This document shows positions 1 to 64,000 of a stretch of DNA of 64,000 nt, in pieces. Origin of the DNA: Mesostigma viride (taxonomy: Eukaryota > Streptophyta > Mesostigmatophyceae > Mesostigmatales > Mesostigmataceae). The translations under genes were made by a program, and so were the position numbers. Position 1 is the stretch's first letter; each line of letters starts with the position of its first letter. The stretch spans positions 7,783,140 to 7,847,139 of the forward strand of contig RPFO01000080.1 in NCBI GenBank assembly GCA_009746045.1. The letters run 5' to 3'. The notes under the pieces are model-generated. The model was not told the DNA's origin. It ran no database searches and worked only from the letters and a program-made list of their open reading frames with translations.

Positions 1-217
1 AGTTTTGTGGCTTATATGGTATGCATGAACACTAAATGCTTTTCTGTACTAGGGACACATTCTAATTTCTGGACAACAGTTGTCTCACTTAACAGAGCTC
101 TATGGACACTAGTTAGCAGTGGCTCAGGTCGTGCACACTCATTCAGTAATCACCCTGAGCGATGCTCTCATGAACTCGCCTATAACATTGAACAAAGTAG
201 GGGACACTGTCAATAAG
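1..217. other. Unassigned flank
   Basis: No coding domain, terminal repeat or match to the other repeats of this window was recognised. The open frame across most of it has no motif and composition like its surroundings. Confidence 0.4.
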
Positions 218-545
218 CATGCATTAATTAATTAAGAGCATACCTCCGTGGGGAGGATATGTAACACATATCCCTGATAAGGGGCATATGGTTTTCAATA
301 CACCATTCTAGGCGACAACTTGCAGGTGGTTGGTGTGAACTGGGCACCACCTACGCGGGGTGCACAATTGCCAGGTGCACATGCACCACCATGTATTTCA
401 GCAGCTGTGCAAAGTTGCGGACAAGGGGTGGAAGATGATCATGGCTAGGCAATGGCTTGGGCATGATGGCGTCTCAGCAGAGAGTGGCTCTTTGCATGGG
501 CAAAGCACATGTGGCTGACTCATAGCGGATGCAGTAAGGCTGCCC
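218..545 (-). mobile_element. LINE 3' end, family C (fragment)
   Basis: Starts with an ATTA microsatellite and continues into a block around GGGGCATATGG that recurs at 42660-42720 in the same orientation and at 4985-5040 in the opposite one. The (AATT)n side is the LINE 3' tail, so the element points to the minus strand. Only noncoding 3' sequence is left. Confidence 0.5.
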
Positions 546-1657
546 CATGGTCCAGAGAATCCTTAACGTGCGCGAACACGGCGGCGGCGGCCCTGGCTAC
601 CGCCTGTCCCACCTGATTTATGCGGATGATACCATCCTCATCGAGCGCCCCGCGCACATTCAGACCTGGCTGGACTGTCTGGGCTTGGAGGCGCGGGCGG
701 TGGGGTTGGAGAATAGCGTCAAAACCGAGGCGATGGTCATTGGGGCTACCAGTCCACCGCCGCTGCCGCGGCTGCTAGACGGGACGGAGGTCCCGTTCCG
801 TGATCGCTTCAAACTGCTGGGGAGCATGCTCCCTGACACCGCCGACAATGTGGACATCCGCATCGGCCTGGGCTGGTGGGCTAGGCATCGTTCGCTCAAA
901 ACCTACTGGCACTCGAAGGACCTGGGCGAGCACCGCAAGTGAATGCTCTTCAAGGTCCTGGTCCTCACGGTCCTCACCTATGGCGGCGAGGCATGGACGC
1001 TCACGGACATGTGCACTGGCAGCCAAGCTAGACGGCACGGTAACCAGGATGCTACGTCAGGCCCTGAATGTAGGGTTTTCCACACATAGGTCTCAGTTTA
1101 GAATCTTTGTAACAGGGCATGCCTCGCATGTCGGACGAGATTAGACAGCGTAGGCCGGATAGCCGCATTTGTAGGACATCTTGCTCGCACCAGTCACTGA
1201 GGTAGACACTGACTTCGGCCTGGCCGGCCCCCAGCGGCTTGGCCAGCCGGGGTGGCATATCCTGACCTGGCCTGGCCCCAAGGACATTCCTAGAAAGCTG
1301 GGTAAATGTTCATGCCATGACCTATACACAGCAGTTGCTGGCCGACCTAGTCGGGTCCCAGCCCCGTTTGAACACCGCATTCACTCCCTCTCTCTAGCTT
1401 GCTTGGAATGCAGAACAAGAAGAGGTGGAAGGCGATTGTCCAGGCTCACACGCCAGCCCCTGTAGGCAAGCCCCCTCCCCCCAAGCGGAAGGGGCGCTTT
1501 GCTGAGTAGAGTAGCTAGGGTTTTCTAGATTAGATTAGCTTAGAGTTAGATTAGCTAGGTTTCGCGGCTTCGCCCACCTCCATCCATCCAGCAAGGAATA
1601 TGTGCTACATGATCTCCCAACGGAGTCATGTTATGATTTAATTTTAATTTAATTTAA
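546..1657 (+). pseudogene. LINE reverse transcriptase (ORF2) fragment with 3' UTR
   Basis: Remnant of a non-LTR retrotransposon ORF2, the protein that reverse-transcribes element RNA at a nicked target. The frame from 547 shows L-I-Y-A-D-D-T (YADD at 619-630), the catalytic RT motif, followed by the Q-T-W-L-D-C-L and F-K-L-L-G-S stretches also seen in the LINE at 19266-20952. The frame then shifts near 930 and runs on through T-Y-G-G-E-A-W-T-L-T to a C-terminal H-I-L-T-W motif near 1255. Stops and at least one frameshift make it a pseudogene. The 5' part (endonuclease and most of RT) is absent. The noncoding end from about 1495 finishes in (TTTAA)n near 1640-1657 and reappears in reverse at 4674-4838. 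Confidence 0.75.
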
Positions 1658-3126
1658 TGGTCCAGAGCTTGTTGGGGATCCAGAACTTGTTTGGGATCCT
1701 TGAGCCACGAGCCATGAGGTAGCCATGGCTGATGGCGGAGCTCATAACTTTCACGTTTGCCAGGCGCCAAATTCGGTTGTGAATATCACAATCGCTTTGT
1801 CTTTCTAAGACGCACACGCCAGGCACACGCTGATATATTTTCCCGAATCTAAAACGCAATATTATGTCGAGCAAACGCTCGAATACGCAACGCTGCCTGG
1901 CGGCTGCGATGAGCCAAGAAAATTCGCCTGCAGCTCCGGCCGGCTGTAGCTCCGCGCCCGGCCTGCCAGGCAGCGGTCAGACCCTACCCAACAAGCGTTG
2001 GTAGTGCACTCGGCTCCTGCGGCCTCGCCAGGCTCGGCATCGCCTGATCTCAAACGCAGCCACCCAACAGTCATCGCGCCCAGCAGAACAGCGCTTTCGG
2101 CCCGGACCTTTCAAAGTCGACGATCACGACTGGACCAACATGTCCCCAAGCACGTCCCTGCACTGCATCTTCTATGGGGACTACGCCTTGCTTCACGACC
2201 TGTTGATCCATCTCCACAGCATCAACCGCCTAGCTCCTCCTGCCGGATGGCACCAACTGCCCCGTCACCTATGTGACGGAGTGGAGAAACACCCGGCCCC
2301 GACTCCAGCACGTACATCATCCTCTGCTCCCTTCTCACGCGCTCTGATGGCGAGATCTGGGCTCCTTCCAGTTACGCACCTACACTCCACTCCATCCTTA
2401 AGGAGGCCCTCGGTCCACCACTCCTCCAAGCTCCTCGCCTCAGTGATCGACCGCCATGCACCAACGCTACCACCGACGCCATCACTGCCCAGCTCCGGCC
2501 ACATTGACAAGCGCCTCAAGGACAATGCCATCGCCATCGAGCAGTGCCTGCAAAACACCGCAGCATGCAGGCCTCACTGCCCAGGCGGTGAACCTTGACA
2601 TCGCCACCCGGCCAGCCCCTGCTGGCCCAGCCGGCGATGCACCACCCAGACCTGGGCAGCCATGCTGATGAACCACATCGCCACGGCGCCACCACCACCA
2701 CCGCCTCCGCCATCGCCGCCCAGCTTAAGCAGCAGACGCGCTGGACCTCCGTGACGAGGCCGAGCTCGACAAGCGCAGCCTTCACCGTCATCGTCAAGCA
2801 CTTCGACCAGCCGCAGGATGAGGCCTTCACGACCCTTGCCCAGGCGTTTGAGAACAAAATCCTTGTCCCCATGGCTCTCAATGGTGAGGGCAAGCTGGGG
2901 GTGACCTGCCTTCCCGGCTTGCGGGGTAAGGCTGGCCCATCCCCGCTGCGCCCCGCCCAGCCGGGCCGGCACCTCCTCACGTGGGCCGGGCCCAGCCAGG
3001 TTAGACGCCGCAAGCCGGGCCCGCACCTTCAAAGAGCAGCTTGTAGAGGACATGGGGGACCTAGGCCTCTCCGTGATTTGGAAAAAGATTATATGGACAA
3101 TTAAGGCCAAGCAAGTGGGCCCAGGT

Positions 3127-3188
3127 AATTAATTAATTAACTAATTAATTATAGACACGTGACTGCGCCACGTGAGCATAAGTCCTCA
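3127..3188 (-). mobile_element. 62-bp LINE family B tail insertion
   Basis: A run of TTAA repeats plus the CACGTGAC...GTCACGTG-type hairpin and about 15 further bases. It is flanked by a perfect 12-bp duplication, GTGGGCCCAGGT (3115-3126 and 3189-3200). Removing it rejoins the ORF2 reading of the host LINE. Confidence 0.8.
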
Positions 3189-3328
3189 GTGGGCCCAGGT
3201 CATAGAGGACAGCAACCCCCCTGCAGTGGGCGGAAGGAGCGTGTTTGCAAACGCGGGAGGCATGCTAGACAAGACCCCTAGAGGGTCGCGAGCACCATAG
3301 ATATAGAGTAGGATTGTTTTTGTAGATA

Positions 3329-3405
3329 ATTAATTAATTAATTAGACTTGTGCTCCCGCTGGGGAGTCACGGAGCATTAACCCCGATGGATGGATGGGTG
3401 GGTGC
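3329..3405 (-). mobile_element. 77-bp LINE family A tail insertion
   Basis: TTAA repeats, the family A hairpin and a short GATGGATGG-rich stretch, flanked by the duplication TTTTGTAGATA (3318-3328 and 3406-3416). A severely 5'-truncated retrotransposition event in the 3' UTR of the host LINE. Confidence 0.75.
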
Positions 3406-3540
3406 TTTTGTAGATAGCTTGTAGATAGCTTAGACCTGTAGGATTGCGTCTACCCATGCATCCATCCATCCATCCCTCAGGGTTAATGCTCCGTGACTCC
3501 CTGGGCACCGGGAGCACGAGTTTAATTGATTAATGAATCC

Positions 3541-4673
3541 CCGCTGCTCCTTGAGCACCTGCGACAACAAGGCGGATCAATTAATTAATTAATAGACATG
3601 TGACTGCGTCACGTGAGCATAAGTCCTCAGTGGGAGCCTGGGAACATGGGAGGGAATGGATGGTATAAGCTATCTAGGTCCTAGTTACAGGGTTGCGGGC
3701 ACCACGGCCCGAATCGCTATGAATGCCATACTTGGTCACACGCGGAGCCCCCACAGGCTTGGGGGTGGTCTCCTTCATCACTACTTGCCATCTATCCTTG
3801 CGCACCATCTGCCTCCATATTACAGACAAACCAGGAGGCTGCCCGGGGGTGAGCCCGTCACGTCTAGTGTAGCACATGTCCATGCCGAGTCTATCACGAA
3901 AAGTCCACGGGTGGCGGCCCTGCCGCGCGCAGCCTGGGGCACGCCAGGTGAGGACATATCGCCCAGGCTGGGCGGGCTTGGTGCCAGCTAGTCTATCTGA
4001 TGTATCTACCTGATCTGTGCGGGCCAGGTGCCCGGCTAGGCCCAGGCGCCTGTGCCTAATAATGTGGGAAACATAGGGCAAATCAGCGTACAAATCCTCA
4101 TTACTAATGTGCAAACCAAGGGGGATGTTAAGGGCCTTACGGAGCATCTTGGTGACGGCGCCGTCGAGTCGTTGCTCCAGCTCCTGCGTCAGTGTCCACG
4201 TCTCGGCGCCGTAGGTCAGGATCATCAGAACAAGGCGGATCGTCAGAACAAGGCGGATAAGATGGAGTTCCTCAAGCGTCGCAAGCGGCTTGGTGGGACC
4301 TCCTACATGCTGGACGACGACTTGACCCTGGCGCAGCAACAACGGCGATGGGAGCTATGGCCGACCTACCTCCAGCTCCGGCAGACTGCAGGGCAGAAGC
4401 CGGTATACTGGACCTGGGGGTGGTTATCTAAGTTGCCCACAAGCCCTGGCAGGCGACTCCTGCCGCCCCAGCAACCCCAGCTTAGGGGAATATAGCAGCA
4501 GTAGTGTAGAATAGGCTTGTAGAATATATGGCTTAGTTGACGTGGCCCACGCCCATGTGCATGTATGCCTACGATGGGATTCCCACCTGATGACGCACAA
4601 GCGTTTAAGCAGTTAGCCATGCTTTGGCCATGCCGAGAGTCAATCTCTGCTTAGACGCCATGCCTTAGACCTT
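3541..4673 (+). pseudogene. LINE ORF1 C-terminal fragment, split by a family B LINE
   Basis: Frame 4250-4495 reads F-L-K-R-R-K-R-L then L-D-D-D-L-T-L-A-Q-Q-Q-R-R and K-P-V-Y-W. It matches the C-terminus of the intact ORF1 at 38885-40246, the nucleic-acid-binding chaperone of LINE particles. Its upstream part (3541-3577) is separated by the minus-strand LINE at 3578-4247. After the stop near 4495 a noncoding 3' region runs to about 4673. No complete ORF1 is possible here. Confidence 0.6.
3578..4247 (-). mobile_element. 5'-truncated LINE, family B (ORF2 C-terminus)
   Basis: Tail at 3578-3625: AATT repeats and the GTCACGTG hairpin. The minus frame 4342-3674 reads L-T-Y-G-A-E-T-W-T-L-T, then L-D-G-A-V-T-K-M-L-R, then G-H-L-A-R-T-D-Q-V-D-T-S, the region after the RT domain in this LINE lineage. 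AACAAGGCGGAT flanks it (3566-3577, and one of two copies at 4229-4240 or 4248-4259), so the right border is ambiguous by 19 bp. Closely related sequence lies at 37629-38011 and 42464-42632. Confidence 0.7.
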
Positions 4674-4838
4674 TAAATTAAATTAAATTATATATATTAT
4701 AACACATTACTACGTGGGGAGATCATGTAGCACGTATTCCCTTGCTTGATGGATGGAGGTGAGCGAAGCCGCAAAACCTAACTAGGCCAACTCTAAGCTA
4801 ATCTAGAAAATCCTAGCTACTCTACTCAGCAAAGCGCC
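4674..4838 (-). mobile_element. 165-bp LINE tail insertion
   Basis: Reverse complement of about 1495-1657, including the GTAGCTAGG-type block and (TTTAA)n. Flanked by CCTTAGACCTT (4663-4673 and 4839-4849). Confidence 0.75.
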
Positions 4839-4849
4839 CCTTAGACCTT

Positions 4850-5083
4850 GCCTAGCCATAATCATCTTCCACCCCATGCCAGGCCTCTTTAGGAATGATA
4901 CATCATGGTGGTGTAGGTGCACCTCGTGCACCCAGAGTAGGTGGCTGTTTACATCCCCCATCTTGAGGTTGTAGCCCAGACTGCATTAAAAACTATATGC
5001 CCCTTCTCAGGGATATGTATTACGTATACTCCCAACGAAGTTATGTTCTTAATTAATTAATTAATTAATTAATTAATTAATCC
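4850..5083 (+). mobile_element. LINE 3' UTR and (AATT)n tail, family C
   Basis: Noncoding block whose end (TATGCCCC...GGGATATG, then AATT repeats at 5053-5083) is the reverse of 218-290 and 42630-42720. Only the 3' end of the element is present. Confidence 0.5.
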
Positions 5084-6188
5084 AGGTTGGTACGCTGCCG
5101 CGCGCTCATTGAGACAAGGTATAGTAGTATCTTACTTCCAGGTGGCTCATATCAAGTGTAAAACATCATCCAGGAATGAGAGGAAATTGCCAGCGTGCAC
5201 TCCAAGAAGATGGGATAGAAACAAGACGTGAGGGGAGATTATGGAAAGAGAAGATGTAGGTGGGGAACCAGAGAAACGAGAGGGAAAGACGAGGCAAGAA
5301 ATGGAGGCACGTAGGCACGTATGTCTTCTCTGGATTGTCAGAAACTTCGTTATAATCCTAGCCACCTATCCGCCAGATCCCTACGGCAGAAACTTAACAA
5401 GCCAGTTCGCGACGATAGAGTCGCCGCCCTGACCAGTCCTCAGATTTCCCTATTATGCGGAGTCCATCAGGACGCCGCCACGCCGGAAAGCGGGTGGCGC
5501 CGTCAGAACGGCCTTTTATTCCTCACAGGCGTTTACGCCCAGGACCTGGCGGACTGTCAAAGCGGAGCACCAAGGCAACAAGCGGAATGGCGAAGCTACG
5601 GAGCGCAAGTTCGGAGGGCATCAACTTCTAGCATTTCTCGACAAAAACGCTTATCGTCATCCAGGGCAGTAGAGTGAGCCGTAAACGACGCAAGCGCCCG
5701 TCAGATTTGGCCAGTTTGTTTCACAAGCCCCGCGTAATTAAATGCATTAACTGCCTCCAGCCTTCCATGCCACCACGGTGCTTGCAACGCTTTGGGTATG
5801 GAACTGGCGAGTTCCACCTTTATCTTGTTTGTTAAGCTTGCCGCACAGTCTGCCCGCACACGATGAAACTCGCGCTGTGGAGTTACGTCAATTTTTACGT
5901 TGCAAGAAGGAAGTCCCAAGCGCCGCCACGGCGGCCGCAGGCGGCGCTGCGGGGCACGTCTCGTTGCTTATTCTGGCCGGCCGCGAGGCCGCCCCCGCGC
6001 GCGGGGGTTAGTTATAAAGCCACCGTGAACTCGGCACGAAATTAAACCGGATCCGCCAGTGCTCGCCCCTGACAAGTTCGGTTTTGTGCGGCCTACCGAC
6101 TACCGGCGACCTAATAGTATTATCAGGCGTGCGGCGGCCGGCTCTCTCTTCAGATCCTGGCCAGTAAATTATAACCGTTATGGAAAAT
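5084..6188. other. Unassigned 1.1-kb stretch
   Basis: No domain, terminal repeats or relationship to other parts of the window seen. The longest frame (5321-5677, plus strand, 118 codons) is Arg/Ser-rich without a recognisable motif. The GC-rich patch at 5920-6010 stands out from its surroundings but shows no structure I can name. Confidence 0.3.
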
Positions 6189-6254
6189 ATCAAGGAGACA
6201 ACCAGCGCAGGCCAGAAACCGGGAGAATCCGGACCATGGTAGCTCGAGCCTGCC
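6189..6254 (+). repeat. SINE-like repeat, first half (split by the LTR element)
   Basis: Begins ATCAAGGAGACAACCAGCG and ends at ...GAGCCTGCC, where the LTR element 6255-15069 entered. The rest of the unit resumes at 15070. Other copies: 15164, 15743, 16056-16266 (reverse) and 38012-38317. Confidence 0.75.
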
Positions 6255-6922
6255 TGTTACGTCCCTGCCCAGACACTCCTAGCCTGAGCTACGTAGCGAA
6301 AGATCTACCATGCCGGAATTAGGAAGATTCAAGGTGGCCTAATGCAGATTGCGCTTCACGACTGGGGTCGTGAGATATCTGGCACCGCGACTTGATGCCA
6401 AGCTAATTAATACACACTTATAATGGCTAGCAAGACCAATTACAAATGGATAGTTGCCCCAGGTTTAATGTGTAGGCGTATTCGCACTTATCATTCATCA
6501 AACCAAGAGGACGAGACTCTCGTCCTCGGACCAATTTCACCTAGGTCTGCCACTACGCTGGCAAGGGGCGCCGACATGGCGCCGACCTTCCAAAGCATGC
6601 AGTCCACACAAGATCCTCGGGTCGACATCGACCCTCGCCTACAGAATCCACGCATGAGTACAATATCTCAACTAGCTATAAAGTACGCAGCGCGGCGCGA
6701 CTGCACCGGCCCCTAGAAGATACACGCATACAACAACCTAGGCCCAAAATAACTGGTCCGAATCACCCAAACTGTCATAGTTCCATACAAAAGTCCTGAC
6801 CAAGGGACAATTCCCAAATTAAGTCCCGAAATGAGTCCCAAAGTCCTACGGACTATGACAACAAGTCAAACTACATAATTTATTCCATTGTTACGTCCGT
6901 CCAAAAGGGCCGGGACGTAACA
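6255..6922 (-). repeat. 3' LTR of the non-autonomous element
   Basis: 668 bp, TGTTACGTCC...GGGACGTAACA. Differs from 14402-15069 by one C/G change in the AAGATT-CAAGG context and one C/T change in GACCTTC-CAAAGC. Confidence 0.93.
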
Positions 6923-6936
6923 CTCCTCCCCCCCAC
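6923..6936 (-). other. Polypurine tract
   Basis: On the minus strand GTGGGGGGGAGGAG abuts the 3' LTR, the expected plus-strand primer position. It sets the transcription direction of the element. Confidence 0.8.
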
Positions 6937-9900
6937 GGGGGTCGGTAGTCCCTACCGTACAAGAGATAGAAAGGAAACAAGTAAGCTACGCTACTATAAG
7001 AGTACTATGTCCCAACCCCGGTTCACCCGCGGGTTAGTAATACCAATTCCTCTAGAGGTTGATACACAGGACCAACCCTGACGTAGTAGCATGAAACAGG
7101 ATGACAGGATAATTCCGCTATCCGTCATAAAACTCTCACAACCATCTCAGCGACCGCCGTTGTTGGCGCGCCGATCCACTGGAACCATCTTAGGGGGCGC
7201 CACCGCGTGCCCTATCCCATCCACATAATAATGCACAGTCCATGTAATCCCGCGCAACCAGTCCTGAGGTCCTGAGCAGCCTCAAACTTGATGAAATGTT
7301 GACCATAGGGGTACTATGTCCCAGCCCTTGTGCACCAACGGGCCAGTGAAACCAGGTCCCCCCAGACTTGCCACGCAAGGGCAACTCTTTATATAGCCAA
7401 TCGGGACTGTCAGCAAGAGGGAATATTTTTCCTGCATACAACTTGATGATCCGGCCGACGAGGTGGCCAGTCATGTATCCCGTCCAGCCGAAACCCAGCC
7501 TTACAGCGCGACTGATGCGCGTAATCACATGACGATTAAGAAGTACTACTAGCGTCGACGACGGTGAGGCACAGCATGCAGTGCAGGCCCCATGCTCAGA
7601 AGCGAGGGCGTGCACCAGAAGAATCTGATCCATCGCCTCACTACCGACAGTTGTACGCGTCCTCTCAAATACAGGCGCGCCGTGAGCCAACCGACCATGC
7701 AACGTGGCCGTCCCTGGCCGCCGCTGGAGTGGCTGTATAGAGGGGGAAGCCCTAGCGTGGCCGCTAGAGTGCGCCTCCCCTGCACCTGCGAACGCATGCA
7801 GGTGCCCGCAAGGCCCTAGTGTGTCCACTAGAGTGCGCCCCGCCGTCTCTATCCAGCACAGGAAACAGTCAAAGTCGATCAACACCGGAAACTTGGATAA
7901 TATGGCACGTTAAGTGCCCAAAACTAGCAGGGCCCCAGCGTGTCCACTGGAGTGCGCCCTGCCAACTCCTCCACGAAGCTGCAGTAGTTTAGGCACAACA
8001 CCACTCCGGCCGACGTGCATAGACCGGAGCAGTCGCCGGTCCCCGCATTCCTTACTGCCAATGTGCCTGAACTCCACCGCAAGCGGGGGAAAACTCCTCA
8101 GCTCGCAGTCACACCCTCCGTGACACTTGCACAGCAAGAGCACGGTTGATGTTTGCGTAGGCCCATAAGCATGTGATGCTCGAGGCCGCCGACGTGGACT
8201 GCATAGCGCCCGCAATGCCCGCACTTATATAATGCAATGGGCAGGTCGGGGAGTGACACGCCTTGCAGGAACTGCCGTATCAGTAACGTTGCCCCTGCGA
8301 GACACCGTGCTGCTCATGGAGTAGGGCCGAAGCAACCCCGCAGTCCCAAACAAGAGCTCCTCGGGCTCGATCGCGCCCAGCACATACAGCGATCGTGGAC
8401 CGGGGTCAATGCCGCGCACGACCGATCACCGCCTGTCCACCCCGCTTGACTGTCTTGCCCAGGATCCCCATTCCCGCAACAGAAACACGCCCCTATGTAT
8501 GCAGTCCCCACCGCGCATCGCCACATCCCCCACTCGAAGCTTGAAGGCCTCTCACCACCCCTGTACCAGTGCATGGCCATGGGGTAGAGTACGTTTTGAA
8601 GCCCACACAGCCCGCCCGCCATGCACATGGAACGCCCTGCTCTGAGTCCCTCATCCATGCAACCTCGTAGGCGCGCGGACACGAGCCACTTGCAAATCAC
8701 GCTCGATCGGCCTCCACCAGTGGTGCAAGGAACAACTCCCTACCGGGCTCAGCCCACAGGAGGGACGCGAACACTGCGCGATGGTAGCCATGCACAGGGT
8801 CGCGGGCAGTGACTAGGTGCTCAGACTCCAGCAGCTCGATCCTGCCTGCCTCTCAGTCTCGGGTCGCCGTTACTACAGTCCCCGTGACTCGCCCTCGACG
8901 GCCAGATCCCGCACGTCCCATGTACCTCAGTGCTCTGCCATGGCTCAGCGCGCGTCAGCGCCGGGTCCGCTCAGAGCGGATGTACCGGCCCTATGCAGTG
9001 ATACCGGGTGTTACTCGGACACCGGCAGTCTGCGGGGCGACAGCGCCACATCATGTGGCATCGGCACCATGCACGCGCACTGTTGAGGCGGTGAGACAAT
9101 GACCGGACACCGCCACCTGCTTCTGATGCAACCACGACCGGCACCAGCGCAACCAGTGCAACCACGACCGGCTGGGTCATCCACCACTACTGCCGGCAGT
9201 ACGTGCTGTCGCCATGCAACTGCACCGTGCCCGCATATGCTTGCAGCCCCGGGGGCCCTTACTCCCGACAGTCGCGGCGGACGCGGGCGCGCCCTGCATG
9301 CACGGTTACTCGAGCCCAGGAGTGCCCTGACCCAGCTAGGCGTCGACTCAATGCCGGGGTAGCCAATTGGTTGGCTACCGACAATTCAACAAGGTGCTGT
9401 ACATCTGTTTGCCGGCCGACCACGATTCAGTACAGGCTCCGCCCTGCCTGATCGCCCCGTCGCATCGGGGTTGCAACAGCCTCCATGCACCGTGCCGTCT
9501 CCATGCACCGTGCCGCACTAGTGAAATTAATCACGTGCAGGTGCACGAGAAGCCAAGCACGTCCCTCACGCGCTAGGAAGTCAGGGAGCCGTGACTCATA
9601 GCCGCCAGCCGGAAGGCTCCCTATAATAATACTTGGCCGCGTGCCATGGGACTCCGCGTCCGTTGGTCACGCGGGACGCGACGTGCAGTCAGGCCGTAGT
9701 CTGGGGTCGCTGGCACTCGCTGCCGAATCCGGCATCCCACGCGGAGATGCCTCGGTACGGACGCCTTAGTAGTAGAATCATCAAGCATCCGGTGAGCCCA
9801 TGTCCAAAAGGCCAGGACCATGTGCACATGCGGTGCTGAGTGCCTGACGTGGTCCTCTTCGGGACGACCCGTTCAAGCCCACCGCCAACTGCAGATTATC

Positions 9901-10380
9901 CCATAGAGAATATATCATGGAGAAAATATATTATATAGAAAATAGAGAATATCGAAAATATATAATATCCGCACGCTGGCGCATCGATCCCTGGCATGGC
10001 AGTAGAAGGGTCGTCGGATCCACGCGCGGCTGCGCATCGATCCCTGGCATGGCAGTAGAAGGGTCGTCGGATCCACGCGCGGCTGCGGTGGATTCCTACA
10101 TAGATGGCCGGCTCGATCCAAAGCCGAACCGTGCCGATCATACAGGAGCTAGATATAATTAAGAAGAGTATGGTATCATAAAGAAGTGTAGTGGACCAGT
10201 ACAAGTACTTAGTATATAAAAGGTAGGTATAGTAAAGAAGTATATGGTATTATTAGTAGCCATCTGGTTTCATACGCTCTGCGACCCCTCCCCTTCCCCC
10301 GGGGACGACGCGTCCACGCGATCGTCCAATTACTGCCAAGGAGTCAAGGATGCTGGACCGCCGGGCGCTCGTGTGTAATG
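6937..10380 (-). other. Noncoding interior replacing pol
   Basis: About 3.4 kb between the protease remnant and the polypurine tract. The longest minus frame (7885-7190, 231 codons) has no motif I recognise. No D-D RT box, RNase H or D-D-E integrase was found on either strand. The region includes a 53-bp tandem duplication (9981-10086) and an AT-rich stretch at 9900-10260. Confidence 0.6.
9981..10086. repeat. Tandem duplication, two 53-bp units
   Basis: Units starting GCATCGATCCCTGGCATGG at 9981 and 10034 appear identical. Confidence 0.85.
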
Positions 10381-10741
10381 CTATGCCCTATACTCGCTGT
10401 CAGGGCACCAAAAGGAACCATCGGGAAACCAACCACTCGCCGGCGCACGCGAATGTCCACATCCTGCGCGTCCAAAGTCGAGCCCAATGATGATGTCCGC
10501 TGCGCCCAGCGGTGCGATGGTCGCAGCCAGGTCGAACGGGGTGCCTTGCAGCACACCTTTGATATCTGCCAGACCGGGCGATTGGTGTTGGCGACCATCC
10601 GAGTGGGTCAGATGCACGGCCGTCCGGTGTGGGGGCTGGGCGTCAGGCCCAGCCGGCGCACCAGTGCCGCGTTGATGAAGGACGTGGAAGCGCCTGTGTC
10701 GACCAAAAACTTGACATCCATGACGGTTGGTTGGCCGTGTC
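10381..10741 (-). pseudogene. Retropepsin (aspartic protease) remnant
   Basis: Would cleave the gag polyprotein. The minus frame from 10721 reads M-D-V-K-F-L-V-D-T-G-A-S-T-S-F-I, the catalytic D-T-G-A box of clan AA proteases. It then continues in a different frame (10617-10381) with G-A-A-D-I-I-I-G-L-D-F, the hydrophobic-hydrophobic-G motif that closes the fold. A frameshift near 10625-10640 separates them, so a single-frame enzyme cannot be made from this copy. The presence of D-T-G here contrasts with the D-T-Q/N of the Copia-like elements elsewhere in the window. Confidence 0.75.
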
Positions 10742-10906
10742 TGAATATATTATTACATCTCATATATAAAATATCCCATTACCGCCAACGGTACCCTATA
10801 TAAAACCACTAGTGCTAGACGCCTAATAGTAATTTCCCATTACCGCCAACGGCGTCTATGCATGGGGTCAGTGTATGATTCCAAACACCCCCCTTACTGC
10901 TGATAG

Positions 10907-11012
10907 CATGATAACAGGGTGACCTGCTACTGGCAGGACCAATGCACCCTTCGTACTACTGACATCATGATAACAGGGTGACCTGCTACTGTGCAGGACC
11001 AATGCACCCTTG
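10907..11012. repeat. Imperfect tandem duplication, 59-bp period
   Basis: CATGATAACAGGGTGACC repeats at 10907 and 10966, each followed by CTGCTACTG and an ACCAATGCACCCTT block. Lies between protease and zinc-knuckle coding parts. Confidence 0.75.
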
Positions 11013-11272
11013 GTATTTGGTACAGATGTGGGGCAAAACAGACACCCCCCCCTTGCCCTACACAGGTGGGCATTCTCAGAATGGCTAAGGTGGCCAGCCA
11101 CTAGGACTGGAAAAGCGCACCGGAGTGAACATATTATAAAAATATAATTATTATTAAATATACTTATATAATATATATTATAGTATACTTCCCAGCGGCA
11201 AACTCGTAACCGGCCACTGCTGGTGACTCAAAGGTCGCACGCTGTCCGGAGGCTAGTCGATGAGCCTCGATC

Positions 11273-11722
11273 TCATTGACCGCGCGCAGCACGCCCTTGG
11301 TAGAACTCATCGCTGGCGGCCGCGGCTGCTGGTGCTGAGTCGTGAACTGCCGGGCCTGCTGGCGCCCGCTCGTCCGCGTTGCGGGGCTTGTCCCTTGGGC
11401 CGGAGGAGTCCGGGCGACTGCCGAACGCCGGGCCTGAAAACCTGGGCTCGGTCTCCCCCGTGCCACGTCCAGCGTGCCTGCTACGGAGTTTGGGGCAGTC
11501 GCGCCTGAGGTGACCCACCTCAAAGCACATGAAGCAACGGGCTTTACTCGCGTCGATGGCGTTGAGGCCATGGTCAGCGTTCCCGTCCTCCAGGTCATCG
11601 GGGGAGTCATCGTTCTCCTCGCCGTCGTGCGGGGGACCTGATCGGTAGAACCGACGCACCGATGGTGCGCGCCCGCGAGCCACGACGTCGGCCACCTGCA
11701 GAAGATATCTCTGGATATTCAA
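11273..11722 (-). pseudogene. gag C-terminal part with CCHC zinc knuckle
   Basis: Nucleocapsid portion of gag, which binds element RNA. The frame contains C-F-M-C-F-E-V-G-H-L-R-R-D-C, a perfect C-x2-C-x4-H-x4-C knuckle, after an acidic stretch and followed by an Arg/Pro/Ala-rich tail. It overlaps the end of the main gag frame by a few bases in a different frame. The natural continuation of gag (E-V-P-W-E-E-W-D-I-L-N) is in this frame, so the gag frame suffered a shift around 11735. No slippery heptamer is evident there, which favours a mutation over programmed frameshifting. Confidence 0.75.
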
Positions 11723-13317
11723 GATGTCCCACTCCTCCCAAGGAACCTCAGCGTAGTGCTTAGTACCTCGTCCTGCAGCTCGGGGCTGAGTGCCTCAATG
11801 AATCTGATCTTGTACTCGTACCAGGTCATGTCGGTCAGGTAGGCGGCGCTGGACTCAAACTTGGACAGGAACTCGCGATACGGAGTGGTCCCCTGGCGCA
11901 GCTTGCCGAAGGCGAGTCGCTCGTGGATCTCCGCGTCTGGGGGTACCAACTTGCGGCGCACCCTGTCCATCAACTCCTCCACGGTTTGCGGGTACGACTG
12001 GGATGCGATGCTCTCACAGTTCAAGATGCTCACCACCGCGGGGTCCATGCAGGTGTTGACCACGAGCGGGATCAGATCACAGGTGGCAAGCTCCCAGCTG
12101 TAGTGATTGCGCCAAACGGTATACTGCTGTTGCCACATGCGCCCCCATTCGTCAATCTCCCGCGGTTTCATGTCCGCGTGCAGCTTGGGAACATTCTTGA
12201 ACGTGGGCAACGGTGGGGCCTTCACCGTATTAGGCTTGGGCCCACCGACCTCCCGGTAGGCGATGGAGCCGAAGGCTGGGGGCTGCGACCGGGGGAGAGA
12301 TCCGGATCTGGTCGGCGTGCCGTGCGTCCGCCGCACCTGTACCGACGAGGGGTGTTCATACCCCGGGTCCTCCAAGGCCACTCTGCTGAAATTCAGGTTG
12401 CTGACGACCGCAGGCGAGTGGACCATGCTGCTGTCCTGCGCCCGAGGTCGCTGCGGTTGGGGGACGTGTCGCTGGACGGTTGTCTGAGTCCCCTCGTCGT
12501 GTGCGGTGGCGCTGCTTCTGTCACCCCCTAGCCAGGCCCGTGGCCTATGAGCTCCAAAGGGCGGGTCCTGTGCCCCTGGTTCCTCGATATCCTCCACGGC
12601 CCCCTCCAAATCGCCGAATTCGCCATCTGCCCCGGCCCAAGTGTCCTCACCGTCATCCTCAGAGTTCCACAACACCATGGGTAGTAGGGAAGCACTGCCA
12701 AAGGACACTCGACGCCTGCCCCGGTGTGTTGTGGCCGGCGGAGGTCCCATGGAGCGGCCGCGCCCAGCCCAGGGCTGCGATGGTCGCTCCGTGGCTGGCT
12801 GAGCATGATAACGGTAGTACTGCGTGTTTTCATTCTCGTGCCCTGTCTGCTCAGGATACCGCGGCGGCCACTGTGGTCGTTGCTGCTGCTGCGGTTGCTG
12901 CTGCTGCTGTTGCTGCTGCTGCCGCTGCTGCTGCCTCCGCTGCTGCTGCTGCTGCTGCTGCTGCTTCTGCTGCTGGAAACCCTGCTGCTGCTGCTGCTGC
13001 TGCTGCTGCCGTTGTTGCTGCTGGAAACCCTGCTGCTGCTGCTGCCGTTGCTGCTGCTGGAAACCCTGCTGGAGCATCTCCTGGCTGCGCCCGTCCCCCC
13101 CTTGTTCCAACCTGGAGTCTGGACTGTCTTCATCTGATGAATCTCTGCGGCCCTGGTCTCTGGATCGTGGGGAGCCTTCCGCAGGTCTCTCCATGACCTC
13201 ACCTGTACCTGTCCCTACTTGGACGTGCGGTGGTACCTCTACCACCTCTATACCTTGCTCGTGGTTGTCTACCTGTTCTATCTCGCTGTTGACAGGTTCT
13301 CTCCGTTTTCGTGGCAT
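11719..13317 (-). CDS. gag: Gag polyprotein N-terminal and capsid region with poly-Gln
   Basis: Structural protein of the retrotransposon particle. The frame starts M-P-R-K-R-R-E-P and runs 532 codons. Residues about 80-145 are a glutamine tract coded by CAG repeats with interspersed G-F-Q-Q. The second half (about 370-530) has the helical retrotransposon gag pattern (W-G-R-M-W-Q-Q-Q-Y, E-E-L-M-D-R-V-R-R-K-L, F-I-E-A-L-S-P-E-L-Q). The frame closes prematurely just before the zinc-knuckle frame at 11722. Plus-strand Leu/Ala/Cys-rich frames over 12480-13410 are shadows of the CAG tract. gag type fits the Ty3/gypsy group. Confidence 0.8.
   Translation of the reverse strand: MPRKRREPVNSEIEQVDNHEQGIEVVEVPPHVQVGTGTGEVMERPAEGSPRSRDQGRRDSSDEDSPDSRLEQGGDGRSQEMLQQGFQQQQRQQQQQGFQQQQRQQQQQQQQQGFQQQKQQQQQQQQRRQQQRQQQQQQQQQPQQQQRPQWPPRYPEQTGHENENTQYYRYHAQPATERPSQPWAGRGRSMGPPPATTHRGRRRVSFGSASLLPMVLWNSEDDGEDTWAGADGEFGDLEGAVEDIEEPGAQDPPFGAHRPRAWLGGDRSSATAHDEGTQTTVQRHVPQPQRPRAQDSSMVHSPAVVSNLNFSRVALEDPGYEHPSSVQVRRTHGTPTRSGSLPRSQPPAFGSIAYREVGGPKPNTVKAPPLPTFKNVPKLHADMKPREIDEWGRMWQQQYTVWRNHYSWELATCDLIPLVVNTCMDPAVVSILNCESIASQSYPQTVEELMDRVRRKLVPPDAEIHERLAFGKLRQGTTPYREFLSKFESSAAYLTDMTWYEYKIRFIEALSPELQDEVLSTTLRFLGRSGTS
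12880..13075. repeat. CTG/CAG trinucleotide tract inside gag
   Basis: Near-continuous CTG (plus strand) with interruptions CGG, TGG and AAACC. Codes the poly-Gln region of gag on the minus strand. Confidence 0.9.
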
Positions 13318-14094
13318 GGTGCTCGTACCGATACCTTACACAGCAGGCAACACCTCCCCAGAAAGAAAGAGAGAGAGGGAGAGAGGGCAACCACGTGCTA
13401 TAGATCTTATATAGGTAGGACCTAGTACTATTCCCTAGTAATAATCCCCTCTATTGTCTGCTAGGGCCAATGGTCAACTGAGAGAAGGTAACTGTAACTG
13501 CTGTCCCCTCCCCCTGACTGCTGATCGTGGGTGGCTTGGAGCATTCACAAGTGGTGTGCCTCCCCTCAGGCAATGGCATGTGTTCCCTAACAAACCTATC
13601 TGCATCTGTAATGTTATCAAACCCCTTCCACCTGGCAATAGAGCCCTTATCCTTAATGTATTCCTCACATGCCCTGTAGGGACGTAATGCATTATAGGCT
13701 AGCCGAAGCTTGCAAGAAGGAAAAGGGGAATCCCAGGAATACCTCTAAGTGCAGTGCAGTTACCACATAACGCAACGAGGAAGAAGACGGAATCTAACAC
13801 AGCACACGCCCGAGCTTTCCGCGGAACGGGCTATACGCACACAAGGAGGTAAACACCGTCAACACAGTCGGCAACAGCCAGACGGTATCCACCCCCACGA
13901 CAGGTCAAACAACGAATGTCCGTCTCCGCGACGTCCATGGGCTCCAACGACAATCACAACCTATAGAGGGTACAACGTAGAACATGAACCCCCTACGCGT
14001 GCGGTCCCGGAGAGAAGGCAAGCGTCTAGAAGGATAAATCTAAACTAGGGGACGTACCATCTTCGATGACGTTCATCCCTCCTGAGCTGGCCGC

Positions 14095-14300
14095 CACCCG
14101 GTGTCGTTGAAGGCAAGCCCTGGCCGCCACTTGGTGTCGTTGAAAACAGGAGAGCTGAACGCTTTCGTTGACAGCACCTCACCACAGGACTATTGCTAGC
14201 CCCGCCGAGTATCCCGGACTGGCCGCTTGCTGCCTAGGTCGTCGTTGAATCCCTTTACGGGCTGGCCGCCGACCTGTCAGCAATCGTTGAATTCCGGAAC
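14095..14300. repeat. Leader repeat with TCGTTGA motif
   Basis: In the 1.1-kb leader between 5' LTR and gag, the octamer TCGTTGAA recurs at about 14108, 14139, 14243 and 14287, with a near copy (TCGTTGAC) at about 14166. Several are preceded by CTGGCCGCC-type blocks. Sequence shows the repetition; a role in RNA packaging is only a guess. Confidence 0.55.
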
Positions 14301-14384
14301 CTCTATCTACGCCAAGCACCGCCCTGGTTTCCTAATTGGCTTCCCTAACCCTCTCCGCGAGAGTTAGCTGACCTCTCCAGCACA

Positions 14385-14401
14385 TTTCCTCCGATAACCA
14401 G
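14385..14401 (-). other. Putative primer binding site
   Basis: Immediately inside the 5' LTR the minus strand reads CTGGTTATCGGAGG. TGG is complementary to a tRNA 3' CCA end, one base from the LTR. The matching tRNA was not identified. Confidence 0.55.
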
Positions 14402-15069
14402 TGTTACGTCCCTGCCCAGACACTCCTAGCCTGAGCTACGTAGCGAAAGATCTACCATGCCGGAATTAGGAAGATTGAAGGTGGCCTAATGCAGATTGCG
14501 CTTCACGACTGGGGTCGTGAGATATCTGGCACCGCGACTTGATGCCAAGCTAATTAATACACACTTATAATGGCTAGCAAGACCAATTACAAATGGATAG
14601 TTGCCCCAGGTTTAATGTGTAGGCGTATTCGCACTTATCATTCATCAAACCAAGAGGACGAGACTCTCGTCCTCGGACCAATTTCACCTAGGTCTGCCAC
14701 TACGCTGGCAAGGGGCGCCGACATGGCGCCGACCTTCTAAAGCATGCAGTCCACACAAGATCCTCGGGTCGACATCGACCCTCGCCTACAGAATCCACGC
14801 ATGAGTACAATATCTCAACTAGCTATAAAGTACGCAGCGCGGCGCGACTGCACCGGCCCCTAGAAGATACACGCATACAACAACCTAGGCCCAAAATAAC
14901 TGGTCCGAATCACCCAAACTGTCATAGTTCCATACAAAAGTCCTGACCAAGGGACAATTCCCAAATTAAGTCCCGAAATGAGTCCCAAAGTCCTACGGAC
15001 TATGACAACAAGTCAAACTACATAATTTATTCCATTGTTACGTCCGTCCAAAAGGGCCGGGACGTAACA
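14402..15069 (-). repeat. 5' LTR of the non-autonomous element
   Basis: 668 bp, same termini as 6255-6922. Followed by the target duplication CTGCC at 15070-15074. Confidence 0.93.
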
Positions 15070-15309
15070 CTGCCGTTATCTTCACTTGTCCGTGTTTTCA
15101 AGTCGTTCAGGATGATGAATATGAATGGAGATGGAAATGTGTAGCCTTGTGCATTGAAATTATCAAGGAGACAACCAGCGCAGGCCAGAAATCGGGAGAA
15201 TCCGGACCATGGTAGCTCGAGCCTGCCGTTATCTTGTCCGCGTGTTCGAGTCGTTCAGGATGATGAAGATGAATGGTGATGGAAATGTGTATCCTTGTGC
15301 ATTGAAATT
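15070..15309 (+). repeat. SINE-like repeat: remainder of the split unit plus a second tandem unit
   Basis: 15070-15163 completes the unit begun at 6189 (ends GTGCATTGAAATT). 15164-15309 is a second copy in tandem, period about 145-160 bp. Each unit contains GTGTTCGAGTCG, which resembles a Pol III B box (G-T-T-C-G-A-N-N-C); an A box is not convincing. The downstream flank GGCTGGCTTACGTGTAGAGCG also recurs at 15900 and 38170. Confidence 0.65.
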
Positions 15310-15554
15310 ATGGCTGGCTTACGTGTAGAGCGACTATATATCTATAGACTATATATCTATAGACGGTGGGGCCGGACTGAAACAGCTTGCTTGATGAGGG
15401 CGTGTGTTTCGAGCCTAACCGGCCGGGAGTGTCTAGTGGTGAGCACTCCCACCATTTACTGCGATCGCTCTCCCACCATTTACGAGGAAATACCCGCAAA
15501 CGGAAAACCACTGCAAAGGTCTAGCTAGTCAGTCATTGCAGTTATGGAAAATAC

Positions 15555-15660
15555 GTTGGGAGATCATGAAACATCTATTCCCTTGCCGGTGCCCGGTGGG
15601 GCCGAGTGAGCGGAGCCGCGAAAACGAACTAGTGCTAAGTGAGGCAAGTATGCATGGACG
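15555..15660 (-). mobile_element. LINE 3' UTR fragment
   Basis: ACGTTGGGAGATCATG followed by a GAGCGGAGCCGCGAAAA block matches the reverse complement of about 1510-1625 and 4705-4790. No coding part. Confidence 0.45.
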
Positions 15661-15742
15661 CATGGCGATGGCAACGCCATGGAAGGACTAGACTAGGGTA
15701 GTTGTCTGAGCGGATCGACGCGAAGGCCGCGGGAGCCGGGTG

Positions 15743-15960
15743 GCTATCAAGGAGACAACCAGCGCAGGCCAGAAATCGGGAGAATCCGGACCATGGTAGC
15801 TCGAGCCTGCCGTTATCTTGTCCGCGTGTTCGAGTCGTTCAGGATGATGAATATGAATGGTGATGGAAATGTGTAGCCTTGTGCATTGAAATTATGGCTG
15901 GCTTACGTGTAGAGCGACTAGATGACGTAGGCGGTGGGGCCGGAAACAACTTGCTTGATC
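15743..15960 (+). repeat. SINE-like repeat copy
   Basis: ATCAAGGAGACAACCAGCG through GTGCATTGAAATTATGGCTGG and the GTGTAGAGCGACTAGATGAC flank. Same family as 15164. Confidence 0.75.
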
Positions 15961-16055
15961 TGTATTGCTATGATCTGTAGAAAGACCTTCATGGAGGGAT
16001 TCATGCAGTCGGAGGGTAACAAGAAAGGTTTATAGGGAAAACACACACACATACA

Positions 16056-16266
16056 CGTTACTGTTTCTGGCCCCACCGTCTAGGTCATCTAGGCGCTCTA
16101 CACGTAAGCCAGCCATAATTTCAATGCACAAGGATACACATTTCCATCACCATTCATCTTCATCATCCTGAACGACTCGAACACGCGGACAAGATAACGG
16201 CAGGCTCGAGCTACCATGGTCCGGATTCTCCCGATTTCTGGCCTGCGCTGGTTGTCTCCTTGATAC
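16056..16266 (-). repeat. SINE-like repeat copy, reverse orientation
   Basis: Reverse complement of the 15743 copy, from GGCCCCACCGTCTAGG to GTTGTCTCCTTGAT. With the preceding copy it makes a large inverted pair about 100 bp apart. Confidence 0.75.
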
Positions 16267-16290
16267 ACGTGTACACACACATGCAACAAT

Positions 16291-16402
16291 GTTCAACAAA
16301 AACAAAAACAAAAACAAAAACAAAAACAAAAACAAAAACAAAAACAAAAACAAAAACAAAAAAACAAAAACAAAAACAAAAACAAAAACAAAAACAAAAA
16401 TA
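16291..16402. repeat. (CAAAAA)n microsatellite
   Basis: About 17 hexamers with one extra A. The minus-strand Phe/Leu frame over it is an artefact of the repeat. Confidence 0.95.
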
Positions 16403-16429
16403 ACCTTGAAACTAAGAAGGAAAAGAGGG

Positions 16430-16485
16430 AACGCATACACACATGTTTAGATAGATGCTTGTAGTTAGTGATGCTGTTAGATAGA
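16430..16485 (+). mobile_element. LINE family A 3' UTR, left part of the element C target
   Basis: TTAGATAGATGCTTGTAGTT and following bases match the reverse of 19380-19430. It continues across element C at 37419, joined by the duplicated ATAGA. Confidence 0.7.
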
Positions 16486-16965
16486 AGTTAGCGGTTGGAT
16501 ATATTGCCTGAGAGCACAGAGAGCGTTATGAGCAATGAATTGCTTGGTTCATTAGAAAATAGGTTTACCCTTTATCAACGTTCCTCTCACTGGCCGCGCC
16601 GCCAGTGACCGTTGGGTGCAGACCGTTGGCCCGAGGCCGCACGATGACAGGTAGCAGTCTAGTAGTCACGGCATCGTGTGATCACAGATCTGACAATGCA
16701 CGCTGCAGTACTTTCCCTATCTAGGATACTCTAGTACTGTCCAATGGCAGGACACTACGTATACTGGGTACTGACATCTGTCACGTACCCCAGTACCCAA
16801 AGTACCTATCTAGGGAAATGTATGTGACTCGACTAGCAATCCTATCTCCATAGCCCACGTGGTATTTATATTCACATACCAACGTAGGTTTACAAGGCTT
16901 ATTCATACGTTGTATTCACAATGCCTTTGAGACTTAAAGTCTGCAGCAAAGCATGGAGACTAACT
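16486..16965 (-). repeat. 3' LTR of element C
   Basis: 480 bp, AGTTAGCGGTTGG...GAGACTAACT on the plus strand. Differs from 36938-37418 by several small changes and indels. Confidence 0.88.
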
Positions 16966-17358
16966 CCAGTATTGTTTTATTCTTTATTTATTATGCAGGT
17001 CTGCACCCCCAACATTATTGTTATTGTTTTTAAGTTGATTAGGGGTACAAAATACTGACATGGCTGGTTGGGCCAGGTTGGTTACAGCTGGCTGTTCTGG
17101 CCAGGTGTTGGATTGCACAGTAAATAAGGTGTACACAGCTGGCTGCATGTTTGGCCAGTTATATATTGGAGCACACATGAAATAAAGTGTATAAAACATA
17201 AGGCTTGTGCCCTCAAGCTGGATATGGATTGAAAAATGACCTAGTCAGCACCCACACCCCACAGCAAATGTGTTGAATTTTACGGCGCCCAGCAGCTATC
17301 GCTGTGGTTGAGCGGGGTGTGTGGTGGTTGTGTACTGAGCTAGAGCCAGACATTTTAT
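16966..17358 (-). other. Element C 3' untranslated region
   Basis: Between the RNase H stop and the 3' LTR. The minus strand reads ...CAATACTGG directly before AGTTAG, like the TGG-AGTT junctions of elements B and D. No ORF of note. Confidence 0.6.
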
Positions 17359-19256
17359 TCATACACTGACACGGATACCACATGGATTCATATTGTCAAA
17401 TAGTAGCTGGTATTGTGGGCCAGCTGCATCCCTCAGCTTGGTTAAGGCATCTGCTGGGTTTTCTTCATCTTCAACATGATGCCAGCTGGAGAAGTAGGTG
17501 GCTTCCTGTTTGAGGATCACCCGATCCAGGTCAGTGTGGACAGCAGCAGAAACAGATTTCTTGGTTAGAAAACTGATCACAGAATAGCTGTCAGTATAGA
17601 GATGTGAGATGACATTGCTTTTGCTGCCTGACTGGGTTTGTAACCATGCAGGTGAGCATGTGTTGCAGGGAGCGAGCATGCAATGCAGCAGACACCACAG
17701 CACGACATTCAGCTGAGTTGCTGCTGCCAGGTTTCAGTCTGCGGTGTAGTCTGCTGTACCAGAAAGTGAGGGACATGTAATCTGACGTGTTGGTGAGAAA
17801 AACAGCCCTGATTCCCGAGCCCCCATCTGAGTGATTGTTCTGCTCTCCATGGAGCTGTCCATGACACTGTGGATGTGAATGTCTTCCATCAGATTCAGAC
17901 CATGGAGGATGAGGGGAGGGCAATCTTGAATCAACTTCCTGATGTGACTGCATTTGATTTTGACTACTAAGAACCTCATGGGTGACTCTGCTGATGACAG
18001 CTAGGGGAGCCCCACAAATTGCTGACCACCATCCCAGTTTGCCCTGAACTGTGGCACACATGTGCAGGGAGAGGTACAGTAGGAGGGCTGCAGGAGGTCT
18101 AGACAATCTTGAATATATTCTGCAGGGGGGGAGAGAGAGCAGACCCACTGATCCTGCTGCTTGTGCAGCTGCAACATGATGCTACAAAACTGGATAGGGG
18201 TTGTGCTCAATTCCACCTGCTTGCCAATCTCATATGATTCCTGGACCTGCTGAATAAATTTGTCCACCTCAGCTCTAGGCCCACAAATGAGTTGGTCATC
18301 TCCATGCCACACAAAGAACAGCAGTCCAGATGGGGTAGGTACAACAAAAAAGCATGGGTCCAGGTCATCATACGTGGCCTTGAGCTTTTTGGATACATAC
18401 CTTCTCTGCTGAGTCGGCCCTGAAAATTTTGGGGGCACTCAGCACTGACATGCAAGCCCTTCCACCCCAATGTTGATGATAAGGTGGGGCTCATCAATGT
18501 AAGGTTTCCACACAGCTGGGGTGTCTACCACGTACACCTTCCCTTTCCACACAGATTCACCTTTTCTGGGTCCCCCCTGAGGAGGAAGGCCCTTTTAATA
18601 TCAGGGGCTTTGCAGACAAAGTCTTGGCCTGCATTGAGGTTGTGGAGGAACAGGGAGAGCATGATCGTGAGCCGGTGAGGTTTGTTGCAGCCCAGGTGTG
18701 TAGTAGGTTTCCCCTTTTGGCAGTGTGGATGTCCCCTTTAATTCTGTGACACATGGTCTGGCATGGAAAATTGGGGAGCCCACTTTTTGTGGTTTTTGTT
18801 TGAGAACAAATTTTAATCTGAGCTTCTTTGCTCCCTCTGGCACGTCCCATGAAGGGGTGACAGGAGGTTTATATTGAGGGTTGGGCAGGACCCATTCCTG
18901 CCTGGCTTGGTGGACAATGGCCATCAGCCACTTGGTGAATCCCTGATGTGTTTTGCATTCTTGTATGATGTGGGAGATTTGTTGGGGTGAGTGCATGGCT
19001 ATGTCCCACTTACCCAGCTCAAAAGCTGAGGGATGGAGGAGCTGGCTGTGCACTAACTTGTCCAGATCAGGGATCTCCCCAGGTGCATATTGAGTGTTTA
19101 CTGCTTTGATGACAGCATCCATACCAGGGACAATACTGGAGAGAGGGATTTTAACCAGAGGAACTCCACCCCTGTTAACCAGAGGAACTGCACCCACCCC
19201 TGTGATACTGGGCTCATTAGCTGAGATAAGCACCCCAGGATACATAGGATACAAAA
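17359..19256 (-). pseudogene. pol: Element C pol: end of protease-like domain, RT and RNase H
   Basis: Three broken frames. 19254-18601 holds the end of the protease-like domain and RT N-terminus (L-R-L-K-F-V-L-K-Q-K, then R-P-C-V-T-E-L-K-G-T-S-T-L-P, matching R-P-V-L-N-E-Y-H-G-T-G-S-L-P in D). 18438-18001 holds the RT catalytic loop F-V-W-H-G-D-D-Q-L-I. 17703-17359 ends with RNase H (L-Y-T-D-S-Y-S, H-V-E-D-E-E-N-P-A-D-A-L-T-K). RT copies element RNA and RNase H removes it. At least two frame changes are present. Ty1/copia affiliation follows from the N-P-A-D-A-L-T-K signature and integrase upstream of RT. Confidence 0.8.
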
Positions 19257-19265
19257 GGTTCCCCC

Positions 19266-20952
19266 ATTAATTAATTAATTAATTAGACTCGTGCTCCCGT
19301 TGGGGAGTCACGGAGCATTAACCCCGATGGATGGATGGATGGGTGCAAACATTCCTACCGGTCTAATCTATCTACATTGGCTACATACTACATCTATCTA
19401 ACAGCATTCTAACTACAACATCTATCTAGGCAGCCGCACGCTGCCCTAGGGGGAGCTATCTGGCGTGCCTCCCGCGGGATTGCACACGCGGGCGCTTCCC
19501 CACTGGGGGGGGCTCGTTGTCCTCTATGACCTGGGCCCACTTGGCCTTGTCCATCATCTTCTTCCAAATCACGGAGAGGCCTAGGCCCCCCAGGTCCTCT
19601 GCTAGCTGTTCTTTGAAGGTGCGGGCCTTGCGGCGTCTAACATCACTGGGCCCAGCCCACGTCAGGAGGTGCCGGCCAGGCTGGGCTGGTCGCAGTCCTG
19701 CGGGGGGCCACGTGAGGTGTCTACCTGGTTGGTGCGAGCTAGGTGCCCTACTAGCTGCAGGCGGCGTTGCTTAATGGTGCTGGTGATATAGGGCATGCCC
19801 TGGTACAGGTCCTCATTGCGGACATGAGCAGCATATCCTACTCTGAAAATGGAACGCAGCATGCTGGTGACCGCGCCGTCCAGCTTGCGGGCCAGGTCGG
19901 CGGTGAGGGTCCACGTCTCGGCGCCATACGTGAGAACAGGAAGGACGAGGACCTTGAACAGGTCCTGTTTCTCGATCTTGCCCAGGGGCTTGCGCCACAG
20001 GGCCCGGTACTGGCGTAAAGCGTGCCAGGCGAGGGAGATGCGATGGTCCACATCAACCTCGCAGCTAGGGAGCAGGCTGCCCAGCAGCTTGACGCGGTCC
20101 CGATACGGGACTCGAGAGCCGTCTAGGAGATAGAGGGGCGGCGCTGAGTTGGTGAGCCCAACCGCCAGGGCCTCTGTCTTCTTGCTGACCTCAAGCCCCA
20201 CTGCACGGGCCTCGAGAGCCAGGCAGTCAAGCCATGTCTGCACGTGCTTAGTGTCCTCGAAGAGGGTGGTGTCGTCTGCGTAAATGATGTCTGCTAGCCG
20301 AATCTCCGTGTCCGCACCGCCATGCCAGAATTTGTTAGCAACCTGCACTCCTGGTTCCCTGCCCACGATGCGGGCAAATCGCTTGCGCGCCTGAATCATT
20401 ATATACGTATTCGACAACAATAATGAACAGGTAGGGCGACAGCACGCAGCCCTGCCACACACCCTTCTGTAAAGGGCATGGGGGCGTGGTCCCGTAAGAA
20501 GTGCGCACCGAAGTGGTGGACCCTTCATACAGGTTGCGGATGACAGCAATCAGGGGGCGGGGGATCCGGAACAACTCGAGGATGTCCCAAAGCGCAGGCC
20601 AGAAAACCGAATCGAAGGCTTTGATGAAGTCCACCAGCACAAGGTGCAAAGGGGACTCACCAGGCTGAAGGCGTTGCAGTTCCTCCACCAGTCGGCGAGT
20701 AGCGAAGAGCGCCTGTACTGTGTTGCGACCTGAACGGAAGCCGTGCTGAGTCTCGCTGAGGTGACCGTCCAGGGCCGTGCGCAGGCGGTTCAGGATGAGC
20801 CGCATAAGAAGCTTGAGGGGGGCACTTTGAATGCACACCCCTCTGTAGTTGCCGGGGTCGGCAGGCGACCCCTTGTTCTTGTACAGCATCGTGCGAAAAC
20901 TGTGTTGCCAGGCCGCTGGAGGTGGTTGCGACGACAGCAGAAGGCGGTTGCA
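19266..20952 (-). mobile_element. 5'-truncated LINE, family A, inside element C
   Basis: Flanked by GGTTCCCCC (19257-19265 and 20953-20961). The tail at 19266-19320 has ATTA repeats and the family A hairpin. ORF2 begins within the fingers of RT (L-Y-K-N-K-G-S, then F-I-K-A-F-D and G-V-W-Q-G-C-V-L-S-P in frame 21099-20335). After a frameshift near 20400 it continues with D-I-I-Y-A-D-D-T, T-Y-G-A-E-T-W-T-L-T and H-L-A-R-T-N-Q-V-D-T-S (20549-19662). No endonuclease domain. It splits the protease-like domain of element C. Confidence 0.88.
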
Positions 20953-20961
20953 GGTTCCCCC

Positions 20962-21672
20962 ATGGAACAAGGTGTTACCAGAGTACCCTTCCACCACCTG
21001 GAAGGGCGTCTGAATACCAAGTATAGCCGGGAGCCGAACACTAATTGTCCCACTACATCCAGTGAGCTTTGGCCTGAGAAATCCTGCACCCGTGCCCAAG
21101 GAGAAGGTGCAATCTCAAGACCAGGGATGGCTTGTGCACTGATCACACTGACCGGTGCCTGAGTGTCTATTGCCAGGGTCCAGGGGTCCTGACTATATAG
21201 TGCACACAGCTATAGCTGAGACTTTTGCCAGCCCTTCGGCCACAGCAGCTTGTTGCTTATGTGACCTGTGTAATTCTTGCAAGGCGACTGCCAATCGTGA
21301 CCTGAGAGCGGGAGGCTTGGCAGACGGGTTGTTGCCTTGGGTCTGATATGCTTCTAGACCAGCTACCTCATGCCTGGTTAAGCAATCCCCAGGTTGTGAA
21401 GTGGTACCGGCTTCACGGAGGGCGGAAGGGTTCACAGAGGGTGCTGTGGTGCTGTCAACAGCAGTGGAAGGTGGCTCATTGGTACTGCTGGCTGGGCATC
21501 ATTGCTGGAGTTGCCACTGATAGAAGTAGTGAGTCCATGCTTAAAGACTCTTCCCCAGGCACGTCTGCCATGCATGGGAGAATAATACTTAATTCTATGA
21601 CAGCTCACCCTGTGACGCTTTCCATTGATATTGTGCTTGACATCCACTGTCTTGCCGTTTTTGGTAAATCGA
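20962..21672 (-). pseudogene. pol: Element C pol: integrase C-terminus and protease-like domain
   Basis: Reading down from 21672: integrase C-terminal K-N-G-K-T-V-D-V-K-H-N-I-N-G-K-R-H-R-V, then a Ser/Ala-rich linker. From about 21175 comes L-A-I-D-T-Q-A-P-V-S-V-I, the aspartic-protease active-site region with Q in place of the usual G, followed by D-F-S-G-Q and L-D-V-V-G-Q. The LINE at 19266-20952 interrupts the domain. Several frameshifts. The position downstream of integrase is the same as in B and D. Confidence 0.7.
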
Positions 21673-22116
21673 AGTTGTAAAGCATTACAAATGATGCTGG
21701 GCAGGGCTCGGAAAAATACTGTCGGAACGACACATTGAAATAAACGTATGCATTATTCTGTCCAGGTTTTCTGTTATGCAATATATCAGTTTGCCGCACG
21801 TGATGTTGATTACCTGGATGCGGACAATGAATCCGGCGCGACTCATGTCGTTGGCCAAAATGGTTGCCAAAATGGTTGCAGTCTTGCCACGGGTTGTTAA
21901 GATATAACCATGGCAGACTTAAGTTTGGCGTCTGGTGTCTAGAAGGTTCCATGTGCACAACGCATACTGCATTGCCATACTTGTAACGACAGTGCAGGAC
22001 AAGGTTTCTAGGCATCTCTAGAAGGTTGACGCTGTAAATGTATAAATTAAAGCAATAAACAGCGGCCAAGGAGCCGCAGCCATTGCAACCAAACCCTTCC
22101 AAAGTCATTCTCAACT
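21673..22116 (+). repeat. 5' LTR of element B
   Basis: 444 bp, AGTTGTAAAGC...CTCAACT. Only 27 bp separate it from the gag ATG; the bases after the LTR (CGTACTC) do not start with TGG, so priming by a tRNA 3' end is not evident. Confidence 0.92.
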
Positions 22117-22143
22117 CGTACTCTTAATCACACATTTTTTTCC

Positions 22144-23049
22144 ATGGCTCGTAGCCGTGCTGCAGCAAGCGCTGAGACTGACGCCATTGTCCTGACTGGA
22201 CAGGACAAGAAGGAAATGAACAAATTAAAGCAGCACGAATTGGCAATGCGTTTGCTGCCCAAGCCGCTGCCACCCGGCAGCAAGGACCCGGAGAAGAAGG
22301 ACTACTACGACGGCCTGGGGTACTGGTACGCGAAGACAGTGAGTTTCCTGGACAACGACCACGTTGCTACGTTGCGATTCAGTGGACACGGCTCGTCGGG
22401 AATGCCGGCCGTCCGTGATTTGATCCGGATTGCCCACGAGAAGAAGATGGAGTGGGCGGACTTTTACAGCCGTTTGAAGGAACTCCTGGTGCCCGAGGGC
22501 CTGCTCAAGTCGATCAAAGATATGATGCGGATCCTCACTTTTGAGGTGTCGGGCGACCCGGTCCAGGCGACACTGGCATTCGAGAGGATGCTGGAAGACA
22601 CTACGTTGACTTTTCCAGATGATTTCAGCGTCGTGCTTTTCCTGGGCAAGGCCCTCGCCAGTGGTGTGATTACTGACAGCAGTATCCAAGGCTTGGCTCC
22701 CGTCCTGACAAAGGAAAAGCTGGAAAGCAGGGCTGCCAGCTTTACTGCCATCCGGGAGGCCTTCGCCCTCGGTGGCGCGGCACAGGAATTGGCGGGAAGG
22801 GGATCTGCCACCAAGCCCGCGGGAACCGCAAGCATCAGTGCTGTTTTTGGGGAGGGCGACAGACGCGAGAAGTGCCCGAGGTGCCAGGGCACTGGCCACA
22901 ACCGTGACAGCTGCAATGCCAACAAGAATTTTCCTCTGTCGACCAATTTGTGTGGCAAATGCCACAAGCCAGGCCACAAGGCCAGGTTTTGCAAGTCCGG
23001 CCGGCAGGCAGCCGGACAAGAAAAACGATGCCACTGCCGACGAGGGTAG
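22144..23049 (+). CDS. gag: Element B gag with two CCHC zinc knuckles
   Basis: Particle and nucleocapsid protein, 301 codons, intact. Residues about 30-220 are a helical gag region (D-Y-Y-D-G-L-G-Y-W-Y near the start, V-Q-A-T-L-A-F-E-R-M-L-E-D later). Two C-x2-C-x4-H-x4-C knuckles follow: C-P-R-C-Q-G-T-G-H-N-R-D-S-C and C-G-K-C-H-K-P-G-H-K-A-R-F-C. The ATG at 22144 is the first after the LTR. The stop TAG (23047-23049) is followed in the same frame by a second TAG at 23062-23064 and then an open frame into integrase, so gag and pol share one frame. No protease motif lies between the knuckles and integrase. Confidence 0.88.
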   Translation: MARSRAAASAETDAIVLTGQDKKEMNKLKQHELAMRLLPKPLPPGSKDPEKKDYYDGLGYWYAKTVSFLDNDHVATLRFSGHGSSGMPAVRDLIRIAHEKKMEWADFYSRLKELLVPEGLLKSIKDMMRILTFEVSGDPVQATLAFERMLEDTTLTFPDDFSVVLFLGKALASGVITDSSIQGLAPVLTKEKLESRAASFTAIREAFALGGAAQELAGRGSATKPAGTASISAVFGEGDRREKCPRCQGTGHNRDSCNANKNFPLSTNLCGKCHKPGHKARFCKSGRQAAGQEKRCHCRRG

Positions 23050-23064
23050 GGCCGGGCCCATTAG

Positions 23065-24580
23065 GAGGCCTCGTCGGAGCATGCGCTGGGTTCGTCCCCA
23101 GCAGGCGCAGCAGGCGCAGCAGGCGCAGCAGGGAAACTAGACGGCCCAGGACAGGGCGTATTCGACAGGGATAGGGTTCTGCAGTCTAGCCCAGCGGAAC
23201 GGCCATTGGCAAATGAGAATCAAGGGGCAGCACAAGATTTATCGGACAGTGTACCCGTAACTGATGGTAATGAAAAGCTTGTTTCTATTTACGGAATTGC
23301 CTCTCGTCTGCACACATTATTTGGCCATGGCACAAATGCTTATAAATTTGCAAATGCACTGGGTGGGGCAGAGCTTTTGGCAGCATGTCGAGATTGCTAT
23401 GCGCATTGTCCTGTGTGTCAGGCTACTGGGCCAAAGCTTCCCCGCCACCATGCTAAGCATCCCTCCGCATGCAAAGGGCAGATTGTAGGCGACGTACTGT
23501 TCTGGGCGTTTCTCCCTTATTTCATAGCCATAGATAGGTATGCTCATATAATGTAGCAGTCATCCCGCTGCGGGGTCAGTCAGCGGAGGATTTGGCCGAG
23601 GCTATAGACATTCTCTCTGCGTTTTTCTCTCCTATTGAGTCAATGATTGCAAATGGACAGGCAGTTCGCATGCTTTGAGGGCAAGCCGGGGTTTGAGTAC
23701 CTCCGGACAGTGGGCGGTCAAGACCATGAAGGGCAAGGTTTGGTGGAACGTGCTGTGCAGGAATTTAAACAAGCTGCACGGCGGAACGGTGAGGCTGCTC
23801 TTGGTTCTTATGCTTCCCGTTTAGTGTGGGCTTTGCATATTTCTGCATGCCTAAACCGCCGTGTGCTCCTTTCAGTGCCTTCGCGCAATTGTGTTATCAC
23901 TGCAGAGGGCTTGCAGCATGGCCACTACCTGCCTGAAGTAGAGGAGGAATGGGCACAGCATTTGCAGCAAAAGTTTGCCAATCTGGTTCGAAGGGATATG
24001 CGTAGGCCGGTTACCGCCTATAGCGTAGGGGACCAGGTTTGGAATCATGATGAGGGCTCCTTTGGCAAGAGGGGACAATGGGAGGGCCCAGCCACTGTGG
24101 AGGCTGTGGACGTGCATGTACGCAAGGCGATTGTGTCCTTGCAGGGCAAGCAACACCACATTCCCTGGAGCAGACTCAAGCCTTACCTGCCGCACACGAG
24201 CGCATGGGAGCGACTTCTCCACTACTACGCGGACGTGGCGCACTTCGTGCGAGAGCCAGGTGATGTTCCCACCTCTCCCCCTCGTTCTGTGCCTTTCTCT
24301 GACCCTATGGATGTCTTTGTGGGGAATAGCGAGGACGATGGTGACGTTGATGATGATGGGGACGTGCGGGCTCTAGCGGAGGATGTTCGAGGCGTAATGA
24401 GCGAGCCCCCTGCTGACCTGCGCGAGGGTAGTAGGGCGGGCTTTACTCCTGCCGTTAGCCAGGATCCGGCTGCCGTTAGTCAGCCTAGCCAGGGGCGTGG
24501 TGGTTTGCTGAGCAAGATTGTGCTAGGGCTGAGGCGCCGAGACAATACCATGGGGCTTGCTTCCCTTCGCAACCCAACCT
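23065..24580 (+). pseudogene. pol: Element B integrase
   Basis: Inserts element cDNA into DNA. 23206-23556 carries the zinc-binding part (S-R-L-H-T-L-F-G-H, then H-C-P-V-C-Q-A). The core continues with A-I-D-R-Y-A-H but meets a stop and needs frame changes near 23553 and 23660. It recovers in frame 23647-24819 with G-G-Q-D-H-E-G-Q-G-L-V-E-R-A-V-Q-E, containing the last catalytic E. The C-terminal part has a G-D-Q-V-W-N and K-R-G-Q-W-E-G-P-A-T-V pattern typical of the integrase C-terminal beta domain. Open from 23065, just after gag's second stop, in gag's frame. Confidence 0.8.
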
Positions 24581-25014
24581 GTGCAATGGGCAGTGCACCA
24601 CCTCAGCTTGACCCGAGCATCGCTGTGATTTCCTCACTCTCGGCCACTTGGTCACTTCAGTGTGGGCTTCTCGTAGACACCCAAGCCCAGGTCTCCATTA
24701 TTGGGATCGAGTATTGTGTATATGATGATTGTCCCTTGTTTCCCTCCCGGTGGACCCAGGTCACTGACTTTGCTAGGTCGGGGTCTTACAAGGTCTTGGG
24801 GGAGATCCAGTTACGTTAAATAGTGCCGGAACCTTTTGCCGCCTGAGGCAAATCGGTCCGTCACACTATTTTGCCCGGAATGACCACTTCCGAGCACCCA
24901 AGTTAATTCGGCCGAATTAACTTGGGTGCTCGGAAGTGGTCATTCCGGGCAAAATAGTGTGACGGACCGATTTGCCTCAGGCGGCAAAAGGTTCCGGCAC
25001 TATTTAACGTAACT

Positions 25015-25146
25015 AAAACCTGGCCTCGTGGAGGGGGGACGAAGAGCCCGAGACATCCGCCTAGGCCGCTGAGCACGCACCACTAAATGCGCCGGAGCTG
25101 CCTCAGTGAGGATTCGAACCCCTGACCTCCAAGTTGCACAGGTTTT
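25015..25146 (-). repeat. Spacer 1 of the palindrome array, with a tRNA T-arm/B-box sequence
   Basis: 132 bp. On the minus strand it contains GGTCAGGGGTTCGAATCC, an exact Pol III B box (GGTTCGAATCC) and tRNA T-arm. No complete tRNA lies inside the spacer. Confidence 0.8.
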
Positions 25147-25352
25147 AGTTACGTTAAATAGTGCCGGAACCTTTTGCCGCCTGAGGCAAATCGGTCCGTC
25201 ACACTATTTTGCCCGGAATAACCACTTCCGAGCACCCAAGTTAATTCGGCCGAATTAACTTGGGTGCTCGGAAGTGGTCATTCCGGGCAAAATAGTGTGA
25301 CGGACCGATTTGCCTCAGGCGGCAAAAGGTTCCGGCACTATTTAACGTAACT

Positions 25353-25484
25353 AAAACCTGGCCTCGTGGAGGGGGGACGAAGAGCCCGAGACATCCGCCT
25401 AGGCCGCTGAGCACGCACCACTAAATGCGCCGGAGCTGCCTCAGTGAGGATTCGAACCCCTGACCTCCAAGTTGCACAGGTTTT
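25353..25484 (-). repeat. Spacer 2 of the palindrome array
   Basis: Same 132-bp sequence and orientation as spacer 1. Confidence 0.85.
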
Positions 25485-25691
25485 AGTTACGTTAAATAGT
25501 GCCGGAACCTTTTGCCGCCTGAGGCAAATCGGTCCGTCACACTATTTTGCCCGGAATGACCACTTCCGAGCACCCAAGTTAATTCGGCCGAATTAACTTG
25601 GGTGCTCGGAAGTGGTTATTCCGGGCAAAATAGTGTGACGGACCGATTTGCCTCAGGCGGCAAAAAGGTTCTGGCACTATTTAACGTAACT

Positions 25692-25827
25692 AAAACCTGT
25701 GCACCTTGGAGGTCAGGGGTTCGAATCCTCACTGAGGCAGCTCCGGCGCATTTAGTGGTGCGTGCTCAGCGGCCTAGGCGGATGTCTCGGGCTCTTCGTC
25801 CCCCCTCGATCCACGAGGCCAGGTTTT
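25692..25827 (+). repeat. Spacer 3 of the palindrome array, inverted
   Basis: 136 bp, reverse complement of spacers 1 and 2 apart from small changes (for example an extra GATC near 25808). The GGTTCGAATCC B box is on the plus strand. Confidence 0.85.
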
Positions 25828-26330
25828 AGTTACGTTAAATAGTGCCGGAACCTTTTGCCGCCTGAGGCAAATCGGTCCGTCACACTATTTTGCCCGGAAT
25901 AACCACTTCCGAGCACCCAAGTTAATTCGGCCGAATTAACTTGGGTGCTCGGAAGTGGTTATTCCGGGCAAAATAGTGTGACGGACCGATTTGCCTCAGG
26001 CGGCAAAAGGTTCCGGCACTATTTAACGTAACTGATCCCACTAGAGATCCTGGGTGTTGAGACGCCTATGTGTGTGGTGGAGGGATACGAGGGCCCAGCA
26101 CTTTTGGGGCAGCCATTCTTGTCCCTACCCGGGGTCACAGTTAGTAGCACACAGTTGTCTCGAGCGGGATTCGGTTACCTGAGATTAAACAATTTCTCCC
26201 TTGATGTAGCGACTAGGGGCCTCTCCTTGCCTATGGTGGCAGCCCTGAAAGGGGTAGAGTACAATGATTCTGAGTTGCCTCCTGCCCGTGATCTCATTAC
26301 CCCTAAGGCCCTTACCCCTGAAAGCTTGGG

Positions 26331-27480
26331 GCTTAATTTTCATGACTTTGCTAAAGAGAGCGCCCTCATGTCCTTCTTTGATGTAGCCAGGCACGTCTCG
26401 ACTGAGGAGGGTCTAGACAATACCCAAGGTGCCATCTTGGCTGCGGGGGAACGATGGCTAGGGCTGGGGTGTGTGGAGCCTGTGGACGTTGTACCGAGGG
26501 ATGGCAGATTGCTTCGCTTTAAGTGGACATTTCAGATGAAGCCCGTCCCGGGCACTGATAGGAAAGTAGAATTTGCTAGACCTGTAGTGCTAGAGTTTTC
26601 TGGATCTTCTGACCTGCCCCCTTCGGCCTTGACTGCTCCAGGTTTAAACAAGGATACGTGGCGCATGGTAGTGTGCTTTCATCTAGGGCGCTTGAATAGG
26701 GGTATGCCACACATGGGTCCGCTGTGCTAGATTTTTCAAAGGCTTACCTCCACGGGGATGCCAATGAAAGTGCTCGGCTATGGGATGGAACCACACCCCT
26801 CTATGTTAGGACACCCAAAATCTGGGAGCCTCTTGTAGGAAAGAAGTTTATGCGGTTGATAAAGGCGGTTGATGGGACCGTGGCTGGTCCACGGGCTTGG
26901 CGCCTGAGCCTAGAGCGCCTTCTCCTTGACACAGCTCGCATGGTGTACAGTGACTTGGACCCCTCCTTGTTTGTGTCAGTCTGGAAGGGTCAGTCTGGAA
27001 GGGCGAGCTGGTGTTTGTGTTCGTACATGCGGATGACTGTGATTGCTTTGGCCCGCGTGAATGGATTGCCTGGTTCCATAGCATTGTGCATGCCAGGTAC
27101 CCTGTGGGCAAGCTTATTTTCCGTGAGCCGGGCAAGGTGGTTCAGTTCATGGGCATGGACACTGTCCTGGATCACGATGAGCATGGCAAGTGGGCGATGT
27201 TGCTTCAGCCCAAGGGCAGCTATGTGCAGGATTTGGTTAAGGAGGTGATGAGCAGCAGTGGGCCGCTTCTTGCGTCTGAGTGTGGGACATTGCGTGGCAA
27301 GCTTAATTGGCTGGCCTGCACCACTGGCCCTGATTTGGCTGTCCTTAGCCGACTGCCTGACAATGTACTGTGCCTTATTGACCGTGCGGTGATTGTGCAG
27401 TACCTCCTGGCCTCACCCGGGTTGATGTTACAAGGTGTAGACTGGGATAAGCCCGTGGAGCTTGTGTCCTATTGCGACAG
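26331..27480 (+). pseudogene. pol: Element B reverse transcriptase
   Basis: Frame 26068-26730 carries the RT N-terminus (L-L-R-F-K-W-T-F-Q-M-K, T-W-R-M-V-V-C-F-H-L-G-R-L-N-R-G). Frame 26724-27000 gives L-D-F-S-K-A-Y-L-H-G-D with the first catalytic Asp. Frame 27011 on gives V-F-V-H-A-D-D-C-D-C-F-G, the second catalytic box with H-A-D-D where copia usually has Y-V-D-D. The last shift is caused by a 14-bp tandem duplication (26975-26988, 26989-27002). Not functional as it stands. Confidence 0.82.
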
Positions 27481-27975
27481 TTCCCTAGATGCCCGCGTGC
27501 TCACCAAGATGCGTGGTAGGTGCGCTGCTGTCACTACCATTTGCAACGCTGAACAACCCACGATGTCTTCCATCTTTGCATGGTATATTCCCGTTTGCAC
27601 CGCCGCGTGTATGTGGGATCCGACACCGCTGAGGCGCGCGCATACTGCGAGGCTGCGAGCGAGCTGTCCTACTTCCACGCGCTCATTTGCTGGATTCTCG
27701 CGGTGGGCGGCACCACTCCGCATCTCCGTCGCGTGATACGCACGGACAGCCAGGCGGTTGTTGATTTCATTGAGAACCCTTATGCCCGCACACGGGACTT
27801 GGACTTCCTCAGGGTCAAGGAGTTCTCTGATTGTGTCAGTACCCAGCATGTGCCGGGCGAAAGGAACTACTCCGATGCCCTTACTAAACTGTATAGCTCA
27901 GCTAAGGCACAGTACCCTCTTCTGCGACACACGATGAATAGGCTATCACTGGGTCAGTCTTCGCACTATAGTTGA
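27465..27975 (+). pseudogene. pol: Element B RNase H
   Basis: Residues in order: V-S-Y-C-D-S-S-L-D-A-R (27464 on), then, after a frame change near 27580, Y-S-R-L-H-R-R-V-Y-V-G-S-D-T-A-E-A-R-A, I-R-T-D-S-Q-A-V and Q-H-V-P-G-E-R-N-Y-S-D-A-L-T-K. These are the four acidic positions of copia-type RNase H. Stop at 27973-27975, about 220 bp before the 3' LTR. Confidence 0.8.
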
Positions 27976-28194
27976 GTTGCGTTGAACCATGAATGGCCCC
28001 GCGCCACGGGTTTTCAGCCTTGGTAGGTTTTCCCCGGGAGTGATTACCTATTGTATAATAATGTTCAGTGGGCATTACCCTCTGAGACTATGTCGGTGTT
28101 GTAGTTGCTATTCATGATGGCATGGCCCGCGCGGCCGTAATGACTGATAAGAGTATGCTGGCCATCTTTGCCACATGAAAAAGAAAAGTGCTGG

Positions 28195-28638
28195 AGTTGT
28201 AAAGCATTACAAATGATGCTGGGCAGGGCTCGGAAAAATACTGTCGGAACGACACATTGAAATAAACGTATGCATTATTCTGTCCAGGTTTTCTGTTATG
28301 CAATATATCAGTTTGCCGCACGTGATGTTGATTACCTGGATGCGGACAATGAATCCGGCGCGACTCATGTCGTTGGCCAAAATGGTTGCCAAAATGGTTG
28401 CAGTTTTGCCACGGGTTGTTAAGATATAACCATGGCAGACTTAAGTTTGGCGTCTGGTGTCTAGAAGGTTCCATGTGCACAACGCATACTGCATTGCCAT
28501 ACTTGTAACGACAGTGCAGGACAAGGTTTCTAGGCATCTCTAGAAGGTTGACGCTGTAAATGTATAAATTAAAGCAATAAACAGCGGCCAAGGAGCCGCA
28601 GCCATTGCAACCAAACCCTTCCAAAGTCATTCTCAACT
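28195..28638 (+). repeat. 3' LTR of element B
   Basis: 444 bp. Preceded by GAAAAAGAAAAGTGCTGG, a purine-rich tract ending TGG just before AGTT. Confidence 0.92.
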
Positions 28639-29530
28639 ATCGATCCACGGATGGTAACTGGATCGACCTAGCCAAGTTCCAACCTTACCAAAGCTGTTTT
28701 CCTTGTAGTAGAGGACTTGATCACCTTTTTGGAATACTGCATGGCCTGGGATGGGTTTTATCTTTTTCTGCCAGTTTTGCTGAGGTTTGTGCACGTGCAG
28801 TGTTGTACAGTGCTGTCACCTCTGGAAGATATACGCCTGCCTGCAGTCCTGCTGGGATGACCTCACCCCACTTGGCATGCAGGACAGGTCTCACTCATGT
28901 TTAGGGTTGTGCATGTGCATTTCATGACAGTCCAGAGGGCCCTGTCACAATAGACCCCTGAAGTAGCATATGCATCCTTGGAGGGATTTTTAGCTATAGT
29001 AGGGTTTTGACAGATCTGATGGTTCTTTCAATGACCCCCTGACCTTCATTATCTTCCAGCCCAGCAATCTCTACTGCTTCACACCCTTCCAGGTCATTCA
29101 GACAGGAAAATTGTTGATCAAGCAAAATTCTGTCAACTGGATAGAATCTGGGTAAAGCAATCATGAGTGCAACACGTATGACGTAGCTGCCCTGCTGACA
29201 TGCCATGCAGGTAGTGGTTCCATGATCGACTGTGAACCTCATGGACCATGAGTCTTATAGGATCAGGTAGGGTTGGACATCCTTGTTGATGAGCATTACA
29301 TCCCCCACTATCATGCCTCTAGTGGTGGAAGGAGTTGCAGTATGCCATTTTTGAGGTTTGGGGCTGTTAAACTGACATTATTGACAGTGTTGTCTAGCCA
29401 GCTTTACTGCATTCCTGAACTGAGTGGTTTTCCCATGCTACTATCCCCCAGGCGTCTGGCCAGATCCTCAGCCACTGTTTCATGACCCATGGCTTGGTGC
29501 AGCTGGTGAGCAAGCTCCTTGATACATATC
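28639..29530 (-). pseudogene. pol: Element C integrase, N-terminal and catalytic part
   Basis: Minus strand from about 29510: H-Q-L-H-Q-A-M-G-H, the histidines of the integrase zinc module, followed by A-R-R-L-G-D as in D. The 29242-28994 frame has R-I-L-L-D-Q-Q-F (second catalytic Asp) and G-Q-G-V-I-E-R-T-I-R-S-V-K-T, with the catalytic Glu. The region then runs, with stops, into G-T-W-L-G-R-S-S at 28680, where element B is inserted. It continues at 21672. Confidence 0.75.
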
Positions 29531-30769
29531 AATGGAGTTGTCAACAGTGGGGGTTAGTGCTTTGATATAAGGTTCCAGTACAGGGTGTTGGGAGGACAGA
29601 ATTTTTGCTGCCTCAAAATCAACCAGGCCTTTGCTGCCATCCCCAATGCAAATGAGATCATCATCCTCAGAATAAGCAAGGTGAGAGAACTCACATTTAT
29701 GGGGGTTGAACCGGGTCCTGTAATTGGCCGGCGGGAGCCGGGGGGACCCAGGGGATGCCTCGCGTACCAGCAGCATGGGCAGAGATCCACCTCCCTGGCG
29801 AGGGTATCGTTGTTGCCACAGTTGTCACGGATGTGCCCCCGTTGGAAGCACCTCAGGCACCTTAGTGACCCCCCAGGGTTGCCAGGTTGTCTGTTGTTGT
29901 TATTATTGTTGTTATTGTTATTGTTGCCCTGCTGGGGCCTGTTGTTGTTGTTGTTGCCCTGCTGGGGCCTGTTGTTGTTGTTGTGGCCTTGCTGGGGCCT
30001 GTTGTTGTTATTGTTGTTGTTGTTAGGGTTGCCATGCAGGGGCACACGGTGCCACGTGTTGCCACGCCCCTGAGGTCCACTGCCCCCTGGGTGGGAGGAC
30101 TTTTGTTTCTTGGAGGCCCCCCCTTGGTTTGCCCCCCCCTTGTTCTTGTGTCCCTGGGTGCATGGCTTGGACCTTGGGGTCCTGTGCCTGGGGGTTGCCA
30201 GTGCCAAGGGGGTCCACAGCCTCCTCAATGTACAGCATGGCTGCACGGAAGTTGTCCCAGAGCGCCTTCAAGCCTGTTAACAGGGTGGCCAACACAGATG
30301 GTTGCAAGCCAGCTTTGGTTAGCCATGTGTGAATGAGATACCTTGGTTGTAGCTTTAACAGCTCCAAGTCTTTCTCTATCATGACCCTGTAGGTTTTGGC
30401 ATGCCCAGACAGGTTGTTTTTTTTATTAACCTTGTAGGCAGCCAGCCAGTTGAAACGCTCTACTGCTTCCATGTGGTTGTTGGTAAGCACTAGCTGTTTA
30501 AAATCAGTGATGAATGTAGGCCACTGCTCAATGGCTCTCTCAGGTGTTAGGGTGCGTTCCTGATAGGTTTGAATCAGTGCTCTACATGATTGCAGGAGAT
30601 GATTCGGGTGGAATGTAGATGAGGCCCTGAGAGCCTTGAACTGATGCCTAAGGTTTAGGCCTTCCATCCCATACTCCAGAGCAAAGACAAACTGTTTGGC
30701 TTGTTCAATGGTATGCCCCTCAGGTAACCCAGCAATATTGATTTTTGATTCCTTTTTGTGAGGGTTATA
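29531..30769 (-). pseudogene. gag: Element C gag, C-terminal half with zinc knuckle and Asn-rich repeats
   Basis: Frame 30667-30023 is helical gag sequence (S-C-R-A-L-I-Q-T-Y-Q-E-R-T, L-L-T-G-L-K-A-L-W-D-N-F). A G-N-P-N-n and R-P-Q-Q-G-N-n repeat region follows, coded by GTT repeats on the plus strand at 29885-30045. Then comes a knuckle, C-L-R-C-F-Q-R-G-H-I-R-D-N-C, a perfect C-x2-C-x4-H-x4-C. Frame changes lie around 30050 and 29760. The upstream boundary is the hAT insertion at 30770. Confidence 0.78.
29885..30045. repeat. GTT/AAC-rich minisatellite in gag of element C
   Basis: Blocks of GTT repeats separated by CCCTGCTGGGGCC-like units, repeated at 29930, 29958 and 29988. They code R-P-Q-Q-G-N-n on the minus strand. 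Confidence 0.85.
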
Positions 30770-31176
30770 CCGGGTTGGTCAGTACGCCGTACGGAGCCGC
30801 AAAAATACGGGAAAACGTACACTGAAGGCCTCCGCCGTATATACGCGTACTTTACTTCAGAATACGCGGTTTGGACTTAGAATTTTTCGGGGGTACCCGC
30901 GGGCAGCGGGCACTGGCGCGGTGCCCAGGTTCTGGGCGCGGCGCGTTCACTGCACATTTGAGATTTTTACTACTAGAAGTAGATGCGTACAGTTCTTTCC
31001 ATAAAGCGCAAGCCTTGCAAAATCTTTGGCCGGTAGGAGACAGCTAGGACTAGTCTAGGTACAAAACGCATAATGCTAGCAAATGCCAGCTGTGCTACTG
31101 ACGGTGTAATGCAATATAGCGACAACGAGGCCAGTGCGACTGTGCGATAGTGTGCAGCCATTTTCGATTTGCAGCC

Positions 31177-31722
31177 ATGCCGAAGAAAGGGCCTGAATGG
31201 GATTTCGTTGTCGAGAAGAAAGAAGCAGTCACAGATGCTGTTAGTAACACAACGCAGTATGTGTCGAGGATGTACTGTTCATTTTGCAACAAGAACTTCT
31301 CCTACAAGGCGCGGGGCCAATCAGCGTATTCCGAGTCCGTGCACACTTTGCCGGAATCGCAGGGGAAGGGATGTTACCCTGCGACAAAATTCCACCGAAT
31401 ATCCGGAGCAGGTTTCTCAGGATTGCTAACAACAAGTTGCAGAAGTCAGACGCCAAGAAGCATCACAATTTGAACAGGGCAATGGCGGAGATAGGAGGGG
31501 CTGCGCCGGCTGACTTGTCGTCGGTTCCCAGCAAAGGCCAGCTGAGCATCACCAAATGGCTGGTTCCCGTCGACGAACAAGGTGTCCAGCTGCTGGCTGC
31601 CGAATTTTTTATCGAGAACGGCATTGCCTTCAATGCGGCTGAGAGCGCCTCTTTCAAGCAGATGGTGGCCGGCATGATCCAGTACAAAGGAGGGCACGTC
31701 ACCCCTCCTTCTCGGAAGTTGT
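31177..31722 (+). pseudogene. hAT transposase N-terminus with BED zinc finger
   Basis: DNA-binding part of a hAT transposase. From ATG 31177: M-P-K-K-G-P-E-W-D-F, then Y-C-S-F-C-N-K-N-F (first Cys pair of a BED finger). After a frameshift near 31325 comes V-R-A-H-F-A-G-I-A-G-E-G-M-L-P-C, the His...Cys half of the finger. Further on are Q-L-S-I-T-K-W-L-V and A-E-F-F-I-E-N-G-I-A-F-N, matching the F-F-x-E-N-G-I-x-F stretch that follows the finger in hAT proteins and is also seen at 40799-41080. The catalytic core and the C-terminal dimerisation domain are absent. Confidence 0.75.
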
Positions 31723-31733
31723 TGGGTGGCTCT

Positions 31734-31945
31734 GCTGTTGTGCATTTTGTCAATGATGAATGTGTGTGCACATGTGTGTATGTGTATGGAGCTTGTTGTG
31801 GGATCCTTGAGAGCAAGGTCCTTGTGTCTTATATCCTCTGCTGTTGTGCATTTTGTCAATGATGAATGTGTGTGCACATGTGTGTATGTGTATGGAGCTT
31901 GTTGTGGGATCCTTGAGAGCATGGTCCTTAGTTGTGTCTTATGTC
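31734..31945. repeat. Tandem duplication, two 106-bp units
   Basis: GCTGTTGTGCATTTTGTCAA starts at 31734 and 31840. Located after the coding part of hAT 1. Confidence 0.85.
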
Positions 31946-32469
31946 CTCTCATGCATTATATAGTGGATGGCTTTCCTTACAATTAACTAATTAATTGATT
32001 CCTTACAGTTCCCGTTGCAGTCTGCTCCCCCCAGCATTTAACAAATCATAATCAGATAGGATTGCAGGGCATAAATTAATGGAAGATGTTAATAAATAAG
32101 CATATACACCAAATTTCAGTTGCAATAACTGCATGACCATCGTCAAGGAGCGTGCTAATTGGGTGACTGACAATTGGACCACAAAAACTGTCGCGTATTT
32201 TACCGCCGCATATTTTACACCCCCCACGTATAATACGCGTATTTTAGGTCCGCGTATTATACCCCGTACCCGTATTTGCCAACCCGGGGGTTATACACAC
32301 CTGTGAGAGGGGGGTTGGCCCTCATGAAGGCATCGGTGGCGTGCTGCATGAGGCGAGCGGGGTCCAGGTTCAGGGTACCCCTCTCGTATCTGGACATTAG
32401 GCCGTCCATGGTTTGCAGCTGATTGGCAGTCAGCTGTTGATCCTGGAGGGAAGCCAGCTGGGCAGTTAA

Positions 32470-34734
32470 GGGGACGTGGCGCGCCGAATATTTTCCGCGC
32501 CAAAAAATTCGCGGTACCAGCCGTACCGTGAAAAGTGGGTGCACGGTGGGCGCACCCCTTGCGGAAGTGGCCATGGCGACTGCGTTTTGGCGAAACTAGC
32601 AATGTAGGGCTAGAGAAATGCAAAAAAATTGCTCGAATGTTGAATACGATGATTTAATGATGTTGGGTTGTGGCGGCAAGTAGCTGGTTTACAATATCGC
32701 TGCTTTCTTTTACTGCCATCGGCATGGGGGGTAAACTGCATTTTTTGGTCGCGCGGAATAAAATAGAATTCGTGATAGCGGCAGTAAATTCTCAGTTTTG
32801 GGGGTCTTTTTGATCGTGAAGGATGCATTAATATCGGTAGCATTGACTTCCAAACCGAACTGGTGCTTTTTGCTACATTTTCGGCCATTCTCGGTAAGTA
32901 ATTCTTCAGGCCTGCGCAGTGCATGTCGGAACCTTCCATGGAAGAACGGCCGTTGTTGCGCGCCTGAGCGAGGGATCTGCGAGGGCAAGGTAGATATTTG
33001 TCGCGAATGTTATGTGCTATCAGTTCTTTCTTCTATGAGCTCGTCGTTCGAAGGTTTTTGCGTTCTTTTTGGGCAGTTTCCGCCAGCTAGCTCGCCGTTG
33101 CTTGCCGAATACCTGGCAGCTTTAGATTGTTTTCGTTGATGTCGTGGTCAGGGCCGCTTCAGTCGAAGCCTATAGCTTCTCGGGAAGGTTTAAGGCATTT
33201 CATAAAACGTGTTCTGGCAAGGATGGTGTGCGTATGGACGCTTCTTGTTGTGTGAGAGTGACGCACCCTCTCTTCGCAGCGGCATCACAGCGCTCATGCG
33301 CTGGAGGACCGCCAATGGTTTCTTTCCATTTTATCGTGCAGGGGAGGAAGTGTTTTATTGACGATCATGTTGGAGATATTGCATTTGTGTGACTGCATGT
33401 AGATAGCTGCCACCATTGGTTTATTTGAGCTTTCCCTTGATATGATGATGTGAAAAGACTGCGATGTGCTGAACCAACCATGGTTGACATGGTTGACTGC
33501 ATGCAAGCTTTGTATGCCATGATCTCCTCGGTTTCTTGCCCTCCATAGTTCCAGTTTGTTGCCCATCTCAGGTAGGGCAGTGACGTAGTTGTTTCTGTGT
33601 TGATTAGCTTGGTTGGCATAAACCTTACACTCTAACCTGGGAGAAACATAGATAATGCTGGTTAGGCATTTTAGTGCCATCATCATTATTGCTATTCACA
33701 TGCTCATATGTCTGGCCATGCTCGAGGGAGGGTGAAGGTGTATGAGGTGTGTGGCCACCCCTTTGTACTTCATAACATATTCAGCATGTATTTGATGCAT
33801 GTTGGATGGCATGTAAAGTGTAATTGTGTTTATACTTGGTTACTGAGTGGTCCTTAGCGCCTGTCAGGTGGTCGTCTAGGGAACCCATCGGTGCGTGTCA
33901 CAGTGACCCCAAACCTTGAGCATGTGTCGTCTTCAGTGTGCAAGAGTTATTTATATGTGCTTTTGGTCATAGATTTGCTGAGTTCTAATCATGAAGTTGA
34001 AAGGTAACCTTGGGTTGACTATTGTGTATGCTCTCTTGGCATGTATGCCTAACGATCGTGTTGCTATGCTTGGGCTGGCAAGGTTGGCCATGCCGAGGGC
34101 AGGTGAGGGCAGATGAGGTGCCTAGCTGTTTGCTTATGTTTTGTGATCGAGTAGGGCATGCTTTCAGACTTTTTGGATGGAAAACATCATGCCTAACTGG
34201 CCTTGTACAAAGAAAAACCTCCTTTAGCGTATGTTCAGGTTTTAGCACGTTTAACTTTATAACTTGAGCTAGACTTGTCGGAATGACCTGGGACTTGGAA
34301 GACCGTTGTCCCCCTGTTAGACGGATTTTCGCTGCAGAAAAAAGTGTTTTTTTGACATGTTCATAAAAAGTTATTCCCAATGTCCGGTAAAAAAAGGGTC
34401 GTTTTGCGGGGAAATTAATAACTGTTCGAGGTTTTGCCCTTTCCATGATGTAAATAGCTCAGCAAGCTACAAACTCAGGGAACTAAAAACGCTGCAGACA
34501 GTTTTGCAAATAAATGTGTGCATTGGCTGGGGCATACCCAGCCCTAATTAGCGTCTTTTGTTATTTATAGCGCATTATTGGCGTATATATGGGGGTAGTA
34601 CCCCCAACAAGTGCATGGACAACTCACTAGAGATGTTATTTAGTGCCCCCAATCATAACTTAGCATTGTGCAAATGAATTTCAAGTGATATTAGCATAGG
34701 TCAATTTTTAAGGGTTTTGGGGTGCCACCTCCCC
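32470..34734. mobile_element. TTAA-flanked DNA element, copy 1
   Basis: 2,265 bp between TTAA 32466-32469 and TTAA 34735-34738. Ends GGGGACGTGGC and GCCACCTCCCC, inverted with one mismatch. Same family, opposite orientation, as 45680-48327. Shared blocks cover most of the length, including a frame on the minus strand (32939-32610) that recurs at 47861-48187. No transposase recognised. TTAA targets are typical of piggyBac-type elements, but the terminal bases differ from the usual CCC start. Confidence 0.8.
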
Positions 34735-35093
34735 TTAAGATTGCCATGGCTGTTCTTGAATATCCCCCTGTCTTGGAGGGACCTCAGCAGGTGGGTTGTT
34801 GGGTGCCCTTGGCACCTCTTGACCTCCCCCAAGGGCCTCCTGGGGTCCTGGCACCTCCCCCTGTGTGGGGAGGGTGCCCCAGCCCACAGGGCGAACCTGG
34901 GGTGGTGGGGGAGGGGGAGGGGAGGCCCTGGGGGCCCGGGGTGAGCCCGGGGGGGTCTTTGTAACCCCACTGGGGCCAGCCCCAGCCGAGGAGGGGCGGG
35001 CAGGGTTGTCTGCCGCTGCCCTACTGGCTGCCTCTTCCCGTTGGAGACGTTTCATCTCCTTCCTGACTTCCTGCTCCCTGAGGGCAGCCTGGA

Positions 35094-35659
35094 ATTAATT
35101 AATTAATTAATTAAACTCGTGCTCCCGTTGGGGAGTCACGGAGCACCGAAGTGCTTTTAATCCCTGTGTGTGCACTACAGGAGAAAGGGCAGAGACCCCC
35201 AGTCTCCTTCATGCCAAAGGCATGCCACAGCTGCAATCGGGCGCGGCTAGCTAAAAGGACAGGCTAACGATCCGGCAAACTGTGGGTGCAATAAGACCCA
35301 TGTGAGCATATCATAGCAAGGAGCGTGGGCAAGTAATCTGAACATATAGCCAGGGCGTAGCATGGCTGTACTAGGACTAGGCTAAGGCTATGGCTGGTTG
35401 TGTACCGTGCGTTGGCGGCACGTGACTACGTGTGTTGGCTCAGCTAGGCAACATTCTAGGCATGGCTGCCTTAGCGGCAGTGACGCCAATGGTTACGAGC
35501 TAGGGCTATTGCTATTCTAGCCCGCTGGGGGCGTCCACATCTTGTGGTTGATCATCAGGTCCCCGCCCCTCCAGTACACCTTGGGCTTCTGGGGGTCCTG
35601 CTTATGGCGGAGGTATTCCGGCCACAGGTCGCGTCGCTGCTGTTGCTGAGCGGGGGTGA
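35094..35659 (-). mobile_element. 5'-truncated copy of the ORF1-only LINE
   Basis: Reverse complement of about 40110-40670 (end of ORF1, entire 3' UTR, hairpin and AATT tail), nearly identical. Flanked by GCCTGGA (35087-35093 and 35660-35666). Inserted in the gag of element C; joining the flanks restores A-F-Q-A-A-L-R-E-Q-E. Confidence 0.88.
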
Positions 35660-36937
35660 GCCTGGAAGGCCGCCTCATCAGAGGGGATGTCAGGCATGGG
35701 GTCTCCCACCACTAGGGCGTCCCTGACTTCAAAGTCATGCCTCTTGCCCTTCCCCATGTCCAGGACCAGAAGGCCCTGGACTTGGACTTGTAGGGTTGGG
35801 GGGGGGAGGGGCCCTTAGTGGCTGCCAGCGGGGGCGGGGCCTCCTCGGGCACCACCCCATGCTGGGCCAGGATGGCCTCCGTCACCCGGGATCCATTTAT
35901 GGAGTCCATTGCCTTAAAATGTGCTGACCGCGCTAGGGCGGCCAGGTCTAATTGACCATCAGCGTATTCCAGCTGATAGTCAGCATTCACGTCAGCGTTC
36001 ACGTAACCGTTGAGTGGCCTCACGGTACGCGGCTGCCATCGCCCGGTGGGTGTCCAGGCGACGGGCAGCCTCCTCTTCTTGCCGCTTGGCAGTGAGCCGG
36101 AAGGCCGCCTCACGGCGGACGTCCCGGTGACGCTGCCGCGCACGACGTTCATCATTTGCCACCAGCGCTGCCTGCTCCACGGCCAGGAGCGCTGGGGTGA
36201 GGAATATTTCTTGCTCCCCGTCGGGGAGGCTGGCGGTGTCCGACACCGCGTCGTCGGACATGGGTTGTCCGGCGACGGGAGCGACGGGCCTGCGCAGCAC
36301 CCGCGTGAGCTTAACGCTCTCCCGATATCCTTCTTCTTGCGAAGGTTGGAGGGCCGCCCGAGCTGTAGCTCAATAAAGTTGTGTCCCTGGGCGAACGGGA
36401 CATTGATGTTAGATGTGGCGGGACGAAAGGTGATCGTCCCGTCCGGAGCCACGACGGACGCCGTCTGTCGGGGCAACAGCTCCCGAATGGTACGTTGACG
36501 TCCGAGGTCCGGACTGTGGGGCCTCGGAAGCCCCAGGAGCCGGCGAGGGGCCGGTGACAGTTGCCTGAGGGGTTGTTTTCCGAGGGCCGTGCCACAGCCA
36601 TGGCCGCGGCAGCCGTGGTTGCGGCTATCGCAGCCGCCGGGGGAGAGGGTTGTTCGGTTCCCCTGCATGGGGGGAACCGGCTCTGCCTCCGACTGGTGCG
36701 CAGGGGAGGGGGGCCGGTGTTCGGTCTGCCTTGCGGCAGCCGGACCCTCCGCCTGGCTAGCATTGATATGGTTATTCTTTTTCTGTTTCTTCTTTTTCTT
36801 TGAAATTGCCGCATCTCCAGTCGGCTTCTTGTTGTTATCCTGCGGCAGACGCCTATTATCCTGCCCATCATCCTCGTCGTCATAGGTCAACTTCTTAGCG
36901 ATGTTCTTCGTCTTAGCCATAGCGTCGGTAAAATTCA

Positions 36938-37418
36938 AGTTAGCGGTTGGATATATATTGCCTGAGAGCACAGAGAGCGTTGTGAGCAATGAATTGCTTG
37001 GTTCATTAGAAAATAGGTTTACCCTTTATCAACGTTCCTCTCACTGGCCGCGCCGCCAGTGACCGTTGGGTGCAGACCGTTGGCCCGAGGCCGCACGATG
37101 ACAGGTAGCAGTCTAGTCACGGCATCGTGTGATCACAGATCGATCAATGCACGCTGCAGTACTTTCCCTATATCTAGGATACTCTAGTACCGTCCAATGG
37201 CAGGACACTACGTATACTGGGTACTGACATCTGTCACGTACCCCAGTACCCAAAGTACCTATCTATAGGGAAATGTATGTGACTCGACTAGCAATCCTAT
37301 CTGCATAGCCCACGTGGTATTTATATTCACATACCAACGTAGGTTTACAAGGCTGATTCATACGTTGTATTCACAATGCCTTTGAGACTTAGTCTGCAGC
37401 AAAGCATGGAGACTAACT
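36938..37418 (-). repeat. 5' LTR of element C
   Basis: 481 bp, paired with 16486-16965. Followed by ATAGA at 37419-37423. Confidence 0.88.
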
Positions 37419-37545
37419 ATAGATGTTGTAGGTAGCTGAGGTAGATAGATTAGACCGGTAGGACTGTTCGCACCCATCCATCCATCCATCCATCGGGGTT
37501 AATGCTCCGTGACTCCCCAATGGGAGCACGAGTCTAATTAATTTT
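37419..37545 (+). mobile_element. LINE family A 3' end, right part of the element C target
   Basis: Continues the 3' UTR interrupted at 16485: ...GATTAGACCGGTAGG, CATCCATC repeats, GGGGTTAATGCTCCGTGAC and the GGGAGCACGAG hairpin arm, then AATTAATT. Confidence 0.8.
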
Positions 37546-38011
37546 AATACACACATACACGAAGGGGCTATATAAGAAAAAGTAAGAATTATACATTAAT
37601 TAATTAATAATTAATAATTAATAATTAATAGACACGTGACTGCGTCACGTGAGCATAAGTCCTGAGTGGGAGGGGAACATGGGATGGAATGGATGGTGTT
37701 ACAAGCTATCTAGGTCCTAGTTACAGGGTTGCGGGCACCACGGCCCGAATCGCTATGAATGCCATACATGGTCACACGCGTCCAGCCCCCACAGACTTGG
37801 GGGTGGTCTCCTTCATCACTACTTGCCATCTATCCTTGCGTACCATCGATCTGCCTCCATATTACAACAGACAAACCAGGAGGCTGCCCGGGTGTGAGCC
37901 CGTCACGTCGATCTAGTGTAGCACATGTCCATGCCGAGTCTATCACGAAAAGTCCACGGTGGCGGCCGTGCCGCGCGCGGCCTGGGGCACGCCAGGTGAT
38001 CGAGGACATAT
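37546..38011 (-). mobile_element. LINE family B 3' part
   Basis: Tail of TTAATAA-type repeats (37593-37628) and the CACGTGAC...GTCACGTG hairpin, then sequence nearly identical to 3630-3955 coding the ORF2 C-terminus. The rest lies at 42464-42632, separated by the SINE-like and hAT insertions. Confidence 0.7.
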
Positions 38012-38317
38012 CAAGGAGACAACCAGCGCAGCCTGCGCAGGCCAGAAATCGGGAGAATCCGGACCATGCATGGTAGCTCGAGCCTGCCGTTATCTTGTCC
38101 GCGTTTTCGAGTCGTTCAGGATGATGAATATGAATGGAGATGGAAATGTGTAGCCTTGTGCATTGAAATTATGGCTGGCTTACGTGTAGAGCGACTAGAT
38201 GACCTAGACGGTGGGGCCGGAAACAGTTTGCTTGATCAGGGCGTGTTTCGAGCCTAACTGGCCAGGAGTGTCTAGTGGTGAGCACCATTGCATGCTGCGA
38301 TCGCTCTCCCACCATTT
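38012..38317 (+). repeat. SINE-like retroposon copy with target duplication
   Basis: Starts CAAGGAGACAACCAGCG and is about 305 bp long. Flanked by TCGAGGACATAT: left copy at 38000-38011; right copy starts in the hAT duplication (TTTTCGA) and continues GGACATAT at 42464. Contains TTTTCGAGTCG, a weak B-box-like word. This copy best defines the repeat as a transposed unit. Confidence 0.65.
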
Positions 38318-38884
38318 TCGACCGTGTTGGTCTGTACGGCAGTACGGGGTACTCGGTAAAACCCTTGCGTACTGTAAAAATACAGGTATTTTTGCGAGGG
38401 GTCAAAAATACGCGAAAAAATACGCAGTACGGCATACTTACGGGGTATTTTTGAAATTCGGTAAAAAAGTACGGGGTATTATTGAGGCCAAGGCTTAAAG
38501 TACGGGGTATTCTAAGGATGTGTGGCCCTGTAGCCAACAAATGTTACTATGTACTATGCTCTCTGCTATTCATTAATGAGCATAATGGCAGTGACTTGCC
38601 ACCTGCCACACTTAGATCGACATTGCAATACATCCTTCAAGTACATTTGTATATTGTGGACATGCAAACTATTGACCATCTAACACCGCCATGTTCTTGC
38701 CCATGCAGCATGCACGAAAATGGCTGACGGCGGTATGGCTGACGGCGGAGCTCAGATCTTTTGCGTCTGAGCCCCAAATTCGGTCAGACCACTTGCATTT
38801 TATGCGCCTTTCTAAGACGCACTTGCCAGTATAAACGGTTACGGCTGCCACGCAGTATAGACAAAGTTACGCACGTGACCAGCT

Positions 38885-40246
38885 ATGACGACTACCAAAG
38901 CAAAACGAGGGCTGGAAAAGGAGCTGGCACAGCTTCCCAGCGCCCAGCCCAACCCTCTCGCCCTCGCCATTGTTCAGCGGACAGGCTTACCCGCCAAACC
39001 CTCGCCAAGCGCCTCGCCTGAGCCCAAGAAACCCTGCCACGATCGAAAATGGAGCGAGTTCCTCCCCGGCGACCGACGATTCGCCTTCACCCGGTGGCAA
39101 GCATTGTCGCCGCAGGCATGCATCGAGGTTCTCCAGTTCCTCGAACAGGAGCGGAAGCTCTTCGTACCCAAGGAGGGGGCGGCTATCGACTACAATGGAG
39201 ACATGTCCTGGCTCTATGCTTTGGACGAAGTAGAACAACGCCTGATTATCCTGACCAGCCAATTCCAGATCCGCCTCGGCGACATCACCAGAACGCTCCG
39301 CACCCCAGCCCCCGCACAGCCGGCAGCCCCATCGGCTTCCTCCCTCGGCAAGGATGATATCCGCGCAGTGCTGGAGGAGCACGTGACCTGGCCGCTGGCC
39401 GAGCAGCTGACATCGCTGAACACCACGCTCAACAAAGTCGAGGCCCGGGTCTCCAACGTGGAAACCAAGGTCGTCCACAAGCTACAACCCCAGTTCACGG
39501 CGCTACACACCACGGCGCAGGCTTCGGAAACGCATGCTGCACTTGTCTCTCGCCTTAACCAGGTGGAGGGCAAGTGTGGCGTGCTCCTGAAGAAGCTTGA
39601 GGCCATCACCGCCCACACCGAGGCCCTGGCCACACAGGTCCCCAAGATAGCGGCGCAGACGGCCACCATTGCATCCCAGCCACCCCGGCAGGATGCTGGC
39701 GACCTCCCGCCGCTCTCCTACGCGGACCTGCTGCGGTCAGCGACCGCCTCCACCACCGACGCCATCGCCACAAAGCTCCAGGAGCTGGAGGACCACCGCC
39801 AGGCCCAGCAACGGGAGGTCACCGACCCCGCTCGCCGCGAGTGCCGAGTGGTGCTACGTCGCTTCCCCCAGAAGCCAGGTGAGACGTCAACCTCTCTTGC
39901 TGACGAGCTCAAGAACCAGCTTCTTACCCTCATGGGCCTGGTAGGTGAGGTAGAACTGCGTGGGTGCCACCGCCTTCCCCACTCACGGGACAAGGCGGCT
40001 CCCCCACCAGTCCTACTCACCTTCCCCTCCCCTGAGGATAAGCAGCGGTTCCTCTCTCGTCGCAAGCGGTTGCACGACCTCACCTGGACGCTGGATGACG
40101 ACCTCACCCCCGCTCAGCAACAGCAGCGACGCGACCTGTGGCCGGAATACCTCCGCCATAAGCAGGACCCCCAGAAGCCCAAGGTGTACTGGAGGGGCGG
40201 GGACCTGATGATCAACCACAAGATGTGGACGCCCCCAGCGGGCTAG
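38885..40246 (+). CDS. LINE ORF1 protein (coiled coil and RRM-like domain)
   Basis: 453 codons, intact. ORF1 proteins coat LINE RNA and act as nucleic-acid chaperones. Residues 1-60 are Lys/Pro-rich. A conserved W-S-E-F-L-P-G-D-R-R-F-A-F stretch follows at about 56-68. Residues 165-245 are predicted coiled coil by their heptad-like Leu/Val spacing (L-N-K-V-E-A-R-V-S-N-V-E-T-K-V). Residues 310-445 read R-E-C-R-V-V-L-R-R-F-P, then V-E-L-R-G-C-H-R-L-P, P-V-L-L-T-F-P-S-P-E-D-K-Q-R-F-L and L-D-D-D-L-T-P-A-Q-Q-Q-Q-R-R, the pattern of the L1-ORF1-type RRM followed by its C-terminal domain. ATG 38885 is the first in a long frame; several out-of-frame shadows exist. Intactness suggests recent activity. 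Confidence 0.85.
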   Translation: MTTTKAKRGLEKELAQLPSAQPNPLALAIVQRTGLPAKPSPSASPEPKKPCHDRKWSEFLPGDRRFAFTRWQALSPQACIEVLQFLEQERKLFVPKEGAAIDYNGDMSWLYALDEVEQRLIILTSQFQIRLGDITRTLRTPAPAQPAAPSASSLGKDDIRAVLEEHVTWPLAEQLTSLNTTLNKVEARVSNVETKVVHKLQPQFTALHTTAQASETHAALVSRLNQVEGKCGVLLKKLEAITAHTEALATQVPKIAAQTATIASQPPRQDAGDLPPLSYADLLRSATASTTDAIATKLQELEDHRQAQQREVTDPARRECRVVLRRFPQKPGETSTSLADELKNQLLTLMGLVGEVELRGCHRLPHSRDKAAPPPVLLTFPSPEDKQRFLSRRKRLHDLTWTLDDDLTPAQQQQRRDLWPEYLRHKQDPQKPKVYWRGGDLMINHKMWTPPAG

Positions 40247-40613
40247 AATAGCAATAGCCCTAGCTTGTAACCATTGGCGTCACTGCCGCTAAGGCAGCCA
40301 TGCCTAGATGTCGCCTAGCTGTGCCAACACACCTAGTCACGTGCCGCCAACGCACGGTACACAACCAGCCATAGCCTTAGCCTAGTCCTAGTACAGCCAT
40401 GCTACGCCCTGGCTATGTTCAGATTACTTGCCCACGCTCCTTGCTATGATATGCTCACATGGGTCTTATTGCACCCACAGTTTGCCGGATCGTTAGCCTG
40501 TCCTTTTAGCTAGCCGCGCCCGATTGCAGCTGTGGCATGCCTTTGGCATGAAGGAGACTGGGGGTCTCTGCCCTTTCTCCTGTAGTGCACACACAGGGAT
40601 TAAAAGCACTTCG

Positions 40614-40645
40614 GTGCTCCGTGACTCCCCAATTAACGGGAGCAC
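40614..40645 (+). other. LINE 3' hairpin, family A type
   Basis: GTGCTCC (40614-40620) pairs with GGGAGCAC (40638-40645), just before the TTAA tail. The same stem is at 3487-3523 and 37503-37532, and in reverse at 3344-3370, 19286-19310 and 35114-35140. Likely the RNA signal read by the LINE reverse transcriptase (inference). Confidence 0.7.
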
Positions 40646-40798
40646 GAGTTTAATTAATTAATTAATTAATCTAACACCGGTCTCTTTTATTACAATGCAT
40701 CATTGACAACATAGTACATGATTGAATGGTATAATGCACCCAGAGCTCTGGCAGCCTTGATGCAGAGGATGTCATAGCACTATAGATGGCAGCTTCGG

Positions 40799-41395
40799 CT
40801 AAAAAATAAAATCATTGGCAATGAACCCAGAATTGACCTTCACTGCTGCGGCAGGTCCATACTTTGCCACTGCCGCGATCATGTTCTTGTACGAGGCGCT
40901 GGCGGCGACGTGAAACGGAATGCCATTCTCGTAAAAGAAAGAGGCCTGGGCAAGGCGGACTTCCTGGAGCTGCGCATTGGAAAAGCACTGTGGAATCGTC
41001 TTCTGCACTGCCTTGCCAGAGCCACAAGGGCCAGCACCCGGGGCAGCGGCAGGCAGAAGGGCCTTGGGCAACGCGGGCACGGAGCACTGCCTTTTGCTCC
41101 TTCTTTTCCAACCGGGCTGCCTCAGCCGCCTGAAGCCTCCCGATCAGGCCTTCTACATTTCTAGACTGCTGGCAAAATGTGGCTCCCTTGTTGGGGATGT
41201 GGCCGAGATGGCCGACAGCGCGATCCTTGCTAAAGTTGCCAGGCCTGCCGATCGAACTTGTAATCGCACAGCTTGCACGCCTGGCCACCTCTGGCCGACT
41301 ACCACGTCTTCCCCACTCACGGCCTTTTCCACCTCGTCAATCAGGTGGAGGTATTGATACTCCTCTCCCCTTTTGACGACTGGAACTCTAGGCAT
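40799..41395 (-). pseudogene. hAT transposase N-terminal fragment
   Basis: From ATG 41395: M-P-R-V-P-V-V-K-R-G-E-E-Y, then, after frame changes, Q-A-C-K-L-C-D-Y-K-F (Cys pair of a BED-type finger). Frame 41080-40799 gives A-S-F-F-Y-E-N-G-I-P-F-H-V-A, the same motif as in hAT 1. The catalytic and dimerisation parts are not present; the LINE insertion and the left end follow directly. Confidence 0.65.
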
Positions 41396-42455
41396 GGTCG
41401 CCTCTTTTAGGATTGCCTAGCGCACAATACATGAACCGGCGCACCCGGCACCCTCTATTTGCTTTAATTGCGTCTTCACTCTTCTGCGTCTTTCTGGAAG
41501 TGCACCCGTCCCTAAACCTTATGATTCTGCCATGCATATGCTGTCTGTCCCCTTACAGCTTTTCTCCCGCGCAATAAAAAATCCTGTCAAAATTAAAATG
41601 TAGAAAGGCACACCGTCACGCGTGTACTAGCAAGTAGCTATGCACTCGCAGCAATTTCAGCAATTTCAGTTCCACTGACAGGTCTGGGCCTCTCCCTGTT
41701 AAAAATAAAATTCTTTAAGTGTATTGTATTTCCGAATAATAAAAAAGACGTAACAAAATAGATTACTCGCTCAGCGCCCAGCCCCGGACATGTCGACAAC
41801 GTCGGCCATTGACAGCATTTTGCTGCAACGTGATTCAAAGCTTTCTCCTGCGTGTCGGCCTTTCACGCCGCCAAACAGCTTTGACTCAATGCTCCGCTGT
41901 AGGTCATCACTGCGAGTAGCTCTGTGGCTTCACCCAACGCTGAGCAACGGCGTGGGCCTGAGAACGTACCCAAGTACAAACCAACCGAAATACACCAACA
42001 TAATTCCCAAACGACACTCCACAACATAACGCACCGCAACCGAGATCCTCCCCACTGCTTGCCTGGACAAACGGTACGGAACCAAGGTTGCCCACGGAAC
42101 GAACGGTAATGGCCAGAACCCAAAATAGCCCACAGCCAGAACCTACGACCCGTTGCCTGACCGTACACATAAATTCCCACTGACCGCCGGCCTGGCAGCA
42201 AATAAACCTCAACGCGGCGCTGCCGGCTGACCTCCGGACTTAGCCAATTCCGAGCATAACCAAATTCCAATACTTTATGTGACTGCGAGCCCACAATATA
42301 ACACTCCCCACTGCGTGACATGTCCGCGACCTCCAAAATCGGCTAAGTCCAAAGTGAAAAACAGTGAAAATCGTGCGGCGTACGCTGTCGAAAGCGTCAG
42401 TACCGTGGAATACGGCGTATTTTCATACCCGAGGTGCCGTACGAACCAACACGGA
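41396..42455. other. Noncoding right arm of hAT 2
   Basis: No frame with a recognisable motif. Right terminal part shows CGGCGTATTTT and GTGCCGTACG words like the left side. Confidence 0.5.
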
Positions 42456-42463
42456 TTTTCGAG

Positions 42464-42632
42464 GACATATATCGCCCAGGCTGCATGGCCGGGCGGGCTT
42501 GGTGCCAGATGGTCTATCTGATGTGTCTATGTACCTGATCTGTGCGGGCCAGGTGCCCGGCTAGGCCCAGGCGCCTAGCTGTGCCTAATAATGTGGGAAA
42601 CATAGGGCAAATCAGCATACAAATCCTCATTA
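42464..42632 (-). mobile_element. LINE family B fragment, continuation of 37546-38011
   Basis: Near-identical to 3950-4115; codes D-Q-V-D-T-S and H-L-A-R-T-D motifs on the minus strand. Ends where the next LINE tail begins. Confidence 0.65.
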
Positions 42633-43632
42633 ATTAATTAATTAGGAACATAACTCCTTTGGCAGTGTATGTAGCACATATCCCAGAGAATGGGGCATAT
42701 GGCTTTCAATACATTCTAAGCTACTTCCTGCAAGGGTGGGAATGTAAACAACACTTGCTCTAGGTGCACCATGCAAGGGCACCTGCACCACGACGATCTA
42801 TCAAGCTCACCCAGCTAAGGGGAGCCTGTCATGGGGGGGGAAGATCAACATGGCTATACAAAAGCGAAGGCATGCATGGCTTCTCAACAGAGAGCGTCTC
42901 TCTGCATAGGCATATGAGCATGTGGCCGGGCCAGCAGATGCCGGCTGGGCAGCGATTTCCTTCACCACCTGGGCGGTGAGGCCTGGGCACCGTGTCGTGC
43001 AAGCACTCGAGCCGGGCGGTGGCGGTGGCGTGGCCGGACGCGTTGGTCGATGTCGAGGAGCTGGGCCTTGATGTCGGCAGTGGAGGCGGAAATGGCAGTG
43101 GAGGTGGAGGCGACGGTGGTGCATGGAAAGGTGAGGGAGCTCAGCAGCCAGCGTGCCTCCCATGGCTGCCACATCGGCAGCAAGGGGGGTCACGTGCTGC
43201 TGGAAGGCTTCCGTAAGGATGGAACGGAGTGTGGGGGCGGAGATGGATGGAGCCCAGATCTCGGTGTCGGTGCGCCCTCGAGTGAGGGAGCAGCGGATGA
43301 TGTGCTGGATTAATTGGCGGGCGCACCCAAACAGAAAGTTGGGGCGCATTGGGGTGCCGTTGAGGTGGATGAGGCGATTGATGTCGAAGAGATGGAGGCC
43401 CAGGTCGAAAAGCGAGGCGTAATCCCCAAAGAATATGAAAATATGCATGGCATCGACTGCAGCCATGCATGGAGGTCCAGTCATAATCGTCGACCTTGAA
43501 AGGTTGGGGCCAAAAGCGCTGTTCAGATGGGCGTGGTTCTGCTGGGCGACTGGGTTTAGTCCATCTGGCGATGCCGAGGGCGAGGCCGCAGGAGCCGAGG
43601 GCACTACCAACGCTTGGGTAGTGGCCTCGCTG
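42633..43632 (-). mobile_element. LINE family C unit with ORF1-like frame, cut by the CACTA element
   Basis: AATT tail at 42628-42645, 3' UTR with GGGGCATATGG, then the minus frame 43610-42807 (267 codons). The frame has G-D-Y-A-S-L-F-D-L-G-L-H-L-F-D-I-N-R-L and Ser/His/Pro-rich parts. It resembles the frames at 1998-2600 and is probably an ORF1-type protein without the RRM-like end. The 5' end is lost at the CACTA terminus at 43633. Confidence 0.5.
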
Positions 43633-43647
43633 CACTAGGAAGTCGGG

Positions 43648-44070
43648 TTCTGAGATTTTTCTCAGGAATCCTGAGATTTCCTGATTTTTTTTCTCAGGAT
43701 TCCTGAGATTTTCTCAGGATTTCCTGAGATTTCCTGATTTTTTTCTCAAGAACTCCTGAGAAATCCTGAGAAAAACTGAGATTTTCTCAGGATTCCTGAG
43801 ATTATATCAGGACTTTCTCCTGAGAATCTTGAGAAGTGCCTGAGATGCGTCTCGCGAAACACTGAGAAACACTGAGAATCCTGAGAAAATCCTGAGATCC
43901 TGAGAAAAATGTCGAAACAACACAAAAAATCTCAAGATCTTGAGAAAACCCGCTGAATCAGAAAAAAATCAGGAAAATCAGGACACTTAGCATGGCACAA
44001 AAAATCAGGAAAATCAGGACACTTAGCATGGCACAAAAAATCAGGAAAATCAGGACACTGAGCATGACAC
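43648..44070. repeat. CACTA subterminal repeats
   Basis: More than 20 copies of CCTGAGA or TCTCAGG in both orientations, then three tandem units of about 35 bp containing AATCAGGACACTTAGCATGG (43970-44068). Such arrays bind the transposase in known CACTA elements. Confidence 0.8.
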
Positions 44071-44559
44071 TTGAGAACTCTCAAGTGCATGAAGACAGGA
44101 CACTTATGCATAATATATGTTAAAAATATAATTATACTTACAGCAGAGTGAAATCACTCAAACCAAAGCAAACGCCCAGCTATAAACCTATATACAGAGC
44201 CATGTCAAAGCTCTATACTACGATGTGCATAATATATGTGGATGCAGAAATGATGCAGTTGACACACATGTTCATTGGAAATAAATAAATATAAGTGTGA
44301 CAAGCACACAACAAGTTACATCAATCCATCATTACATTATATTAGGAATATAATCAATCCCACTCCTCATCAGTGTATGCAGCACTGTCAGAGTCCGCAT
44401 AGTTTACTACCACACGTTGCCTCTCACTTCTCCTTTGTGTGGGAATGCATGCCTCACCGTCGCTGCTCAGCGACAAATCACTAGCTATGTCATCAGGGCT
44501 TGATGCGCTGCCACTAGCCGCTGCCATGGACTTGCCAGCAATGCTCTTGCCACGCGAGC

Positions 44560-44790
44560 GGTTTGGTGCAGCGGCTGTGTGTGTTTCTACCAATGTGTCC
44601 GCAGTGCGCTTGCCACGCGAGCGGCTTGGTGCAGTGGTTGCTTGTGGTTCTACCAATGTGCCAACAGTGCGCTTGCCACGTGAGCGACTTGGTGCAGTGG
44701 TTGCTTGTGGCTCTACCAATGTGCCAACAGTGCGCTTGCCACGTGAGCGATTAGGTGCAGTGGTTGCTTGTGGCTCCGCAGCCATGCGTG
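44560..44790 (-). repeat. 63-bp tandem repeats in the TNP2 C-terminus
   Basis: Four imperfect units coding P-Q-A-T-T-A-P-S-R-S-R-G-K-R-T-V-G-T-L-V-E. The basic R-S-R-G-K-R core could bind DNA or act as a nuclear signal (inference). Confidence 0.75.
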
Positions 44791-46209
44791 CAGTGGTTGC
44801 TTGTGGATCTGTGGGTGCAGTGCGATTACCTTGTGAACGACCTCGTGTTGTCATGTCTCTTCGCTTAACACACAGTGTCACCTTGCGCTGCAGGTTCATA
44901 TCAGCATACACGTCTGTGGTTCTCAGCTGAGCATGCACCTGCAGCACGGGATAATACATGCTGGGCTGCACTACACGTTTCCTTTACCATTTGCCACGGC
45001 AATTTACAGTGCACAGTGGCTATCTCAGGTGCATACTCTGGATCAACTACAAAACCAACTGAACATACACTCCCGGGAAGGACTAAAGCATCCTGCTTGG
45101 GCGCTCGCTCCCCTAAAGGTATAAGCGTCAATCCCTCTAAAGGGAGCTCTTTCACAGAACCGACATCAAACAGAGCGACCTTTAAAAGAACTTGCCTACT
45201 CCATCCTTCCGTCGGGGCACGGAGGAAACTATGCAGAATGTGTGTGATGCGGCCATACCTAACCCCCTCTTTACCATAAACCAGGACTCCTGAGTTGCGA
45301 TGGCGAACAGTTTGTCGAAGGTCGGCGACTGCAGTTCGGTAATTGCTGCCATTGATGTGGATTGAGTCATGCTCGTCACAAGCAGGCTCCATGCCACACA
45401 CCGCCGCCGTAATCATCGTGGGGAGGCGTGGCTCCTGGTTTTGCGTGATCCACTGCTTAAGCCAGGCCAGGTTGCCAACGTGAACGAGCCGACGCCTGCA
45501 AGTGACAACATAGGCAAGTACATCACATTGCAAAATCAATTAAACATAGTTGTCCCACTTCATACAATTATCAACATAGTGAAAAAAAACATCTTCATCA
45601 TTGCATGCACCACCAGATATTGCGTGTAGACAAGGACACAAGAATGTCACTGTGAAATCTAGAAAATCAACCACATTAAGGGGAGGTGGCACCCCAAAAA
45701 CCTTAAAATTTGACATGTGCTAATATCACTTGAAATTCATTTGCACAATGCTGAATTATGATTGGGGGCACTAAATAACATCTCTAGTGAGTTGTCCATG
45801 CACTTGTTGGGGGTACTACCCCCATATATACGCCAATAATGCGCTATAAATAGCAAAAGACGCTAATTAGAGCTGGGTATGCCCCAGCCAATGCACTTAT
45901 TTGTTGGCTACCAAAAATCAAGGTCATATAGTTCCCTGAGTTTGTAGCTTGCTGAGCTATTTACATCATGGAAATGGCAAAACCTTGAACAGTTATTAAT
46001 TTTCCCGCAAATCAGGTCATTTTTTACCGGACATTGAGAATAAACACATCATAAACACTTCCGATAAGGCCACAAAATCAACAAAAATTCCGGCTAACAG
46101 GGGGACAGCAGTGTTCCAAGTCCCGGGTCATTCCGACAAGTCTAGCTCAAGTTATTGCGTCAGACGTGTTTTCAGAAAAATGCCCGCTAAAACAGAAAAT
46201 GTCACTATA

Positions 46210-46488
46210 TCAGCCCTTGTAAGCATCCTGCACAAGGCAGGCAGGGCAAAACCAATCCCCCTTGGGCTCCTTAGTCAACGGGGGGTCAGCGCAGCACCCA
46301 TGCAGTCCTCCCTTGCACCCGGATGTGCTGCACAGCAGGAAAGGGACACCGTCAATTTCATCCGGGGACGCACATGCAAGGCAAGGAATATCATCAACAT
46401 CATTCTCATCATCACTGCTACCTTCCCCATCGCCCCCCTGCCCCTCCCTTTGCATCACGTCGTGACAGCCACCCTTAAAACTGGTCAT
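46210..46488 (-). CDS. PHD-type zinc finger peptide in the TTAA element
   Basis: 92 codons. An acidic stretch (S-S-D-D-E-N-D-V-D-D) is followed by C-L-A-C, L-L-C-S-T-S-G-C, L-H-G-C-C and W-F-C-P-A-C: the Cys4-His-Cys3 ligand order of a PHD finger, with the usual W before the last pair. The frame ends soon after (V-Q-D-A-Y-K-G). PHD fingers read histone tails; some transposases end in related cross-brace fingers. It may be the last exon of a lost transposase or a captured host exon. The initiating ATG at 46488 may not be real. Confidence 0.6.
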   Translation of the reverse strand: MTSFKGGCHDVMQREGQGGDGEGSSDDENDVDDIPCLACASPDEIDGVPFLLCSTSGCKGGLHGCCADPPLTKEPKGDWFCPACLVQDAYKG

Positions 46489-47752
46489 TCCGACAAGTCT
46501 AGCTCAAGTAATAAGGTTATACTTGCTAAAACCTGAACATAAGCTTAAGGGGGTTTTTCTTTGTATATGGCCACTTAGGCATGCTGTTTTCCATCCAAAA
46601 AGCCAGAAAGCATGCCCCACTCAATCACAAAACATAAGCAAACGGCTAGGCACCACATCTGCCCTCACCTGCCCTCGGCATGGCCAACCTTGCCAGCGCA
46701 AGCATAGCAACACGATCGCTAGGCATACATGCCAAGAGAGCATACACTATACTCTACCCAAGGTTACCTTGTAAACTTCATGCCAAGAACTCAGCAAATC
46801 TATGATCAACAGCACATATAGTTAACTCTAGCACACTGATGACGACACATGCTCCAGGTTGGGGGTCACTGTGGCACGCACTGATGGGTTTCCTAGACGA
46901 CCACTCACCACCTGACAAGGCGCTAAGGACCACTCAGAAAGCAAGTAAACAAAATCACACTTTGCATTCCATCCAACATGCATCAAATCCATGCTGAATA
47001 TGTTATGAAGTACTAAGGGGTGGCCACGCACCTCATACTCCTTCACCGTCCCTCGAGCATGGCCAGACTTATAAGTACGTGAATAGCAATAATGATGATG
47101 GCACTAACATCAGTAACATGCATTACCAGCATTTTCTATGTTTCTCCCAGGTTAGAATGTAAGGGTTATGCCAACCAAGCTTACCAACACAGCAACAACT
47201 CCTTAACTGCCCTACCCGACATGGGCAACAAACTGGAACTATGGAGGGCAAGGAACCAAGGAGATCATGGCATACAAAGCTTGCATGCAGTCAACCATGT
47301 CAACCATGGTTAGCTCAGCACATTGCTGTCTTGTCACATCATCATAACAAGGAAAGCTCAAAAAACCAATGATGGCAGCTATCTACATGCAGTCACACAA
47401 ATGCAATATCTCCAACATGGTCGTCGATAAAAAAACTTCCTTCCCTACACGATCAAATGCAAAGAAACCAGTGGCGGCCGTTCAGCTTCTGACCGCTGTG
47501 ATGCCGCTGCGAGGAAAGGGTTCGTCACTATCACACAACAAGAAGCGTCCATACGCACAACATCCTTGCCAGAACACGTGCTATGAAATCCCTTACGCCT
47601 TCCCTAGGATCTATCGGCTGAGACTGAAGCGGATTTGATCAAGACATCAACGAAAACAAGCTAAAGCTGCCAGGTATTCGTCAATACGACGGCGAGCAAC
47701 GGAGAGTTAACTGGCGGAAACTGACCAAAACGAACGCAAAAAACTTCGAACG

Positions 47753-48187
47753 ATGAGCTCTTCGAAGAAAGAACTGATAGTAGATAACAGTCGCCACAAA
47801 TCTATACCTTGCCCTCGTAGATCCCTCGCCCAGGCGCGCAACAACGGCCGTTCTTCCATGGAAGGTTCCGACGTGCACTGCGCAGGCCTGAAGAATTACT
47901 TACCGAGAATGGCCGAAAATGTAGCAAAAAGCACCAGTTCGGTTTGGAAGTCAATGCTACCGATATTAATGCATCCTTCACGATCAAAAAGACCCCCAAA
48001 ACTGAGAATTTACTGCCGCTATCACGAATTCTATTTTATTCCGCGCGACCAAAAAATGCAGTTTACCCCCCATGCCGATGGCAGTAAAAGAAAGCAGCGA
48101 TATTGTAAACCAGCTACTTGCCGCCACAACCCAACATCATTAAATCATCGTATTCAACATTCGAGCAATTTTTTGGCATTTCTCTAG
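47753..48187 (+). CDS. Uncharacterised frame shared by the two TTAA elements
   Basis: 144 codons; the last 109 match the minus frame 32939-32610 in copy 1 with few changes (G-S-D-V-H-C-A-G-L-K-N-Y-L-P-R-M). The region is also similar at nucleotide level outside the frame, so conservation of the frame is not proof of coding. No domain recognised. Confidence 0.3.
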   Translation: MSSSKKELIVDNSRHKSIPCPRRSLAQARNNGRSSMEGSDVHCAGLKNYLPRMAENVAKSTSSVWKSMLPILMHPSRSKRPPKLRIYCRYHEFYFIPRDQKMQFTPHADGSKRKQRYCKPATCRHNPTSLNHRIQHSSNFLAFL

Positions 48188-51100
48188 CCCTACATTGCTA
48201 GTTTCGCCTAAACGCAGTCGCCATGGCCACTTCCGCAAGTGGTGCGCGCACGGAGCACCCACTTTTCACGGTACGGCCGGTACCGCGAATTTTTTCGCGC
48301 GGAAAATATTCGGCGCGCCACGTCCCCTTAAGCACGAGTAAGCAAATCAGAAGAATGCAAGAAACATATGATAATCCTATGTACATGCGTTGCAAGATTA
48401 CACCCTCTCGGCTGAACTGAATTAAAATTACCAATGCGGAGGGTGTACAACTGTAGCATCGGTTTCTACAAGAAACTCACCAGAATTCAATGCCATATCC
48501 GGGCTCGTATGTTGCATGCTGAAGTGCAAAGTCAAGCATCAGTTGTAAGGCCTCAAGCTGCTCGACCTCAGAGAGAGTATATGCTTGTTGACGAAAGCGC
48601 TTGCTCGGCAGAATACACTTGGACGGATCAGTTTCCAGAATGTCCCACACAGACAGGAAGCCTTGACCCTGAAAAAAAAACACATGAACCAAATAGAAAA
48701 AAAAAGAACGTAAGTACATGTTTTGCATACACTTAACCTGCTAGAAACACTCGCTGAAACATGGGAAATGTGCATGCAGCCAAGCAAACACGAAGTTTGT
48801 TTAAAAAACTTACCCACACAGTCTGGCGCGTGAAGTAGCTCAGGATGTTCAATGCCTCGAAGTCCATGAAGAAGTTCCCCATGGAGCATTCCACGTTCTT
48901 GTTTGACAATGGCCCAGAAGTAATCACCGCCATTTGGCGCTCACCCCATGTCATGCTCCGGCCATCAGGCAGGCCAGCATACCGGATCTGTTCCGCCAAG
49001 TGAGATGCAGCATGGACTGATCTTGACATTTCTGACGCTGGCATAACACACTCTAATGCTACCACCGCACGCACCATCATTTCGCCCACTTCGACTAACT
49101 GCGATTGAGTGAGGCACCTTGCTGAAAATACAGCATCAAAGGCCACAGACAGCTGGACAAATGCCGCGTGGGCATCCGGACGGATACAAACGATTGCGCA
49201 ACACGACCGGCAACAACAAGCACAAGTACTTGTTTTTGTCACTTGTTTTCATCGTCTCATCGCTTTTCCCGTCAGCGGCTAGTCCGTGGTATCGCCCAGG
49301 CACATAGTCCGGGAGGCGGTCGAACGCCTTTTCCACCTCTGCATTCAACAGAAACATGGTATTATACACAGATGTAAACGATCACATTGACGATTTGATT
49401 AGAAAATTATGTCAGAGGCGAATTCTCAGACTGGCCAAACACTGTCAGCCCAAATGCTCCGGCAAATCCTGACGCTAACCCCATAAATAGTTATTGAAAA
49501 AATGAAAGGAAGTCTTACAAGCAACATGTTTACCCTAACAAGGGCACTTGGTTTGATGTGGTACACAGAAATCTCTAATGACGGTGGACTACGTCATGGG
49601 ATCTATGGACCAACACAGCAATTAAGCAACCTTGGCAGATGACAACATCAAACACTTATATAAAATACCAACAAACAACATCCAAACCAATTCCAATAAA
49701 AAAGCATATACACATCCACAGACATACCACGGGTGGCCGCTTTCTCCTCCGACGTGAGTTGACATGGTGGATGTCGAGAGTTTTTTTTAATGCTTATTGT
49801 CCGGACACCGTTCTTCGCCACTTTCTCCACCTCTTCCGTGGTAACCCAGAGCTCCTGATTAAGGCCCAGTTGTTGCAGCCTTGCTCGAACAGCAGGGGTA
49901 TGAGCTTTCCCTGCACATAATAAAAAAGGCCACAAAGGACAACACAATATCAACGAAACGCACAATCAATAATCAATCAATAAGTATGTAACAAAAATTT
50001 GTCCCTTGCATATGACAAAGTTTACAAACTGCACACTAGAAAAAAAAAGAACACTGTCGCGTGCTACTTACCGCTGGTGCAGTTGACTATCCGGAGCAGG
50101 CAGTTGGGGCCAAGGTGAAACTCATCCACCAGATGTCGAATTTACAGCTTGGTCCAGTACGGCAGCTTGCCGAATATTTCAGGTTGCACCCCCAACTCTT
50201 CCCGACAATATTTCAGGTACCCATCATAATCCATTTCTGGAGGGGCAGCTCCAGTCCCGGATGGTCGCGCAGGGTCACCTTCCTTCAAAAGCGTAGAGTG
50301 CCCTAAGTATACAAGCTTCCGGCATTGGAAAAAAAAGTTGCTTCCCATTCTGGCCCATGTAACATGCAGCCGCAGTATCCAGCATCTGGGATGTTTAGTG
50401 ACTTTGCAAAAGCTGGGTAGTCGTGGATTACCCACAGTAGGAGCGCCTGCAGGCGCACAGGTTGTAACTGGCCGCCATGGTCATCCACGATGTCGCATAC
50501 ATAAAAACCATTCCACATCGCCACAAGCTCATCAACCGCCAACTCCCAGTACACCTGCATTCTTTTTGGAGCCTTGCCCTTGGCGGCACTTATCAGCAGA
50601 ACCATAGGTGAGAAGTTCTTGTTGACAAATACCCACTCAGGTAAATTGTAGCAAGCCATAAAAGCTGGCCAGCAAGAATAGTTTCCCATAAAGCTACGCG
50701 GACACACTCCGTCAACCGCCATCCCGAATATAAGATTACGCAGCTCAGTACGAAACTGCGGGTAAAGATTTTTTACATGTTGTGCAGCCGGACAGTCTGC
50801 AAAAAGAAACAGGCAAGGAAAGAACAAACCACAGAGAATGCATTGAAGCAATGGTAAGAAATACAGATACATCACTTAACACGACACTGACCTTGCCAGG
50901 CTTCAATGGCAAGATTCAGGGTTACTAACGTTCTAGCTCTACATACCAAAGTAACGCGGCGTTGTGTAACTCTATCGGCAAGCAAAGATAAAAAAAAAAA
51001 GCAATGGCCAGATGTAGAGGCTATGGATTACGAACCTTTGACTCCGTCGACAGTCCGCGTCGGCGAATCTGCATCCTTGTTTTCTTTCTCTCCTGCATAC

Positions 51101-51483
51101 CTCAGTGCCATTGACATCTTCTCCATTCTGAACCAGCCCCGAACCCTGTCCAGCAAAGAAAAAACTCTGACTTGCCGATAGGGCTTCCTCGTATTAATCA
51201 CCATGCCGTCTGTGTCTGTGTATATCTCATAACGAGGTTCGGCGCACTTTGGGCACTGCTGGAGATCCTTATCTTTGTAAACATAATCGTCACACTTGCA
51301 CGCATCGTATACTTTATACGTCAAGCCCAAGTCTCGCAACAGGCGTCTAGCCGCCTCAACAGAAGCTGGCAAGACATTCCCTGGTGGAAGGAGAGAACTA
51401 AAAAGGGCCAGCTGTGCGTCCGCGAACTTCCGAGTACAACCTCCTTGGCCCCATTGCGTTAGCAATTGTAGGGCCGCCACAAC

Positions 51484-52179
51484 AGTTAAGCTTTCTTAGC
51501 ACATGCAATGTGAAGGATATGGTTGCAATGCAGCAATGTGTGAATATGGTTGGAAACGGAGCTTTGTTAAATCGGATAATGTTTACAGCGCTCAACACTT
51601 GAGGCTTGCACACGAGCTTGCCAAGTCAAGGCACAACACGTGAGGCGGGCTCGCAAGAGATGCCCATTTGGCACTGGCCTATTGTTTATATACTTGTGCA
51701 CTGTGCTTGCTAGTCCTGAGCAGCCTAGCAGGCCTGCTCAGTAATAACACCCCCGGTACAGTATTCACTACCTGTACAGCGCCCGACTCCTATACAGTAG
51801 GTCTGCCATACAGGCACAGTGACCACAGAGCACAGTCCACAGTGACTATTGCATCTGCACCTAGAAGTCCAGGACTAAGCCTGCGGTACCAACAGACCAC
51901 AGGTTAAGGTTCCTATTTCCTGCGTACGACGTATTAATCCAATACCGTCGTAGGTACAGCACCTAATTCCTGTCAGCCCAGGAATTACTGTCGACCCCAT
52001 ATGTCGTCGGCAAATATTCACGTCCGACTTAGAAGAACAGCCGGCTCGCGCTCGCGCGCGACCGGGAAGTCGGAACGCCATAACTTTCTTGATACTTGTC
52101 GGAATGAACTCGTTCCGGTGCCGCTGGAATCGCAGAGATATGCCGAATCAGGATCACGCCAATGCGCTTGGCGTTAACT
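51484..52179 (-). repeat. 3' LTR of element D
   Basis: 696 bp. Upstream on the minus strand, AAGAAAAGAAAGGATTGG abuts AGTTAACG, a polypurine tract ending TGG. Confidence 0.92.
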
Positions 52180-52927
52180 CCAATCCTTTCTTTTCTTGAG
52201 CTGTAGCAGCTCACACAAGTCTACATACAAACACACACAATGGGTACTGGATATCCTCCCCAGACTACAAGTCACAACCCGCTGGGCATGACAGTCAGCT
52301 TGGATTCCTTATTATATGTACATAGCACCCATACTGGCTCAGGAGCACAAACAAATTACAATGAGTCCCTATCCCTTCACGGGAGGCTCGTTGTGTTACC
52401 CATGTACAAGAGGTTGGCCAACTGTGGCAGCCCATAGGTGTTCAGTTAAGAACTTGAGAAGTATGTACAACCTTCAGGACCTTAGGCGAAACCCCACAGA
52501 TCACCCACAACAGCTCATCAGAAAACATTGCTGACCCCCAGACGGGAGTCGGCGCCGGTCTGCTGCCCCTTATCGAACCAGACACAACATCTACGCGAAG
52601 CACATGCAAAACACAAGCTCCTATACTCGTTCCAACCGTGGAAAATCAGGGGACCTGTCGCCACCTCACCAGCATGGTGGATGGGTCAGCCAGTCCGTGA
52701 AACTCCGCCTTAAGACGGCACCAGGGAATCGAACCCCGCCCACAAACCACAGATCTGGGGAAACCTCAGACTGAGATGAAAACCCCAGATAGACATCTCT
52801 CCATCAGAGACAATGTCAGACATTCCCACACCAGAGACATGTCTCACCCCTCAAGGTGTGCTCAGGATTATGTACAATCAAGCTCCCAGCCTGATATCCA
52901 GAGACTTAAGCACCCAGCTCTCAGCTT
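52180..52927 (-). other. Element D 3' untranslated region
   Basis: Between the pol stop and the 3' LTR. Contains the polypurine tract (52180-52197). No ORF with a motif on either strand. Confidence 0.65.
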
Positions 52928-55900
52928 TTAGACAGATAGACCGACTTGACAGTCAGCATTCATGAGCTTCCTCAGTACATTGTACTGGGCTGGGGCCTTG
53001 TGTGGCAGCTTTGTCAATGCATCAGCAGGGTTCTCCTCGCCAGGGATATGCTTCAAGTCAACCAAACTGGCCAACTCCTTCAGCAACAAATAATCCAGGT
53101 CCCGGCTCCTGGCCAGCTGCTTGTGAACAAACTGGACCATACCCATGCTGTCTGTTAGCAACAACGTCTCCATCTGCAAGGTCCAAGGGGTAACTGAAGC
53201 CAGCTCCAGCATTAACTCCTTTATGTACAGGCTGGACTGGATCCCCTCGCATATGGCCCTGCATTCTGCCACATCTGAACTGATACAGACCCTCTTCTGC
53301 AGTCTGCTGTACCAGCTGAACAAACTTGCCCTGCTCTGATAAAAAGCAAACAGAGCAGCAGATCTCCCCCTGACCTTGGTAACCTGGCGAGCATCCATGG
53401 AACTGTCAACAAAGATCTCCAAGGTGATAGGCTGGGTAAAGTCAATCCCAGACAAAATCAGATCAGGGGTACTCTCCACCAACCGGGCTATGACTCGAGG
53501 CTTCTCATCCTCAAGCACCTCATCAGGCATTCTGCTATGGACCATCAAAGACGGACCACAGATGCTGGCAAACCAGGCCCACATGCCTCTCAACTCAGGT
53601 CCTGCAGCCTGGGTGATCTTCTCTGGCAAGGCCTTCACAATGGTCTGTTTATAATCTCCTCCAGCCTGAAGCCTGATACTCCACTCCCCGTCCCTCCTGA
53701 ACAGGGTAGCCTGCATTCCACAGAACACTACAGGCTTGTTGGGCTCCTGCCACAGCTCCTTGCCCAGTGAAAACTTGCCACTGATGACAGGAATAAACTT
53801 CTTCAGCCAGGTCGTGGGGGCTAGCAAATGCAGATCATCTCCATGCAAACTAGCATACACTGGCAGACCCTCCCATTGGGCCAGCAGCAAACAGGGATCA
53901 ACTGAAGACACTCTCAAGCCACACTCACTGATCAGAGCTTCCTGCAGCGTGAGTCTCCAGATGATTGGGCTCGACCTGAGTCCTTCCAGGCCCTTCAGAA
54001 TAACCAGGAATTGTTGATGCAGCTCCAGCTTCCAGATGGCAGGCACCTCAACACAGTAAGGCTCATCCTGCTTCCACACCCTCCTGGCCACTTCTGGATC
54101 AGATTTTAAAAATGCCCTCTTGAAGTCCAGCAGCACTGATGACATAGCTGCTCCCCTGTTCAGCAACCCCACGTAGAGACATAGCAAAATTCTCCATGTG
54201 TCGTGTAGCATCCCTGGCGTGTATAGCTCCTCTCCTGGCAGACTCCCCGTGCCGTGATACTCATTCAGGACAGGCCTGACATGGGGCACTGATACCTCAT
54301 CCACAACCTTCCTCTTCAGCACAAATCTCAAAGCAAGCTTCCTTGATGCTGGGGGACGTCTGTCTGTTGGTGCAGCACACTCAAACTGCAACCACTCCTC
54401 CAATGCCTTGGAGAAGGCGAGCTTCCAAGCCTCAAACAAAGTAGGCGAGCTCATCTCTTGGACCAGCTGGTCATATGTCAAAGGAGAGTGTGCAGCAAGG
54501 CTCCTGTGAGTTATGCCAATACTGCTGGGGTGCAACACAGCTGGAATAACCAAACTGGCCGCTGGGGGCACCTCCCCTTCATCCCATTTTACACCCTTGA
54601 CCGGCTTGGCCCTGCACCTGACTGGAAATGTTGTCCTGAAATTTTCTAGGGGAATCATCCCCCAGCCATCTCTTCTCAGAGCTGTAGCTCTGATAGAAAT
54701 CCCAGGATTGCCCAGAAAATTCTGACCCAAAATCACAGGGCCATCATAGTCCTCTAGGACAAGGAAGGTCACATCCACACCCATGACAGGGGCAGTAACC
54801 TCTCCCAACACCCTTAGATGCGTCCTACCACTGAAATCAGACACCCAGGGGCAACTTGGTTCTCCGACCAGCAGTTCTCCTGTATGCTGAGGTCCCATGA
54901 CAGAAACCTGTGCATTGGTATCTATCTCCATGGCAGCTACCTCAGGTTCATCCAACTGGACAAGCTTGGACACCTTAGGCTCCTTCTTGGCTCTTTGCAA
55001 AGCCTGTACAATATCTGATAGACGCACACCCCTAGGCCTGGTGTCGGGCCGTTCCGGAGGTGCAGCCTGTCCGCCTGCTTGCCCAACCACCGTATGTGAA
55101 GGTACCCCAGGGGCCGGGCCAGGGTCACCCTGAGGGCTCGATACAGCTGTAGCACCCTGATCAGGAAGCTCCACGTCACCCCCGCCTTGTACACCAGCGG
55201 GCACCTGGAAGAGGTCTCCTTGATTACCTCCCCGGGGACGGATCTTTGACCAGGACAGACGGTGCACTGCTTGGGAGCCATCAATGGCCACCCAGCACTT
55301 ATGGCCAGCGGCTTCTACTCGGGTCACCACCCCATCATGCCAGCTGCCACGTTTCCCTGGAAAGCTTGGTTCCTTCCACACAACAACCTGTTGTCCAACG
55401 TTAGGTTCTAGGACACTCCAGCCCTTGTCTTTCTGCCTCAGCTTGAGGAACTTGGCCTCTAGCTTCTCCTTCCATGCCTGCTCAGCATCAGCTGGCAGCA
55501 TCCTGGTATGCAGCATAAGAGGATTGATGGCAATGTCACCAAAGAACATGGGAGTCCTCAGGTTCAGCCTGTCCTCCACAGAACGTAGCCATGCAGATGT
55601 CACAATGGCAGATGACGTCCTTGGAATCCTCTCCACCAGCAGCACAGTCTTGATCTCTTGGATGGCTCTCTCCACCACCCCTTGCTGGCCGTGGCTCTCC
55701 CTGGGTGTAATCAGCAACTCTGGAAACTCTGGCAGGTTCTCACAGCACTCAAACTGAATGTCACACTGCAACAACTCCAACCCAGGGTACCTGCTCCTTG
55801 TCAACTTCAGAGCAGCAATCAATGTAGGCTTCTCCATGTCAGGCAGGATCTCTAGGGTCTTGTACTTGGTATATCTGTCCACTGCCACCAGCAGCTTCAA

Positions 55901-56485
55901 ACCCCTGATTCTCTGAATATCTACCTGCACATGGCCTGGCTGCAAAATAGGAGTCCTGGCATGAGACTGCTTGGGCTTTCTAGCAACTAGCCTGCACTTG
56001 CAAGCTTGAGCAACCTGTTGGCAGATGGAGTACAACTCACTTCCTCCCAGCCGTCTAGCAACTTGCAAAGACTGAGCTGCATGGCCAAACATGGTATGCA
56101 ACCTTGAGGCAATGTCATACAAGAGAGAAAACCTTTTATTGTCATTATTAGCACTCAAGGTATGTACAGATCCCTTATGTACAGGAGGCACCAGGGTCGT
56201 GCCTGTCAGACTGTCTCCAGCCCTATCCTCATCCTGACCATCCTGTGCCAGTCCTGCACGGTCAGAATGCTTCTGAGATCCACCTGGGTCCACATCACCA
56301 GGTCCTACCTCAGGCTCAGCACCGCCATGGCGGGCACGTTGGCGAGTAACCACTGCAGCTACAGCTGGCATACTCTCTGTGGTAACCAAGCTTGCCCCAT
56401 CGTGTCCAATAGGCTCTTTCACTAGAGCATGGGGCTGCCCCTCACTGCTGTCACTAGCAGCTTCATTACACACCCCTGGGGGCAC
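52928..56485 (-). CDS. pol: Element D pol polyprotein: integrase, protease-like, RT, RNase H
   Basis: 1,185 codons open without a stop. Integrase: H130 and H135 of the zinc module, cysteines degenerate (C155, C162, C164), core acids D189, D242 and E272 (G-V-V-E-R). Integrase C-terminal beta part at about 360-418. Protease-like domain: M-E-I-D-T-N-A-Q-V-S-V-M (D522) to V-I-L-G-Q-N-F-L (585-591). RT: L-L-D-F-K-R-A-F (D787) and L-H-G-D-D-L (881-884). RNase H: D1027, E1074, D1112 and D1154 (N-P-A-D-A-L-T-K). The first codon of the open stretch here is GTG; the frame is in fact continuous with gag across one TGA at 56519-56521, so translation probably enters from gag. Protease position after integrase departs from the Ty1/copia order. 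Confidence 0.9.
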   Translation of the reverse strand: MPPGVCNEAASDSSEGQPHALVKEPIGHDGASLVTTESMPAVAAVVTRQRARHGGAEPEVGPGDVDPGGSQKHSDRAGLAQDGQDEDRAGDSLTGTTLVPPVHKGSVHTLSANNDNKRFSLLYDIASRLHTMFGHAAQSLQVARRLGGSELYSICQQVAQACKCRLVARKPKQSHARTPILQPGHVQVDIQRIRGLKLLVAVDRYTKYKTLEILPDMEKPTLIAALKLTRSRYPGLELLQCDIQFECCENLPEFPELLITPRESHGQQGVVERAIQEIKTVLLVERIPRTSSAIVTSAWLRSVEDRLNLRTPMFFGDIAINPLMLHTRMLPADAEQAWKEKLEAKFLKLRQKDKGWSVLEPNVGQQVVVWKEPSFPGKRGSWHDGVVTRVEAAGHKCWVAIDGSQAVHRLSWSKIRPRGGNQGDLFQVPAGVQGGGDVELPDQGATAVSSPQGDPGPAPGVPSHTVVGQAGGQAAPPERPDTRPRGVRLSDIVQALQRAKKEPKVSKLVQLDEPEVAAMEIDTNAQVSVMGPQHTGELLVGEPSCPWVSDFSGRTHLRVLGEVTAPVMGVDVTFLVLEDYDGPVILGQNFLGNPGISIRATALRRDGWGMIPLENFRTTFPVRCRAKPVKGVKWDEGEVPPAASLVIPAVLHPSSIGITHRSLAAHSPLTYDQLVQEMSSPTLFEAWKLAFSKALEEWLQFECAAPTDRRPPASRKLALRFVLKRKVVDEVSVPHVRPVLNEYHGTGSLPGEELYTPGMLHDTWRILLCLYVGLLNRGAAMSSVLLDFKRAFLKSDPEVARRVWKQDEPYCVEVPAIWKLELHQQFLVILKGLEGLRSSPIIWRLTLQEALISECGLRVSSVDPCLLLAQWEGLPVYASLHGDDLHLLAPTTWLKKFIPVISGKFSLGKELWQEPNKPVVFCGMQATLFRRDGEWSIRLQAGGDYKQTIVKALPEKITQAAGPELRGMWAWFASICGPSLMVHSRMPDEVLEDEKPRVIARLVESTPDLILSGIDFTQPITLEIFVDSSMDARQVTKVRGRSAALFAFYQSRASLFSWYSRLQKRVCISSDVAECRAICEGIQSSLYIKELMLELASVTPWTLQMETLLLTDSMGMVQFVHKQLARSRDLDYLLLKELASLVDLKHIPGEENPADALTKLPHKAPAQYNVLRKLMNADCQVGLSV

Positions 56486-56518
56486 CCTCCAGGGTTCAGG
56501 GATGTGTGCAGGCTCAAG

Positions 56519-57780
56519 TCAATGATCAGCAGCCTTGCCCTTGCCCTTGTCCTGGGATGGACCAGCCTTGTCCTTGCTGCCACCCTGAGCTGGCTTGCTC
56601 TGACCTTCCTGCCTCAGGTACGAGGGACACTCATTCCTGAAGTGACCCTTCCCCTGGCAGAAATAACATTCCACCTGACTGATGTCCCGTGAGGTCCCAC
56701 TGCTGGGCCCAGCCTTGGGAGGACCACCCACCCTCTTGAAGTCAAACTGGGACTGTGGATGTCCCGACTTCGGCGGGGTCCCCCGTCCAGCCCTTCTGTC
56801 ACGCCCCCTCCTGGACCTTCCTCGACCCCTTGAAGAGGTCTCAGGCCCTCTCGAGGCGCTGGGCCCCCGTGGCCCGATCCCCTCATGGACTTAACCGTGG
56901 GTTCAGTGGCCTCCTCATCACCCTGACGAGGGCGCTTACCACCCACGTACTTGCCGCTGAAACACTCATACAACTGGTCCGTCATGGCTGCCCAGCCATG
57001 GACCTGTCGCATGTGGATGGTCACATTATCCATGGTGACCGGATCCAGCTGCAGCGACTTGAGAAAGTCGCCCATGGCCATCCGATCTGCGACGAAGAAG
57101 CCCTTGGCCATGGCGTCCTCCCTCAGCTTGACGAAGTCTTCAAAGGCGTGGACCACTAGCTGCCCCTTGATGGGCTTGTAGTCCAGGTATTCTTGCTTCA
57201 GGTGGGACCCATCTATGGTCCTCTTGTCACTCAGGAACGACCTGAGTCGCGTCATAAACGCCGTCCAGGTGTCCCCCGCCGCGTGTCGCTCCCGAACAAA
57301 CTTGAACAGCCGCCTCGCCGACTGCCGTATGTAGGCACTAGACGCCAGGATGCGAAGCTTGTCACCGTTGTATATCTCCGTGTACAAGTTCATGTCCTCT
57401 AACATCCTCTCAGCATCCCGGGGCTGCCAATTGTCCTTGATGGACTGAAACTGGCCTAGCACCGCGTACCCCTCAGCAACAGTTGGTCGCTTAGGCGCCG
57501 CTTGATCTGCGGCTGGCGCGTGCTGCCCGCCCTGCGATCCTTGGCTCTGATTATCTGGCACCTCAGCCTGGTCTCCCAGCGCCTGGCCGTCCCCGCGTCC
57601 ATCGCGTCCACCGCGTCCATCGCGTCCATCTCGTCCATCCAGCCCAGCGCCGCGCCGCCGAAGCCCATAAAGCCCGCTTGTTGGTTGATAGCTCCATCCT
57701 CCATGATGGCCTCTGTTCAGATCTGCTACAGCCAGCCAAGTGGCCAAGCAGCAATTAAAGCAATATAAGCTACTGAACAA
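56519..57780 (-). CDS. gag: Element D gag with zinc knuckle (one frame change)
   Basis: Particle protein. Frame 57780-56890 holds the helical gag region (A-V-L-G-Q-F-Q-S-I-K-D-N-W, F-V-R-E-R-H-A-A-G-D-T-W, L-Y-E-C-F-S-G-K-Y). A 9-bp repeat (57595-57650) codes D-G-R repeats near the N-terminus; the first codons of this frame may not be real, as another frame starts M-E-D-G-A at 57704. Near 56885, in a G-run, the natural reading moves to the frame that gives S-S-R-G-R-G-R-S-R-R-G-R-D and the knuckle C-Y-F-C-Q-G-K-G-H-F-R-N-E-C (C-x2-C-x4-H-x4-C). The knuckle frame ends at TGA 56521-56519, in frame with pol. Confidence 0.8.
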
Positions 57781-58348
57781 GAAAGGAAAGTGCCAAGTGT
57801 TACCACTCAGGCAAGACCACCACGGCTGGCCCCAGGCGCGTCCTGGTTCTCCTTGTCGCTGTCGTCGTCGCTGTCGCTCACCACAATCAGCTCTGGTACC
57901 CTGCTACCTGCTGCGCCGTCGTCGACCCGCTGTCGGCCCGCGATGACTGAATCGTCACCGTTGGTAAAGTAGACAGGTGACAACCCGTCGTTGGCCCTCG
58001 CGGATTGTACGTTGGCACCTCGTGGTCGCCAAGTGTCTCGTCGCCTAGCCCAGCGACACCCCCTGCCCTACCTCAAGGTCACTATCGTACCCAAGAGGTG
58101 CAAACTCCTCCCAACGCGTCACACGAACGCGAAGGGGCGGGGCAGCTCCTGAAAAGGAACTCTTACTCGCTCTGGAAACCTGCCGACTCTTGTCGCGCGC
58201 TGTCCTCCGGCGATGGCTTCCGCTGTCGCCCCGACCTCTGCAAGCCGCCTGTGATGCTCCGCTCCGCGTCGTTCACGCCTAACTGGTCCCGCTGCAACAC
58301 CCTCGTCGCCGATGCCGCCTGCGAAAGCACGTGGTACTCCCGCGCCCG

Positions 58349-58723
58349 CTACTGTCGGCACAAACTCGTGTCGCCCTGCGCCAGCTGCTCCGCAACCTCG
58401 CCTCGCCTTGCTGCCAACTCCGTCCGCACTCGCTCTGCTACTGCAGTAATCACCGTCTGGATGCCGACCAACCCGTGAAGCTCCTGCTCAAGGTCGTCGA
58501 TGCTCCGGTGCTCCGGAATGACGATGGTTTGTACGTGTCGCAGAATTCGCTCCCAATCTTCGACCTGGTCGTCGACGAATTGCACGAAGCTGCGATTTAC
58601 AGGCGGACGATCTGCAAGCAACAAAGATAGATCCCGAACGACACGGCGTAATTCAGGAGAAATCGAACCCCCAGCAGACTGCCGAAACCGGAAATCCTGC
58701 TGCCGTTGTTCCTCCTGCACCAT
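58349..58723 (-). CDS. Small frame upstream of gag in element D
   Basis: 124 codons in the 1-kb leader between 5' LTR and gag. Charged and helical (E-L-R-R-V-V-R-D-L-S-L-L-L, S-I-D-D-L-E-Q-E-L-H-G-L-V), with coiled-coil character. No homologous frame seen in B. It could be an N-terminal gag exon, a separate accessory peptide or chance. No function assigned. Confidence 0.4.
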   Translation of the reverse strand: MVQEEQRQQDFRFRQSAGGSISPELRRVVRDLSLLLADRPPVNRSFVQFVDDQVEDWERILRHVQTIVIPEHRSIDDLEQELHGLVGIQTVITAVAERVRTELAARRGEVAEQLAQGDTSLCRQ

Positions 58724-58816
58724 TCACCACCAGACGAGCTCCTCTCGTCGTAAACGCTGCACACCGCAACCGGCAACGACCCTCCTGGCCGTTCCGCTGA
58801 GACTGGTTGTAATTTG

Positions 58817-59512
58817 AGTTAAGCTTTCTTAGCACACGCAATGTGAAGGATATGGTTGCAATGCAGCAATGTGTGAATATGGTTGGAAACGGAGCTTTGT
58901 TAAATCGGATAATGTTTACAGCGCTCAACACTTGAGGCTTGCACACGAGCTTGCCAAGTCAAGGCACAACACGTGAGGCGGGCTCGCAAGAGATGCCCAT
59001 TTGGCACTGGCCTATTGTTTATATACTTGTGCACTGTGCTTGCTAGTCCTGAGCAGCCTAGGAGGCCTGCTCAGTAATAACACCCCCGGTACAGTATTCA
59101 CTACCTGTACAGCGCCCGACTCCTATACAGTAGGTCTGCCATACAGGCACAGTGACCACAGAGCACAGTCCACAGTGACTATTGCATCTGCACCTAGAAG
59201 TCCAGGACTAAGCCTGCGGTACCCACAGACCACAGGTTAAGGTTCCTATTTCCTGCGTACGACGTATTAATCCAATACCGTCGTAGGTACAGCACCTAAT
59301 TCCTGTCAGCCCAGGAGTTACTGTCGACCCCATATGTCGTCGGCAAATATTCACGTCCGACTTAGAAGAACAGCCGGCTCGCGCTCGTGCGCGACCGGGA
59401 AGTCGGAACGCCATAACTTTCTTGATACTCGTCGGAATGAACTCGTTCCGGTGCCGCTGGAATCGCAGAGATATGCCGAACCAGGATCACGCCAATGCGC
59501 TTGGCGTTAACT
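58817..59512 (-). repeat. 5' LTR of element D
   Basis: 696 bp. Just inside it the minus strand reads CAAATTACAACC, without a TGG start, so the primer is not evident. Confidence 0.92.
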
Positions 59513-59702
59513 ACAACAGCTGGAACGTTAGATCCTGGGTATAAAGGCGTCTCCAAATGTACTCTGTTTGCAGCAGCATCGAAATTCCGGGCGAATTCCA
59601 TAGCTGCCTCAGGCCCAGTTCGGTACTCATCGGCCCATCCCTCCATGAGGAAGTCGTCAAGGCCTTGTTCCTCCATGGTTGAAAATCGCTAAACAACCAA
59701 TG

Positions 59703-59766
59703 ATGGCGGCAGCAACGGGGACGGCCCGCGGCCGCCTTGCCGCGGGCCCTCCCCGTTGCTGCCGCC
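59703..59766. other. Strong GC-rich hairpin upstream of TNP2
   Basis: GGCGGCAGCAACGGGG (59706 on) pairs with CCCCGTTGCTGCCGCC (to about 59766); arms about 28 bp with one mismatch and a six-base loop. A third GGCGGCAGCAACG copy follows at 59778. It lies about 30 bp upstream of the TNP2 ATG, probably in its 5' UTR. Confidence 0.85.
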
Positions 59767-60281
59767 ATGGCTACCATGGCGGCAGCAACGAGGTGTTTTC
59801 GTGGCCCCCGGCTGTGTCCTTGCATGCCTAAAACGCAAAGGAACGAAGGGGCACCGACCGCGTCTGACTGTCGAGCTAGCCAACGGACCGCGTGGGCCAT
59901 TCCCGCAGCTACGCATGCGTCAGTTATGTTAACCGTAAAATTTGGGTAATCTATGTAACCGCAGCTTCTTGATGCGGATTCAATCCTACTCGAACATTAT
60001 GTCACCTTTGCACCGTTAACCATGGCAGTGAGAGGCCCGAATCCGATACTTTGCGCCTATTAGCCCCTTATTAGCCTGTCAACGTCACACCAGTGTGTGA
60101 CCACCTTCATTCAGGATTCGGTGATACTTATTTCTTATTTCACCTCTCTGGTTTATAATTGGATACTAAATATACCGATTTCCCCGAATCCGATACTTTG
60201 CGCCATGGCGTTCAGATCAGCAGGATTCGCTCCTAAAGTAAGATCCTGTCGACTTCCGCCGGGAGAGATGATTGACGGTAG
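59767..60281. promoter_or_regulatory. Divergent intergenic region of the CACTA element
   Basis: Separates TNP2 (leftward) from the second gene (rightward), so it should hold both promoters. CGAATCCGATACTTTGCGCC occurs twice, at about 60039 and 60194. No TATA box can be assigned with confidence. Confidence 0.45.
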
Positions 60282-63200
60282 ATGGGCCAAGATCGGACGG
60301 AGTTCCTTTTTGCCGCGCAAAATTCCGCAATTAGCACAGTGCCGTTGTGCGAATTCAAAACTTGCGCCTTGTCATTAAAAAATGACAACGGCGCCAAGGA
60401 TGGAGCACGCAAACGCGTTAATGTCGGCTGGGGGTGGTTTGGTTCGTGGGGAAGAATGGTGGCCGCTGATCTGCAAAAGTGGGCCAAATTTCGTGCCGCC
60501 AAGGCGGTAGAGGAACACCCTCTTAAGCATGTGCAAGCCGATTGTCGGCTGCAGACTCTTAGGGAAGTCGTCGCGGCGCAATCGAAGGAGTGGTTGCTGG
60601 AGGGTGTAGCAAAGAAGGACCAAGATCAAGAACTGCTGAAGGATGTTTGTGCTCGGATCAAGGCGATTTGTTGTGACTTCTTACCTCTACTGGCCCAGGA
60701 CGAGTTAAATGATGCAAAGGCCTATTACTCTGCAGCCGTTGCGGCGGAGAGCAGCAGGAAACTGAATGAAGTCCTGAACGGACCGACAGAGGCGACAACC
60801 GCAGTGAAGTCTCTCCCCGATCCTCCTGCTTTGGAACCGCCTGAAGCGATAGTTGAAAGGGAGCTAGCGAGGCGTCTATACATCCGAAAGCACGAGGCGC
60901 AGCTAGCGGCAAAGAGAGCTGCCAACAGAGTGGCTAAGGCTGAACAGCAGCGTGCCCCGCTTGCCTGCGTAACCAACCAGCCCAAACAGGTAATTAAACA
61001 AAGAATACTCATGAACTGCCGTGTCTTGGTATGCATCCGTTGTGTATGTCAGACGAGTGCAGTCAGCAATCTGTAGTGCAACCGCACTTTCTACTCGCCG
61101 TATGGCCATCGATAGTTTTCTGATCGAGTGCATTATTATGTTCCTTCGGATGCTGTGCTTTGTTCTTCATGGTGAACACCACAGCCGGGCGTCCAAAAAG
61201 CAAGGAAAACTGCAAAAGCCAAGTCGTCGTCAAAAGCCAACCCTGCTGAAGTCACCTCCGGGACCATGCAGCTGCCTGCAAGCCTCGAGGCTGAAAGGGC
61301 CGCCCGCATTGCTGCTTTGCAGGCCCAAATGCAGGCCCAAATCGACGCAATCAATGCGCAGTTTGACCAGCAGATGAGCGCCGTGCCGGCACCCACTGTC
61401 GTGGCCATGCCACCACCACCACTGCCAGGCTGTCCATCTGCCCCCGTGCTGGCACGTAAGTTCCCTTTTTTCCCCCTTTGGTATACGGGCCTTACTGTTG
61501 CTTCATGGAAACTTACAACATATCAATTTGCCTGTATTTACCCTTCAACTTTGTGCATTATTATCTTTATGAAGTCCCACACGTTTTTTTTGTGTATATT
61601 GGTTTTCTTTGTGTTTCATTCAAGCTGACTTTTGACTTCTGCTGCATGTGTCTTTCCTTTTTCATCCAGCCGTGGACCTGGCTGGGACATTGACACCGGT
61701 GCTGGCGCCTGCACAGGTTCCTCTGGTGCCCATCCTGGCACCTGAACCAGGTCCACATGTGAAGCCCCACTATTCGAAGAATTTATCGCTTCTGCTCGCA
61801 TGTGAGTCTCCATGTATCGATTCCAAGGCCCTGCCCCAGCCCTGCCGGGTGGATGCATCCGAAGCCCGGCCAAAGCCCGGCCCAGCCCTGGAATCCATGC
61901 TGGTGGCCGGTTGTGAGCCCACTCCGGTGGCTGCTCGTGATGGACCTGTGACGCTGTTTCCGGTGGTCAGCTCTACTTCGCCCGTGCAGCAGGCCATTCC
62001 CTGTAAGTAATATCAGATCACTTCCAATCTGGGTTGTTTTATTCTTGTCTCTTTTTGCATTGGCATACATGTATTTTACTTAGCAAGTATCTCAGTTTCT
62101 GCACTGACGATGCACTCTAATATTCTTTTCGCTCAACCTTATTGCGACCTTGCTATATGTTCGTTTGCCACCATAGCATACATAACCCCCATTCACCAGC
62201 AGCTTCCCCGTTTCCCATTTGTAAATGCATTCCCTGTTTGTTTATATGATCCCAACAAAGTCTCTCTTTTGCAATTGATGTGTGCAGTGCCTTCGCAGGC
62301 TTCTTCAAAGAGGAAGGGCATGACACCAGCGAAAGTTTCCAAGGCCCGGCGCGGATCAACAGAGACCAAGTCCCCATCTGCAACAAAGGATCCAGTCGTG
62401 CCGCAGCCTCTAGAAGAGAACATTGCCATCCTTCCACAGCCGCCAACAGCACCTAAGACACGTGCTCAGTGCCCACCACCTTCAGATCTGGGGTTGATGC
62501 ACTACATCAAGCAGGTGCTCCCTCAGGCCACCGTGTTGCCTCTTCCAACAGAGGTGACAACGACCACCGTACCGGTTGGCACCATCATAGCTCAAAAATG
62601 GTTGCTGAAGGCGCGCAAGCTGCTGAGATTGGGGGATGAGTTGGTGTGGGATGTAGGCCGCATTGCTATGGTCAAGCCACGGAACAAGTCCCCGTGGACG
62701 CTTGCGTTTCCTAACGGGGATGAGCCAGAATCAAGGTATTGCTTTGATCTGAGGAAATTGCACTACGGTGAGGAGGGGTCTGGCGAGCTCTCATGGGTGA
62801 TGTTGGGCAATGTTACGGTGAACGACCTGCCTGGAAAGGCAGAAGAAACGAACACGAGTCAAGTGCCTTCCCCCCCGGATGTGCCAGCCCCACTGCTACC
62901 CTCCCCGGCCGTGCCAGCCCCTCTGGCCCCACTGCCACCCTCCACGGCCGTGCCAGCCCCTCTGGCCCCACAGCTGCCACCCTCCCCGGCCGTGCCAGCC
63001 CCTCCGGCCCCACTGCCACCCTCCACGGCCGTGCCAGCCCCTCTGGCCCCACAGCTGCCACCCTCCACGGCCGTGCCAGCCCCTCCGGCCCCACTGCCAC
63101 CCTCCACGGCCGTGCCAGCCCCTCTGGCCCCACAGCTGCCACCCTCCACGGCCGTGCCAGCCCCTCCGGCCCCACCGGCTGCCACCCTCCACGGCCGTGC

Positions 63201-63679
63201 CAGCCCCTCCGGCCCCACTGCCACCCTCCACGGCCGTGCCAGCCCCTCCGGCCCCACTGCCACCCTCCACGGGAGGACCAGAGTCATCGGTGGAATCCGT
63301 GCTTGCCAACATGATGTTGCAGTTGAAAAAAATGCAAGAGGAGCTCGACGAGAAGAACGCCATCATCAACAAACAAGCGGAGAGATCTGCACCGACAGAA
63401 TCCTGCTCAAGCCTACCAATCCCATGTGTAAGTTCCGCAGCTCCTCAGATACGGAAATGTTACCATCTTTATAATTGTGGATGCCTTGATTAGTTTGCAT
63501 TGCGGTTTTGTTGTGTATTCTTTTTCTGACTACTTGCGCAACCCAATGGTCCAAACTCTCTGCTGTTTGCGTGCAGGAAAATACCCCGGACAGCGCGGCA
63601 CAAGCAAAACACTGCAAGCTGCTGTATGGCCAGAAGGCAGAAGGCATGGCATCAAACCGAGTCCAGCCAGTTTTGGAAT
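60282..63679 (+). pseudogene. Second gene of the CACTA element (five exons, one frameshift)
   Basis: Exons with GT-AG borders and matching phases: 60282-60989, 61185-61455, 61670-62002, 62288-63427 and 63577-63679 (stop TAG). About 850 codons. Exon 1 is charged and helical (A-K-A-Y-Y-S-A-A-V-A-A-E-S, E-L-A-R-R-L-Y-I-R-K-H). Exon 4 holds a conserved-looking segment (L-V-W-D-V-G-R-I-A-M-V-K-P) and then a Pro/Ala repeat P-P-S-T-A-V-P-A-P-L-A-P. It closes with a coiled coil (M-L-Q-L-K-K-M-Q-E-E-L-D-E-K). In one repeat unit near 63170 an extra base shifts the frame, so the coiled coil is read only after a frame change. CACTA elements often carry a second, poorly conserved gene beside the transposase; no homologue is recognised. 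The start could also be a later Met. Confidence 0.6.
62885..63275 (+). repeat. Minisatellite of 36- and 39-bp units in the second CACTA gene
   Basis: About ten units of CCCTCCACGGCCGTGCCAGC-type sequence, alternating with and without CAG. Codes P-P-S-T-A-V-P-A-P-x-A-P. Other long frames over it on both strands are shadows. Confidence 0.9.
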
Positions 63680-64000
63680 AGCTGTAAGTTTTCACGATCA
63701 GGGTGCACAGGATTCCATTTTTTTGCACTACAAAGCATTTGTCTCGTGTACGAGCGCGATTTTTTACTGTCTCGTCATTTTGGACTTGGTGTACATTTGC
63801 ACATCCTGCAGCCTTTCTGATTCTGGCCCTGCCTTGCTGCTTTGTCCTTCTTAATTGTGCTCCTACGTGCAGGAAGACGTAGAACGAAACATGCGGACTC
63901 TGAACAGTATGGGAGAGGCATGAGAACTCTTCTCGTGAAGAATTGTGTGAAGATGTACACAAACTTCCCTGATTCCAAGAATGAATCAGTTTTGCCCTTT
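63680..64000 (+). other. Downstream part of the second CACTA gene
   Basis: After the TAG a GTAAGT donor (63686) and an acceptor before 63874 define another possible exon, open to the window edge in one frame (G-R-R-R-T-K-H-A-D-S-E-Q-Y). If the exon-5 stop is bypassed by another frame, coding would continue here; otherwise it is 3' UTR. Confidence 0.35.

Follow-up and report, generated by a model that had tools for sequence, protein, structure and literature searches.

Can a copia-like retrotransposon carry its protease third in pol, between integrase and reverse transcriptase (RT)? The question is raised by a 64,000 bp stretch of the Mesostigma viride genome (contig RPFO01000080.1, positions 7,783,140–7,847,139; hereafter, the window), in which an earlier note had read this order in three elements, B, C, and D. 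The order given for Ty1/copia is gag-protease-integrase-RT-RNase H, recorded for 5410 elements in a plant survey (PMC6317226). The literature portions covered by our search, which took in few subscription papers and not bioRxiv, describe no copia element with a protease between integrase and RT.

Layout of element D

Element D lies on the reverse strand. Its features are listed below, with residues numbered in the pol frame:

58817–59512 (−): 5' LTR, ends AGTTAA...TTAACT, with target site duplication (TSD) GTTGT on the outer side
56614–57903 (−): main gag frame, 429 aa; in the window copy, broken relative to the zinc knuckle
56627–56668 (−): zinc knuckle CX2CX4HX4C, the gag end, sitting in the pol frame (from sequence)
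56519–56521 (−): UGA in frame between gag and pol, followed by CUU; likely a readthrough site
52928–56518 (−): pol frame, 1196 aa, stop-free
55421–56143 (−): predicted integrase, residues 126–366, comprising an N-terminal H-x4-H part and a D/D/E core (Foldseek)
55229–55420 (−): SH3/Tudor-like integrase C-terminal domain, residues 367–430
54947–55228 (−): fast-evolving linker, residues 431–524 (identity, gaps, dN/dS)
54638–54946 (−): predicted retropepsin-fold protease, D533-T-N-A and ILGQNF, residues 525–627
53639–54637 (−): connector and RVT_2-type RT, HGDD, residues 628–960 (RVT_2 matches in relatives; tree)
52949–53428 (−): RNase H, residues 1031–1190, with motifs that we take to be copia-like (sequence motifs; 77% identity to P0001)
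51484–52179 (−): 3' LTR, with 7 mismatches to the 5' LTR over 696 positions

As the note had it, one uninterrupted frame runs through integrase, a retropepsin-like pattern, RT, and RNase H: H141-xxxx-H146, D200, D253, and E283 are followed by the SH3-like part, D533-T-N-A...ILGQNF, RT (HGDD at 892–895), and RNase H (motifs at 1036–1170). The note had picked the right residues but numbered them D189, D242, E272, and D522, from a start 11 residues later. Pol terminates after RNase H, and the integrase downstream of RNase H that is a Ty3/gypsy trait is absent.

The integrase model of D is weak (pLDDT 60, pTM 0.34); its best Foldseek E-value is 6e-8, and all 50 matches listed are retroviral integrases (TM 0.21–0.27). 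VIA matches of the model cover the SH3/Tudor-like end only, and say nothing against the core. H-x4-H is found in 6/6 pol frames, and in each the integrase motif precedes D-T-x-A and RT follows; the third acidic integrase residue is Asp, rather than Glu, in the P0002 family. A PDB search with an integrase profile—dominated by the whole of P0001—gave four cyclin matches, none useful. RVT_2 passes the cut-off in P0004 (E 1.6e-12), falls below it in P0007 (3e-7), P0006 and P0005 (2e-4 each), P0001 (0.014), and L023, L025, and L026 (0.0004–0.007), and gives no match in D, P0002, or P0003. RVT_1 (PF00078) matches none of D, P0001–P0007, L023, L025, L026, and L037 at E 1. With D alone, no Pfam model reached the cut-off (sole match Agenet, E 0.077). 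In PDB sequence searches the RT profile gave no matches and the copia P0009 profile nothing useful, and neither a tRNA nor an Rfam match was found in the window.

Gag and pol are separated by an in-frame UGA in D and three other families; the P0002 family would use a −1 frame change instead. The UGA context is identical in all eight other D copies examined, and in four of these gag (396–461 aa) is open through the knuckle and closed by that UGA. In 4/9 D copies the UGA is the sole stop between such a gag frame and pol. We infer that ribosomes read through it (UGA-CUA or UGA-CUU), yielding some Gag-Pol. Recoding of UGA as sense throughout was considered and provisionally rejected. Tca2 of Candida albicans is an element of the copia type. 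There, too, a UGA parts gag and pol, with a potential 3' pseudoknot (PMC2194720); no structure stands out in the clade, none beyond chance being seen 3' of the UGA in 4/4 cases (z −0.81 to 1.06), by a method to which pseudoknots are invisible.

Elements B and C, further copies, and relatives

The same order—integrase, protease, RT—is common to B and C, both of which are interrupted:

21673–28638 (+): element B, LTRs at 21673–22116 and 28195–28638, TSD ATCGA, broken frames, inserted in C
23098–24183 (+): B integrase and SH3-like part (tblastn of D, E 4e-30)
24622–24810 (+): B protease, N-terminal half, DTQA
24809–26033 (no strand): array of a 338-bp unit, 1.2 kb, 3.6 copies, also inverted, splitting the B protease
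26032–26199 (+): B protease, C-terminal half, LLGQPFL
26200–27939 (+): B RT and RNase H, several frames (tblastn of D, match span 25861–27939)
28976–29517 (−): integrase piece, read as belonging to C; B separates it from the remainder of C (tblastn of D, E 6e-8)
20965–21188 (−): C protease, DTQA, two frames, ILG end broken by a LINE
20395–20871 (−): RVT_1 of the LINE inserted in C, outside the system (E=1.4e-21)
17362–19239 (−): C copia-type RT and RNase H, stops present (tblastn of D, E 5e-45)

The order claimed for B is recovered by tblastn of D, though in a broken frame with a split protease. For C the order likewise stands, but the coordinates were partly wrong: the claimed RT is the LINE (the one RVT_1 match found), which continues from the C protease to about 19300, and the copia-type RT and RNase H lie at 19239–17362. 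Since B sits inside C, with TSD ATCGA, we read the gag-like frame and integrase core of C at 30778–28976.

In the M. viride genome (440 Mb), all 39 scored matches to D pol, counting the one in the window, are open and show 100% identity. For a second family, 55 matches over 686 aa reach the top score, and further families of the same order occur in long open frames. Since its pol protein is identical in dozens of copies, D has likely been mobile recently. A 5-bp TSD flanks all three D copies for which both ends were found (nine were looked at), and B likewise. The LTRs of the 77% family end in TGTTG...CAACA; D, B, and the P0002 family have AGTT...AACT ends. A protein search with D alone gave one relative; others were reached only with a region of P0001 (62% identical to D, from another record) and with a profile. 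Among the relatives are transcripts attributed to the dinoflagellates Prorocentrum and Lingulodinium, which may be nuclear or may be contamination. The viral contigs scanned held neither a relative nor a copia reference. In two canonical copias from this genome, the protease comes first.

Sequence, selection, and predicted fold of the third domain

The box of the third domain reads D-T-[N/D/K/Q]-A in 8/8 families and D-T-G in none: Asp, Thr, and the next Ala are always retained, and the D-[ST]-G-[AS] form of the retropepsin active site is not seen. The protease domain is 37–41% identical among D, the P0002 family, and P0004-type families. Between D and P0001 it is 63% identical without gaps, while the linker separating it from the SH3-like part is 49% identical with 5 gap columns. 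In three sister families, dN/dS is about 0.1 for the third domain, with integrase and RT similar; linkers range over 0.45–0.83 (integrase-protease linker 0.45–0.77). Judged by these ratios, the third domain is under purifying selection which, with the identity across families, excludes chance.

The earlier note had proposed structure prediction as a check, and the predicted fold of D residues 500–632 is indeed that of a retropepsin. The closest solved structures to the protease domain are the retropepsins of Ddi1 and ASPRV1—host proteins whose aligned chains carry D-S-G, unlike the D-T-x-A of the clade, which lies inside a retrotransposon pol. PDB matches (non-significant by sequence alone) and a C-terminal ILGxxFL strand-helix are of the retroviral/DDI1 type; the copia protease set ends in a VPxLxxxLLSV pattern. 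Matches of the protease rows to gag-asp_proteas are weak (E 0.086–0.17), and Pol_BBD matches 0/9 clade protease rows at E 1. Comparison of the clade protease profile with that of six copia proteases found no register (probability 3.5), which argues weakly for a different source because, in a control, the profile of six real copia proteases found no retropepsin in the PDB either (0/6 matches). From sequence and model, the protease resembles the retroviral/Ddi1 type, but where it came from is less certain.

Classification and competing explanations

The RT phylogeny, the note's second check, parts eleven clade RTs (B, C, D, and relatives together) from six canonical copias by a branch with 99/97 support; with six canonical rows and no outgroup, the tree fits both a position within copia and one sister to it. 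The canonical references come from four contigs of prokaryote assemblies, most likely eukaryotic contamination. Like Ty1/copia (Pseudoviridae), the clade has an RVT_2-type RT followed by an RNase H ending pol, an H-x4-H integrase before RT, LTRs, and 5-bp TSDs. Unlike Ty1/copia, its protease follows integrase and is not recognisably of the Pol_BBD type. The LTR ends are mixed: some families have AGTT...AACT, and the 77% family has the TG...CA form of Ty1/copia. The RT and integrase agree with the copia-like clade that the note had proposed, but the protease looks retroviral/Ddi1; because order and protease type depart from the Ty1/copia definition, we call the lineage copia-related and leave it outside Ty1/copia in the strict sense. 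In Ty3/gypsy (Metaviridae), a retroviral-type retropepsin stands directly before RT-RNase H. The clade shares this, but its integrase is first, not last, and its RT is of the RVT_2 type. Gmr1-like elements, in which the protease remained in front, also have a changed pol order, but with a gypsy RT and with integrase as the moved piece. Their integrase lies upstream of RT (Goodwin and Poulter 2002, as cited in PMC3587641).

We consider it likely that this is a lineage with a copia-type RT in which the predicted protease, between predicted integrase and RT, cuts the polyprotein as the upstream copia protease does. Gag-Pol would be made in part via UGA readthrough (or the −1 frame change of the P0002 family); two Gag-Pol chains would pair, their two D-T-x-A boxes forming one active site that would free integrase, protease, and RT-RNase H within the particle. 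RT would then copy the RNA, and integrase would insert the product with a 5-bp stagger.

That the arrangement arose by a single rearrangement, or through misassembly of the window, deserves almost no credence: B and C are broken by insertions, and the plant survey takes unusual orders for likely mis-predictions, removing in every case elements with unexpected domain order (PMC6317226), but the 39 identical open D matches, the several further open families, and the 62% relative argue against it. The note, too, had ruled out a one-off. Hardly more credible is a diverged canonical protease persisting upstream of integrase, with the third domain as an extra. The pol stretch before H-x4-H spans 110–188 residues, nearly enough room, and the L026 gag frame holds two D-T-G triplets; these lie in a low-complexity linker, though, and the L023, L024, and D gag frames lack them. 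In line with the note, which saw no D-T/S-G box between zinc knuckle and integrase in B or D, D[ST]G is absent throughout D pol, P0001, and the D main gag frame, and from the gag stop to the integrase in 6/6 pol frames. When D and P0001 are compared, the stretch itself shows 25% identity and 18 gap columns, and the third domain 63% and none; in sister families the stretch evolves at dN/dS 0.53–0.83. Thus neither outcome that the note had named as refuting—a non-protease fold, or a canonical protease upstream of integrase—was found.

An inactive retropepsin fold, serving as a spacer or RT/integrase scaffold while a host or other-element protease cuts the polyprotein, is improbable. The box Gly is replaced in every family, and canonical copias of the same genome could supply protease in trans; against this, Asp, Thr, and Ala are kept and dN/dS is low. 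Canonical copia proteases also lack the Gly (D-S-A-A in 3/6), so Gly alone cannot tell dead from alive. Somewhat unlikely, yet to be taken seriously, is a copia-type protease that moved within pol and diverged, with no retroviral/Ddi1-type source. Given the copia-like RT and H-x4-H integrase, relocating a single piece would require the least change, and copia proteases are so diverged (as the control profile indicates) that a failed match says little; the missing register, the ILGxxFL end with its PDB matches, and the Pol_BBD result all speak against it.

On the reading of a protease from another source, the loose integrase-RT linker likely took in a retropepsin of the retroviral/Ddi1 type, and the original copia protease, upstream of integrase, would later have been lost. 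Tentatively, with a chance that we put a little short of even, the elements may represent an undescribed, currently mobile, family-level LTR lineage, sister to or deep within copia, in streptophyte algae and dinoflagellates, which discarded the copia protease and relies on a retropepsin of the retroviral/Ddi1 type placed between integrase and RT, its D-T-x-A box tolerating N, D, K, or Q for glycine.

The order of domains in pol is used to define superfamilies of LTR retrotransposons, and it is a criterion by which annotation pipelines classify elements or throw them out. That an abundant, apparently young group has a third order shows that order is less fixed than these definitions assume. The clade may show that proteases are exchangeable, and it provides a natural experiment on whether an aspartic protease needs the glycine of its box.

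Domain order in the elements of the window

The order of the domains, their identities, their generality and the selection acting on them were tested. As the earlier note had claimed, the single, stop-free pol frame of LTR retrotransposon D encodes a predicted integrase, protease, RT and RNase H in that order. Element B shows the same order, but in a disrupted frame, and an array of 338-bp units interrupts the protease. This array, at 24809–26033, has strong inverted repeats.

Features of elements D, B and C
51484–52179 and 58817–59512: D LTRs, 696 bp each
52928–56518, minus strand: D pol, 1196 aa, single frame without stop
21673–28638: B, TSD ATCGA, same order as D, frame broken
21188–20965: C protease, followed by a LINE
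about 19266–20965: LINE in the protease end of C (RVT_1, E 1.4e-21)
19239–17362: C RT and RNase H, downstream of the LINE

For element C, the protease and the domain order reported earlier stand, while the RT position does not: the LINE had been mistaken for a copia RT. Since B is inserted within the SH3-like region of C, the integrase and a gag-like frame of C are read as lying beyond B, with continuity across B judged from the flanks.

The two D LTRs differ at seven sites and are flanked on both sides by a 5 bp TSD (GTTGT). A zinc knuckle lies at the end of D gag, in the pol frame, with an in-frame UGA immediately ahead of pol. The main gag frame of the window copy is interrupted relative to the knuckle; in four of eight further D copies, gag (396–461 aa) and knuckle share a single open frame up to the UGA. 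The UGA-CUU context is identical in all eight.

The window also contains other repeats. An 8.8-kb stretch (6255–15071) is bounded by 670-bp direct repeats (99.7% identical) and carries a gag-like frame (11719–13335, minus strand); a D pol match is absent from it. A long, broken inverted repeat (32466–34738 / 45676–48331) is 86–96% complementary, with arms ~11–15 kb apart. An inverted pair of ~0.5 kb (35128–35660 / 40103–40632; 97–100% complementary, ~4.4 kb apart) is possibly a fold-back element.

Conservation of the third domain

The earlier observation that no protease precedes integrase is borne out: between the gag stop and H-x4-H, D[ST]G occurs in none of six pol frames (D; its 62%-identical homolog P0001; L023, L025 and L026, from three sister families; and L037, of the P0002 family). 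Between D and P0001, the stretch before H-x4-H shows 25% identity with 18 gap columns, versus 63% and zero gaps for the third domain. D gag contains no D[ST]G. L026 gag contains two D-T-G triplets, inside a low-complexity linker; these are not in the gag frames of L023, L024 or L037, and are taken as chance.

Estimates of dN/dS came from L023, L025 and L026 (one copy per family). Values were 0.13 and 0.09 for protease and 0.09 and 0.19 for integrase NTD plus core (third pair saturated in both cases, for protease in dS), 0.19–0.24 for the integrase C-terminus plus SH3, 0.04–0.13 for the connector, 0.06–0.07 for RT and 0.45–0.83 for two linkers; high dS makes these values rough, but the contrast between domains and linkers is nonetheless clear. 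The third domain is conserved in an enzyme-like manner.

An aspartic-protease box without glycine would, by the usual rule, look dead. The box reads D-T-N-A in D, P0001 and L023, D-T-D-A in L025 and L026, D-T-K-A in P0002/L037 and D-T-Q-A in B and C, with glycine in none of these eight families. Glycine loss is not peculiar to the clade, because three of six canonical copia proteases (L053, L054 and L001, two from the Mesostigma genome) read D-S-A-A rather than D-S-G-A. D-T-G-C is reported for a crustacean copia (PMC3587641).

Families and copies

Integrase precedes protease in L023, L025, L026 and L037; RT follows protease in the first three and, for the L037 family, in P0002. In the 440-Mb assembly containing the window, D pol has at least 39 copies, window copy counted (10,182 first-look candidates): all 39 scored matches are 100% identical, with the 1196-aa frame open. 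All 65 scored matches to the P0002 query (686 aa) are stop-free and printed as 100%; the open frame is exactly 1344 aa in 45 and of other lengths in the rest. The third acidic integrase residue of this family is Asp (QGKVDR, L037), against Glu in the other five frames (QG.VER); the Asp variant notwithstanding, 55 of the 65 matches reach the top score. For P0004's family and its two sisters (84% and 77%), 80 matches were scored; each of the three families has open frames of ~1300 aa, and many of the matches are shorter or contain stops. P0002 and P0004 are gene models bearing the name Mesvir1 (Mesostigma viride), and both match the assembly at 100%.

The gag-pol junction is UGA-CUU in D and UGA-CUA in L023, L024, L025 and L026 (three families); in the P0002 family, gag and pol instead overlap in the -1 sense. 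LTRs end in AGTT...AACT, not TG...CA, in D (51484–59512), B (21673–28638) and the P0002 family, and in TGTTG...CAACA in the 77% family; the loci compared include L027 and L037. Most LTR elements have TG...CA ends and 4–6 bp duplications, according to PMC12440569, which also presents Troyka as a recent case of a new superfamily.

Close relatives P0005, P0006 and P0008 come from transcript sets of the dinoflagellates Prorocentrum lima and Lingulodinium polyedra. Over 277 aa, P0006 (P. lima) is 85.9% identical to a Mesostigma gene model; over 83 aa, P0008 (L. polyedra) is 73.5% identical to D. Horizontal transfer or contamination may account for these relatives.

Relation to copia and origin of the protease

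In an RT tree of 17 rows (unrooted, without outgroup; several rows partial, P0010 and C on long branches), a 99/97 branch parts 11 clade rows from six canonical rows. All six canonical elements in which every domain was found have the order Pol_BBD, rve, SH3, RVT_2; in canonical copia P0009, Pol_BBD lies ahead of SH3 and RVT_2, with no rve match. No protease was found in P0010.

A plant survey gives gag-protease-integrase-RT-RNase H for 5410 copias, and states that every element of unexpected order was discarded as a likely mis-prediction (PMC6317226). Gmr1-like gypsy elements have integrase upstream of RT (PMC3587641). Among the papers listed by our literature searches, in a collection short of most subscription journals and bioRxiv, none showed a copia-type integrase-protease-RT order; by word counts, the word copia does not occur in PMC6947507 and PMC7027972.

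The clade protease profile did not align with the canonical one (probability 3.5), a weak comparison because the canonical profile itself recovers no PDB retropepsin (none of six control rows). The clade differs clearly from Ty1/copia in order and, as far as tested, lacks its protease type; for these two reasons, we name it copia-related. Matches to Ddi1 and retroviral proteases make it likelier that the protease was exchanged than that it was moved.
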